Assembly (NCBI RefSeq): GCF_008831285.2
Contig: NC_045148.1
Coordinates: forward strand, 1,488,001 to 1,552,000
Direction: 5' to 3'
Origin: Nymphaea colorata
Taxonomy: Eukaryota > Streptophyta > Magnoliopsida > Nymphaeales > Nymphaeaceae
Length of the DNA: 64,000 bases
Part shown: piece by piece, positions 1 through 64,000 of the stretch
How positions within the stretch are numbered: position 1 is the stretch's first letter
How the letters are laid out: every line of letters starts with the position of its first letter
Made by a program: the position numbers and the translations under genes
The notes under the pieces: generated by a model
What the model saw: the letters and a program-made list of their open reading frames with translations, nothing else
The model's database searches: none
What the model was told of the DNA's origin: nothing

Positions 1-565
1 ACACAAAAACATTATACTATAATGTTAAAACTCATTAAAAACTTGATTGTCATCAAACTAAAAGACTGGGTTAGATGATCATGGCATCCAAATGCCCCAG
101 ACGCCTCATTGCACGTCTTTGACAAGAAGAAGCTCGAATAGTTGTGGAGAAGAAGGCTGTTTCGATGTTGTGGGGACATGTTTAGATGACTTTTGATCCA
201 GATCAGACAATACATGCACGATGGGATGTAATGATCTTACCTACATTCGATCCAAATGTGATCGTTTTGCCTCTCCAAATTTCAATTTAGCGAAATCGAA
301 CGATGTCATTCGCCGAGCCAACAATTTGAAGATTTATTTTACTGCTGACTAACGCTTTATTTTTTTAATTTCAATGGACACAACTCAATTCAATTACGTC
401 AATCGCCAAACACGGTTGGTCCAAATTTATTGCATACGGAATTTAGCCGGTCAAATGCAAAATATCGCGGTATTTTGAGGCCGTTATAATTGTCGTTTAA
501 AACGCGTTTCGATTTGAACGGACCGGCGCCCACTAGTGCCGTTGTGCGGGGTGTGGCGCCCTCTG

Positions 566-614
566 AGAAAGAGAGAGAGTGAGTGTGTGTGTGCGTGTGT
601 GCGAGAGAGAGAGA
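566..614. repeat. GA/GT-rich microsatellite upstream of the WD40 gene
   Basis: A run of GA repeats, then GT repeats, then GA again. It lies about 340 bases before the first recognised coding exon and would fall in the promoter or 5' leader. Purine-rich tracts of this kind are common near plant transcription starts. The several ORFs that cross it on both strands are low-complexity translations and not genes. Confidence 0.8.
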
Positions 615-800
615 TGATGAAGGTGAGGAGCCTGAGAAGGGCCCTCGTCCCTCCCTCCCTCCTTCCGAACCCTTCTCCTGCCAGCCTCCAATCCACCCGC
701 CTCTCCCTCCATGTACGGAACACATCCCATTTTCTTGTTATTGTTCTTCTTCTTATACTCTCTCTTTTTCTGACCTATCTATTTCGGCGTGGACAGGTGA

Positions 801-949
801 ATGAAGAGGGTTCGTCGTCTTCGGTGTTCGTCGCCTCTGGATGCCATGCCTACAAAGTGGAGGTTGGAAACCATCGCTCCTAATTCCTAGTCCTTAAGCA
901 AGGGCCTGTTATACTTCCCGGTGATGCGGACGTTCTTTTGCAGGTCGCC
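801..949 (+). promoter_or_regulatory. Probable 5' leader of the WD40 gene with a 29-codon upstream ORF
   Basis: An ATG at 801 opens a 29-codon frame closed by TAG at 888-890. Its product is basic and starts MKRVRRLRCSS. A good splice acceptor (TTTTGCAG, ending at 943) follows, and the first coding ATG of the reconstructed WD40 protein lies at 950 just after it. The short frame could be an upstream ORF in the leader. It could also be the real N-terminus if a donor I cannot see joins it in phase to the exon at 944, but the TAG stops a simple join. A transcript would decide. Confidence 0.35.
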
Positions 950-2485
950 ATGGAGGATTGTCCGGTGGAAGAGGGAAAGGACAGTCTCCTGATACCTATT
1001 CCAGCGAAGGTCTTATACTGTTATTTTTCATTTGCGTTGCTTTTGTGGGCCTGTATTTCGATTGCTGAAACTTATTCTACAGTTGTCGTACAATTCGTTC
1101 GCATTTGGTTTTGGTACATAGGGTTTTAGCTTGTTCATCTGCAGATAATGAATTCTTCAAGGGTCAGGCGTTGCCCGCATCGTTCCGAGGTTCAGAGTCT
1201 GGCTCTGGCAGATGCTTGTGAGTTCCGGCCATGTGTGTGTGTGTGTGCACATATCTTCTACCCGCATTTGCATTAGAATGGATGTCGGTTCGCCCTTTGG
1301 CATAGTTTGCTTTGCGTCGATAGTCAAATTTCTCGACTCTCTTTCTCGCTCTGTATATATACACACACAGAAACCCAACTTCCATTTCCATTTCTCTCCT
1401 TATTAAACATAGTTTTACAAAAGAAGAGAAGAGAGGAGAAAAAAAAAAGCACAGTTAAAGTTGTTAGGATTGGTGGTTGTGAAAATCTAATCACTCTCCA
1501 TATATATGCTTATGTGTGTTCGTTTCTTTCTGTAACAACCACGAAGAATTCAAAGTTTGTCCAGTCAAGAATCAATTCAGACCTTGTTAAGCACGTCTTG
1601 AACGTCAAATTTTATATCCATATACTTGCACACCTTCACATATCACTGTTCTATAATCTATATAATTATTGTTATTATCTGGAACGTCATTTTTTATATT
1701 CATATACATGTACACCTTCATTATTACTATTCTATATAATTGCTATTATATGGTATGATATTAGTACCAGTGTTGAGAAAAACAGCTTAATCGGTTATGA
1801 TTAGGCGAAAAATTAGATTATGTATATATATGTATTTTTTCAAATAATGGAAAAAATATGAAAAATGATTAAGAAATAAAAAAGAACAACTAATGGTCTA
1901 TGGCACATGGCACCCTTATATTGGCCAATGAATTGAATGAATTTGCCATCGATTGGATTTGAATGGCCAATTCCATTCGATTGTTAAAACACTGCGTTGT
2001 ACTGATAAAATTAAAAGTTTGTACTTTCTGGAGTCAAGAGTAAATTCATTAGAACTCGACCTTGTTGGGCATATTTGCAATGTCAATTGATATGCGTGTA
2101 TACATACACCCCTTCACATAGGACTATTATATATAACTATTGTTGTATGGGAGGATACTTATTCCTTCTGATGGAATGGTACCTTTATTAAATAAACAAT
2201 TCAAGACTTTTCAAGTCAAGGGTCAATTTGTGAACACTTTGCCTTGCTGGGCACGTCTACAATTTTAAATATACACACATGTATATTCATGGGAAATGGG
2301 ATATGAGTAAACTCCAACCCTCCCTAGGATTCACCAGTCGTAAGGTGGGGACGATGGTTGTAGAGGAAAAATGCAAAAAAGGGAGAAAGAGAAAGAATAG
2401 GTCAGAGAGAAAAGGTGATTAAACCCATTCTCAAAATGGGAGTGGACCGAGTGGTTGAACCGTTGAACCCATTTCTTATAAATAG

Positions 2486-2540
<55 letters not shown>

Positions 2541-5500
2541 CACTTTTGCATATACTGTTTTTTATATGATGATATTCTACACTAACAAGGGCATAAAATT
2601 AATGCAAAAAAATTCATTTTATTTCTTTCTTTTTTTCCTCTTATTTTCTACAAATTAAACCTGCGGATCTGATCCACATGTTTGTGTTGGCAGGAAGGAA
2701 GTTTGGACCCTTTGCTTTGTGTGATTTTGACATATGAATAGGTTTTTGGAGTGCTAAGACAATTAAGATGTTGTAGATTATGTGAAAACTTAGTGATTCA
2801 TGAAGCCACTCTTTCACGTGAAGAAAAAGGGATGAAAAACATTGTGTTTGCTTGTGAATTGATGGATTTATTTTCTTTGATACCCTTCAATATATATGTG
2901 TACACCATGTCATTGGTTGTAAATGCGCCTTCCCGCTTATTCATTCATGCTTCTAGTCTTAAGATGTTTAAACAAAAATGCCTATCTGGATGCATAAAAA
3001 AAGTATGTTTATCGTGGTAAATTTATTGTTTTGCACATGATTGAAGTCTAGTATCACCTAGTGGAAAAAATTTATTAATATATCAGGCTAGCTTGGTGGC
3101 TGTTGTATTATATGTTGTTGATGCCTGTGATTGTTTGGCAATTTTGCAGGTGATATGGGCTTAGTGTTAGGTACAGTTGATTCTTATGGTCATGCCATTG
3201 TGTCTGTACTGGATACTGGAAGCCAAGGTACCATTTCTTTCTGTCCTTTTCTATTCTACAAGATATGCTGAAAATGGCCAATTCACATTGCTGAGGGTGT
3301 GGTATGGATGCAAAGGGGAAAGACAGTTAGACAGCACTTCTGGGAAGGCTTTGAGTATATTTACATACGAGTAGGCATGAAAAATGCACTTGTTATGTGA
3401 CAAGTGGAAAGTGTGAAAGATTCAGGAAATGCTCTGGATAAGAATTTACAGGGCATTAGTTGTAAAGTTGTAAACTAAAATCTTAAGAAATGTAGAAGGT
3501 ATATTGTTGGTGTTGAAAATTTGAAAATTTATAGTTTGCATTTTTCATGTTGAGCATGGGCTGTATGTTGGTTGAGAACAAGCAATTTGAATTAAGTTTG
3601 AAGTAAATTGGTCCTAGCCCTGGAGGACCCAGTACTTGTGTGGGTATTACACAAATATGAGGATAAGTACATGGGACCGGTAGGAATGTTCAGGACATTT
3701 TGATTTAACTTCGTTCATAATGTTCCCTCATTTGTAAATTACTGTCTCCTGAATTGATCATTCTATTAGTTTATCATAGTGAACAGCTGGCTTTTATTCA
3801 AATAGGCAGATCATGAAAAGTTAGGATGTAAACAAAGATGCTTCCTTTTGGTAATGGAGAAAATAATGTTTTTTCTGTCCATTATATATTGGCAAATGCC
3901 TCCCGTTTACACGTGTCAAATTGTCAGACATTGAAAGGCTCACGTATTCCGCTCTGCCTCTGGATTGTGGTGTGGGTGAGGGTAGCTGGGCTGGTCTTTG
4001 CTTCAGTCCAAATCAATGGTCCACGGTAATACACTTATGTACTTTGCTCTCATTTATGCTGTAGGTAAATGTTGCTTCTGTTTTCCTCATACTATAAAAC
4101 CTTTTGGATTGGCATCACAACATAAAACTTGATTGTACTATGAACCAAGGGATATTTTCCATTTGTTTGTATTCAGCTCCTAAATTTTTTGTTAATTAAT
4201 CTTGCTAACTGCCTGTTGACGATCATATACTTCATTAACCTATGACTGTTTAAGTTCTAACTGTCAAATCCTTAATTAGATGCATCAGGTGTTTTGGTAT
4301 TGTGGCTAACCTATGACCCATCTGTTGTTTTCCAGACAATGACTGTCTACTTAGATATCAGTTGTGTTCTAAGTCATAACTTATTGTTCTAGTGGTGGTA
4401 TGTGGTAGTTGTGCCATTATGGAACTAGGATGTAATTTTTCCTCTGTTGGATGTCACAAGGTTCATGCTATCAAAAGTCCACACATGTGTGTGCCTACAC
4501 GTGGGTTGGATCCTCATTTTCTAACATGGCCTTTGAATTGTGATGTTTGAGGCTAGAATTGTGGGGTGACTTACAGGTATGGACATCTATAAAGTGTAGA
4601 CGCTAATTTCAGCTGCGCGTTTCACCTCAAAATTCCCAAATTGAAATTAATAAATGTCAATATGGAGGTTTATTTGCTTATTGCTGTGCCTATTGATTCT
4701 TCGATACTGAAAAAGCTGAGACAATTTTGTGAAAATATGTAAATAGCCTGACATCATCTTCGTCTGCAATTGAAATCATCCATCAGCCAACCTGATTGCA
4801 GAAAGTCCAAAAACATAAACTTCGGAAATAGGCACCTCTGTCAACCATTGGTGAGCAAATGAACTGTCTTAAACACATTAGAGATAGATGCAATTAGCAT
4901 CATGCTGGGAAGATTTTGTAGATTTTGGTTTTAGGGGGGGGGGGAAATGGCACAAGCGCTTGCATGGAACTATGATCCTGTGAAAAATGGAATAAGATGT
5001 TCTTTTTGCAAAATGTTAACATTCTCTAGATTCCTACAAATATTGGCAACTGGATATTCAGTTTTTTATTTTACCTTCGTGCCCAATCGTTCAACGTTGT
5101 TGAATACCAGAAATCATGTATGTGCTTATATTGATCTGCTAATATCAATGTTATCACTGGCGTATCGTATCGCGTATCGGTCGGGCCGACCTATACGCCG
5201 TATCGTAACATATCATAAATGTATCGTAACGTATCGTAAAATTAATTTTTAATTTGTAAAAAATATTAAAAAATTATAAAAAATACAAAAAAATCAGAAA
5301 AAATCTAAAAAAGTCCGAAAAGATAAACAAAAATCAGAAAAAATCAAGAAAAATGTATTTAAAGGAACATTCATCATTCATGCATACGAAGTATGAACTA
5401 TGAAAGTATGAAGTATGAATATGAACAACACATTCCAAAATAAGAAACCAGACGTTCAAAAATCAAAATAACATACTAAGCAGCCGAAGAGTATTTGATT

Positions 5501-8500
5501 ACATCACAATTTATAAGTTCAGAAGTCAAAACATATAGACATAGTTATCATCTTTCCTGATTCAACAAAAAGCCTCGTCAATCGTCATTTGCATCATCAT
5601 CTTCATTCTTCATCATCATCTTCATTTTCTTCATTAAGTGCTTCTTCTATCCCCTCTGTTGCAAATGGAATGTCACAAAAAAACCAAAAAACCCTCTTTC
5701 TCCAAGCTTCCCATTGTGCCCTCTACGAGAAAGAAACATTTTCACGGGCAAAACTTGATGCAAATGAGGAAAATCTCTCCCTCCCACGTCTCTTGAAGCG
5801 TTTAGAAACAAGAAAAGAGAGAGAAAGAAGAGCGTATATACAAGAAGACGCAAAAAAGGGGACGTCGGGGCCCCTTTTTTATAAATTTCCCCGTATCGTA
5901 CGATACGGGGGTGTATCGCCCATGTCGTGCAATAAGCCTACGATACACGGCCGTATCGTGTATCGTAGACGTATCGTGCGATACACGTCCGTATCGTACG
6001 CTACGGATAACATTGGCTAATATTATATTTGTTTTTTCTGTTTTGATCTCCAGGTGGCAGTTGCTCGTAGTTTTTGCAAAAGCATAGATATCTACGACCA
6101 AGAGATTCATCTTCGGAGTTTACACACGTAAGCTATTTTATTATTTAAATGGATCTCTATCAACATCTGGATCTTATGTTTATGTGCTTGAGTAACAAAA
6201 AGAGGCTCACAATAAGAGCACATAAGTTAGTTATCATCAGCTTATTGTTATAAAGGTTTCTCTGGCTTTGTTGAAATTTACCTTCTTTCTGAGCTATAAA
6301 AGTGATAGTAGTTGTTTCTGTCTAGCGACTGATTCAATTATGAGGTCTTCTTGCAGCTTGTGGAATCCTGCTTCTATATGCTTTGTGCAAACGGTAATTG
6401 GAGATGGTGGCTCTTCTATAATAGCCATTGCTGAAGGCTGCCAGGTATCATGCTTCTAAGCAGATGATTTTAAGTTGTTTTAGATAACTCTTGAAGGTGG
6501 TAAACAGGTTTTCTCGAAAGGGTCCCCGTGTTTGAAGATGGTTATTATGGTGTATTGAGCCACATTTTCAAGTGCTTGCTGCAATAAATAAAACATAATT
6601 TACTCTTTAGAGTTTACAAAAATTTCTATTTTTGTTTTTCCTAAACTGCCTCTCTGATGCTAGTCACCTGAGTTCCTTTCAGTCCTCAAATGCTGAGGTT
6701 TGTATTTACTTTCATCCATGCCCTCAATCAAACATCAATGTCAAGAATTTGTCTCTAGATTTAATCTTTGAAATACAATTTTTTTCTTTCCTCACGAGCC
6801 AACTTGTTGCAGCTCTCCATTTGGGATCTCAGAGTAAAGCAAAATGGTGGTTGCATACAGCGCATTACTGGGACCCTGGGAAGCCCTTTTCATGCTGTTT
6901 GCAGTTCTGCAGATGGTTCGGTTGCAGTTGGTGGGGCCGATCGTTCTGTGACCATCTTTGACTGTCGCAGGTTAACAACCAAACGAACATTGGAATTATG
7001 ATTTGACTCTGATATTATTACATATGGTTCCTGTAATTCTTGCTATCTGCACCTTTAGCTCCCCTATTTTGGATGTTTTCATGGATGGTTCCATGCACTT
7101 TATAATTTAGCTAGTAAGTTAATTCCTGTGATCCTACCACCTCCAACACTACTACTGGCAGTCTTTTCGACAGCCGCTATTGCTTCTGCCATCACCTCTA
7201 CTCACTTTCACCACCACCCCAAATGGTTGTCACACCACCTGCTACCTTCACCAACACTTTTCGACTGCAATCACCATTGTTACAGCTGCCACCTGGCCAT
7301 CACAACATTACTATTGTTTCACCCAGTGTTGTACGTATCGTACGATACAGAGTCGTATCATACGATACGTATCGTATCAAACGTAAAAAACGATACGATA
7401 CACCCCTTGTATCGTACATTTACGATACGGGCACGATACAACAACGATACGGTTATGATACGACACGATACATGTACGATACAATAATTTTTATTGATTT
7501 TTTATTATTTTTTGAGAATTTTTTATATTTTTTCTGATTATTTAAAAAAAAATGATATGTTACGATATTTTACGATACAGCGTATCTTAAAGCCAGATCG
7601 ATACGGCTTACGATACGCTTTTTACAACATTGGTTTCACCACCAGTGCCATCACTGCTGCTATGCCAGTTCTGGCATAACCACTGTTTCTTTTTTTTCTC
7701 TAATTTTGTCTTAAACTAATTCATTATCGAGCACTTTCATTCTTGTACATCAAAGACATCAATTTTTTGTGTCTTTGTTTTGACAATAAATAGAGTTCAA
7801 AGGACCTTAGATATACATTAAACTTTCAGAATGAAGTTATGGAAGCCTTATAGGAACCATACTCACAAATATTGGTCTTAGGCTCTTAGCTAATGCCTAC
7901 ATCTGTTCAAGGCAGAATCACACAATATTAGTGGTTTTCTAATAAGATCTAGGAAAACCTCAAGAATAAAAAATCTGTTGAGAAAATTGAAACGCAAGCA
8001 AGAAAAATCCTATTCAATATGAAAACAAATGAGAATTTCATGATATCACAGTGATATTGTTGTGAATTATCAACTACGTCACGCGGATGCACTTGTAAAG
8101 CACCAGCACTTGTTTGGGCACTTCAGGATACTTGAGTGTGGGCATGGGTACAGTCAAAGGTGTGGCAGATGCATCAATGCATTTTCTGCCATTTTTTGTC
8201 CAACTTTAGATCCAGTGAACTTTCGTTAAGTTCGATTTTATCTTTTTTGTAATTTTTTAAAACCTTTTAATATTTTTTATTTGGTCACTTGAATTAACCG
8301 TTTCCTGAAACCTTCTAATTCTGAACACTTTCATGTTATGTTGTTTATCAATGTAGTAACTATTTTTCAATAATTATTTTTTTGTGAGATATATATGTGT
8401 ATGTGTGTAGACTTAGTAAATATGATAACCATGTGAATGTATAGAGCCATCTAATCAATTTTGTTCACACTTCATAGTTTACGCAAATTTTTTTTTTTCA

Positions 8501-11500
8501 AATACAAATTAATCATGATTTGAAAAATAACTGTATATGAAGCACCATATGGTCATCAATTAAGTTATTTGGATGACTCTTAATCAGTCCACATAGTCCT
8601 CATATTTTCTTAATCTATATTTATATATAAAAACTGTGGCTGCATCCAAGTTTTCCTAAATTGCTTTGCATTCGAATGCGCACTGCACCTTTACCCACGT
8701 GACATAGGTTTGAAAAGTGTTTAAATTTCCTGTGTTTTCAATTTCTTACAAGATTTTTCTTTTATATTTTACCACTATCTTGTGATTTTCTCAAATGCTG
8801 CTGACATCTATAACTATGATTGGAACTAAAAGCAGAAAAGTCAACTTCCAACCAAAAGTAGATTGGCATTTTATTTTATAAACATACTTGTATTTAAGGT
8901 TCTAAAGCTAAGAAGACGGAAGCTAAATGTGATCTAACTGGGTGCACTGGTAGCTCAAAACCGAAGAAATCCACAGGAGTGTTTGTTTCTTCTCAGCTTT
9001 CTAAGAGCAGTATGACTGTCAAATTTTGGTTTCAACTGTATCTAGCGTACTAGTTAATTTGTTTCCGACCTTTTTAAAAACTTGCATTTTGACTTCAGCA
9101 TTGCATGCAGATGGTCAGCTTTTTCAAGGTGGGTGAATTGTTCAAAGTATGAGGTGGGTTGTCCTGCAGCTGCTTCTCTCTTTCGAAGTACTTTTTTTGT
9201 TATCTTCTGAAATAGCAGGTCTCCTGCTGCCAGTTCTATATGCATCATTTGAATATATTATAGACTGGCCAGCGGCCAGTATGCTCTCTTCTTTACATGG
9301 TGGTCATTCTCCTTATTACTTTGCCCTCCTGAAAGCTGTTTGGAGGCTATTCCTTTATTGATGTTCCCATTTGGCTTTTTTTTTCTGAATGTAGTCTGGT
9401 GCACTCTTGTTAGTGTTGTATTACCTCAAGGAGGTATTTTTCCCTCACCGTAATGAGATATTTTTTTTGGTTGTCTTGTTGTAGTGCTTCTCCTTTCTCT
9501 TGCAGTAACACTATTGGAGGCACCCAACATCCTCCTGGATGGTGCCTAATGCCTAAAACTTTTTTATCAAACTGTATTTTCTCCTTGCGATTAGAATGTC
9601 CAAGACTGCCCTTAGCTACAGATGCTTCAAATCTCTATCTAGTCTTTTAATAATATATTTATAAATGCTTGCATCAGTGCATTGCCGTCAAAGAAAAAAG
9701 AAAGTAATTGATTCCATTCACATTGCCAGTGAAGCCATGCAATATCCATTCACCTTTCCAAGCCATGGACTATCCGGGCATCACATTATCTAGTCAAGCA
9801 ATAAATGCTTTTAATCAAGCCATGCACTAACCATTCACCTTGGCTACTCCAGTCTTGCGGATCCCAAATTCCACTTATCTTGCACAGTTTCAAAAAATTT
9901 TACATGTTGAGCATGTGTTCTCTAAATTGACGGGCCAATAAGTTTTTTGCTTGAAAATGACTGTTTTTTTCCCCTTTCAATGACATAATGGTGAAGAAAC
10001 ATTTAAAATTTGTAAGCTCTCTTATGCTTCTACATGGTTAATCAATATTTCATAGATCGTCTAAAGTATGTTTCTATCAGACGTATCACCTGCAGAATGA
10101 ATATCTTTGAATTGGTGGATTCTAACTGTAATTGCTTGTTATTGTAGATAACAGGTCTTGCATTCTCCTCTCTGGATGCTGATCATATTTACATTCAAAG
10201 TGTTGACTATGAGGTAATTGTATTTCCTACTATTCTCTTCTTTGGGCATCCATTCTCTATAGGCAACGTTTGGAATTTATTTATGTCAGTTTATTATTGT
10301 TTACATGTTGTAGAAACACGCAGCGGAAGAAGAGAAAGAAAAAACGAACACAGGATTTACGTGGGAAACCTCAGAACGAGGTGAAAAACTACGGGGAAGC
10401 TCTAACCTAGGGGCAAAACCGCAACCCTAGGAGAGAGAAAACTTAATTCACTTAATCAACAATTACAATAAGTGATTAGAATAAAAGAGGGAGGAAGAGA
10501 GACTTGCCTAGGGAACCGAGCCCGTCCTCGGTTCCCACGCCAATGGGTACCGGGTCCATATCCGGACCCGGTTCCCTATTACACGGTATTCTAACACACC
10601 CCTTCAAGCTTGGCATACATGTCAAACATACCAAGCTTGCTAACATTTTTTTCAAATTGAGATGTACATAAGGCTTTAGTTAGAACGTCTGCAATTTGAT
10701 CTTCAAACTTCATATAAGGAAGGATCAACTCCTTTGAATCTATGCGCTCCCGTATGAAGTGGCGATCTATCTCCACATGTTTGGTTTTGTCATGCAGGAC
10801 GGGATTATTTGCCAGGTTAATCGCAGACTTATTGTCACAATACATTTTCATCTTCTCTTCAATTTCAATTCCAATATCTGCTAAAAGAATCTTTAGCCAT
10901 AACATCTCAGTAACCCCCATAGCAACAGCCCTGTATTCAGCCTCAGCACTGGATCTAGAACAGACCTCCTGCCTTTTACTCCTCCATACCACCAGGTTTC
11001 CTCCTAGAAAGATGCAGTACCCTCTGGTAGATCTTTTGGTATCCGTGCAACCAGCCCAATCGGCGTCAGAGTATTTCCTTCAATATTAAGTTTGTCCTGT
11101 CGTGTATACAGTAACCCTTTACCTGGTTTATTCTTCAGGTACCCCAACACTCTTTCTGCACTCTTCCAGTGACAATCAATAGGAGCATGCATAAATTGAC
11201 TCAACACATTTACAGCATAAGTAATATCAGGGCAAGTAAAAGTAAGATAAATAAGCTTACCAACCAGCCTCTGATACCGTCTTTTTCCTTCCTCATCCAG
11301 GATGTTACCAGTTTTGATACTTATCTTTGTACCTGACTCCATTGGAGTTAGAAAGGGCCTGCATCCCAGTTTACCTGTCTCTTTCAGGAGGTCCAGAGTG
11401 TACTTCCTTTGGCTCATAACAAGCCCTGTTTCTGATCGTGCAATCTCTATTCCCAGAAAGTACCTTAATTTTTCCAGATCTTTAAGGTCAAATTTAGCAG

Positions 11501-14500
11501 CTAACCTCTCCTTCATCTTCCTTTTCTCTTCTTCATCATCACCTGTGACAATCATATCATCAACATACACAAGAAGAATGCTCACCAGGCCACTTCTCTG
11601 CTTAATGAACAGGGTATGATCACCATTTCCTTGTTTGTACCCATTTGTCTTCATTACCACCCTCAGTCTTTCAAACCATGCTCTAGGGGACTGCTTCAGG
11701 CCGTACAGGGCCTTCTTGAGATGACAGCATTTTCCACTTTGAGCATATCTGGGAGGCATGCTCATATAGACCTCCTCCTCTAGATGGCCGTTCAAGAAGG
11801 CGTTCTTGACATCAAGTTGGTCCATGCCCCACTTCTTTTGCACTGCAAGTACCAAAATGACCCTCACAGTCTTCAGTTTTGCAACAGGAGCAAAGGTTTC
11901 AAGATAGTCAATTCCGTATTTTTGGCTGAACCCCTTTGCAACCAGACGAGCTTTATACCGTTCCACAGTGCCATCATGTTTATACTTCACACTAAACACC
12001 CACGTGGAACCAACTAAGTGAGTCCCCTTGGGAATATCAACCACTTCCCAAGTGTTGTTCTTTGCTAAGGCATCCATCTCCTCTGTCATAGCCTGTAGCC
12101 ATTTAGGATCCTCTCCAGCATCTTCCACACACCTAGGAATCACAGACATAGACAGAGTGGTAATAAAGCATTTGTACCAGCGGCGGTGGGACGGCGAGCT
12201 GCGTCGGCGGCGGGACTTAGGGCGGCGGGACTTAGAACTCCAGCAAGGTCAGACTTAGGGTTCCAAAAAAAACCCTAAATCACACACAACGAAGAAGCCA
12301 AACAACACGATTTTGGCTCTGATACCATGTAGAAACACGCAGCGGAAGAAGAGAAAGAAAAAACGAACACAGGATTTACGTGGGAAACCTCAGAACGAGG
12401 TGAAAAACCACGGGGAAGCTCTAACCTAGGGGCAAAACCGCAACCCTAGGAGAGAGAAAACTTAATTCACTTAATCAACAATTACAATAAGTGATTAGAA
12501 TAAAAGAGGGAGGAAGAGAGACTTGCCTAGGGAACCGAGCCCATCCTCGGTTCCCACGCCAATGGGTACCGGGTCCATATCCGGACCCGGTTCCCTATTA
12601 CACGGTATTCTAACACATGTTTTCTCCTATTGCTTGCTAAATGTTTCACGTATGCTGACTTACCCTTGCATCCAAGGAACTATATCTGGGGATATGAAAT
12701 GACTTCTGAGTTCTCATTTCCATATTACTTTCTGTATTTGTTCCTATTTGGTATCCGTGGTTTGAATACTTCCAAGTTATGGTTGATATGAGGAAGTATG
12801 TTTCATTCGGTTTTGGTTGGATCTTATTCTTTGACTGTTCTCTGTTTTCTGATATTTTCCCTTATCCTCCTCAATTATGTCTCCCTTTTGGTTATTATTA
12901 TTTTTTTTCAATAATTGATCAGCTGTTGATTCCTCAATTTGATAACCTTTTTGTACAAATACCAACTTTGCTGCTTTACTATGCCTTTTATTTTCATGGT
13001 TAAAAAGCAAATTGTGAAAAAATATAGCGGTGGCAAAGGAACATGTCAGAGCCAGGACATGAGATGGTTGGGTAGATGCAAGGATCTGAGTTCTGAAATT
13101 GTCCATCGAGTGCAGAACCACCAAAAGTCATGAATATATCCATAATATTTTAGAGTATGACTACAGAAAACAGATAAGAAGAAAAAGAAGGAACTTCAAA
13201 TTGGGGAATCGGAATAATATGTTTAAAATTTTAAATAGTATTTAAAGAATTTCATCCAGAAATGACCCATCAAATAATTGCCATAATGCAGTCTTGTGGA
13301 ATCAGAAATTGAATTGAATCTGCCAGGCGGCCGATTTAATCAATTTTCTGATTCAGTGGTTCAGCTTTCTGTTATGAATAGGCATAAAATACTATTATAT
13401 GCACTTTTCTTAAATCAAATGACCAATAGAAAAATTAAAAAGAATGCGTTAAAACTTAAAACTGTTAAAAAATAATAGAAAATGCATAACGTACGTCAGG
13501 TTGCACTTTTTTCAGCCTGCAAATCAAAACAATTTTTCACTAATTCTATTTGATGTGGCTGATTCAGGCTGATTTTGGTAACATTTGTAAAGAAACATTT
13601 GTAAAGAAACAATATCTTCTTGGTGACTGAAACTTGCACATATTGAGTTTTAAGTATTTTCCTTTAGTCTAAGCAATATTTTTTTATACATACTCTCTCT
13701 CTTTCTCTCTCTCTCTCACACACACACAACCCTATGCAAATGCATGTTTTGTGCCTAATTTTTCTTTCTTGTATGTCCATGCTGTTGCATGCATATATGT
13801 ATCTGATGATGCCTTAAAGAGCTTCGTTTAATTCAAAAGTCCACAATTTTTTATCCTCATAAATTTTCCTTTTAGTTTCACAATTACAAAGATGCATTTG
13901 TCCTAGCTGAGAAATTAGAAATGCTTTGACACAAAATTTTTGCTCTCATGGTAAAAAGAAGGATTCCTTTCACAGGTTTCTTGTGGGAATTGGAAAAAGA
14001 ATAATAAGGTATTTTCTTTTAGAGGAGACTCAAATTGGCTAGGGTTTAGCAAGGTATGCACCTGTTTCCTTGCTACAAAAGTACCTAATTTTGTGCGTGA
14101 CAGAACACTTCTTAGCCCTTGGATTCACAAGCTTTGTGTTGGAAATGACAGCATTCAACGACTGACACTATAGCTGGTTGGTGTGATTCTGGAAATATAT
14201 TTGTTGCTGATGTTGGAGTTCAACAATAAGGTGCATAATAATGATCTAGATTTTCTGGTTTAAGTTTTGCCTGCTGAAACTTTTGTATGTAGCTCATTGC
14301 TGTGCTTAGTTGATTTTATGCTCTTTTTAGGTCCTTCATGCAAAGATTTTGAGATATGTACCATTGAATAAATTCTGTTTTCAAGTATCTTTCTTCTTAT
14401 ACTTCTGTTGATATATCAGATTCAATCATAAAAATTTTGCAGTACAATTTAATAGAGGGTACCACAAGCAAACATAGCACCTTGTAGATTTTGAAAATCA

Positions 14501-15680
14501 CGAAAGGTTTATGTTTGTTCAAGGTGGGGACTGACATGTGCATGCACACACAATAGTGCCTGAGCAGTAGTTGATCCAGCTTAATGATATGAAGAGGAGC
14601 TTCAGGTATAGAAGTGCTTTTGGCAAATGTGTGTGTTGTTTAACTGGCAGGTATTCTTATCACTGTGCATCATACACAAGAAAACCAAAAAAATATCATG
14701 CCTAGCACATTTATGCAAGGGACTTGATAGATACTGATCTAACTTCGTCATTTGAGTTTTGTTGCAGGTAGAGTCGTGCTGGCCTAGTTCTTGCCAATTT
14801 GTGGAAGATGACATACATAAAGGTAAGATCGTCCTCCATTAAACCAAATGCGTGGATTGGCAAATACTGTATCTCCAAAGAACTTGCTGGTTTTCCTCAC
14901 CATGAAAGCCAAGCCCAGAAAATTTTCTTTGCTAGCACCACTTTTCGACAGTAGGACTTCTCAATTTCCATTTAAGCCAATCTCTTCCTCATAAATTTGG
15001 TTTTTTGGACCTCGTCTTGCTTAGATGACTTTGCAAGGTTCCACCAGTTTGTTCTTTACATGCCTCGAGTACCCCCATAATTGAGTGATTTCCTCTCTTG
15101 TCCATTTTATTTTCCACTAATCTCTACGTATGTGCTTTTTTCCTAGTCTGTAAAAGTAATAAAGTTTCGTGGAAAAGTACCATAGCTTCAAATTGATCAG
15201 ATGTGGCTAAAGTTTTGAAACGACTCTTCTGAGATGCTAAATCTGGTGGAACCTGGTGGCTAGGGTGATCCAAAATTTTAGGTACGGGCACCAACAGATA
15301 GTAAAATGGGGAAAACACTCATAAAAATTTTAGTTTCCTCCCAACCTAGACGGGTTAGTTCATTGGTGGGGTTTCAGCCGGGTCAGGGGTTGAACCTCTG
15401 GCCACAATGTAGCCCTGCGCCAATGCAAGCTCTAACCTCCTTACTAATGTTAAAGTATTCAAACTACTGAAGGTATTAAAATGTAATGTTTCACCTCTCA
15501 AAAGAGAAGAAAAACATGCTAAATTTAACTGGATTTGTGTGAGCTTGGATAAATTCAGTCTAAAAATCATGTCCGTTCCACATTAATGTTTTTGCACTTG
15601 TGCATTTCCTTACAGATGATAGACTTTGTTGTGCCACCCTCACCTGCGTTGAAGTTCCTCCTCCTGGATGCAGGAGCTAA
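950..15680 (+). CDS. WD40-repeat protein, about 13 exons
   Basis: Proposed exons: 950-1009, 1145-1217, 3150-3227, 3928-4025, 6054-6127, 6357-6444, 6813-6970, 9111-9153, 10148-10213, 13976-14053, 14152-14217, 14768-14822 and 15616-15680. Every join keeps phase and all introns have GT-AG ends, giving about 333 residues. WD-type strands are visible: GSWAGLCFSP, VAVARSFCKSIDIYD, SIIAIAEGC followed by LSIWDLR, then GSVAVGGADRSVTIFDCR and GNIFVADV, which fits a single beta-propeller used as a protein-binding scaffold. I do not recognise a named gene. The small exon 9111-9153 (WSAFSRWVNCSKYE) fits the required phase exactly. The N-terminus is uncertain. The C-terminus is the weakest part: the donor at 14218 (GGA then GTTCAA) is poor, and without it the frame stops at 14227-14229, giving about 297 residues. 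Three transposons sit in its introns without touching exons. Confidence 0.8.
2480..2539. repeat. (GATA)n(GA)n microsatellite in a WD40 gene intron
   Basis: About six GATA units run directly into about fifteen GA units. It lies in the intron between exons 1145-1217 and 3150-3227. The rest of that intron (1218-3149) is AT-rich with nothing else I can name. Confidence 0.9.
5146..6015. mobile_element. Non-autonomous hAT-type transposon (MITE), 870 bp
   Basis: The left end CAATGTTATC is mirrored by GATAACATTG at the right end. The element is flanked by a perfect 8-bp duplication GCTAATAT (5138-5145 and 6016-6023). An 8-bp target site and a CA-starting inverted repeat are hAT hallmarks. Both subterminal zones (about 5160-5245 and 5893-6005) are packed with GTATCG and its complement CGATAC in both orientations, while the middle (5240-5870) is AT-rich and has no transposase. 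It lies in the WD40 gene intron between 4025 and 6054, ending only 38 bases before the next exon. ORFs reported across it read the repeat and are not genes. Confidence 0.85.
7324..7632. mobile_element. Short hAT-type MITE, 309 bp, same family as 5146-6015
   Basis: The ends are CAGTGTTGTA at the left and CAACATTG at the right. They are flanked by a perfect 8-bp duplication GTTTCACC (7316-7323 and 7633-7640). The interior holds about fifteen copies of CGATAC/GTATCG in 309 bases, interrupted by a T-rich stretch at 7485-7555. It has no coding capacity. It sits in the WD40 gene intron between 6970 and 9111. The shared terminal and subterminal motifs link it to the 870-bp element upstream, so the same source transposase probably moved both. 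Confidence 0.85.
10309..10596 (-). repeat. 3' LTR of the copia element
   Basis: It begins TGTAGAAACACG and ends TATTCTAACA as read on the plus strand. It is followed on the interior side by a pyrimidine run (CACCCCTTCAAG), which is the polypurine tract in the element's own orientation. By eye it differs from the other LTR at two bases only (near 10389 and 10534), both C/T-type transitions on one strand. Confidence 0.95.
10591..12149 (-). pseudogene. Copia pol remnant: reverse transcriptase and RNase H, frameshifted
   Basis: The minus-strand frame 12149-11004 encodes the copia reverse transcriptase. Visible blocks include the KARLVAKGF region, the LDVKNAFLNG motif, the LYGLKQSPRAW block and the catalytic YVDD. 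A second frame, 10992-10591, carries RNase H (SSAEAEYRA, then CDNKSAINLA, then TKHVEIDRHF). The two are offset by a frameshift near 11080, and sequence typical of the joining segment is found in the second frame just upstream of 11040. The upstream domains of pol (protease, integrase) and gag are absent. It is therefore a broken gene. The plus-strand ORFs here are shadows. Confidence 0.93.
12315..12327 (-). other. Primer-binding site of the copia element
   Basis: On the minus strand this reads TGGTATCAGAGCC, immediately inside the 5' LTR. It matches the 3' end of plant initiator methionine tRNA, the usual primer for plant copia elements. Confidence 0.9.
12328..12615 (-). repeat. 5' LTR of the copia element
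   Basis: It is the same 288 bases as 10309-10596 with two mismatches. In the element's orientation this is the promoter-bearing 5' repeat, lying directly next to the primer-binding site. Confidence 0.95.
13688..13729. repeat. (CT)n(CA)n microsatellite
   Basis: A pyrimidine CT run is followed by a short CA run. It lies in the WD40 gene intron downstream of the copia insertion. The rest of 12620-13975 is AT-rich, and I see no gene in it. Confidence 0.75.
15330..15440 (-). mobile_element. Candidate tRNA-derived SINE
   Basis: Read on the minus strand, TGGCGCAGGGC (15412-15422) matches an RNA polymerase III A box. GGTTCAACCCC (15386-15396) matches a B box (GGTTCRANNCC). The spacing is right for a tRNA-derived head. 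The segment does not fold as a tRNA that I can recognise and continues into unrelated sequence, as SINEs do. It lies in the last intron of the proposed WD40 gene. I could not find a clear target duplication. Confidence 0.5.
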
Positions 15681-16709
15681 ATGTGCCTTCTCTGGGCTCA
15701 CATTTTCACTCGCCACATGGCTCAAAGGCCTTCCTGCTGCTTTGGGACGTCTACAGTCTCCGCTGAGCTATCTTTGCATGATCAGGCACACAGAATAGAT
15801 GGTTATCCTCACCTCATGTTTGCCATGGAATGCTTACTCCATTTTCTTATTCTATGATTAATGAAATCAGGGTTGGGTTATGATAGCATAAGACAGGCTC
15901 ATGTTAATTACATAAGTGTTAGTATTTGGAGAAACAATTGCTTGGTTCTTTCATTTCGATTCAATATCTAAGTGTCGTTAAAGGGTCACATTTCAGTTGC
16001 CATAAATCCTTGGACAATTTAGTCAATTATGGAACTGCCTTTTCCCTACATTTGTACCTCACTAGTTGGGTCTCTTAAGGCTACAGAGAGAGATTTGAGT
16101 GGGCAAGTGGCTCTAACCTTCTAGAAAGTACTTGTAATGACTAATGGGCCATGTTAGCCTCATTATCCTAAAAAAGGTCTTACTTTTTGGCCGATATCCT
16201 GATTGCTATGTCCATTTTTTCTCTCTTCAAGACGTGCCCTCTTGATACAGAGTTTTCTTGCCTCCGTGCACCATAATGGCCGTTTACTATGTATCCTGAA
16301 TGATGGAATTCTGAGATGGCAGTGACAATTCAGATCTTTTTCCCCAATTGATTGCAGTGAACAGTTACAAGCCTCAGAGAAAGGAAAGCCTGACGCTATG
16401 GACGTGGGTCCGAAACTGTATCACCCTTTCTCCTTTTTGAGGTCCAAGTGGAGTCACATAGGCGGGGTGAGGGGCCCCTACGCTATCTGGTGAAACAAAT
16501 GATGGGGCCTAACAGTTCATCTGCAGTTTCATGCTTCGATTTTTACATGAATGTTCGAACTCAATTTTTTCTTGTTTTTTTTTTCATCTCCTCCTGAGAG
16601 ACGCATCATATGGACGGAGCCTGGTCCAGTGCCCTTTACCCTTCCCCCACGCTGTGACAAATATACTCTGGGAAGAGAGAACTTTATGGGGTTTGTGATT
16701 GGGACGCAC

Positions 16710-16785
16710 AACTCCCCTTCTGCATGTTGACTGCCGTTCAAGATGGCAACTCCCCTTCTGCATGTTGACTGCCGTTCAAGATGGC
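16710..16785. repeat. Perfect 38-bp tandem duplication
   Basis: Two identical copies, each starting AACTCCCCTTCTGC and ending CAAGATGGC, lie back to back at 16710-16747 and 16748-16785. The lack of any difference suggests a recent slippage or repair event. Confidence 0.9.
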
Positions 16786-17201
16786 GGTGTTATTATTACT
16801 ATTAATTATTATTGTTGTTCTAAGGAAGCATGCATGTTTCTTTTAGAGGGTGTCATGTGGGTAGGGTGACATTTGGTGCAGAATCAGAAATTTTTTATGA
16901 GGAAAATATAAATTTTGTTGAGAGCTGAAATATCATTTTTTAAAATTTTTATTTAGAACAAATGAAGTTTTATGAAATTTACATGGTTTTTTTTTTTTTT
17001 TTTTGAGATGGGCAGACCCTTGACATGAATATTGTATTTTAAACTTTTAACTTTTTTCTTCGATTTTGATTTTGATTACATGGAAAATAACTTTGAATCC
17101 TCTAAAGTTATTTTCCAGAAGGTGCATCTCTTTCTTTTTTTTCTTTTTAGTCTTCAAGTTAAGGAGTCCCCTCCACTTGTTGGGAGTTATCAATAGTTTG
17201 C

Positions 17202-17360
17202 CGGGTCGTTTGACAGCAGTAACACTTTGTTACTAATCAAGCTTTAGAAAACAGGAGATATTTATGAAACACTAGAACAAAATGTTTTATGAATTTGCTT
17301 CAATTTATGGGGTAGATTCATGGAATATTAACGATTGTGTTATTGCCACCAAACGACCCC
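17202..17360. mobile_element. MITE with GGGTCGTTTG ends
   Basis: The left arm GGGTCGTTTGACAGCAGTAA is matched, in reverse complement, by GGGGTCGTTTGGTGGCAATA at the right end. The interior segment ATGTTTTATGAATTTGCTTC also occurs, nearly identical, in the inverted-repeat element at 33495-33588. The two are therefore copies of one family. I see no clear target duplication, so the superfamily is open. Confidence 0.65.
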
Positions 17361-17911
17361 TCAAGGTGCACAGCTGGTGGTGGGCAAATGAAAACTTTTT
17401 AGGCCTTTTGGAGAGAAATTTCATAGCAGATTTCTTTTGCTGAGTGTAACCAACAGCAAAGCAAGAAAACAGGCGGGACCCAACATTCCCACCTAACGTT
17501 AATGAATGGCAAGTTCCTCCGGACATGCCATTTTCATGGCAAAGCCTAATCTCATCCACCAGTCTTGTAATAAAAGAGAAAAAAGAACGATTTGTGAACC
17601 GAATCGGCGGAGGTGCCGATTCACTGATTCAGCTGAATCAGCTGTTAATCGCCAAACATATTAAAAAAATGTTTTTTCAGAAAATTTAAAAGGAAAAATA
17701 TGCAAAAAATAATTAAAACAATCTTTCTTAAAATATTTCAACAAATAATTTATTTTGCATATGAAAGGTGGTGTTGGGCTGGCCTGCATCAGTCTTACCA
17801 ACAGAGGCACACCTTCTGTTGAGCCCCATGAATCTTTTGAGCTTAAATGATGTAAATGCAACTCCTGGTCAGGTGGATGGAGATGAAGCTCTTGTTGGCA
17901 CTTCGTTTTTG

Positions 17912-18031
17912 TGTTTTAAGTAGCAAGATAATGAATGTGGATTAAATTGCAGTTCTAAAGCTGGACCAACTACAACAAAAGCTTGGAATATCAACAGCAA
18001 TGGGCCTGTTTAAGGGGCCCGCTTTCAAATC
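17912..18031. repeat. Dispersed repeat, copy 1
   Basis: This stretch resembles 18491-18616: AAGTTGCAGTTCTAAAG-like sequence, an ACTACAACAAAA motif and an ending near CCCGCTTTCAAATC occur in both in the same order. Similarity begins earlier, around the shared GTTGGCAC at about 17893 and 18459. The copies differ at many positions, so the duplication is old or represents two insertions of one element. Confidence 0.6.
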
Positions 18032-18490
18032 TGGAAGAAACTCAAAAACCTGAGCAGCACTAATTGGCCTTGTTATCAAATGAATTCGCATATTTGAACC
18101 ATCTAAATTTGCCGATCGGGCCGGTCCTTGGTTCAATTTTCATAGGCATCAACTTATTGTGTAAGTCGACACAGTCATAGACCCTAAAGGCAAGGGAATG
18201 CGGGCTTTTGGTCCAGATGAGGACAGAATCAGGGCTTGAGGGAGGGGGGGGGCATCTGGGCCATGGCCTCACTTCAGCAAATTGAAAAAAAAAATACATT
18301 GAAAAAATTGAAAATTTTTAATTGCGTCATGTATTGTTTGGATTCGGGTTCAATTTATCCCCACGCAAATCTAAAGGTTGGACAATTTGTCCTGCCCCTG
18401 AAAATAATCCTGGCTCCGCTCTTGGATGGAATGGTTGAGTTGGGTGGATTCTGCTTACGTTGGCACCTTTATTTTTTAGTTTTGTTTTTT

Positions 18491-18616
18491 TTAAGTTACA
18501 AAATAATGAATGATTTTTAAGTTGTAGATCTAAAGTTGGACCCACTACAGCAAAAACTTGACTTGACCTTTGAGTATCAATAGTAATGGCCTGTTCCAGG
18601 GACCCGCTTTCAAATC
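18491..18616. repeat. Dispersed repeat, copy 2
   Basis: This is the diverged partner of 17912-18031, in the same orientation about 580 bases downstream. It shows no coding potential. Confidence 0.6.
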
Positions 18617-19090
18617 AGCAAGGAAAAAAAAACACAAATATCAAACCAATTTTTTTAATTACATGAGCAGGAACCTAGCCAATAGGAATCTTCATTATTA
18701 ATTTCTAGTTGCATTTCTTAAGTTTTTTCTCTTTTAGAACATTTTACTTCCCTCGAAGGACTTGGGCCAAAAGTAATGTGTCATTTGTCGTTGTCTTTCT
18801 GTGAATCTCGAATTGTTATATTCAGGAAATATTTGTGGCCTCCAATCATCTGCTTGCTACATCAAACTGGCTTTTTTGATACCAGTGATGATCCTAATTA
18901 AGGCAACTGAGAGAGTTGGTGGTCCGTCATTTCTTCACACTATTCTTTCCAACTATAAATAATTTGATGTTGCGGTGAGTTTGACCCAATTCCAGACCCG
19001 ACTCCTGTGGACCCTGTTTTCACATACACATCCAAAACAAACCACATGGAACAGATTTTGGGTCCAAAAGTGAACCTTTCTTTCTTACCG

Positions 19091-19120
19091 GATATATATA
19101 TATATATATATATGTATATA
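19091..19120. repeat. TA microsatellite bordering the 135-bp array
   Basis: About fifteen TA units with one interruption lie immediately before the three-copy tandem array. Confidence 0.85.
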
Positions 19121-19121
19121 T

Positions 19122-19535
19122 TAAAGATTTTGGTGCCATCGATTCCAAGTGTCAGATCAAGGTAAGACTGTAGCCCCCAGTTGTTTAATGACTTATGTTT
19201 CTACTCAAGTTGAAAGATATACGATAGAACCACCCAAGTCTCCCAGCTCTAACTTTAAAAACATTGGTGCCGTTGATTCCAAGTGTCAGATCAAGGTAAG
19301 ACTGTAGCCCCCAGTTGTTTAATGACTTATGTTTCTATCCAAGTTAAAAGATATACCATAGAACCACTCAAGTCTCGAAACAACTCTATCTTTAAAAACA
19401 TTGGTGGCGTCGATTCCAAGTGTCAGATCAAGGTAAGACTGTAGCCCCCAGTTGTTTAATAATTTATGTTTCTACTCAAGTTGAAAGATATATAATAGAA
19501 CCACTCAAGTCTCGAAACAGCCCTAACTTTAAAAG
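19122..19535. repeat. Three-copy tandem array, period about 135 bp
   Basis: The landmark TTGGTG followed by CGATTCCAAGTGTCAG recurs at about 19130, 19264 and 19401. Each unit runs through GTAAGACTGTAGCCCCCAG and ends near AACCACTCAAGTCTCGAAAC. The copies are highly similar with small length differences (134 and 137). There is no reading frame. A shorter stretch resembling the unit end (GGTCTCGAAGCAACCCTAAA) occurs near 22192. Confidence 0.85.
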
Positions 19536-19850
19536 CGAGAAAATGAATGGTTTTCGTTCAAGAATACTACCATTTTGAAATGGATCAGATTTCCCTTTTC
19601 TTTTTCCAAATGCCCCAAAGCTACAGCCGACTTGCATTAAGTGGGCCTGCTTCTCCAACTCAAGGCACATGGAAGAAATTGGATTTAAATAGGACTTCGA
19701 ATCCTGGATATATCTGCGTAATCTATTTCAATCTGACCTGTTGGGATCCGAAAACGTATATTCTGATTCAAAATTATCTATAGAATATTAATAGCCACTT
19801 TCGTGGACCCATATGTACCCACCAAGATCTTGAACTGAGGAGCAATTCAA

Positions 19851-20288
19851 GGGATGTCAGCGGATGGGACACCCCTTTTACCATTATCTGATCTATTGGA
19901 TATTCTCACATTTGGATTCAAATTTAGAAAGTAAAGATATTGTGTCAGAATCTGATTTTTAAATTACAATCCAAATTTGATCAGAATCAGTCGGTTAAAT
20001 TCGTATCCAAATTTAAATCTGACTACTGGATTATAATCTCTTGAGAATCCGTCTTTCAAAATTTGTGTGCATCAGATATAGAAAATTTATCTACAACTGA
20101 ATTCAAATCTGGACCATAAATGATCGTATATTTATTTAAAACTGAATCCGGATCTCTTGGGTTGTTATTTCAAATTCATATATGATCCAATTTTTTGATC
20201 GAAGCTTAATTTTTTTTTCACATCTAATTTTTTTTTAAGCATTTGGGTTGGACATCCTCCAGATTAAATCAAATCCACTGACATCTCT
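19851..20288. mobile_element. MITE with GGGATGTCAG ends
   Basis: The left end GGGATGTCAGCGGAT is mirrored by ATCCACTGACATCTC at the right end. The interior is AT-rich with repeated GATTCAAAT-like words and no ORF. The target duplication is not clear to me, so the class is not assigned. Confidence 0.6.
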
Positions 20289-23200
20289 AATCCAAACCAT
20301 TTGGAAACTACTTCATATCCTGACATTCCCTTTGGAAGGCAAAGAGCATTTAGTGGAATGTCCTTTGAAATATTAATAGAAGAAGCAGGGAATGACTGTT
20401 TGCTGCATTAATGTGCCATTTATATTCTTCTAATTGAAAGAAGATGGTCAGAACCGTTGAATTTCTTTTACTTTAATTGTTCTCTTATTTTAATCTACAG
20501 ACTCTTTTTTATATTTTAATTCATCATCGACATTGGTTGATAAACGAAGCAACCATGGTTGATAAACGATATTGGTAAGAATATTTGACCCTGTAGAACC
20601 ATGTGCTCTACTTGCATGGGAGCAAACGTCTCATTATTTAACAATCTTGGGAACCCTAAATCGTGTACTTAATGATTGCTTGCTGCTGCGACAGCAATAT
20701 AAAAAGCTCGTTTGACTCATCCCAGTTTGAGGACGGTGAATGTCTTGGATACGAGAGAGGTTGGTCAAGAGATAAAATGTCCTTGGATTTAGTTTTCTTT
20801 AAAAAGCCGAAGTACTATGTATATATATATAGGACCGGTCATGCCATTTTCTTTGGTGCGGTTTGTAAGTGCCTAAACGGATATGGATATGGATCTGGAC
20901 AGGTGAATTAAGACCCTTGGTTTGTTAGATTGGAATACTAAAGTGGTAGATTTTCGGATCCAGTTTCGTTTACCTGAACCGATATCCGAATTTGGTTTCC
21001 CATGAAAGCTTGGTGGGCGTCATCCGACCCGCATGATGCGGGTCCAGATCCGACGCGTGGGCACTTGAAAAGAGTCAAAAGACCATGCAGCCCTGGAGCA
21101 TATGGTTGACGGAAAACCTGCTTCCCGGTTTCCGTTTCTCGCTTCTCACCGCTTCCACGAATCTCACCTGCCGTCCACGCTAGTGCAATGCCGCTTCGCT
21201 TGTCGCATCCCGAATCCCCGAGACCCGTTCGTTTCCTTGGTAACTGCGGCGTGGGGAGACGGTAACGCTCGGTCGGAGGCTACCGATGTGCATGGGGATG
21301 GGGATGCCATTTCTTTCATTCCTCTGGACAATTGTGTCATTTTACAAATGACCGTACATACCGTTCGGGCAGGTTTTAGCGGTTAGACGACCTTATCTGG
21401 CCGCTGACTACGGTCAACGAAATACGTATTTTTATTGATATACGTATAATGTACCGTATATCCGTATGCGCTCTCACCGGCGTGTTTGAGGGGGGAAGGC
21501 AGCAAGAAATGAGCTGGCGCAAAAGATCCCGGCCGTCCATCTTGCCACGTGTAGACATCATGGCGCGAATCCAGGAGCCGAGACCTTGCCTTATTTCCTA
21601 ATATACCCCTAATTTTTTTTGAAAACGTTTTTCGTGCCCCTTTTTCGATTTAGAGGACGATTCCATTTCCGGCCTCACAGACCCCCGAGGGCATGGTCGT
21701 CGCCGGCGGGTGGAGTATGGGCCGGATCTGATCAGATATTTTATCCGGATCCGTTTCTGCACAGAATAGGACCGCACCTCATAATGGCTCATGGCCCAGC
21801 CTGTTAGCCATCAGCTCCAGTCAAGGTTTGACATGTTCTTAAAGAACTATTAATTGGAATTAAGAAGTTTGTCTAAATATGGTTGAACACATTCTTTTGA
21901 AGAACTCCCTAGAAATTATGATAAAAAAAGATAAAGAAATGTTTTCCCTAGGGAATTATTATCCAAACTAGTAAGTTGGACCATAGTTGGTGTGCCAAAA
22001 ATGGCTGAGAAATGCACAATCAACCCTTATAAAGAACTACATGTAAGAATCATATGCGTGGTTATTTTGAAAAATGATATTAAATAAGTACAGGTCGTCA
22101 AATTGAGAGAAAGCAATTTGAAGTGAGAAAAATAAAAGGCGAAAAGGTTAAGTTTTGGGAAAAAAATAAATGTAGCTTTTGTAGTCTACTTAGGTCTCGA
22201 AGCAACCCTAAATTTTAACGACAAGGAAAAAAGAGAAGGAGCTTCGTCGTATGTATCGACCCCACGCTTAAGTTTGATTTTATTTCATTTGACTACATTG
22301 AGCACAAATTAATTGCTTCCCTTAGCACAACAAGACTAGTTCAACATTGGTAGGTTACTTTATTGGATCTGGATTTGGATCTACTTCTAATAGTCCGGGC
22401 CAGATGCAACCCCAAAGATGGGGATGGCGTCGTAGTTATTTTCTCGAAATCAAAGGGTGAGAATGCGAGGACCAAGTAAAACATGGTGTGTGTAGATTTC
22501 TTCCAATCCGTGTTCCTCTTCGTTGGCCTCGTTAGCAGACTCGGTCCTCCACCAATTTAGTGACAAAATTACTGAATAACCCTCATCCTGAGATCGTCTG
22601 ACGAGTGCTTTAGGAAATTTACATGTTGGTGCTTCTTCTATGTAAATTTCTTCTTAGGTGCACAAACTTTTCGGTATATAAGAATAGAGGGGCGTCTAAG
22701 TTATTCTTTGAAGAAAAGAAAAATGCACACTGAGAGCCAATCTTTTCGCTCTAACTTCATAACTGGCTATAATTTCCTGGCATAGGTCAAGTATAGGATG
22801 TTCTTAATCTTAATTTATTTTAAATGTCATTGAATTTAACCCTTCAAATATTCTTAGCAAGAAAAAGGCATCGAGCCAATGCTATCTATAGAGTTGATTA
22901 TTTCGGCGTTCTACTTACGACGGTTGAATATCCCAACCACTTGTCGCTCACTACATACCAGTTTCTTACTCATAATATGAAGTATTATTTAATTATCGCA
23001 AGTGAAATGCCTTAACACACACATATTACCTTCATAACATCCATGGCGACGTCACAACTGTTGCAATTATATTGCATTACTTTCAAACCAGTATGTCCCA
23101 AAAATTAAAATATTTCATTTACCTTTTGGATCTGTTGACTCTGAAGCCATTTGATGTCATTTCCCAAGAATATTTAGCGTGTTTTTTTTAGGAAGTAAAT

Positions 23201-24109
23201 AACTTGCCCATTCTTAGGGTCCATCGACAAGGGTCACATTTCACAATCTATCCCCTTTATAATTAAGTTGTCCATGCAGATATGAAAACTAAATAGTTTT
23301 GGATCTGACCCGATTTTCTTTTTTACCTTGCAATCCAATCTTGACCAGACAGAATTCATACGACTTCTTTGTTCAAGTGCATGCATGCACACAGCAAGGA
23401 GGGTCCACTAGTGATGCTGACCTCAATCCATACATCACATCAGTAGGATCCAGATCCAATAGACGTAGAAGTAGGGACCCAGTTGGACAAGACCTGTATT
23501 TATTACGTCTGATCCCACCAGTAGGACCCGGACCTTGACCCAGTGCACCACAAACATGGATCCAACTGCTATTCTGGATCTAGATCCCGGACTCGAAACG
23601 TCATGCCAGTCGGATCCAGGCAGCCTCCCAAAGCGAGCATCCCATCCTAAGAATCTATCACGATATTTTGAAAAAAGCAGATATAATGTGACTTGAAACG
23701 ATATTTTAAAGATATAAAATGGCAAATTACAAGTTTATAATGGTTTTGAAACAATTACTTTCTTACTTCATCATCCACATGACCAAAATAATTGGGGAGG
23801 ACGTATACGATATTTTCAGGAAAAGAAATTTATCGTCGAACGTCGAAGGGGGGAACGCTTTGGTTATTTTGGCGGTTACTGAGGGTGAATGGAGGAAGAG
23901 GGGACCTGGATGTAATTCTGGTTACAACAGAAGGGTGTTTACGTCGTCCCGGAAGAACACGGTCGTCATTTTGGGGAAAAACAGAGGCTTTTTAGTAAAT
24001 GGAAGCCCTAATTTCCATTTATTCATAAAATAATTGCATGTTTTACTGAGTCACAAGGTACACTTTCCCTCGTATAAAATCGGGCAAAAGTGGCCGATGA
24101 GTGAACTCA

Positions 24110-25014
24110 CAGCGGAAGCAAACCCATAGGGAGAGAGAGGGGGAGAAGGAGGGAGAGAGAAGGATCGATCAGCCATGGCCGAAGATTAATGATATGTAAG
24201 CCAGGTGCCTCTTGGAAACTCCGCTGTCCTTGAGCTTTCTCTGTGTATCTGTTTCTTCTTACTTGCTCATGGGGTGGGTCTCTGAGCGTCTTCATTTCTT
24301 CTCAATCGCTAGTTTGAGGCGATCGATATAGCCCTAACCGGATCTCGTTCGGCTTCGTTCCTTTTGAGCATAGACCGCTCATGAGCACGGATTATCTGTT
24401 TCTTTCTACTTGAAATCTATTTACGGAACATTTCGGGGTGCGGCTAAATCTGGGTTTTTTTTTTGTTTTTGTTTCCTCGGTTTCCCCCATTTTTTCTCTC
24501 TTTTTTTTTTTTGAGCGGTTACTGTGCGGGTCATCTAGAGGTGGTTTGTGGTGATTCTAGGGTTTAGGATCGGAGATTCAGAGGGGATTCGAGCCTGAGG
24601 GTGAAATTAGGGTTTTGGATTGAGTTTGGGTATTTACTGTTCTTTCCTTGTTGTATCTTCCTTGTAGGGTTACCAGAGTCAATTACGTTCTTTATATGCT
24701 TTTTTTTCGCAGATTTTATTAACTAGGGTGAATAGGGGGAGAATTTAGGTTTCTTATGTTTGTCTTATTGTCTGTATTTGGCAGGCCTGAGGGTGAGTTT
24801 GTGTCTCGGAAGGCTCTCTGTTGTTGCATAAAAGCCTCTGCTTTTTCATATATTCGTTTAATCGAGCTCTATCAAAAAACGAGTTTTTGACCCATCCGTC
24901 TTTTAATTCTTTCTTATTTTTCCTTGCAGTCCAGAGCCGTGATTTCTTCCGTGTAAGGGCTGTTTCTTATGCTTGTTGTCTGCGTGGAATGTTGACTAGC
25001 TGTCTCTAGTGAGA
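24110..25014 (+). promoter_or_regulatory. 5' leader of the ROH1-like gene, with leader intron and tiny uORF
   Basis: A GA-rich stretch (24128-24162) is followed by an ATG at 24175 that opens a four-codon frame ending in TAA (24187-24189). A good donor (GTAAG) starts at 24196. A matching acceptor (TTCCTTGCAG) ends at 24929, giving a leader intron of about 730 bases that is T-rich as plant introns are. The main ATG at 25015 follows 85 bases later. A second possible acceptor lies near 24784. The transcription start is not visible, and the uORF could lower translation. Confidence 0.55.
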
Positions 25015-26184
25015 ATGCCTGCTACAGATTACCAGGGTACTTCTGTGCCTTTTGGGTCATTAGGACGTACAATTCTAAGTCTGAGACGTGAACAGGTTCA
25101 TTCAATGGAGGGGAGTTCTGAATCTGGGTCTGCACAAGAGCAGAGGCTTGAGGCCTTCCAGCGGATGGTCACTGAGAACTTCAACCAACTTGCTTCCTGT
25201 AATCCGGATGAGCTTCTTTCATTGTCTTGGATTCGCCGCCTTCTGGATGCATTCCTCGCCTGTCAGGAAGAGTTTAGGCTAATCCTTATGAATCACAGGT
25301 TCCAGTTTGCAAAACCTCCTCTTGATCGTCAAACAGCTGAATTTTTTGAGCGCAGCGTCAAGGCTCTTGATCTCTGTAATGCTATTCGCGATGGGATTGA
25401 GCAGGTCCGACAATGGCGCAAGCAGCTTGAAATTGTACTGTCTGCATTGGATGCACGCCATCGTACTCTTGGGGAGGGACAGTTCCGTAGGGCAAGGAAA
25501 GCCCTTAGCGATCTGGCTGTTGGAATGCTTGAGGAAAAGGAGTCTGGATCATTTCTGGCCCAGAGAAATAGGTCTTTCGGACGGAATTCCACCAAGGAAC
25601 GAACGGTGGGTCATTTCCGGTCCCTTTCATGGAGTGTATCCCGCTCTTGGTCAGCTGCCCGCCAGCTTCAGGCTATTGGGAACAACCTGAACCCACCACG
25701 GAGCAATGATATATTAGCAACTGGTGGTCTTTCTGTTCTTGTATACACCATGAATACAATTCTTCTCTTTGTCATGTGGGCCCTGGTTGCAGCAATTCCT
25801 TGTCAGGATCGGGGCATTCAGATACATTTCTCAGTTCCACGACATTTTTCGTGGGCATCTTCTGTTCTCCCTCTGCATGAGAAAATAATGGAGGAAGCAA
25901 AGAAGAGGGACCGAAAAAATTCTTGTGGGCTTCTTAAGGAAATACACCAGATCGAGAAATGTGCCCGTCAAATAACAGAGTTGGCAGACTCCGTCCACTT
26001 CCCGTTGCCGGAGGCCAAACAGAAGGAAGTTAGGCAAGGAGTTGACGACTTAGCTCATGTGTGTGAAACATTGAGAGATGGGCTTGACCCATTCGAGCGC
26101 CAGATTAGGGATGTCTTCCACAGAATTGTCAATAGCCGAACTGAAGGTCTCGATTGTTTGGGGAGACCACACAGTTCTGAGTAG
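25015..26184 (+). CDS. ROH1-like protein (DUF793 family)
   Basis: This intronless frame of 389 residues starts MPATDYQG, the typical start of the plant ROH1/DUF793 family. The family resembles BYPASS1, and Arabidopsis ROH1 binds the exocyst subunit EXO70, so a role in secretion is likely. A conserved helical N-terminal half ([13 protein letters not shown], then [11 protein letters not shown]) is followed by a basic Ser/Arg-rich segment (about 178-220). A hydrophobic stretch (about 233-262) could be membrane-associated. A helical C-terminal half (to [25 protein letters not shown]) completes the protein. Length and organisation match complete family members. I chose the ATG at 25015 because the two codons before it lack an ATG. 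The shadow ORFs in other frames are ignored. Function is inferred from the family only. Confidence 0.92.
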
Positions 26185-28619
26185 CATGCTGTGCCAGATG
26201 GATGGCTATCCTGATGTAAATTTTTTGCAATTGATATTGTTTTTCTTTTTTTCTTTTTCTGAGCATTTGGCTTTCAGGATGTGATTTTATTGTTTTAATG
26301 GAAGGAAAGATATAGATATACTCCGTTCCCCTGCTCACCAAGAATAAGATGTTCTTGTGATATGATAGGAAGCAGGTTGCACCTTCTGTATCTACTATGT
26401 ATTTTGTACAAAAAAGTATTGTTATCACCTTGTCATTAGTGCTATATCTTGGCTCCTGTCTTCATTGTATTATTTCTCACAATGTTTTAAATACTTAATT
26501 CCTTAACTTTTAGTGTGTCCATCAGGTTTCATTCAATTTACTATCCCTCTCGCTTCTTTTCACGCTTGAGAACATGTAATGTGAGTGTGTTGTCCCTTTT
26601 GTTTGCTTTTCGCTATATCCATCATGCTCTTGTGGATATTTCTAGGGCGATGGTGGAGGTTGAATGTAAAGGGTGATAAGATCCATGATTTTCACGTGGT
26701 GGCTGCCAATATGTAGCCTTCTTCTGTATGTGTCATTTTCGTAACCATGAGTGCTTAATCCTTATGAGTCTGCAGCAACATACTTCTGCCCGTCTCAAGA
26801 GCAAAGATATATAATTGCATTGCTCAGCTTTATGCTTTATCAGGGCAACAGTTTGTATGAATGCTAGTGTTTGAGTTGTTTGGAATCATTCTTGTGGTTG
26901 TGATGTTCTTATTTTGATTACCTAACTGATTCTTATGATTAGTCTCTGTAGTCTGGGTCTTGAGGGGAAATCTTTAGGCTTAATGGACTGAGACAAAAGA
27001 GGATTGTACCTGACAATTCTGAAAGTCGCTTGGTTTTCTTTTATTTCCTTTTTCTTTTCTTCTTTTTTTTGGGTTTTTTTTTTTAATATTTGGTGTTACA
27101 GAAGGCTATTTGGCACTCTTACGGCTTTTGTTTTAGGAATGGCTTAAGATATTACATTTGTATGTTCATTTCTCATTGTTGTTCATGGGCCTAACTAAAC
27201 CTGTGAAAATCACTTATAGTAGGTCGATCTCTTCTGTTGACAATGCAGAGGATGGAGTCCACCAGGAATTATGAATCTCAAACGTGAGTCTGATCCATTT
27301 TGTTCTAGGTCCATGCTTGAAATGCGCCTTGGATACGAATTAGTGCTTGGACATTTATCTTATCTATAGAAAACGGAGGCCAACTTTGGAGTTGATTCAA
27401 TAGCCAAGAAGTGATTTATTTACTTATGAAGGCTGGAAGCTTGGGATGGTCCTAGTTATATAAGCTCTGTTTCTTAGATGGCTCATCTGATTCCTTTTTG
27501 TTCTCTTTTCCATTTGCTGATATTTTAGATTTCCAGTGTGGTTAAAGAAATCCACGTTCTTATCAATTTTGTCTGCTATCTTTTTTCTGAGAGAGGAAAT
27601 TATCGAAGTTCTGCTGCCCTACCATTGTTTTCTGTTCATTGGCAGGTCGGTTGATTTGGAAGTAATGTGGGTGGGTGGCACATATGATAAGAGGAAACAT
27701 AATTGATGCGAAGTTTATGTGACGTTTTTGTTGCTCCGTTGCCAGTTTCTCTTATAGTTTATCTTTATGCTTTTGTCTAGTTGGGACAAGCAAGTTTTCA
27801 AATTTCCATTGGATAAACATCATTAGGCGGTGAAACTGGATCCCTTTTCATCCCAAAAGAGTAAAAGTATCCTCACCACTCTGGGAATGGTTTGTATTGC
27901 TTATTTAGAAACCTATATAGCTCTGTGATATAGAAACTTCTATAGCCCTGTGATCTCTTGCGCTGTGATATGGTTTTTGCTGTATATTTCTAGCTATTTT
28001 TTTTCTTGAATCTCTGTGTCCGTTGGCTTCACAATGCCTGCGCCCCAACATCCTTACTGCGAGTGGAAAAAACAAATAATAAGTCATCATTTTGCGGAGT
28101 TTTTTTTCCTTCAGCACTTGTACTTTTGTCTTGCACTGGCCTGAGTATGCAGGTAAAATTTGTTGTTGGCACCTGTGTGCTAACAACAAAAGTAGCATCT
28201 GATAAGTTTTTTTGACTGCCGGAGACAAGGGTGCACTGCACATGAGATGAAGATTTATTGATGCGCAGAATGCATAGGTATTCTTGTTTTAGTTGGGTGG
28301 GGTTGGGTAGGGTAGGTTGGTACCGCGGGGTTTTGTGCTAGTGGAGTAAGTTAACACTTTTTTGTTTCAATGTCTTGGAGAAGTTCTTGCATCAGTACCT
28401 GCGACAAAGTGGGTACCTTTTCGAGGATCTGCTTTAGAGAAGGCAATAAAGAAATATGTGCTTCTGAAATTATTTTAGAACCAAAATACAACTTGTAATA
28501 AAGGCCATAGAGAACTTTTAATGGGAGACGAGTTTCATCGAAGTTGTTACTCTTGAGAATTGAAGTGTTGTTTGGGGAAAATTTTCCCTTAGCAAGGAGT
28601 TTTCAGCCACCATTGTTTA

Positions 28620-29216
28620 GGGTGGGCGTTTGTTTGCCTGGTGAAGTACTGTAGAGAAGGGGAAATGGTACGAACTTTCCTTCCTCCACCAAACACCGAA
28701 AACTTTACTCAAGGAAACCGAGGGTTTTTGGTTGAAACTTACCACGGTAAATAGTCAGACCCCCCGTGGTAAACTTTACCTGCGCGTCCCTTTGTTGTGC
28801 ATCGAAAATCCCTGCGCAAAGAAGCTGCGTCTCCATCTTCCATCCCTCTCTTTCTGACGCCATTGCAGCCTCTTGCAGAGCTCATCAAGCGGCACCAGTC
28901 GTTGCAGTGCTGCTTTCATTTGTTTCTAATGTCCTCTGTTTATTTATTAGATTGGCAACACCTTCTTCTCCTGCTTGCTTGATAATTTTATTACGTTATG
29001 TTTCTTTGTTGTAAACAGTTCTTTAACTGTTTTTCTCTCATTTTCCCTCTTTTAACAATCAACACCAATACATTTCACCAGGTGAAATTCCACTTGTTTG
29101 TCAGACGTGCCTGATTTCCAGGTGAGGTGAAATTTCACCTGTTCCAACCTTTACCAGGGGAACTTTCCCATGGTGAAATTCCACCTCCAAACCAGGGGAA
29201 ATAAACAAACGCCTCC
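28620..29216. mobile_element. Tourist-like (PIF/Harbinger) MITE, 597 bp
   Basis: The left end GGGTGGGCGTTTGTTTGCC is mirrored by GGAGGCGTTTGTTTATTTCC, the reverse complement of the right end. A TTA lies directly outside each end (28617-28619 and 29217-29219), the usual PIF/Harbinger target site. Near both ends there are several GGTGAAATTCCACC-like palindromes that could form hairpins. No transposase is present; the small ORFs inside are unlike proteins. Confidence 0.75.
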
Positions 29217-30296
29217 TTAGGAAAAGATTATATATCAAGGTTCGAACCTGTCATGTTTCACCAAATGTCAGAAAACTTCAAAAAATAAATCGAAACGCAC
29301 GACCTCACATAAGAAGCAAACATGAGTGAAGGGAATTAACGCAAGGAAAAAAGTATAAGCAAAAATGTTCAATGTGTAACCATCAGAGGGCATATAATAG
29401 GAAGATTGTGCCGTTGATATACACGTTTCAAGTGCATTGTTTGATTTAAAAGGGAAGTATTAATCAAAATTTGTTTCATGACTAACGAAATTTAAATGAC
29501 CTACTTACATGACGAGCAATTATAAATAGTTTTCACAAAAGATAATACTAAATCTTTAATGAACGCAAGAGATTATGGAATTTTATTTCAAACACAAACT
29601 TAATAAGATGATCAGCTTTTGTCGATTTTTCAACAATACATTTTTTGTAACCACAACCATTATGCTAATCATGTAACCTTATGATAAATAGGAATACAAA
29701 CGGCTATATATAGATGTCTGGATACGAACTTTTTGGAATATGCTGATTACACAACTTAATATACTCATTGGCCACGACTAAGGGAGATCACGTGAACTAA
29801 AAGCGTGGGGTTAGAACAGTTGGGGAGAGGAACAACAATACACACGGGCGAGTGCTCTGGCCTGCTACCCGTTCAATCCTGGGCCATGGGCTTGGTCCAA
29901 AGCCAACATAGATTTTGAAATTTTGGAGATTCGGTTAAGAATTTAAACATTATCCTAGACTTTTTCCATTTCCAAAGTCTGAATTCGAATCCAAATATGT
30001 GAGTATCGGAAAAAATCAGATGCAGTAAAGGGTTTGATGTTTGGAATTTGATCAATTGACATCCCTATGACCTGCAGCTTTGGATTCTCGTCTCCGTGAA
30101 AAGGGACGAAACCCTTTTTATGCCTCTTGTCTGGTTGAATTGCAACCAGCAAAAACTTTATTTTCGAGTAAGGCAGAAGTATGACTTGTGTTAGTCCCAA
30201 TCAAAAATTCTTTGTCCATTCTTGCCAACTAATTTCATGTTCAACTCTTTTTTAGACGTCGTTTGATAAGAAAAGGAGTTGTCTTTGATGCAGCGC

Positions 30297-30590
30297 TTAA
30301 GCTTGGGCCCCGACCTGGGCTGCCGGCAGGTATCTGGTACCCGGCCAAACCTAGGCCAGAAAAAAAGGGCACCGAGCCGGCGTGATCAACTATCTGGTCG
30401 GCTCAGGTGGGCATGATAATATTTTTTAATATATAATTTATTAATATATATATAATTATAATATTTTATTATAATTAATTATATTTATATATTTTTTTAT
30501 ATTAAAAATATATTTTTTAATTTAATCAGCTTGGGCCCATTTTTCGGGTGTCGGGCCGGCCCAATGCCCCATAGCAGGGCTAGAGCAAAA
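30297..30590. repeat. GC-flanked AT-rich repeat block, unclassified
   Basis: Flanks rich in GGGCC and GCCGG words (30300-30410 and 30528-30575) surround a core made almost only of A and T (30420-30520). The flanks share GCTTGGGCCC and CCGGC-type words. Such structures are common in dispersed plant repeats, but I could not define ends or a target duplication. Confidence 0.4.
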
Positions 30591-31547
30591 AAATTCTGGT
30601 TCAAAAGCATTAGTTACAAAATTTTGAATTTTTAAAAAGTCCTAATATGCAATTGAAAAATATTTGAAGTATCAATATGAATAAAAGAATTTTTTGTGCC
30701 ACTGTGCAATTACCACACAAGGCGACGCGTGCATTCGCCTTGCTTTGAGTAAATTCTTTCAGAAGAGTCAGATCCTTTAGTAAGGTAAAAATACTTTTAG
30801 AAAAATACTTATCTTGCTTATAATTATGTTTGTAATGTAAAAGTAGTTCCAGAAAAGTACTTATTTTTCTTATTCCTTTATTGTTGAAGGAGAGACCGGT
30901 TCTTATGCTTCTGTTTCTTTTACTTCTTTCAACGACCAAACATGAAAAGTATCGTATTGGCCAATTTAGCCAAATTTATCCCTCGTTGAGTGGCATCTAT
31001 ATTGTGCAAAAAAAGGAAAAAAGGAAAAATTAATTCAGAAACAGACACCAGACTTGCTTACAGCTTACTAATAGAACTTATTATCCCCCATTAGACGTAT
31101 AGGGTTCTAACTCTACACCCTAACAAAAGGAACAGAACGAAATTAAAAGCATTATGCATCACATGCCAACAAGCCAACAGTGTCAATGATGATGTACAAC
31201 ACCCATAACAATCAGAAGTAGCAATTATTTTGGCAATTACTGATGTGTCTAAGACTATGCATAATCAGAAATAACACTTTAGATACACAAAATTATTATA
31301 TATCTCCATCATTTCATGTTTGATGTTTTTTTTTTCAGCAATAAAGGCCTCCACCTACCCACTATTTTCGAGGGGTTTGGCATGACAAGATGTTAGGTGG
31401 TCAGTTTTTGTTTTGAATCCTTAAAGTGTCAATTCTTTGTGCTGCAAAATGAGTGACTAACAATACACAAATTGAAGCGCAACTTAGATGGCACCACCAG
31501 ACACCAAAAGCATGCTCTATGCCCTGAAAGATGAGGCGTTGAGTTAA

Positions 31548-31744
31548 GGCTGTTCATGAGCCAAGTTCGAGCCTAGCTGAGCCAGCTCGAACTCGGATTG
31601 AGTGGCATAAGCCACATCTTGAGTTCAAGTAGATGCCAAGTTGGCTAACTCGAGTTTGCCTCGAGTTTGGCTCTAACTTTACTGGTTTATTAAAGAGTAA
31701 GTTTTATCGAACTAGTTAGAGTTGGTTTAGTTGTTGAACAGCCC
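31548..31744. mobile_element. Short Tourist-like MITE with GGCTGTTCA ends
   Basis: The left end GGCTGTTCA is mirrored by TGAACAGCCC at the right end, with TAA outside both ends (31545-31547 and 31745-31747). The interior is rich in GAGCTCGA-type words. The element at 34337-34756 has closely similar ends and interior and belongs to the same broad family. Confidence 0.65.
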
Positions 31745-33494
31745 TAAGTTGGGTGGAGTCTTCGACCTTAACCAACCTTTCCTTTTTACCTTTCCTTTTT
31801 TATCTCACACACATGCGCTCACTCATAACCTGAATCATGATAAAATCAGTGATTTGGGATGATTTGAGGAAAATTTTCACTTTCTTTTTGGTATTTATGT
31901 GAACAGATGGTTCAATGTTTAAAAAACGACGCAATTTTCACTAAAACCATATCAAGTGAAAGCCTCCAAAGAGAGACGTAAAAGCACGATGACTCCCGCT
32001 GTCATATCATGATCATGATCATCAGAAACATGATGGCCGCTGACGATTCCTTGTATCCTGTATCCAGAGACCTTCATCACTGCCTGAACCCATGTTCCCT
32101 AAAGCAAAACATAGAAAACGATCACCACGAGAAGGATACAGCCGGAGGCCAATTATTCTTCGAATCTCAAAATCAACATGCGCGCCTTAATTGATGCGTC
32201 GAGAAGGTTTCTGTTTTCTTCTTTTTTCTTTTGGAAAACCGCCAGCAGAGGCCTGTCACCGTGCCCCTTCATGCAAATTATATCTGATAAGTTGTATTAA
32301 AAATCTAAGTTAAATTGTTTTCCAAAGCACCAATATTTAAACAACTTAATCCTAGAAAAGTATGAGAAACTAGAAAAGCAAAAAATCAAGGTCTGCCAAC
32401 CTGATTTGACGCCACTTATCTTAAATCAGAGGCACAGCCGGTACATTGTGATATATGAGGCTCATTTTTGCGAATTATTATCAAACGGATGGCACCAAAA
32501 TGCGAAGACTCCTAATGTTTCTTCACTTATCATCAATAATCATCATTCATTAATCACCAAAATGCACGAGTCACTAATATCCTGTTATTATTATGTCCAT
32601 CTTTAACGTTCTATCTTTTTACTGTCGTCTTCCTTCTCTCTCCCTCTCTCTCTTCTCCTTTTTTTGTGTATATATGCATTGAACGAGCTCCAACTTGGGG
32701 CCAATTTTGTTTTCTTCCAATAATAACTGATTACGCCCATATGCATTCTACCTTTTATCTAAACACTGCCAAAGTTCAGACTCAGCAGCAGCTCGAATCT
32801 TTGACCTCCTACCTTCAAATACGTCCAACCTGTTCAAGACGAAGACAAGATCTGGACCCTCAGACCTTTCAGATTTGGAAGTCTGGGCAATAGAAATGAA
32901 AGCTTGCCGCGGCCGCAGCAAGAAGATCGATTGTAAGAAACACTTACGTTTTTCATTATATTGGTATCTTCTATATTGAGATGATTAAAAAGTTACCTAG
33001 TAATTGCGAAGAAGGAAAATAAAAGCAAGCAGCACATAACCTTGAGTTGTTAGAAAGTTAATGTAAGCATCTCAGAATATGAGCATTCTGCATTCTTTTT
33101 GCAATCTATGTAACTTTTGAATGACTATTGTGTTGGTTTGCTGCTTGCACTTAATTTTTGGTTTTTGAGGACAGTAATGGATAAGTCGTTCTTGGGGGTA
33201 GCAGACCTGACTCCATCGGTTCAGCTTCCTGTATCTACAGCTACACCCTCGAGAAGCTAAAATCTCTACTAAGAAAGCTCCGTGCAATTAATCAGTGGAA
33301 AAGCTTCAATACAGGAGTAAGTGCAGCAAGGCACTGGAAAGGTGGCTATAGTGAGATTGGAACCCGTGACCTATACCTTGAACTCCTAGATTTGCTAATT
33401 AATGCATGCATGCCTCTGCTTTCGATCATCTAATCAATTTTTATTCCGGCCAACACTGCCATGATCATTATCTCTTATAATGACGGGACTCTTA

Positions 33495-33588
33495 GGGGTT
33501 GTTTGGCTACAGTAATGTTATGTTTTATGAATCTGCTTCAACATTTGAGGTAAATAGTAACATACTATTGCTGTTGTCAACCAGCCCC
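33495..33588. mobile_element. 94-bp MITE, relative of 17202-17360
   Basis: The left end GGGGTTGTTTGGCTACAG matches, in reverse complement, the right end (GGGGCTGGTTGACAACAG). The interior ATGTTTTATGAATCTGCTTC is nearly identical to the corresponding part of 17202-17360. It has no coding capacity. A target duplication is not clear. Confidence 0.6.
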
Positions 33589-34336
33589 ATAAAATACTGA
33601 TCTTAATCTAGGTATAATACTTTAACAGTCCTAGCCTCATTAAGGTTGGTTCAATTATTTAGACAAAGTTCAAGTAGATCTTATAAATTTAAGTTTTAAA
33701 CTCAAGGTGAATCTTTTCAAGATGTAAATAAAAGAACAGGTATACTTTGGCAATTAAGAATATCCATCTAGCAAGGAAAAGCCAGATCGAATTGGGTTGT
33801 TTGGACTTTCCAAACTATAGGAGCCAAACAGTCCTTTATGACAGCCAGACACGAGGTCATACGTACCTCCTTTACTTTAATCAACCCTAGTCAGGTCGTA
33901 CCTGAACGTACCTGAACGATGTCGGCAGCTTGGCATATATAACATGCATCTTTAAGTGCTAAAGAGTCCTTAGTTATTAGTAGCTCCAAACATGAAATAG
34001 TCCCCAATGTCCAATTACTACATAAAGAACAAGCTTTTCACATAAAATTTTAATAACACCAAACATTAAATACATGATTCATCAAAGAGCCTAACATAGC
34101 TGGTTGAGCTGAGTGGCATATAAATAGCATGTCATCGTCTTGATTAGGTGTTATATACCTTGGATAGCAAATGGTGGTACCACAAGCATAAGAAGTAGGG
34201 TGGGGGTTTGGGGGGCTGGGTGGGGAGGGGAAGACTTTGGCTTTTGGGTATCACCTCCCAAAACATGAAGTAGACACCAAACCACAATTATCATATTAGT
34301 AGCAAATATTGCACTTTGTAATATTCAATCAATTTA

Positions 34337-34756
34337 GGGCTGCACACAAGCTTAGTTGATCTCGAGCTGGGCTAGCTCCAGCTTGACTTGAATAAAAAAA
34401 AAACTTGAGCTTCCAGCTCGATCTCGAGCTCCATAGGGCAAGCTTGAGCTCGATTGGACTATACAACGTCAAGCTCCAGCTCAAATTGCTTGAGTCATTT
34501 TTGCTAACCTGTTTTGTTTCTTTTAACTCGTTGAACTCGTCAGCTAGTTAACTTGTTTAACTAATGCAACCTATGATAAACAAGTTTTATGTAGTAAAGC
34601 ATAGTCGAGTTTAAATGAGTGGAGTTTTTACAACTCGAACTCGACACATTTAACATTTTGAGTATAAATTTAAACTATGAATGAGTGGAGCTCAAGTTGA
34701 GTTTTTTTCAAGCGAGTTCGATTGGAGATCAAGTTGGTTTGATTAGTTGTGCAGCC
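34337..34756. mobile_element. Tourist-like MITE, 420 bp, with GGGCTGCACA ends
   Basis: The left end GGGCTGCACA is mirrored by TGTGCAGCC at the right end, with TTA directly outside both ends (34334-34336 and 34757-34759). The interior is dominated by CTCGAGCT-type words in both orientations. It lies about 360 bases upstream of the first RAV gene and could affect its promoter. Confidence 0.7.
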
Positions 34757-35118
34757 TTACCAAACCTCCCTCATGATATCTCTCTCTCTCTCATACACAT
34801 ACATACACACACAAACACACAATCCACAGAATTAAGAGGTTATGTCAAGGGGGATGCACCCGAAACCACTTGAGCTCCAGTGCCATCTCACATACATCAA
34901 CTTGTTGTTGTATGGACCCCATCAACAACAATATTTTCCAATAAAACTAAGAGGATTCTAGCGATCAATAAATATGTAGCCAAACTGATTTCTTCCTTCA
35001 CCCTATGTAGGCTTCTCCTAACTGCCATCTTACACTCACAGGCTTCAGATCTTCTGACCTAATATAGACCTTTGTTCCAATACCTATCTCACACTATCCT
35101 CCAGCCGCAAGCTCAGTC

Positions 35119-36210
35119 ATGGAAGCAAACATTCCACATATCAATTTCTTCGGGTCCACGTCCTGTGGCGTTGAGAGGCTCCACATCGCCGGTACCGGTC
35201 TTCTCTTGGCCGGAGACGCGGACTCAGCGGACTCGTTCTCTTCAAACCGGAAGCTTTCGGTGTCTCGGTACAAAGGAGTGGTGCCGCAGCCTAACGGCCG
35301 ATGGGGTGCTCAAATTTATGAGAAGCACCACAGGGTCTGGCTGGGGACATACGGGACGGAGTCGGAGGCCGCCAGGGCCTATGATGTAGCTGCGCTCAGG
35401 TTCAGGGGGAAGGATGCAGCCACCAACTTCAAGAACTCGCCGGAAAATGAGCTCGAGACCTGGTTCTTGGGCTCACATTCAAAGGCGGAGGTCGTGGACA
35501 TGCTCAGGAGGCACACGTATCAGGAAGAGTTCTCGATTGCCAGCCAGAATAGGAAGAAAATTGCAGGCACCACTGGTGTCACGTCTGCCCGACCGGGATT
35601 GAGCTCAGAGTCCAAGCGGCGGGAAGAGCTGTTCAGCAAGGCGGTCACACCTAGCGACGTCGGCCGGTTGAACAGGTTGGTGATCCTAAAACAGCACGCG
35701 GAGAAGTATTTGCCGGCGGCAAAGCAAGAAGCTATGCTGCTGACGTTCGAAGACGAAGGCGGCCGGGTGTGGAGGTTCAGGTACTCTTACTGGAAGAGCA
35801 GCCATAGTTATGTATTCACTAGAGGATGGAGCAGGTACGTGAAGGAAAAGAAGCTCAGAGCAGGGGATGTAGTGGCATTTGCAAGGTCCACCGGTGCAGA
35901 AAAGCTGTATTACATAAGTTGCACATCAAGCTCATCAGCTGCAGAGAAGGTGCATCATGCTCCATTATTGCAGCAGAGCCCCGTAACGTCGGAACTAGAG
36001 GTGCCACCATCACCGCCGGCAGAGGCAATGGTGGCGGTACTGCCGCAAAAACTGGTCAGGCTTTTTGGGGTTGAACTATCCAGCAGTAGTACTAGTACTC
36101 CTCAGCCTTATGGTTGCAGAAGAAACTGCAAGAGGATGAGGGAGCAGGAATTGACTGGCAGTGAGTGCTGTAGCAAGCAGAGGATATTAGGCCTTTGTCT
36201 CTCATGTTGA
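35119..36210 (+). CDS. RAV-type AP2/ERF and B3 transcription factor (first of pair)
   Basis: This intronless frame of 363 residues has the RAV/TEM layout. An AP2 domain spans about 50-105 ([40 protein letters not shown]). A B3 domain spans about 170-270 ([51 protein letters not shown]). The repression motif RLFGV lies at 314-318. RAV proteins bind a bipartite site, CAACA by AP2 and CACCTG by B3, and act in the nucleus; TEM members repress flowering genes and gibberellin synthesis. The B3 segment usually written VIPKQHAEK reads VILKQHAEK here, so residue 190 is Leu (CTA at 35686-35688) where family members have Pro. The ATG at 35119 is the first in frame. The frame is intact, so the gene is probably functional. 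Confidence 0.94.
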
Positions 36211-38029
36211 ATTGAATAGCTTTGTAATAACAAAAATGGCGAATATAAGTGTTTTTCTTTTCGATCTTTGCCCAGGTAAATCTCCAAACGAGATGTAAAT
36301 ATTTGCAAGTGGGGGAAGTTCAAATCATGTGACACTCTAAAAGGTAAAGATCTTGAAAGAAGAAGGGGAAAAGATTCAAAGAAACATGGTATAGAACCTT
36401 TTTCAGGGCCAACTTGCATGTGCTGTCCATGCTTTTTTATCTGTTAAAAATGATGAACACATGAAGTGCTGACTTGACGTCAGTGAGAAGTCTCAAGTTG
36501 ATGGAAAATCTGTTCTTTTAAATTATTTATTCCGTTACAAGGAATCTATAATGGCGAAGCTTATGATATTTGCCGACAGGAGCGAGATTCTCGTGTTGAA
36601 TCCAAAACTAAGAATTGACTACAATGAGCTTGCAATGAAGCAATTAATGGTACATTTCCTTTTAATTCGTAATACAATGATATTCCATCTTTTGAGATTT
36701 AGATTCCAACACTAACTTTAATTTCTGAGTGACTCTGAATACTTTATCCACTCTCACATATAATATGCATTCCTGTTAGCATCCTCATATCTATACTGAC
36801 GTCCTTTTTTTTTTGGGTTGGCGGGGCGGACAGGAAACCGTTCCATTAGTCCCTGCGCTTACCCTGCTTGTTCTTTCAAATTTATATTTCTTATTGATCA
36901 AACAGCAAAATTTTCCTAGATAAATAAAAGGTAGCATGACAGTACGTCGTGAAAAAGCAATGAATGGAGAAGACTTTTCCGTCATGCTAAACTTTGAAGT
37001 TTGAAGCATCAGTAGTGGCTGTAATCTTGAGTTCAAGTAGCGAAGGAACTGTAGAAATTTACCTAGCTGCTTCATTTGAGGTTAAAGTTATCAAGTGAAG
37101 CAACTCGGTAGATTTCTTCGGTTCCTTGACTACTTGGTCTCGAGGAAAGAAAAAGGTGGTACGTTCCTGCTGTCTTTTTCTCGAAATGTATAATTTCGAT
37201 ACTGTGCTTCAATTTTGATAAAGTTTATTTTAGAGACAAAGAATAGATCAACTTACATAGTGGACGAGGCATAATCTTTTTCAGCAGCAACTGGCATTTC
37301 CTCCTGTCCGTGCTTTATATCGGTTAAGCAATGGGGATACTTTGTGCAGCCACTTTCAACCGACTACTAGCATGCATAAGTAGGAGGAAATAGCCGGTTT
37401 TTTCTCCGGCATGAGTTCTTGATGGATGATATTGCCTTGTTCCCTGCCTCACTTAATGTGTTTTTGCAAGCTAGCTAGTCCATACTGTTATATAAATTCC
37501 TGCAAAATGATGTCTTTGCCCTCCTTAAAAAAGAAGTAACCGTGAGAAAAGGAAAAAGCCGAAGGGTTTTATGGTTCTGTGGCCGAATTTAGCGAAGCTA
37601 ATTAAAGCAGGCCAAAACCTGGCTTTTATTGCACCACAGTTGAGCAGATATAAACTAGTTTTGACGGTAACAATCAGGTTTCTTATGTGATTTTAGCATA
37701 GTCTAAAAAGCCTTATATGTATGGACACCAATAGATCTGACTTGGATAGGATGTTCGACTGAACTGCTTGCTTCGAAAAATCGGACATGACAAATTAAAG
37801 CAATTAACATCCGATTGAGAAATCAGTTTGGATTACGAATGACATCCGATCCAGTGGAGTCGAATTTAACTAATAAATAACTGATCAGGTTCATATTCAA
37901 ATTTTGTTTTAACTCAAGATTCTATATCTAATAGCCATGCATCCATTCTGAAAATCTCAGTTTAAAAGCTCTTTCGGATGTGAGTATGGTATAAACTTAT
38001 CTTTTTTCCTAATCAAATATGAATATACG

Positions 38030-38032
<3 letters not shown>

Positions 38033-38122
<90 letters not shown>
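38033..38122. repeat. Long TA microsatellite, about 45 units
   Basis: An uninterrupted TA dinucleotide run of about 90 bases, the longest simple repeat in the window. Its length may be affected by assembly or sequencing. A second TA run follows at 38229-38264. Confidence 0.95.
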
Positions 38123-38124
<2 letters not shown>

Positions 38125-38226
38125 TGTGGCAAAAGGTACATCTAATTCGAAAATCCAATTGGCATCCCTTGTTTCAAGAGGGGACAGTCACAAAAACAAC
38201 TAATAGAAAAAACGAAGGGCCATAGC

Positions 38227-38228
<2 letters not shown>

Positions 38229-38264
<36 letters not shown>
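38229..38264. repeat. TA microsatellite
   Basis: About eighteen TA units, 107 bases downstream of the longer TA run. Confidence 0.9.
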
Positions 38265-38268
<4 letters not shown>

Positions 38269-39639
38269 AGCCTTCTACCTTCCTATAAGTTTTCTCTCAT
38301 TATAGAGTCTCAGAATGGGTGGTGATATCATATTATGGAAAGTTCAACACGTAAATGGTGCATTTGCCATATACATCAAGAATAGCACTTAGTTCATTAC
38401 CTTGCATGTTAATGATACGGTGAATGTATTTGGTTAATATTGAAGTTACACTTTGGATAACAGTACCCGGCAATCACGTTCGATGCTATGGAATATTTTT
38501 GGTTTCTGAATTAAATGAACAAGTCATCAAGATAGCATCTATAGATGCATAGGTATTTGCCCAAAGAAACAAAACAATATCGAGGACAATTTGTCTCGAC
38601 TCATCAAGTACAAAATTGTTTCAACCTAGCGATTATCTTTTTTGCGATTCTCATAGCGTGAAGTTGTTTTCCAAGACAATTTATCGACAGATACTTTGCT
38701 GGAGACATCGAAAACCATTTAAAGTGAAAAGGATTGATAAACTACCTACATTAACATTTCTTCCCCTTAATGAGTTTCGGGCAACTCATTTAAAAAATTA
38801 ACAATCTTATTCAAAGTTAATGATTGGATAACCCGTCTGTTTCGGGCAAGTTTGATTGCTTGGATGTATAATAACAGTGCAACTCCTTTGTAAAGACAAA
38901 GGAGTGCGCGCCATGCATGCAGCGGCGGAGGCAAGGAAGGCCGGGACATTCAGATTTTTAGAAAAACCAAAATTTGCTTATAAATTTTTAAAATTTTAGC
39001 TTTATCTATACAAAAAATTTGAAAAATTATGTTTCGGTTCATGCAGTTAAAGTTTTGAAACTATAGTTCAGTTCCTGCTGCAAAAAATTACTAGCTCCGC
39101 CCCTCCATGCAAGAGCAGGTCTTCAAGCATTAATAAATAAATATTGCTCAACTACAATGTTTAACATACCCAATGTATGCCTTTTTCTACAATTTTGGTT
39201 TGAACTGAAGAGAATCCGACTGGAAATTGGCAGTCTTGCCACTGATTGGATCGATCAAATTGGCAGACTGGAGCCGGTTCTGATACCACTGCACATGAAT
39301 CCGAAAGGATTAACTTATTTATGCCATTATATATAAAAAGTGGCAAAGATCTTCATAATCAACCTGGATCTCTCACATGTGAGAACAGTCTCCAATATAC
39401 ATCTCCTTCAATAGCAAGTAACAAGTTCGGGATCGCTGTACTTGGATTAAATTAACGGGTCTGGTTTGTTTGGACGTGCACCACAATCGAGAAGAACAAA
39501 AGGGTAGGACCTCCGTACATGGACTAATTAATGGGTCAGGTCCAAGTGGGCGTGGGGTTTGGATCTGACTCTAATTTATGGGCGCCCTCAAGACAGTAGC
39601 AGGTTCATGCACCGCTGGCTTGTGGTGTGGTGATAATGT

Positions 39640-39647
<8 letters not shown>

Positions 39648-39703
<56 letters not shown>
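39648..39703. repeat. CA then TA microsatellite
   Basis: A short ACACACA run continues into about 25 TA units. The ORFs crossing it on both strands are repeat translations. Confidence 0.9.
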
Positions 39704-39706
<3 letters not shown>

Positions 39707-40448
39707 ACGCTGTCTTGGGCCATGTTTGGATCGGATCTGACAGTGGCAGTACGACTTGTGACAGGATCTGCTTCCAGTTGGCTCATAACACTCCCATGGT
39801 CCGGCACATTCAATTCAGAGCCTCACGAATCCACACTCAGGCTGAATGCTTATCCACAGAGACAAGTTGCTCCGTGTTTTAGAATGTCATGGTAAATCGA
39901 ATCCCCCTCGTCGAAATTCTACCATGAGATAGAATTCCTTTTTGACCGCTGCATTTTACCAGGATAGACTTCGTTAAACACTTGTCAATATGTAGTTTTT
40001 CTCTTTGAATGTAATGTAGAGGGGGATTTTGAGAGAACTGAATTTGAGGAGCATTTAAAAAGGATATAAGGATTTGAGAACACACCTATATTTTTTCTTT
40101 TACAAATTTTGGAATTCTTAGAAATTTAAAATGGGTGTACGAATGTCTTAAAAAAGAGCTTTCAATGTTTTGTTTTTTTGTTTTTTTTTTTTTGTTTTTG
40201 GGGAGGGGCTCCGAGTTTTACATTGTGACTAGGACTTTTTTTTTTTAATATGTTGGATTTGTTGATTTCGGTGCAAGGTTCTTGTTTTTTAAGCTATGTA
40301 TCGGTCAGATGAATGTAAAAAATGCTTCTGGTTTGATTACCTTTTTTTTTGACATATTTTCGTTTTCAGCCTTCGTAATAGTTGATGAACAGAGCCTGGC
40401 GGGGTTTAACCACTAGATGAGTTCATCAACTTTAATGATTTCAAGAGC

Positions 40449-40701
40449 TTTTTTTAAAAGACCAACCTTCATCAATGTCATGCAGATGATTTTAAATCGA
40501 TTTTTTTAAAAGACCAACCTTCATCAATGTCATGCAGATGATTTTAAATCGATTTTTTTAAAAGACCAACCTTCATCAATGTCATGCAGATGATTTTAAA
40601 TCGATTTTTTTAAAAGACCAACCTTCATCAATGTCATGCAGATGATTTTAAATCGCTTTTTTTATAAGACCAACCTTCATCAATGTCATGCAGATGATTT
40701 T
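40449..40701. repeat. Tandem array, about five copies of 52 bp
   Basis: The landmark ACCAACCTTCATC recurs at 40461, 40513, 40565, 40617 and 40669, exactly 52 bases apart. Each unit has a T run, AAAAGACC, CATCAATGTCATGCAGATG and TTTTAAATCG. The inner copies appear identical, with differences only in the first and last. There is no continuous reading frame. Confidence 0.93.
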
Positions 40702-40782
40702 GTAGAATTGGCTCTTGATGAGTTGCCTATGGTAAATCTATGCTTTTACTAAGAAATTAAGCAAGCAATAATATATACATCT

Positions 40783-40792
<10 letters not shown>

Positions 40793-40852
<60 letters not shown>
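40793..40852. repeat. (CA)n(TA)n compound microsatellite
   Basis: About seventeen CA units pass directly into about thirteen TA units, 90 bases after the 52-bp array. Confidence 0.92.
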
Positions 40853-42294
40853 TCAAAAGAAGAAAGCATTTAAAGTATATAAAAATAATAAAAGTGTATG
40901 GCACACATGCAAGTTTGCCAGGAACCAGATTGGAAGCAAACACGTTTGAAGCCCATTTTACAACACCACCTGCCCGGAGACACCGCCAAACCACCACAAT
41001 TCACCTGCGTTTGCCTGCGACATGCATTCAACATTCTCCCTTCTCTCTCTTTCTCTCTCACAGACAACGAAGCTAAGCCCCATGAAAGGGAAAGATCCAA
41101 ACAACTCGTGGGCGCAAGTTTAAATGTGGCAGATGGGCTCGTGAGGAAACTGCCACACAAGTTGAAGATATTCCCTTTATGGCAGCTGCAACTTCATCCT
41201 ACTTGGCTCGGCCCCTATTGTCTTCCTCAATAAATTGCCTTGACTTGGCTAAGCCTTTAATTAATTTCCCTAGCTAGTTGGACCATGAATTTAAACAAGG
41301 ATATATATGAGCGGACATGGAATTATTGAGCTCGGCGTCTTGTGGTCTGGGCCTCAATTAATTTCTCCCATTGACTATATTAAAAAGAAATGAAACCAAA
41401 GTTTTTGAATGTAAGTGGGTGTGATTGACATGTCAAAATTTCTAAGACATATAATATTTGTTATGGATGAGAGGCCATAAGTACAATATATGAGAGATTT
41501 CTTGGAATATTTAGAATGCTCTAGTTGAGCGAACATAAACTACATGATTCAAACTTCAAGAATATATGAAATATGGCCTTGTGAACACGAGCTAGTAGAA
41601 AGATTGAGACGCAATGGTTTTTTTTTTTTTTCTGGTAGCTAGGAAGAACAATTAGGAAGATGATTGCATATCATTTGAATCTTAGCCAACCAGACTTTCA
41701 GTATATGACAAAGAGTCCCCATTCAGGATCAGTTGATCATTTAGTGGGTTGGTGACCAATGCAGCGCCGGTTAAGAACATGATAACCACTTCGCCTCCAT
41801 ACACTGTACCCATAAGTTTGTCATGTTGTTTATTTATTAAAAGATGGATTTGCAGGTGGACTCAAGATCTCACAGTTGGGACATCTTCCAAAGGTTCAAA
41901 GCCTTTCATCCTTAACTGGGATTTCAATTTTTTATTGTACACATTATTTTTTGATGGATAAAGGCAGGGGGCTTATCCCCCTGCATGCATTATGCATTAC
42001 ATTTATAATAATTTAATATTTCGAGATGAACACTAGGACTACCATGACGGGATAAACCTTTAGAGTGAAGCCTAGCTCTCTGAATCTTGATACATTACTT
42101 AATTGGAGCAAGTGTGGCAGAAGGGCTCAGTCATCCAAGAGACTATGAGGTCATAATCAACCACCCATTAGCTACGACAAAGGGGTCAAGTATTTAGGCC
42201 GAACACTTATTTTGCCTGCCCCATGCCCATGACAGGGGCTTTCTCGGTCCAAATATACACCTAGTCTCCTGGTTAGGTGTGTGAAAATAACTTT

Positions 42295-42325
42295 CTTATA
42301 TATATATATATATATATATATATAG
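42295..42325. repeat. TA microsatellite
   Basis: About fifteen TA units in AT-rich spacer DNA. Confidence 0.85.
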
Positions 42326-44971
42326 CCATAACTTTTCTATATATTATCCCCCAAACACCATTGCTATCAAAGGACGAGATGGGATGCAACGTAAAATCTA
42401 TTTGTTTGTGTTGATGTTTTCTAACGACGTAAATTTCATGGTTGACAGTTTTTTTTTAATGTTTTATGTAGTAAAATCCGATTTTTATATAAGATTCTGA
42501 AGGTCATGTCTTTATATCTTCAAGGTTTCAAGGTTCTGTCTTATTTTGGTCCTAAGTCGATTTTTAATGCATATCTTTCAACTTAAGTATCGTACTTGTT
42601 ATTAAAATTAATGTGACAACGACCACGAGATGCAAACCTCACATTCTTTAAGTGTGAGCCACCTCCTTGATGCCTCTTGAGACTTATGGCTGACAATGTA
42701 TTGACTTACTTTTACATTGTTTATTTTGGTGAGTATAGATAAAATTTTGTATCTCATGAAATTTCAAAACTTTAAGATAAATGCAAAAGCTGGGTTTTTG
42801 TTTGGTGCATTCAAATAACCCGTTCATGCAATTTATAACTACGTTACAAGTCGTAAATCTAAAGCACAGATGATCACATGCATGTAAGCGGTTTGGATTT
42901 GGTGCTGAAGGTTTTGGAAAAAGGATGGAATGTGAAGTTGATGGTGATTAATCTTTTGAGACATAGATGGGAAATCCCGGTGAGAGGTAGGTAAGTTTCT
43001 GGCCAAGTGTTAGGAATGTCAATTCAAATGAATTGTCGCCATCAAGACTTGGGCATCCATCCTCAAGTAGTCAACTTGAGACGGTCGCTTTCTCATGAGT
43101 GCCCCAAAAACAAGCTTCCCGCACTAAATGTGGGAATATCTTTTCCATTTCCAGCGATCCGTTTCAAGGAGAAGGACAAATTAAATACTGTGAAAAAAAG
43201 GACGAGAGGGGCCGTGTTTGCCTGTGTGGAAGACGAGACGGTCTCGTCCTCCATGTCCTCGACAAAGCATGCGCTTGACAGGGGTCCATGCATGCACGAA
43301 AGCAAGAGGAACTAAAGGCTTTCCCATTCTTTAATGCCAAAATTAAAACAAATAACACCATTCTCATACGTCTACTCTTTTCCAATTAATACTTTTCGGC
43401 CTTCTCTCTCTCTCTCCCTCTCTTCACTCAATTCAATGAATTCTCATTTTGTTGGCTTTTTTTTCTCTTTCTTTCTATATATATATATATATCTTGAATT
43501 CTATCTAATCACAACCATCCAATGTATTACTTGAGACAATGTGATTACATACACTATCTGATGAAATGCATTGAACAATGTGTTGTGAGAGGTCGAAAGA
43601 TTTCAACATTCAAACCTAAACGAAGAAATGCTTTCCATGCACATAAAGTAACCAGGAAATGCTTTCCATGCAAATGATTTGTGGAACTGGATCGGGTTCT
43701 ACCGGCGAAAGAAAAAGGGATCGGAGAAAGATTGGAAATCAAAAAGGTTGGGAATGAATGTTGAATGCTGAGCATCATGGTCGCCTACACATTCATCGTC
43801 ATCATTTATGGCCATCATGGTTCAGACTATTTATATCGTCGCATTTAACCTCGAAGCCAACTTGTCTGATCCGGTTATAGAGTTTTATAGCAATGAGGCA
43901 ACATATTTCCTTGATCAATAATTTAAGCTGCTTCTTAGAAAGCTAAAACCAAAATATGTATAACGATATGAATATTTGTTGGAATAAATAAATAGGAAAA
44001 AAGTACGGCAACAATTAAATAAATAGTTTCTATACAGGACAGCATATATATCTTCCTCATAAAAAGTGCCATACTTAAATAACTAGTTAAAAAAATGTGG
44101 GGACAAACAAGAGAAAGAAAAGTCCAAGCATCAAAATTGCATGGCTTGGATAAGGTTAACGCCACTTGATCAAGTGGCACCACTCCTAATTTGTTATTTC
44201 TCCCTCTGTCAGACCCACTTGCTACAACGCTTTTGCTCTTTGCATCGTCTCCCCACTCACAACATCGAGTTGGTAAGAATAGTTTTAAACTATTATACAA
44301 GAGGAAATAAAAGTCAAACTGGTATTCATATCTTTGTAGATCTTCTAATAAATTTGGTCATGTGTTTTAGGGGGGACAAGAGGTTGGTGGGGACTTCAGC
44401 TTTTTCTAAGTTGTGGGATGAAATACTTTTCCTATTCACTCTCGTACGTCAGTAAATGAACTTGAACGGTTGGAGTACAGCTGCCCTGAATCATTTACCT
44501 GCCAATATGTATATCTATGTATGTATATATGTGAACTTGGTGCTCTAAAGCCAACTGGTTTGTCGGTATTATTTGTTGTACGAGTCATGAATTCCAACTT
44601 GGCAACGTGCAAGAAGTGGCATTTGGTTGCGACTAATTGTAGCTTGCCACGTGGCACACACACATATATATATATATATATACATATATATATCTCTCTC
44701 GTATATATTTGGACGCTTCAAATTAAGAGGGTGAGGGTAAGGGGGATGAACCTTTGGTTTCTTAAGGTCCACTTCCATGTGAAGGTGATCAACTTGCCGC
44801 GGGGGACCCACTCACATCAGGCATCCCCTAATCAGAAAAGCAAGAAAAGCCAAGACTTGTCACTCCATATCCAACTTAGCACAAAACGACACTTCCTACT
44901 CTTCATATTAATTTGTACCTGCACTTGCCGCTTTTCCTTTGGACTTTTCCAAGCACCCGGTAGCCTCTTTC

Positions 44972-46000
44972 ATGGGTACCGGAGTTCGCGGAGAAGAGGG
45001 GCTGGTCGGCCGTGGGGATGCCGCCGGGCTCGCCGGCACGGTTTCCGGCCATGAACGACAAGGCCGGGGAGTGGTCGGAACAATCGCCGTCAACGACCTA
45101 GAGTCGCACGAGTTCTGGCCCTCAGCCAGGAAGCTCCCGTCCTCCCGCTACAAGGGAGTGGTTCCGCAGCCAAATGGCAGATGGGGAGCACAAATCTACG
45201 AGAAGCACCAGCGCGTGTGGCTCGGCACCTTCCGAACCGAGGAGGAGGCGGCGAAGACCTACGACATAGCTGCCTTGAAGTTTAGAGGCAAGGATGCCGC
45301 GACCAACTTCCGGGACATGTCGGTGGCGGACGAGTTCGAAGCAAGGTTCCTGGAATCCCATTCGAAGGCGGAGATCATCGACATGCTCCGGAAGAACACG
45401 TACCATGAGGAGCTCTTGGTGGAGAAGAGGAATCTTACGGGGGGCATGTTGTCGTGTCGTTCGAGACGAGACCCCAAGAGGTTGAGGGAGAAGGAAGAGC
45501 TGTTCGAGAAGGTGCTCACTCCCAGCGATGTGGGCAAACTGAACCGGCTGGTGGTGCCGAAGCAGCACGCGGAGAGGTACTTCCCGGTGGCCGCCGGCCG
45601 GAGACCGGAGGCCGTGCTGTTGAACTTCGAGGATGAGGGAGGAAGGGTGTGGAGGTTCAGATACTCCTACTGGAACAGCAGCCAGAGTTACGTGCTGACC
45701 AAAGGGTGGTGCAGGTTTGTGAAGGAGAAGAGCCTGAAGGCCGGGGACGTGGTGACTTTCGCGAGGTCGACGGGTCCGGAGAGGTTCAATTTCATAGGAT
45801 GGAAGCATGGGGTGGTCCGAGCCAAGGCTCACCCACCGCCGCTCTGGGCCTCCTCCATGTGGCAGCCATTGACAGGAAAAGAACAACAGAGGCCGGCGAA
45901 GTTGGTTCGCCTATTCGGCGTGGACCTTGCGGCTGGCGACGATCACAAGCTATGCAGTTTGGAGTTGAGCCGTGATCTACAGAATTTGGGTGAGAGGTGA
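44972..46000 (+). CDS. RAV-type AP2/ERF and B3 transcription factor (second of pair)
   Basis: This intronless frame of 342 residues starts [10 protein letters not shown]. The ATG at 44972 is the first in this frame; the open frame upstream begins without an ATG. The AP2 domain spans about 59-115 ([40 protein letters not shown]). The B3 domain spans about 176-280 ([53 protein letters not shown]). RLFGV lies at 313-317. It keeps the usual Pro (residue 196) of the VPKQHAE segment, unlike its neighbour. Codon use is much richer in G and C than the first RAV gene, mainly at third positions. The family binds CAACA and CACCTG motifs and acts as a nuclear repressor. The gene probably arose with its neighbour by local duplication. 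The minus-strand 254-residue ORF across it is a shadow. Confidence 0.95.
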
Positions 46001-46623
46001 TGAAAGGTGAGTGGGGATATCCAGTAGATGGAACTATCAATATTTGGTTTTTCATTGTCTTCTTTCCTGCTTGTATTGAATTTCAGTTGATTGATGAAAA
46101 GTAAAAATACTGTACACATCGGACATCTGAATATGGAAATAGGCTGAGTGATCATTGTAGCAGAAGTGAAGCCATTGCTCTGATCTCTCTCTGCCCATCT
46201 CTCTCACAGAGACAACAAACACAGATCAATACAAGTTTTTGGAATCTCCTTTAGTTTGTGTGTTTCTTTTCAAAGTTATGAATTGTCTTGACAAAATCAG
46301 GAAAGCTCCTGCTAGGGTTTACATGGCGCATCAGAAATATGTAGGTGAGCCTTAAGCCCCACTTTTATTTGAAGGATCTTCGGTCGACCGGTGGGGATCG
46401 CGGCCAAAAAAATGTTTCCGCCCGTGTGTCAAGATGGCCGGCCGTCTCCTCTTTTTGGATTGTTAAGGTTCTGTCGGTTGCAGAATACTACATCTCTTGA
46501 GCACGAGGGTTTTCGTTCTGAATTTGGTAGTAAATAACCAACTGTGAAGAACGTCCAACTAGGTGCTCTTAAACAGAGGTGGCATTAATTGACTTGGCCG
46601 CCATTGAATGGTGCCAAGAGAAA

Positions 46624-46657
<34 letters not shown>

Positions 46658-49600
46658 TCTATCTCTACCTACTGAGACCTATTGCAGGGAACCTTAAGGA
46701 TACTGCTAAAAAACTTAAAGGAAAATAAACAAGCTTTGTTGGAGTCTAACACGAAGTTGTACCTATACTGTACAAATCAAGTAACTGCAATGCAAGTTTG
46801 TTTCATGTATTTCTTACCATACAATTTTTAGATTAAGATTTGTAGAATTATTTCCGTTAACATTATAGTTTTCTCAACTTATGTAATGATTTATGTATTA
46901 ATATTATTGAGTGCCGCAAATTGAATTCTAGGTTGAAAGGAGAATGTCCGTCTATTCATCTGTATGATTATAATTCATGAAAACAACTTCAGTTTGACAG
47001 AAAGCCTGAAACGCACCCAGAGGCATCATATTTCTATACAACACAACTGAATTATTCTATATGTATGCAAGAAAATTAGATGTTCACTTTTACTTTCCTC
47101 ATCATGCTAAATGTCATGTACATCATTATCTTCAATCAATATTTATTATTCTACGTTCAAAAAGAGAGAGATAAACACAATTAAAATTGCCTGATTAATT
47201 TGCCTAAAACATCTTCATCACAGAGTTTGAGATTTATCTTCGAATATCTCTAACTTTGACATCCTCAATAAAATGTGGAGGAATGATATACTTTTTCCTA
47301 TTTTTAGGAAGAAAGTAGCACATACGGATGTAATTTTCAATTGCACTTTAGAACTCGTACTCTTTGTTTTGAAGTTACTTCTATTTAGTTTGGATTAGAG
47401 TAGTGCTGCATTTCACGAGACTCGTTCGTTAGAATGCAAACTATTTCAACAAAATAGCAAGTGTGTTCCAACTTAGTTATCCTAGTAGCTAGTTTACTAT
47501 CTGCAATCTGCTTTTGTGTTAAAAAGATGCTTTTCAGCCTAGAACTGGTTTTGCCTTTTATCTTGTGAAGGTTATTGTTCCTGCGAAATCTACAATTAGA
47601 GGAAACTTAGGGGGAACGTAGACTTGAGTAAAACCATAATTTTTTTTTTTGGTTGTATTGTGCTCGGGTATTCTTCACATGTTGAGGTTTCTTTCTTTTG
47701 TTCATGTATATTCGCTAGCTTCATATTCTAGTTATGCAGTAACCATGCATTCCTCGAAAGGACATTGTTCTCTTAAAAAATGTTAGTTAATTAACTATTT
47801 TGAAGGAAGATATTTAACTTCCTCTTTCTTCTCAACCGTCCTGTTATTCAGTTTTTTTTGGGTAGCATTATAATCTTTCATTGACCTTTTCTTTTGTCCA
47901 ATTTCAACAACATTTTATGGGTGAGAAGGAGGTTTACAGGCCTAAACCTCCCCTCCCTCAATTTTCCCTAATTTTAAGGTCATCTGCTGCTTGGTGTCAC
48001 ATATGACAGCAGTGTACCATTCAACTTGAATACTGATCCCCATCGCTTAAGACACGAGGACATAGCCCCACAAGAGTCCAACTAGCGACCCACCTTACAA
48101 AGGGGCTTAGCCCGACCGGTTACACCATGTCCCTTGAGGCAATTTCAACGTTAAGTGTCAAATGTCTCAGATTTTTCTCCGTGCCACAAAATATACTTGT
48201 TGCAGGATCCAAATTACAAATTCTTTATGAAATGGCCATCAATCAATTGCACTATGGTTTGACTACATAGAACTCCTCTCTTTGTTAACCACTAAAATGA
48301 TCCATGCAATCAACTAACTGCCATATAACTATCTCAACGATTGAAAGAATAAAAAGGAGCAAGATAGGAGATATTCTCATTAAATTCATCTTTGAGGTTG
48401 TAATCTGATAAGAAAATTAAAGAATCATGTAATCATAGTCAATATATAAAGTTAGCCTCATTATTGTGCTGTAGGCAGTTTGGTCATGGGCTCAAACTCC
48501 CTTTCGACCTTTCTTCTCCTGGGGTTAAAGAGGTTCTCACTTTGGAATCTTACATTATGTTGGGGGATGCCCTTGTGATATGATATGCTAATGGAGATTG
48601 GTCAGGTCTCCAACCCTAGATCGAGTTGCATGGTGCACATAATAAGTATACACCAAAGCAGCGGAGGGTATTTTTAAATTTTTTTATAAAGATAATGGGT
48701 ATTTTAATTTTTTTAAGTTTTTACAATTTCTTTTTACCGTTTAGAAAGTTTCTTTTTTTTTTTTTTAATGAGAGTACTTTGGTCATTTAAAGGTTCATAA
48801 TTTTTTTGTCGAACAGGGGTGTGCACATAACCAGCTTAGCTCCAACCCAAGCACAATTTCTCCTCTCTCAAGAACACGTCCATCTCGTTAGGCACTTCAC
48901 GTATATCTAGAAAATTTCAAGGAAGACTATATAGACTAAATTCCAAGCACGAATAGTCTCTGGCATTAGAATAATACTTAATTTAGCATGCTCTATTATA
49001 TTCTGCGGTTCCCGTTGTGTCTAATAGAGTAGGTCGGTCTGTGATACATAAGGACCTACAAAGCGAAATCTTCAATCTGGAATCAGAAATTCCGTTCGAT
49101 CAAAATGGGCCCTTTGGTTGGTCCTGGTTTTCGAAACTACATGTTTGTATCTTAGGGTAGAGGATAGGCATGTGAAAGTATGTGGCCAATTTCAGGCTTT
49201 TGAATTGTACATTAATGTTGAATGGCATCATTTGATGTCATGGCCTTCTATTTTTCTATGAGCTGGGGGACACTATTGAATCAAATTTTTCGATGGTGGA
49301 GGTCTGCAATAAATGGTGCCTGCATGTAGGCGTGTGCGTGCGTCTATATATATATATATATATATAAAGCAGAGTCTAAATTGCTGGCTGCATGTTAGAA
49401 AAGTGAACTATATATATATAGAGTCTGAATTGATGGCTGCATGTTAGAAAAGTGAACTAAAAGCCAGGGTTCAAGTTTCTTGATAGTTATGAACTGAAAA
49501 AAGTCACAACAATGATATAACGTAGCAACTTTTGTGGAAATATTGAAATGCAAGTGGTGACAAATATGAAAAGTGTCAATATTATATTATTGCATGATCG

Positions 49601-52600
49601 AATATAGCAGGATATTCGACTTGCAGGAACTTTACTGATGGTCCAGTCGTCCAGATATCAAGTTCTTGGAAGGGAGAAAAAGCAATAATTGATGTCAACA
49701 AGAGAGGGGACTAGTGCTCTTATTTTCTTCCACGAATTGAAAAATGGAAGTTGGAAAATTTCTTGTTCATATGTTTTTTATTATTATCTTTACAATTGGG
49801 CTAAAGAGCTAGACCCACTACACGGATCATCAAAACTTACGGTTAGTAAAACCCGTAGGGCTGGTTGATTACCTTTGATCTGTTTGAAAATCTCCTTAGG
49901 ATTTTAGATCTGTAAATTTAATATCAGACCTTTTTTTTTTTAATTACTTGATCTTAGATCATAATTTTGGTACCCAATGTAGAAAGTAAAATAAAGATCT
50001 CAAACATCCGTCTTAGCTATGCATGACTAGATGTAGTTCATTAGATTCATGAACCAATATCAATTTTAGAGGGAACAAAAGCATGTGAGGAGGGATCCAT
50101 AAAACTAAAATCTGAGGTAATAAACTTCCCTCTAAAGTTTCCTTGTTCATCTAAAATCTATCCAAGTTTAAGCTTGCCGCAAGTATTATGCTATATATGC
50201 ATTTGAACTCGTGTGATGCTCTACAACTTTGCATGACTGCAAGGCAAGCTTTGCTATTAGTTTCACGAACGGAACTTGTTGTGGCGGAAATTTTGCCGCT
50301 GCAAATAAACAATATTGTGATGGAAACCCAGAAAGCAGTGATGATTTTGGCCGTTGCCAAAAGATCAAAATTGTTGTAGTGTGGCAATCCTTCCGAACAA
50401 GATTAAACTCGGTTCGGATATGTGTACGTATTGAACTTCAACTAATTCTCTTATCTGCAAAATTTGATGCAGCACTAAGCCCATACAGTATGGAACTCTC
50501 GCCGGATTTTGAGTTTGGTTTAGACTCAGATTTACGTTCAGTTACGAAATTGTAGCTAGGTGAGAATTCGATGTCCACTTGCTTTAAGGAATGCAACTAC
50601 AAGGATTCTGAGTCTTGTACGTTGTCGCCACCGTTGCTTTGCTTGGAACGCTCATCCGGCCAGTTCTTATTTAGTTCATGTTTTTTTCCAGAAATATCGA
50701 TCATGAGCGGTCAGTGCAATTCATCAACGATAAAAAATCTTGCCTCTGCTTAATTAATTTCCATGATTTTTCAATGTTCCATTTGAAGGAACTGGGCAGA
50801 ATGGAGGATGTAGTGCTAGGTGGGCACTCTGGGTCGACAAACACTATTCATGTGTTCGACCAGTCCCAAGGGGCCTATCATATATTGCTGATCGGACTGG
50901 TGGGCTGGTGAAAGTTCGGTCATCAGTTCAATCTTATTGGCTGCTAATCTTCTGGGCTTTGTGGATGCACAACAATTTTGCTCTTCACCCAAGTTTTAAA
51001 GCAACCATGAACCTCCGAAGAAAGGAGAAAAGAAGGGGGGCGAGGGGAAAGAGAGGGGCTGCTTCGACCTCTTCAAGGTATCTCCAAACCTCCATGTATT
51101 GATCTACGTTATTGGCAGAGCCAGAATTTTTTGGTTTAAGTGGCACTCGAGTCACCAGCCTAAGTCTAGTGTAGGCACCTAATGTAAAACTTTTGAGTTA
51201 TCACTTTGTGATTTTAAGTCTTTCAGTTAAACTTTTAATGGGCAGTGCGATCACATTGTGTCCTACACCAGCCTTCATTTGTCTCCGCCACTGGTCTGAG
51301 TTCGAGTGCCAAAACCCTGGTCAGGCCTAACAGTTCAAAATTAAACATCTATACCACAAAGATCAAGCTGTATAGTTCTTGACACATCCAACCAACCAGA
51401 GAATATATCATATTTAGGACCCTGAAGACAGGACTTGTAGGTTATCGATCCGTGCTTGGCTTAATTTTGGATTGGGTTACAATATTATAACGAATCTAAA
51501 TGTGAGAATAATTTGAACGTGAAAGCCAAATTCACCGTGAAAGACACTGCGGAGCAAGATTCCCTGCTCTAAGTTGGATTTGCATATAGAAAGCGAGACA
51601 AAACCTTATGGGCTTGTAATTCACTAGTTGAAATTGTTGGATAGTGACCATGAGCCTTCTTCATATCTCTCTCAACTGTGATACTCGCAGTTACGCGATA
51701 ATCTTTACAAAGTTTTTCGAACTGAAGATTTTTTTTTTTAAACGAATTTTGGTTTTGCACTATCCTGAAATATTTCACTCGCTTTAACCGCACGCTGGAA
51801 TCCGGAGTCCAATGAGGCTGGACATATCATAGAAGGAAACTCGGTTATCGCCCTGCTTCTGTCTATGTTTCTCTTCTTCCTTTTCTTGTTTCAGCTTCAG
51901 CTGCTACCTGCCTTTTCTCATCCTGGAGACTCCGTTGGTGAATTTGCTCAGGAAACTTAGAACTGATCAAAGGCGCTATTCCGCTGCATCAACTCCAACA
52001 GAGATCACCACTTCTAGGCCAAAGGATCGTAGCTGGAAGATACTGGTTCCAGATGTGGACATATTCTTGATTACAACATCTCGAACTGATCAAGCAGACC
52101 CCAAAGCCAACAACATTTTTTTTGTACAGAGGCAGAAACTTGAAAGACTCATGCACGGTTAATACGTAGCTCTGTTGCTCTGGACCTCAATCCAAATCTA
52201 AAAAGTTTGGTAGGATGCATTCTATATCTGAACCGATTGTGCAAACATATATACTTTTCTCTTTCTAGTAATGATGGTGGGCTTCGATGAGACCTCTTTC
52301 ATCTTTCTTCTGAGAAATAAAAACTTTTCCTGTTGGGTGATTCTGGTGAATGATCACCGAATTAACAGTATGTTCGAAACTTGCAACCAAACGCGGTGTC
52401 AAATTTGCACTTATATTTGAACCGGATCCAAATGGTAGCTGAAAAGCCTCAAAGGGCACAGTGCAAATGGGCTGTAAGGCCACTACTAATCTTTTTTTTT
52501 TCTTTAATATGTTATTCTTATGAGATGATATACCACAAATCCCTTCAATAGATAGATACAAAAACAAATACTTGACAAAATACATAGAATACGAAACAAA

Positions 52601-53432
52601 CACTGGACAAAAAGATACAAATATTGGACAAAATAAACAACAACAAAAACAAAAATGACGAGCAAACATTAGACAAAACAGACAAATGTGAAACAAAAGT
52701 CCGACAAAAGAAACATCATGTTTTGTTCATACAATCATCAAACAATGAACCGAGAGCACCACTAATAGAACCAACAGGACAATAATATAGTAGAACAAGA
52801 CAATAATGTAGTAGACAGGATGTTCTATCCATTCTGTAAAACAATTATCAAACTGTGCTCTAAATATTTCAAATCTTAAGAGACACTGGTGAAAAAAAAA
52901 ATATGTATATACAAATAAATAAAAATTCTGCAAGTTAGTGTGGGCAATTGCCCACAGCAGCCTGAGTGCGGCATTGGAGCTCAGCACCTGCATCAAATGT
53001 ACTAGTGAATTGAATGTTTGCCATCAATTCAATCTAAAAATATACAGATTTTGACGACAACACTGATATAAGAAATTACTCTCAAAATTGTAAAGTTTAT
53101 AACTTACGAAAGTACACGGGCACATGGGCCTTATTGGTTCAGTGACTTAGGTTGTTGGGAATCATCCCGACTAAGATTTTACATATTACATCTAGCAGCC
53201 TAAATGAGGGGGAACTTACAATCTTGCTTTTTTGTTCTTCCACAAAGTTTAGTTTCAGTTTTATCTGATCCAAATTCCAGATCCGTGGTTCTTTCCTGCA
53301 TTTGTGACTCCCATCTGCTCTGTCCTGCCACGCGTCCTGGAAGGGTTTAAGGAAGAGAACAGGAGGGAGTCCATAAGCCCTACCAAGCTCTAATAGCGGA
53401 GGATCGTCGAACCTGATTTCAGAGAAGCAACA
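46001..53432. other. Intergenic stretch between the second RAV gene and the NYN gene
   Basis: No conserved ORF is visible. A CT microsatellite lies at 46626-46652, and TA tracts lie at about 49346-49366. The piece GAGTCT(A/G)AATTG(C/A)TGGCTGCATGTTAGAAA is repeated near 49372 and 49421, a small tandem duplication. A segment at about 48010-48140 has features faintly like a tRNA-derived SINE on the minus strand. The remainder is AT-rich and shows nothing I can name. Confidence 0.55.
46626..46652. repeat. CT microsatellite
   Basis: About thirteen CT units, about 620 bases after the stop codon of the second RAV gene. Confidence 0.85.
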
Positions 53433-53841
53433 ATGAGGGCGGCGATTTCTGCCTCCTCTTCTTCTTCATGCTCTTCTCCTTATTGCGGCTTCCTCTCTGC
53501 TGCCACCGTACGTTGGGCTATTCTCTTCCATACGGGTGGCGGCGCCACCGGCCCTGAGGAGCGGGCAGGAAGGAGGGAACGGTGGGATAGTGAATGCAGC
53601 AGAGGAGATGAAGGGCGAGACGTGAAGGTGTCAGTATGGTGGGATTTCGAGAACTGCTCCGTGCCCGCCGGGGTGAGCGTCCGTAGGGTAGCCCAGCGCA
53701 TCACCTCCGCCCTCAGGGCTTCCGGCATCCGCGGTCCCGTAACCATCACAGCCTTCGGCGACACTGCCCAACTTTCTCGCTCCGCTCAGGAGGCGCTTAA
53801 CGCTACCGGCGTCGGTCTCACCCACGTCCCACGCCGTTGGT

Positions 53842-53891
<50 letters not shown>

Positions 53892-56800
53892 TGCCAATTT
53901 GTGCTTATTCATATTTACAGGCACCTGTGCTTATTTTCTGTGGTGTTTGGTTTATTTTTTGGAATCACTTTTGCGGGGCGCAATGCACTTGTATTTTTGG
54001 GGACCCAGGGTTTTTATCATAAAATGGGATTGAGGTCCACTATAATCCTTGGTAGTCTTACCGTGAGAATTCGAGCAGATTTCTTTATAAACTCTGCAGG
54101 TCCCTGTGTTTGTGACTCCAGGAATGGGACAAGAAAATGCTGTATTTTTCGAAGTTAAATGTGTGACTCTTTTTTTCATGATAATTTTCCGTAAATGTCT
54201 CAACTACAGGCCATCGACTCCCCTAAATGAATTATCAATTCCATATGAATGGGATAGGTTTTCCGGGCAATGACAGCATGAGGTTAAAGTCATCTGAGAA
54301 AGTAAGACAATGGGTTGTATGTGCATGTTCTGGAAATCAGTGGCTTGGGAGTTCTAGTTGCAATGGAGCTTCTTCTGCATTTTTCTGTGCATGAATTGAG
54401 TCATAGGCCCGTATATGCACATAAGGACGCTTGGTTGCCTTTGAATTTTTATTTGAACGTCCGATTATGATTTCTAAGTCAATTAGGATTTTCTTCTTGT
54501 GCAGGTGGAAAGAACAGCGCTGACAAATATCTTCTGGTTGATCTTATTTACTGGGTCGCACAAAATCCACCACCAGCGCATCTTTTCTTAATATCTGGCG
54601 ATGGTGATTTCTCAAACATTCTGCATCGGTTAAGGATGAGTAACTACAATATATTGTTAGCGAGCACAGAAACCTCTTCACCAACGCTGTATAGTGCTGC
54701 AAGCATTATGTGGCATTGGAATGCACTTGTTAGGGGGCATACCCTTGTGGGCAAGCATTTTAACCATCCTCCAGATGGGGCGTCCTCTTCCTGGTATGGC
54801 CATTTGAAGGGACCTCTGGAGGACCCTTTTGTTGTTGTGGAGCAGCCTCCTAGTAGTCCTTTGCCACCTGAGATGTCTCAAGAGCCTGCTGTGGAACTGA
54901 AGCCTCGTCCTGTCCCTAAATCAGTGGTTGCTAGGATTTGTAATATAGTGAATTCATGTCCAGATGGCATGAACATTCAGGCGCTCCGTTCAGAACTAAT
55001 AACAAAAGATGTGGTAAAACATAAAGATTATTTTGGGCATAAAAAATTCACTCAATTTCTTTTGTCATTACCAAATCTGGGTATCAGGCGTGGCATAGGA
55101 GATCTAGTTGTTTATGGGCTTCATCCTACACCTGCTGAACTTGGCAAGTCAAATTCAAAGTCTTCGTCAGAGGCGAGAAGTGACAGAAATGGAGATGAAA
55201 CAAAACCTGTTGCCCAGGAAGAACCTAAAGTTGTTTCTCCATCATCAGTTTCAGTTGCTAAAGGGATGGAGCTGGCGCAAAATACCTGTGCAACATCAGT
55301 TGTAGAAAGCGAGAAGCCAACAGAAACTAAGGCTAGCAACTTTTCCTCGTCTATTTGTGTACAGGATTCAGGAGAGAGTTTTCTTCATAGAGTGGGAAAG
55401 ATTTTCTTTGGAAGGAAAAGTAATGTGTCTGGTGAAGAAACAGACACACATATAAATGATTCTTCTGGGAGGAATTCAGAGAAGCAACAAAGTTGTCAAC
55501 GTTCTGATTCTGTTGGTTCAAGTTCTAGCTTCCTGGTGGGGAAAGGCGTTGAGTCAAGTATTGATAGCTCCAATCTGGTGTCGAGATTCCGAAGGCTCAT
55601 ATTTGGTGTTCAAAGGTTCTGGGTTCCTGGTGAAGAAAAGCAGAAGTACACTTCTGCAATCAACGACATAACCATGGAAAACCAATGTGCAGTGAAAAAT
55701 GTAGGTGTTGCTGATATTTGCCAGACAGACCATCCATCTTTAAGTCATGATGTCTTTCACAACCCCAACTTCTGGGATGATATTAAATTATTTATTTGCA
55801 GTCAAAAAGGTGTTTCTCTTGTCTGTGAAGCAAAATCAAGGTATCTTTTCCTTCTAGCTCATTTATATGCATTCACTATCTAGAACTAATCATTTTGAGG
55901 AATAATTCCTGAGGGTTTGCTGGGATGCTTTATATGTCACATTGGCAATTCTTTCTATCTGCTTGTTTTCATGTTTCTTTTCATTATGGGAGCTGTGAAA
56001 TAAGGGTATCAGATATGTCATATGTTATAATAAAAAGTACCAGACTACCAGTTACCACAGCTCTGCTGTCCTTTCAGCTGCATCCAAAATCTTTATTAAC
56101 TCTCGCATTGCATGGGATAGGTTGAGAACTGGACCAACATCTATGAATCAGTTTGGCACCATGCATTTGTTCCTGTCGGCTGAAAAAGAAAGAGTTAGAA
56201 CAAAGGAGAAAAAGAAGAGTGTCTATATGTCTCAAAAGTGTATCTGTTTATATTATTCTTCAAAGTGTATATGACACAGTGGAGACATAATGGTTTGCAT
56301 TTGTTCCTGTTCATTGGACATAGTTATATGCAACTGACAATTACATGAAATTCTCAGTACTAGTAGGAATGGCATTTTTTATAGATAAAGAAATAGAAAC
56401 TTTTGGGACTTAAGATTCCTCGGTATAAGTGTCTTCACTTAATGCCTGAATTGGAAGTTGGACATAAGTTGGTTGACCCCCTAAAAGACTAGTTGGTCGA
56501 GGTCACTCTAAATCAGACTCGAACTAGCACAAAAAAATGTGCCAAAATTAATAAAAGACTAAAATATGCATGTGATAGACAATAAATATGTACAATAGTT
56601 GTCTATGATGTTGAAATAGAAGGATTTGAATCTTTGACTAACAACATGCACAAAAAGAAGACAAACAAAACACTGAACATACAAAAGGAAACATGCAACA
56701 ATAACATGCCGAACAATAGAACAAATAAGTGAGACAGGAAAAGGAATATGCAATGAGCCTACAAAAGAAATTTGAAAAGAAATGGCTAAACAGTAAAGAG

Positions 56801-58929
56801 AAAATAGAAGTTTCTAAACATGTTAAAAAAAGAACCTCACGAAAGGTTTCCAAATGTTTTTTAGAACCTCACAAAAGGTTTCCAAATGATTTGTAAACTC
56901 AACTACTAGCCTTGAATAGTCAACCGAGTCATTCAATAAATTGTTTCTCCCATTAGATGAGAAAAGCTGTTATTGCTAGACTGCATTTTTTTTATTGTAT
57001 GTTTAGCTTACATTTGTTTGAAACTACCACCGTACGTGGTTAGTATGTGGTAAGGGGTTGTGATGGGTGCTGAAAAACATGAACCTAGTTCCAATCTTCT
57101 CATTCTGCAGAATGAGCTTTCACATGGTGTTGTCCTTGCGAGGCACAGTGGTTGGATCTTGGGATTTTCCTCTCCAGGAGCAGGCCCATTAAGTGATCTA
57201 CAATTTGAAGGGTTCCTTTTCTTCAAAATTACATTGAATTGGGTTCTGAATGGTGTTAAGCTGAAAAACTTGGACCTAGTCCCAATCTGCTAATTCTGCA
57301 AAATGAGCTTTCCCATGGTGTTGTCCTCATAAGGCACCGTGGTCGGATCTCATCTGGAATTTTCCTCTTTAGGACGAGGCCCATTAAGTGGTCTACAATT
57401 TGAAGGGTTCCTGATCTTCAAAAAATACATTGAATTGAAAATCTGAAGCTATTATAAATTGCTAAAGACTTAATATTTTTGTTGGTTCTGTTATGTGTAC
57501 AATTTTATGTTATCTGTTTGTTTGGTTTGAGGTATTAATTTCTCTTATGCTTTCCTTAACATTTTGTAGGGCTAATATGGCAAAAATGCTGCAGAAGGAA
57601 GGTCCTTTGATTCTTAGCACTCTTAAAGAAAGTAGTTTGGAAATCCTGTTAGATATCTTAATTTCAGACAAAAAATGGATAGTTGAAACTTCCACTTGTA
57701 CCTTCCCGTTCAAAGTTGCAGTTCCTATGGAGAATAGCTCAAGTTCTTCCACTAATCAAGGTTCAAAAGGATTGAGCTCACTATTTTCTAGTTGTATGCT
57801 CTCATATAAAGCAAGCAGCTCAGAAACACATGAAATGCGCAAAGTCATGAACAATGGAAGCTATTCAGTGCTGCAACCAAACAATCTTCTAGAGTTGAGA
57901 GCTTGGCTGAAAGACATTCATGAGAATCATGGAAGAGTTGGGGTAGCTGACCTCAGAAAACATTTTGAGAGTCAATTTCAAAATAAACTTATACCTAGCT
58001 TTTATGGTTTCGCTACAGAAGAAAATCTTCTGGAAGCCTGTTATGCTTATATGTCCAATAAAACCAGGAAAGTAGTAGCCAGGGAAAAGATGATAACTGA
58101 TTGTCAAGATTTGCTGGATGAGTTGCTGAAGCATCATCCGGCAGGGTTCAATCTAGGCCTATTAAAAGATTCATTCTTGGAAAAGTATGGGTATGTCCTA
58201 GATCATCAAATAATGGGCTATCCTAAGCTATCTTCCATGTTGCAGGTAATGCAGGGAGTCAAAGTAGATGGTAGTTTTGTTTTTCCCAAGAGAGAAGCTA
58301 AGGTGACAAGCAATTGTGGACAGGAACCAATTGGATTGTCTTCAAATGATCCATATGAAGCAATAAATCTAAATAGTGAAGACATTGATTCTGGAGAGTC
58401 GGATGATGACACTGGCGCAGTATTCGGGCGACAGTGTGCTTTTGAGGAACTTGGTCCTGTTACTGAAATGGGCGCTCATGCTGAGCGTATGCAATCTAGG
58501 CCATGTGAGAAAACTGGTGTAGAGCTGGAGAAGCTTGATCTCCTGGATGAGAGTTCCTCTCATTCAGAGGAGTTAACAGACTCAGAACAGGAACTCTCAG
58601 TTGAAAATGATTCAAAAGAATCAGAAGAATGCACAAACTCTGGCGGAGGAGACTCCTTAATGCAGATCTTGGATAAATGGTATGGTGTTCAGGAGCAAGG
58701 TAAAAAGAATCAGTCACACGGTCTTGATGGATTGGTTGATTGTTCTCGTTTTAGTTGCCCAACTACAGTCTCTCGGAATCATTGTGGAAATGTGAATCGA
58801 AGGCAAAGGTTGAAGCGTTCTAAAAGCCACTCTTTTGTTTTAGATCCTATTGATGACAAAAAGGAAAAGCTGATAGATGGCATATTGGGAACATTAAAGA
58901 AACCATCAACCTCAAACTTGAAAAACTGA
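53433..58929 (+). CDS. NYN-domain nuclease with OST-HTH/LOTUS domains (MNU1/MNU2-like)
   Basis: Three exons, 53433-53835, 54505-55840 and 57570-58929, join in phase to 1032 codons plus a stop. Residues 1-60 are rich in Ser, Arg and Gly with few acids near the start, fitting a mitochondrial or plastid presequence. The NYN (PIN-like) domain spans about 64-185: VWWDFENC (Asp71), TAFGD (Asp110), GKNSADKYLLVDLIYW (Asp141, Asp147) and SGDGDF (Asp167, Asp169) supply the acidic metal-binding set. OST-HTH domains follow at about 275-340, 686-744 and 758-820. The C-terminal quarter is acidic and Ser-rich. Arabidopsis MNU1 and MNU2 share this layout and help process 5' ends of mitochondrial transcripts, so that role is inferred. 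The first donor (GCC then GTTGGT) is weak but gives an exact phase. Translations that continue into the introns, such as the CT/CA repeat after 53841, are artefacts. Confidence 0.9.
53842..53890. repeat. (CT)n(CA)n microsatellite at the first splice donor of the NYN gene
   Basis: It begins six bases after the exon end at 53835: about ten CT units and then fifteen CA units. It lies inside the first intron, directly downstream of the weak donor, and could influence splicing through pyrimidine- and CA-binding proteins. Confidence 0.92.
56831..56895. repeat. 32-bp tandem duplication in the second NYN gene intron
   Basis: AGAACCTCAC followed by an AAAGGTTTCCAAATG block occurs twice, starting at 56831 and 56863, with one substitution in the core. 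Confidence 0.75.
57060..57440. repeat. Tandem duplication of about 191 bp in the second NYN gene intron
   Basis: GCTGAAAAAC starts at 57069 and again at 57260. Both units continue through AATGAGCTTTC, TGGTGTTGTCCT, AGGCCCATTAAGTG and a CTACAATTTGAAGGGTTCCT block to a run near ACATTGAATTG. The copies have small differences and a few indels. The 77-residue ORF in the first copy is not conserved in the second, so it is probably not a gene. The copies lie 130-510 bases before the third exon. Confidence 0.85.
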
Positions 58930-60214
58930 ACAACACATCTTGGTTAAATTTTCATGACCATAATGCTCCGAGGAACCTAAATGTTTCAAGAGATGCTTTA
59001 TCTTGTGAAACACCCACCTTGGCCCTTCACTCAAGTTGGAACAGTAGTTAATGATTTACTTCTCCTTTGTGACTTCCCATGTAACACACATAGCAGATGG
59101 CAAAAGGGAAAGGAATTTGAAAAAACCCAGGTTGATCTCATCAATCTAGCAGTGAGTGCTGATGTTTGATGGATGGTGAAATATGATCTCATATAAGCTG
59201 CTAAGAAAACGGCAGATGTTCCGTATATTGGAGATTAAAAACTAGAAAGGAATATTTTCAACAATTGGACATACAAACATCACATATAAAGTGAGAAACT
59301 TGTTAGTGATTGAAGAACTTCTTCCTTGTTATATTCCTGCTAATTTTTATTGTGATTAATTGTTATTGTTATCCAAGGGCAGGAAGATTCAGCACATGGT
59401 CTGGAGTCTTACTGGCCATGGTTTTACATTGATGCCAATACTGTATATGCTTACTTCACACATCAAATTTTATTTTGTGTAGCTGCCTGCAGTTGTTCCT
59501 TTCTCTAATTTGGCTGCATTGCATGTGAAGGAGAAAAAACTAAGATAGTAACTCATTTTTCTACTAAGTTTTGCTTTCTTACATATTTTAATCTCTCTTT
59601 CAATAATTTGTGTAGGTTTAGTTTTTTACTCCTTTTGCTTATATTTTTCAGTGTAAGTTAAACTAATATGATGTCCGAAAAAAGCAAGGATTAGATCTTT
59701 TCCACTTCTCTTTTTCATGTGTTCTTAGTGAAAAGTCTGATTCTGGTTCAACGTGAGGAGGTTCTAATTGATATTTTATTTAAACTTAAGGTCATATGCC
59801 AATGCAGTGGATTGGTGTAAGGGGAAAATGCGAGACAAACACATAAAAAAAGAAGAAGAAAAAGGGAATTGACATTACTAAACCGGAAGAGATTATTTGG
59901 TATATGGAATGATTGATATTAAATGAATATGGCATTCAAAAATCCTATCTAGAATCTCATATATCTAGAATCCCTATTATGGCTATATTAATACGGCTGT
60001 CATTCTAGTGGCAAGTATACTTTTCGAGAAATGTTACCATTTTGGATTCTTGCCATTAGCTTCAGCAAAGTTGTTGTTATCTCGGTTTTGAATGCATTTT
60101 GGCTTATGATGACTTAAGGTTTGATGCTTGATAATCTCGTTTTTCTCTTGTATGAACTATGAGCACCACTTTCTCAGCAGGCCTAAGCAGACATTAGGCC
60201 CAGAACTAAGGATA

Positions 60215-60624
60215 CAGAATGTAGAGTTTACGTCCTTGAGGGAACTGGACTGGATTTCACACACGTCTCTCTCTTCGGGGGGAGAGGTGGAATCCGGTCC
60301 CAAAATGGAACCAGATGAACCCAGTATCTATGTGGATTCTATGCCGTTGTGTATCGAATGTTGCTGGATGGATAAAAATAAAATTCAATCACTAAAAAAC
60401 AGTTGTTGCATGAACAGTAGTTTTTTCTTTTATAATACAGAAATGGTTCATGGTGTTTTTAGCAACGATTCATGGTGCTTTTAATAACAGATTTTTAATT
60501 TTTAGCCATCCAGCAACATTTGATACATGACACTATAGAATTCTCCTAGATATTGTATCCATGAAGTTCATAATATGACCAGTTATATTTTGTGTCTCGG
60601 CAGTGCCGTAACTATACATTGTAA
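60215..60624. mobile_element. Foldback element with long inverted arms
   Basis: The left arm can be followed from about GAATGTAGAGTTTACG (60218) through CAGTATCTATGTGGATTC to GTATCGAATGTTGCTGGATG (about 60370). The right arm gives the matching reverse complement from CCATCCAGCAACATTTGAT (about 60506) out to CTATACATT (60612). The arms are about 150 bases each with the innermost 40 best conserved. The loop (about 60400-60500) is AT-rich. There is no ORF of note. No clear target duplication is seen, so the class (Mutator-like or other) is open. Confidence 0.7.
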
Positions 60625-61320
60625 ACCGTACTGTCCTTATTTAAGGTTGTGGACATTACCAAATATGTAATTCGAAGAGTTTCTAGCTTTTGATCCCATA
60701 TAATTGTCTTGAGGCCCTTGATGCTGAAATCTGTTGCGTGTTGTTGGATCTATACAGCTGGCAAGCATCTCCAACCATTCCAAACTTTTTGTATACTGCA
60801 AGGAGGTGGTTTCTATTTCTAAGGCCTCTGTGAACTCAAAAGAATTATGGTTATGAGCTTGATCTAGATTCTGCTTGATCAATCTTCTCTGCTTCTTTCT
60901 TTCATTTTGTTACGGACATTTCAAAGAGCTGTTCTGTGGTCAACAATGATCTAAAGCCAATTGCAACGATGTGCTTTGAAGTCATTGTAAGAGGATACAG
61001 AGACTTGTAATGGCTGGTAACAACTGTGCAAGTGAGAAATTTTGCTGAACCAATGGAGACCTCTTGTAGTATCTTGAACAGAAAGGGAGTGGTGCTCCAA
61101 TTTGCTGCTTCTCTGCAAGGACTCCATTATGTCCACTGCTCGGACTTTCATGCAATATTTTTTGTGCTCGGAATTTTAATGATTTGTGCACTAGATCCTC
61201 ACGTTAACACACACACACACAGACGTGATCTAACACTTCTATTCTTTTATTCATTTCTTTTCTTCCTTTTGTCCTTCCACAATTGCACAACCACCACTAT
61301 GAGGAGTGTAATCGTTGAAC

Positions 61321-62037
61321 TTACATACAACCAAAGGGAATACAGGGAGCATCTGTTGCGTGGCCATACTGGTGTCTGAGTGGACTGATCTTTTGTATTG
61401 TTCTTTGTTCTGGCCATACAGGTGTCTCAGTGGACTGAGCTTTTGTAGTTGTTCTTTGCTTTGCTTCTGACAAAATGTCATCTTCTTCATCTGTAGAAGT
61501 TTCATATGTTTCCTTGCTTGACATACCTCCACCTGCAATCTCTTCAATATTCTCTCTTTCCTTTTCTGCTTCTTTCTGCTGCTTTTCCCAGTCTTCTGAA
61601 ATTTCAGCTTCAGAGGTCTCCTGTTCAGTTGTTTGACTTGAGGTGCTTTTCTTCAAATGGTGCTCCTGACAATTTTGTACCAGGGACAGGTGACCCTGGC
61701 ACCTGTACTCCTGTTTATTTTCCTTTCTTAATGTATCTTTTCCCACACTTTCACGCACTTCTGGCTTATTTCCATCTTCCCTGCCTTTGTTTTGTGACAT
61801 TTCTTGTGAAACCCCTTGGTCCTCCCTAAGCTTGAAGGGCACTGTGTTTTTTTTTAATTGTTCACGTTGACTGTTATCTTCTAAGTCGGTTACCTCCTTT
61901 TCTTCGTTTTGGAAGGCAGCTTCTTGAAGAATCATTTCTCCAGGCCCATGTCCTGTTTGCTCCTCTTCTTCCACCAGTTGCATTTTGTCTCCGCTACAAG
62001 ATTCTGTATCGTCTTCCTCCATTGAAAAGCCTTCCAT
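61321..62037 (-). CDS. Acidic, low-complexity ORF of uncertain status
   Basis: A 238-residue minus-strand frame starts MEGFSMEEDDTESC. It is very rich in Glu, Gln, Lys, Ser and Thr and has no domain I recognise. Just upstream on the same strand, a short frame ending at a TGA near 62066 reads smoothly (MPKIKVGEFSGIWIQ at its start, about 62194), as if a longer coding sequence were interrupted. This may be a remnant of a retroelement or of a host gene, or a chance ORF. The last residues lie in a 50-bp sequence duplication (GGCCATAC then TGTCT, repeated at about 61361 and 61413). Acidic low-complexity frames occur by chance in purine-rich strands, so I give it low confidence. Confidence 0.25.
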   Translation of the reverse strand: MEGFSMEEDDTESCSGDKMQLVEEEEQTGHGPGEMILQEAAFQNEEKEVTDLEDNSQREQLKKNTVPFKLREDQGVSQEMSQNKGREDGNKPEVRESVGKDTLRKENKQEYRCQGHLSLVQNCQEHHLKKSTSSQTTEQETSEAEISEDWEKQQKEAEKERENIEEIAGGGMSSKETYETSTDEEDDILSEAKQRTTTKAQSTETPVWPEQRTIQKISPLRHQYGHATDAPCIPFGCM

Positions 62038-63798
62038 GCCCCCACATGGTAATCATCTTCAGTAGGCAATGTTTCCAGACTTTGCTCCCACTTTTCCCAT
62101 CTCAATGGCAACAATTCGTGTCCCTACATCAGTGGCTTCATTAACTTCTTGAATCCATATTCCTGAAAATTCACCAACTTTGATCTTTGGCATGAAACTT
62201 TCAGGGTTTCTTCTTCATGAAACCTGGCCTGTATCATTTTGGCTTGAATGACGCTTTCTAGCTTCTTTTGGTTTCACTTTTGTTCATAGCATTTATTCCT
62301 TTCTTCCATTGAAGGCAAAAATTTTAATTTAATTTCTATGATAGGCGTTACCTCATGTCTTGGGTTTTGTTACCTGTGGGTTGCTTTGCATGGCATGAAA
62401 ATTTGATACTTCGGACCTTACGGTTTGGTGAACCTGGTTTGGGGTTTAATTTTGTTTAATCTTTTAAAATTTAAAGTTCAAGTGGCATAAATCTGATGTA
62501 AGGGGTATGTAGTTTTTCTCGCTCTCCACCGTTCCTCTTTCTCTCTCTCCCCAGCTGCCATCCCAGATGGGAGTTGTCCAATGTTGAGCCAAAATTTTCT
62601 GGCTAAGGGACATGAGTAATAAATTTTAAATTTATAGAAAGAGATCAACATGTAAATGAGAAAAATTGTCTTATCAAACGTTTCTGCCGGCCCAGCCGCC
62701 TCTGTATATGCCGTCGCTTGTAGGAATTGCCGGGCACGTCTTTTTGCATGAAGCCAACCATGGTCTAGATTGGGTAGGAAAACCTTGGAAATACATTTGG
62801 AGTTGGATTTAGATTTGGATTTACGTAGGCCTTGTGAAGAAATTGATGGATTGCACTTCCAGTTTTTGTCACTTGGCAGGAGTTGTCAATGGTTGAACTT
62901 AAGAGGGTCGAATCGATGGATTGCACTTCCACTAGCAACACGAGTCACTCGTCTCTTCTGCGAGGGTTGATCAAGATACTGTCACAACTCGACATGCGCA
63001 GGTGATCCTCTAAGATGAAAAAGTGTGTTGACCTGCTCCTCACTCGACGATGGCGGTGAGGCCATTTGATTTGTTCTGGACATGGCTGTAACTGGTAGCT
63101 TGGATCAGTTGGCATCTAGATTAGGTGATTAGCAGTGGTTACTTTTACTATTTAGCGTTGGATTCCAAATTCCGGAATAGATCGTCTCAACGTTTAATTA
63201 TGTGTCGGGCCCTGCAACTATTAAGATCAATGGTGCATATTTAGGATAACTGTCATTAATGGGAATCTCAAGTGTCACCTGGTTGGCTTCCCCTGAAGGT
63301 TAGAAAATGCACAACGAGACAAGTAATGGAAGCTCTGTAAGACTGTAACCAGATGACTCGTGTTGAAGAGTGCAAGCTGATGCTCACCGCGTGTTCTTTG
63401 GGCTCTAAACTTTTTAACTTTGGGAAGATTTATGGGTGCAGAAGCTTCCATATCTGAAAATGCAAATGCACATTCCAATCTAGTGGCAAACAGTTAAGAA
63501 AGAGAGAGAGAAAGATATAGGGCCCTTTTGCCCTTCAAAAATCACGAACAAACAGCATTGTATCTGCTTTCCTGCTTCATCATTCAAAAAGAACTACAAC
63601 TGTTTATACCAGTTCAGTACTAAAATTCAAACATGTAAGACCGTGACACTGTAAAGGAGAAGCCCCAAGAGTAGGATTTGAATTTCCCGCCAGCCCACCG
63701 CCTGTTTTTTGGTGAATGCATGAAAAGTAACCGTTAACCTTGATCAATTTTGAATTGAAAGGAAACAACACCATACAGTTGGAGGTTTTTTCACATAC

Positions 63799-64000
63799 CT
63801 GCCCTTCTCCGCCGGATGTAGGCAATGGTCGAATTGTGGCAGCATCCGTCTCCCCTTTTGGTAAAGGCAATGCTGGATTACTACTGATAAAAGGGATTCC
63901 CTTGCTGAAGTCCGGCAGGACCGGGGGCATTGGCACCGGAGACGGCGAGGGGCTGCTCCCCGGCGCAGCCCAAGTGGAAGCTCTTGGGGATTTACTCGGT
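63799..64000 (-). CDS. Exon of a minus-strand gene running off the right edge
   Basis: The minus-strand frame reads as a Pro/Ser-rich stretch, then VLPDFSKGIPFISSNPALP, then a GETDAATIRPLPTSGG motif, and stops at a good donor (CAG then GTATGTG) at 63799/63798. It has the balance of a real coding exon. The gene's 5' part lies beyond position 64000, and later exons would lie to the left. I do not recognise the family. One exon-like piece at 63453-63388 (minus strand) could follow, but its phase does not fit this donor. Confidence 0.55.

Follow-up and report, generated by a model that had tools for sequence, protein, structure and literature searches.

The Ac/Ds elements of maize create 8-bp target duplications and have terminal inverted repeats (TIRs) starting with CA. 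As described in the relevant parts of PMC3260210, an AAACGG hexamer is repeated within ~200 bp of each Ac/Ds end and bound cooperatively by the transposase, and both deletion derivatives and short derivatives are known. In Hermes, from the house fly, two BED domains bind a quasi-palindromic left-end pair within bp 11-27, repeats 2-7 at the left and 1-5 at the right are each unidirectional, and the ends are asymmetric, according to the passages on this element in PMC10368747. The same passages describe a perfect palindrome immediately following the left TIR of medaka Tol2, with a further repeat 10 bp on, and give a structural account of unequal-end recognition and pairing for Hermes, comparable multimer data being described there as lacking for other hAT transposases (PMC10368747). 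The sections of PMC3143072 on Arabidopsis Tag1 and mosquito Herves report a Tag1 transposase that binds short subterminal repeats at unequal ends, and a single Herves motif that is present at both ends and bound asymmetrically; a Tag1 zinc finger is known from a title in that paper's reference list.

We analysed a window of 64,000 nt from Nymphaea colorata (GCF_008831285.2, NC_045148.1, positions 1,488,001-1,552,000, forward strand). It contains two elements, E1 and E2 (Table 1). Each has hAT-like ends, a perfect 8-bp target duplication and 15 copies of the GTATCG/CGATAC hexamer. The whole is best explained, with a probability of roughly 0.87, by non-autonomous hAT elements related to coding families A and B, whose arrays are candidate BED-domain sites. 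Among the open-licence papers listed, we found none linking GTATCG/CGATAC arrays to hAT elements (a zero for so long a motif says little) and nothing useful on N. colorata and hAT; CAATG, CAGTG and GTATCG are all absent from the main text of a grapevine hAT paper (PMC2528002).

Table 1. Positions of E1, E2 and their parts within the window
Feature	Position	Strand	Description
E1	5146..6015	-	870-bp non-autonomous hAT element, family A, internal-deletion derivative; left end at 6015
E1 target-site duplication	5138..5145 (left copy); 6016..6023 (right copy)		GCTAATAT, 8 bp, exact repeat
E1 left-end region	5880..6015	-	9 hexamers, mixed orientation, foldback
E1 right-end region	5146..5245	-	6 hexamers, one direction throughout
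E1 deletion junction	5679..5680		element bp 336/337; ~2.3-2.5 kb of full-length plan absent
Transposase C-terminus remnant in E1	5603..5679	-	DIPFATEGIEEALNEENEDDDEE, then stop
E2	7324..7632	+	309-bp MITE, family B ends
E2 target-site duplication	7316..7323 (left copy); 7633..7640 (right copy)		GTTTCACC, 8 bp
E2 first palindromic hexamer pair	7335..7348		GTATCGTACGATAC, element bp 12-25
E2 left-end array	7335..7482	+	12 hexamers
E2 right-end array	7573..7616	+	3 hexamers, one direction

The two insertions and their probable host gene

CA-type inverted ends and perfect 8-bp duplications had been ascribed to both elements in a preliminary description, and the sequences of E1 (tips CAATGTTATC and CAATGTTATC) and E2 (CAGTGTTGTA and CAATGTTGTA) confirm this. 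We scanned the window for 8-bp duplications with CA/TA ends agreeing in at least 8/9, within 4 kb, and obtained three places: E1, E2 and one TA-repeat artefact. Of 40 order-1 Markov control windows, 35 gave no place, four gave one and one gave two. The claim of about fifteen hexamers in the 309-bp element, at a density far above chance, also holds: we counted 15, whereas 1000 dinucleotide shuffles of each element gave at most 4. Under a looser control, any hexamer at 15 copies, 0/1000 E2 shuffles and 19/1000 E1 shuffles scored. Outside the two elements the hexamer occurs 9 times in 62,821 bp (0.04 per 309 bp). An Rfam search of the window returned nothing at gathering thresholds.

Both elements probably lie within one gene, as first proposed, judging from conceptual exons of a WD40-like protein around them (~3150-3227, 3900-4026, 6053-6128, 6357-6444, 6813-6970 and 10148-10213); given these positions, they would occupy two different introns. 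The WD40 name is weak, since every Pfam match falls under its curated cut-off and the best PDB sequence match has E=4.8e-5.

The elements had been introduced as two hAT-type MITEs. The hAT type stands for both and the MITE label for E2, which is shorter than 600 bp, has no visible coding sequence, exists in many copies and has ends in common with a coding element (L078). It does not stand for E1, which keeps an acidic transposase tail and is better called a Ds-like internal deletion that has multiplied, with remnants of the transposase gene. Its deletion junction is common to 7/7 E1-type copies and matches the edges of its alignments to the full-length family A elements L061, L062, L063 and L076, with which its 3' 534 bp are 86.6-91.6% identical; L079 aligns there as two separate segments (80.9 and 90.5%). 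A Pfam search with the tail peptide gave no match, and its origin became clear because genome copies showed the same tail, DIPFATEGIEEALNEENEDDDEE, in full-length elements, after the hAT dimerisation domain.

Genome copies, coding elements and two families

Copies were taken as best-scoring subsets and are thus biased to similar, intact ones; they are also related, so that counts of shared features do not represent independent events. The best 40 of 1226 first-look DNA candidates were scored for E2 and the best 40 of 1354 for E1, and end pairs of both types were selected by the best 8-bp match. From an E2-type set of 30 we left out L025 (no end pair) and L018, L026 and L030 (implausible pairs). 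An exact 8-bp duplication flanks 18 of the 26 usable E2-type copies, E2 counted in, and in 11 of these 18 both ends are the plain ends of the 1-309 alignment. Exact duplications of any other length from 3 to 12 were absent at the chosen ends of E2-type copies. Among E1-type copies, E1 counted in, the figure is 4/7; L032 and L035 have no believable end pair and L037 shows one mismatch in the duplication. In a genome-wide motif census, left ends matched exactly 344 times and right ends 410 times (reversed controls, 0 and 0). The two points on which the hAT assignment had been made to depend, target duplications of a single length and ends that recur in the genome, thus both came out in its favour, with the ends recurring hundreds of times.

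A full-length element with the same ends, encoding an unseen hAT transposase, had been predicted, and such elements are present in the same genome, arrays included. Taken from the best 150 of 953 protein candidates, they measure 3.3-3.6 kb, have the same kind of ends and code for a BED zinc finger, DUF659 and a hAT-dimerisation domain. E1, E2 and the six complete long elements all have TIRs beginning (C/T)A, with CARTGTTRT-type tips at both ends. Six of the seven long elements fetched have an exact 8-bp duplication; L077 has none and its left tip is altered. Pfam matches reach E=3.7e-58 for DUF659 and 2.5e-14 for Dimer_Tnp_hAT. The C-terminal dimerisation domain (PF05699) is above cut-off in L061, L063, L076, L078 and L079, the five scanned over that region, and zf-BED (PF02892) in L061, L062, L063, L076 and L079; in L077 and L078 the latter falls slightly under the cut-off (18.4 and 19.1 versus 20.6 bits). 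Catalysis in the hAT superfamily is of the DDE type, with hairpin intermediates on the flanking DNA; motifs such as DGWTD, TDNAANY and CERNWS, which we take to be catalytic, are visible in the frames of long elements. A PDB sequence search with the BED-DUF659 frame of L063 gave four matches, none meaningful (best E=0.13). Stop-to-stop frames of 741 and 662 aa are uninterrupted in two long copies, and near the 3' end 34 of the 253 long-copy pairs show at least 99% identity, suggesting recent activity.

By sequence comparison the elements form two families, A (E1; L061, L062, L063, L076, L079) and B (E2; L077, L078). The right tip of E2 agrees with family B L078 in 33/34 bp and with family A L076 and L079 in 24/34 and 26/34, and on this difference we dropped the idea that E1 and E2 form one family. 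Its left 52 bp do not discriminate between A and B (44 identical to L078 versus 45 and 43 to L076 and L079). The proposal of one family defined by its arrangement is thereby refined to two different families, one for each element. Between families A and B, only 34 of 74 BED-region positions are identical (46%) while the hexamer is the same in both, and for that reason a domain other than BED could be the hexamer reader.

Terminal hexamer arrays and alternative explanations

The arrays are confined to the ends, with no hexamer in the middle of any of the six complete long elements. Their layout is asymmetric, with inverted GTATCGTACGATAC pairs starting at bp 12 in the left array and a single hexamer direction in the right one. 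The left pair at bp 12-25 is exact in 5/6 full-length elements but in only 12 of the 27 short copies (22 with at most two changes). Right-end hexamers run in one direction in 138/138 cases from 23 long copies and in 100/100 from 27 short copies; the latter were oriented by whichever hexamer direction prevailed, a partly circular procedure, and their distinct right tips agree with this orientation. Family A right ends additionally carry a GGTCGGGCCGACC dyad. The family B element shares 44-46 of the left 52 bp with five family A elements, a conservation that is not unique, as coding windows of the alignment attain 74-84 of 100. Neighbouring end motifs on two contigs (C1 and C2), among the matches listed, form 28 proper left-right pairs, no left-left pair, two right-right facing pairs and one improper pair; such pairing is not by itself proof that the ends are discriminated, because any internal deletion retains both ends. 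The palindromic pairs had been thought capable of forming hairpins, and DNA folding indicates a real foldback (z = -6.1 for E2, z = -8.0 for 5880-6015). Foldback follows by construction from an array of inverted hexamers.

This folding, the inverted pairs at the left end and the family A dyad would also suit arrays that are simply foldback DNA, whose function, if any, lies in hairpins, cruciforms or small-RNA production rather than in transposase binding. We consider this very unlikely: the right-end hexamers all point one way and do not pair mutually, arrays sit at both ends of coding elements with none between (6/6), and, by eye, half-sites in short-copy tips decay without an obvious change in the partner (L016 is an apparent exception). 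A hairpin function was therefore considered but dropped. Alternatively, the hexamers could be a by-product without a role, short tandem units that spread by slippage in transposon ends. Array length indeed differs among short copies, and the hexamers have common flanking letters (A before, G or A after). Against slippage stand the left 52 bp, which are more alike between families than L076 and L078 are overall (67%), and the strict direction at the right end; as sole source of the arrays it was dropped. Same-direction spacings are moreover concentrated at 10-12, 20-22, 26-27 and 5 bp, and hexamer columns diverge less than others (11.2 versus 24.2% at CpG, 2.7 versus 6.2% elsewhere), a comparison open to alignment bias; this explanation, too, seems very improbable. 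That the elements derive from Mutator, CACTA or PIF/Harbinger and resemble hAT by chance has next to no probability: no support was found for it, and it is refuted by the 8-bp duplications and by the hAT-C, BED and DUF659 domains encoded between ends of this kind.

Transposase binding remains our preferred role for the arrays, and it draws on the position, density and conservation of the hexamer. GTATCG/CGATAC is very probably a transposase-binding site, because the layout is that of the published Hermes/Tol2 plan, in which BED domains sit on subterminal repeats. We propose that E1 and E2 arose as separate cut-and-paste (class II) hAT insertions in two introns of one gene. Several BED domains of a transposase multimer would bind the subterminal arrays, with the inverted pairs from bp 12 seating BED domains in twos at the left end and the single-direction hexamers marking the other. 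The transposase could in this way distinguish the ends and bring a left end together with a right end, and non-autonomous copies, which keep tips and arrays, would be moved in trans.

Relation to described hAT transposons

A pattern read from raw sequence has led to a complete transposon system. It comprises two families, their coding full-length members, the deletion derivatives and MITEs that go with them, and candidate binding sites that are unusually legible at both ends. Tentatively, and at somewhat less than even odds, DUF659-type plant hATs may use the two-end code of Hermes and Tol2. Their left end would then have an inverted pair of BED sites roughly one helical turn in from the tip, their right end would carry helically phased sites pointing one way, and both ends would share one hexamer. 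If true, asymmetric BED-site arrays would be an ancient rule that lets hAT transposases distinguish the left end from the right. Families A and B, with 46% identical BED regions and a fixed hexamer, would offer a natural test of that reading, and a Hermes layout repeated in a plant, with perfect palindromes and recent copies, would make the rule testable outside animals.

As far as the cited parts of these sources go, the Nymphaea elements share subterminal hexamer repeats and deletion and short derivatives with Ac/Ds, but the hexamer is another one, and they have an inverted pair at bp 12-25 and a one-way right array. Tag1 has AAACCC as its left-end and TGACCC as its right-end motif, whereas here one hexamer serves both ends. 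A single motif common to both ends is also found in Herves, where it is CG/AATTCAT. Tol2 likewise has a perfect palindrome adjoining the left TIR, but its repeat is AAGT and it is a vertebrate element. Hermes is an animal element as well; its repeat is AAG(T/C) and its left end has only two palindromic pairs, yet it shares with the Nymphaea elements the left-end palindromic pair near the tip, the one-way right repeats and the asymmetry of the ends.

Two hAT elements, probably in one gene, and their genomic copies

E1 and E2, two short non-autonomous hAT elements, carry 8-bp target duplications at the positions first given in the preliminary description. A scan of the window combining 8-bp duplications with matching ends returned these two and a TA-repeat artefact. 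The hexamer GTATCG/CGATAC was described as far above chance, with about fifteen copies in the 309-bp E2; indeed, we found 15 copies in E1 and 15 in E2, versus 9 in the remaining 62,821 bp of the window and a maximum of 4 after shuffling (1000 dinucleotide shuffles of either element). In a looser control, any hexamer reached 15 copies in 0/1000 shuffles of E2 and 19/1000 of E1. Predicted DNA folding of the arrays is strong, as expected since they are made of inverted repeats. A location of both in one gene had been proposed. Because the surrounding conceptual exons read as a WD40-like protein (weak matches), this is probable, with each insertion in a different intron.

Features of the window and full-length hAT elements of the genome
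Feature	Position or length	Strand	Description	Flanking duplication
E1	5146-6015	minus	short element, family A	GCTAATAT, both sides
E2	7324-7632	plus	short element, family B	GTTTCACC, both sides
L061	3470 bp		complete, family A; hexamer arrays at both ends	TTTGAAAG, exact, 8 bp
L062	3304 bp		complete, family A; hexamer arrays at both ends	GCGCCGGC, exact, 8 bp
L063	3395 bp		complete, family A; hexamer arrays at both ends	GGTATACA, exact, 8 bp
L076	3466 bp		family A (close group)	GTTGAGAG, exact
L079	3576 bp		family A (close group)	GTATATAC, exact
L078	3528 bp		family B (79% block)	GTACGACC, exact
L077			further family B copy; left tip changed	looked for, not found
Microsatellite	~2482-2537		compound, (GATA)n(GA)n	
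Copia-type frame	11004-12149	minus	381 aa, resembles reverse transcriptase (recognised by eye)	
Copia-type frame, L062	2-2380		793 aa, similar; upstream of the full-length hAT element	
ROH1-like gene	25009-26184	plus	Pfam E=1e-151	
RAV-type transcription-factor gene	35119-36210	plus	one long frame	
RAV-type transcription-factor gene	44939-46000	plus	one long frame; AP2 and B3 domains confirmed for this gene only	
Gene pieces	53433-58929	plus	NYN and OST-HTH/OHA domains, suggestive of a MARF1-like gene	

We searched the assembly containing the window (G000; 407,766,735 bp in 783 contigs) for copies of E2. Scoring the best 40 of 1226 first-look candidates returned 30 loci, E2 included, of which 26 were used and 4 without a believable end pair were left out. 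The 8-bp duplication is exact in 18/26 copies (one mismatch in 5, two in 2, four in 1), with end pairs picked by best 8-bp match; 11 of the 18 pairs fall just where the full-length (1-309) alignment begins and ends. A different target-site length in other copies had been named as evidence that would refute the hAT assignment; no exact duplications of other lengths (3 to 12) were seen at the chosen ends of the 26. The left tip CAGTGTTGTAC is present in 15/26 copies and the right tip CAATGTTGTAA in 23/26. Mutual identity is 79-95%, among copies that were chosen by similarity and share kinship.

Transposase-coding elements and origin of the short copies

For E1, the best 40 of 1354 candidates were scored. 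Seven, E1 among them, match across its deletion junction, and the other 33 align only from E1 position 337 onward (342 in one). Of these 33, 23 came back as long loci (L038-L060), in which a transposase gene, interrupted by frame breaks in some copies, lies upstream of that edge, replacing the left part of E1. Near the 3' end, identity within this set goes up to 99.7%, and since 34/253 pairs reach at least 99%, family A appears to have been active recently in this genome. We also searched with a dimerisation-domain peptide; among the best 150 of 953 candidates, matches are 100 to 75% identical, with a large block of near-equal score at ~78-79%.

Full-length hAT elements with such ends, which had been sought, are present, six of the seven retrieved being complete (L061, L062, L063, L076, L078 and L079), and the suspected transposase is encoded inside elements with these ends. 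Pfam matches to the BED zinc finger, to DUF659 and to the hAT dimerisation region occur in frames of L061 and L063; two frames of L062 were scanned and show BED only. The same domains recur in the L076-L079 set (BED of L077 and L078 slightly under cut-off). Uninterrupted stop-to-stop frames span 741 aa in L076 and 662 aa in L079, an open frame not being proof of activity.

In the same orientation, E1 and E2 agree at 41/60 positions of the left tip and 43/60 of the right, whereas left against right gives 24-27/60. Hence left and right ends are distinct in kind, with both kinds common to E1 and E2; DNA alignment gives the same relation. The 34-bp right tip of E1 matches family A at 32/34 and family B at 26/34, and that of E2 matches B at 33/34 and A at 24/34 and 26/34; the left 52 bp of E2 does not resolve the family (44/52 to B against 45/52 and 43/52 to A). 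Judged by sequence, the two are related elements of different families.

Both had been called MITEs, a description that suits E2 and fails for E1. E2 aligns with L078 at positions 1-93 (83.9%) and 162-309 (75.4%) and retains ends only. E1 joins ~340 bp of the family A left end and leader to the final 534 bp, with an internal loss of ~2.3-2.5 kb; its coding remnant is the acidic tail located after the dimerisation domain in full elements. The junction is common to 7/7 E1-type copies and sits at a short TTGG repeat. In the simplest account, a deletion arose once and its product then multiplied in trans, as in maize Ds.

Organization and distribution of the ends

Each of the six complete long elements has 8-19 hexamers within its first 220 bp and 5-6 within its last 150 bp, and no hexamer lies between these regions. 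Left arrays mix both hexamer directions. An exact inverted pair GTATCGTACGATAC occupies bp 12-25 in 5/6 long elements and in 12 of 27 short copies (22 within two changes); a further pair, at bp 32-45, is exact in 4/6 long elements. Right-array hexamers are unidirectional (138/138 in L038-L060, 100/100 in 27 short copies). Same-direction spacings, in copies of shared ancestry, cluster at 10-12, 20-22, 26-27 and 5 bp; these distances are near full or half turns of DNA. Hexamer columns diverge less than other columns, though the way in which repeats align may exaggerate the difference.

Between families, the left 52 bp of L078 (B) matches five A elements at 44-46 positions. L076 and L078 are 67% alike overall, with coding windows of that alignment reaching 74-84/100. 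Right ends of L078 and A elements agree at 42-44/60 for four; for L063 the figure without gaps is 25/60, and its right end looks displaced by an additional repeat unit.

The ends proved to be shared across the genome: a 25-bp left-end pattern made of the tip and the inverted pair has 344 matches and the right-end pattern 410, with 0 for either read backwards. On contigs C1 and C2, chosen as completely covered for both motifs (57 left, 80 right), we counted 28 properly oriented left-right pairs within 6 kb, at distances near 0.3, 0.7-1.1 and 3.3-3.5 kb, versus no facing left-left pairs, 2 facing right-right pairs and 1 improper neighbour. This fits a need for one left and one right end without proving it, because deletions inside elements of a common parental layout produce the same pattern.

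Nine of the 28 pairs lie 0.7-0.77 kb apart (e.g. G000:C2:16152087-16152840), which suggests a deletion derivative additional to the 0.3-kb and E1 types. At G000:C2:23828871-23830058, two right-end motifs face each other 1.2 kb apart, possibly a right-right element or two neighbours. In two places a family A element has a second right-end copy directly after it (L068 ~2425-2833, G000:C11 near 12115667-12116517, where the copy has its own array; G000:C14:11501012-11501788). Such doubled ends could reflect nested insertion or aberrant repair.

Comparison with known hAT systems

Overall, E1 and E2 are real elements, correctly read as hAT and tied to their transposase. Among matches listed in open-licence literature, we found no description of hAT elements with GTATCG/CGATAC arrays. 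In Hermes, two BED domains bind cooperatively to a pair of repeats that forms a quasi-palindrome within left-end bp 11-27, and repeats are asymmetric between ends; the Tol2 left end has a perfect palindrome immediately after the terminal repeat (PMC10368747). In Ac, repeated AAACGG hexamers in ~200 bp of each end cooperatively bind transposase (PMC3260210). The present elements share this layout, the unit here being GTATCG, and their transposase contains BED. The end layout and the coding capacity are observed. From the shared layout we infer that the arrays are most likely BED-domain binding sites for assembling a transposase multimer, that left and right arrays would let transposase distinguish the ends, and that non-autonomous copies would be mobilised in trans. 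Another part of the transposase could instead read the hexamer, because BED regions of the two families have diverged (34/74 identical) with the hexamer unchanged. With perfect inverted pairs on the left and one-way arrays on the right, these elements offer a good plant test case for the Hermes-style rule.
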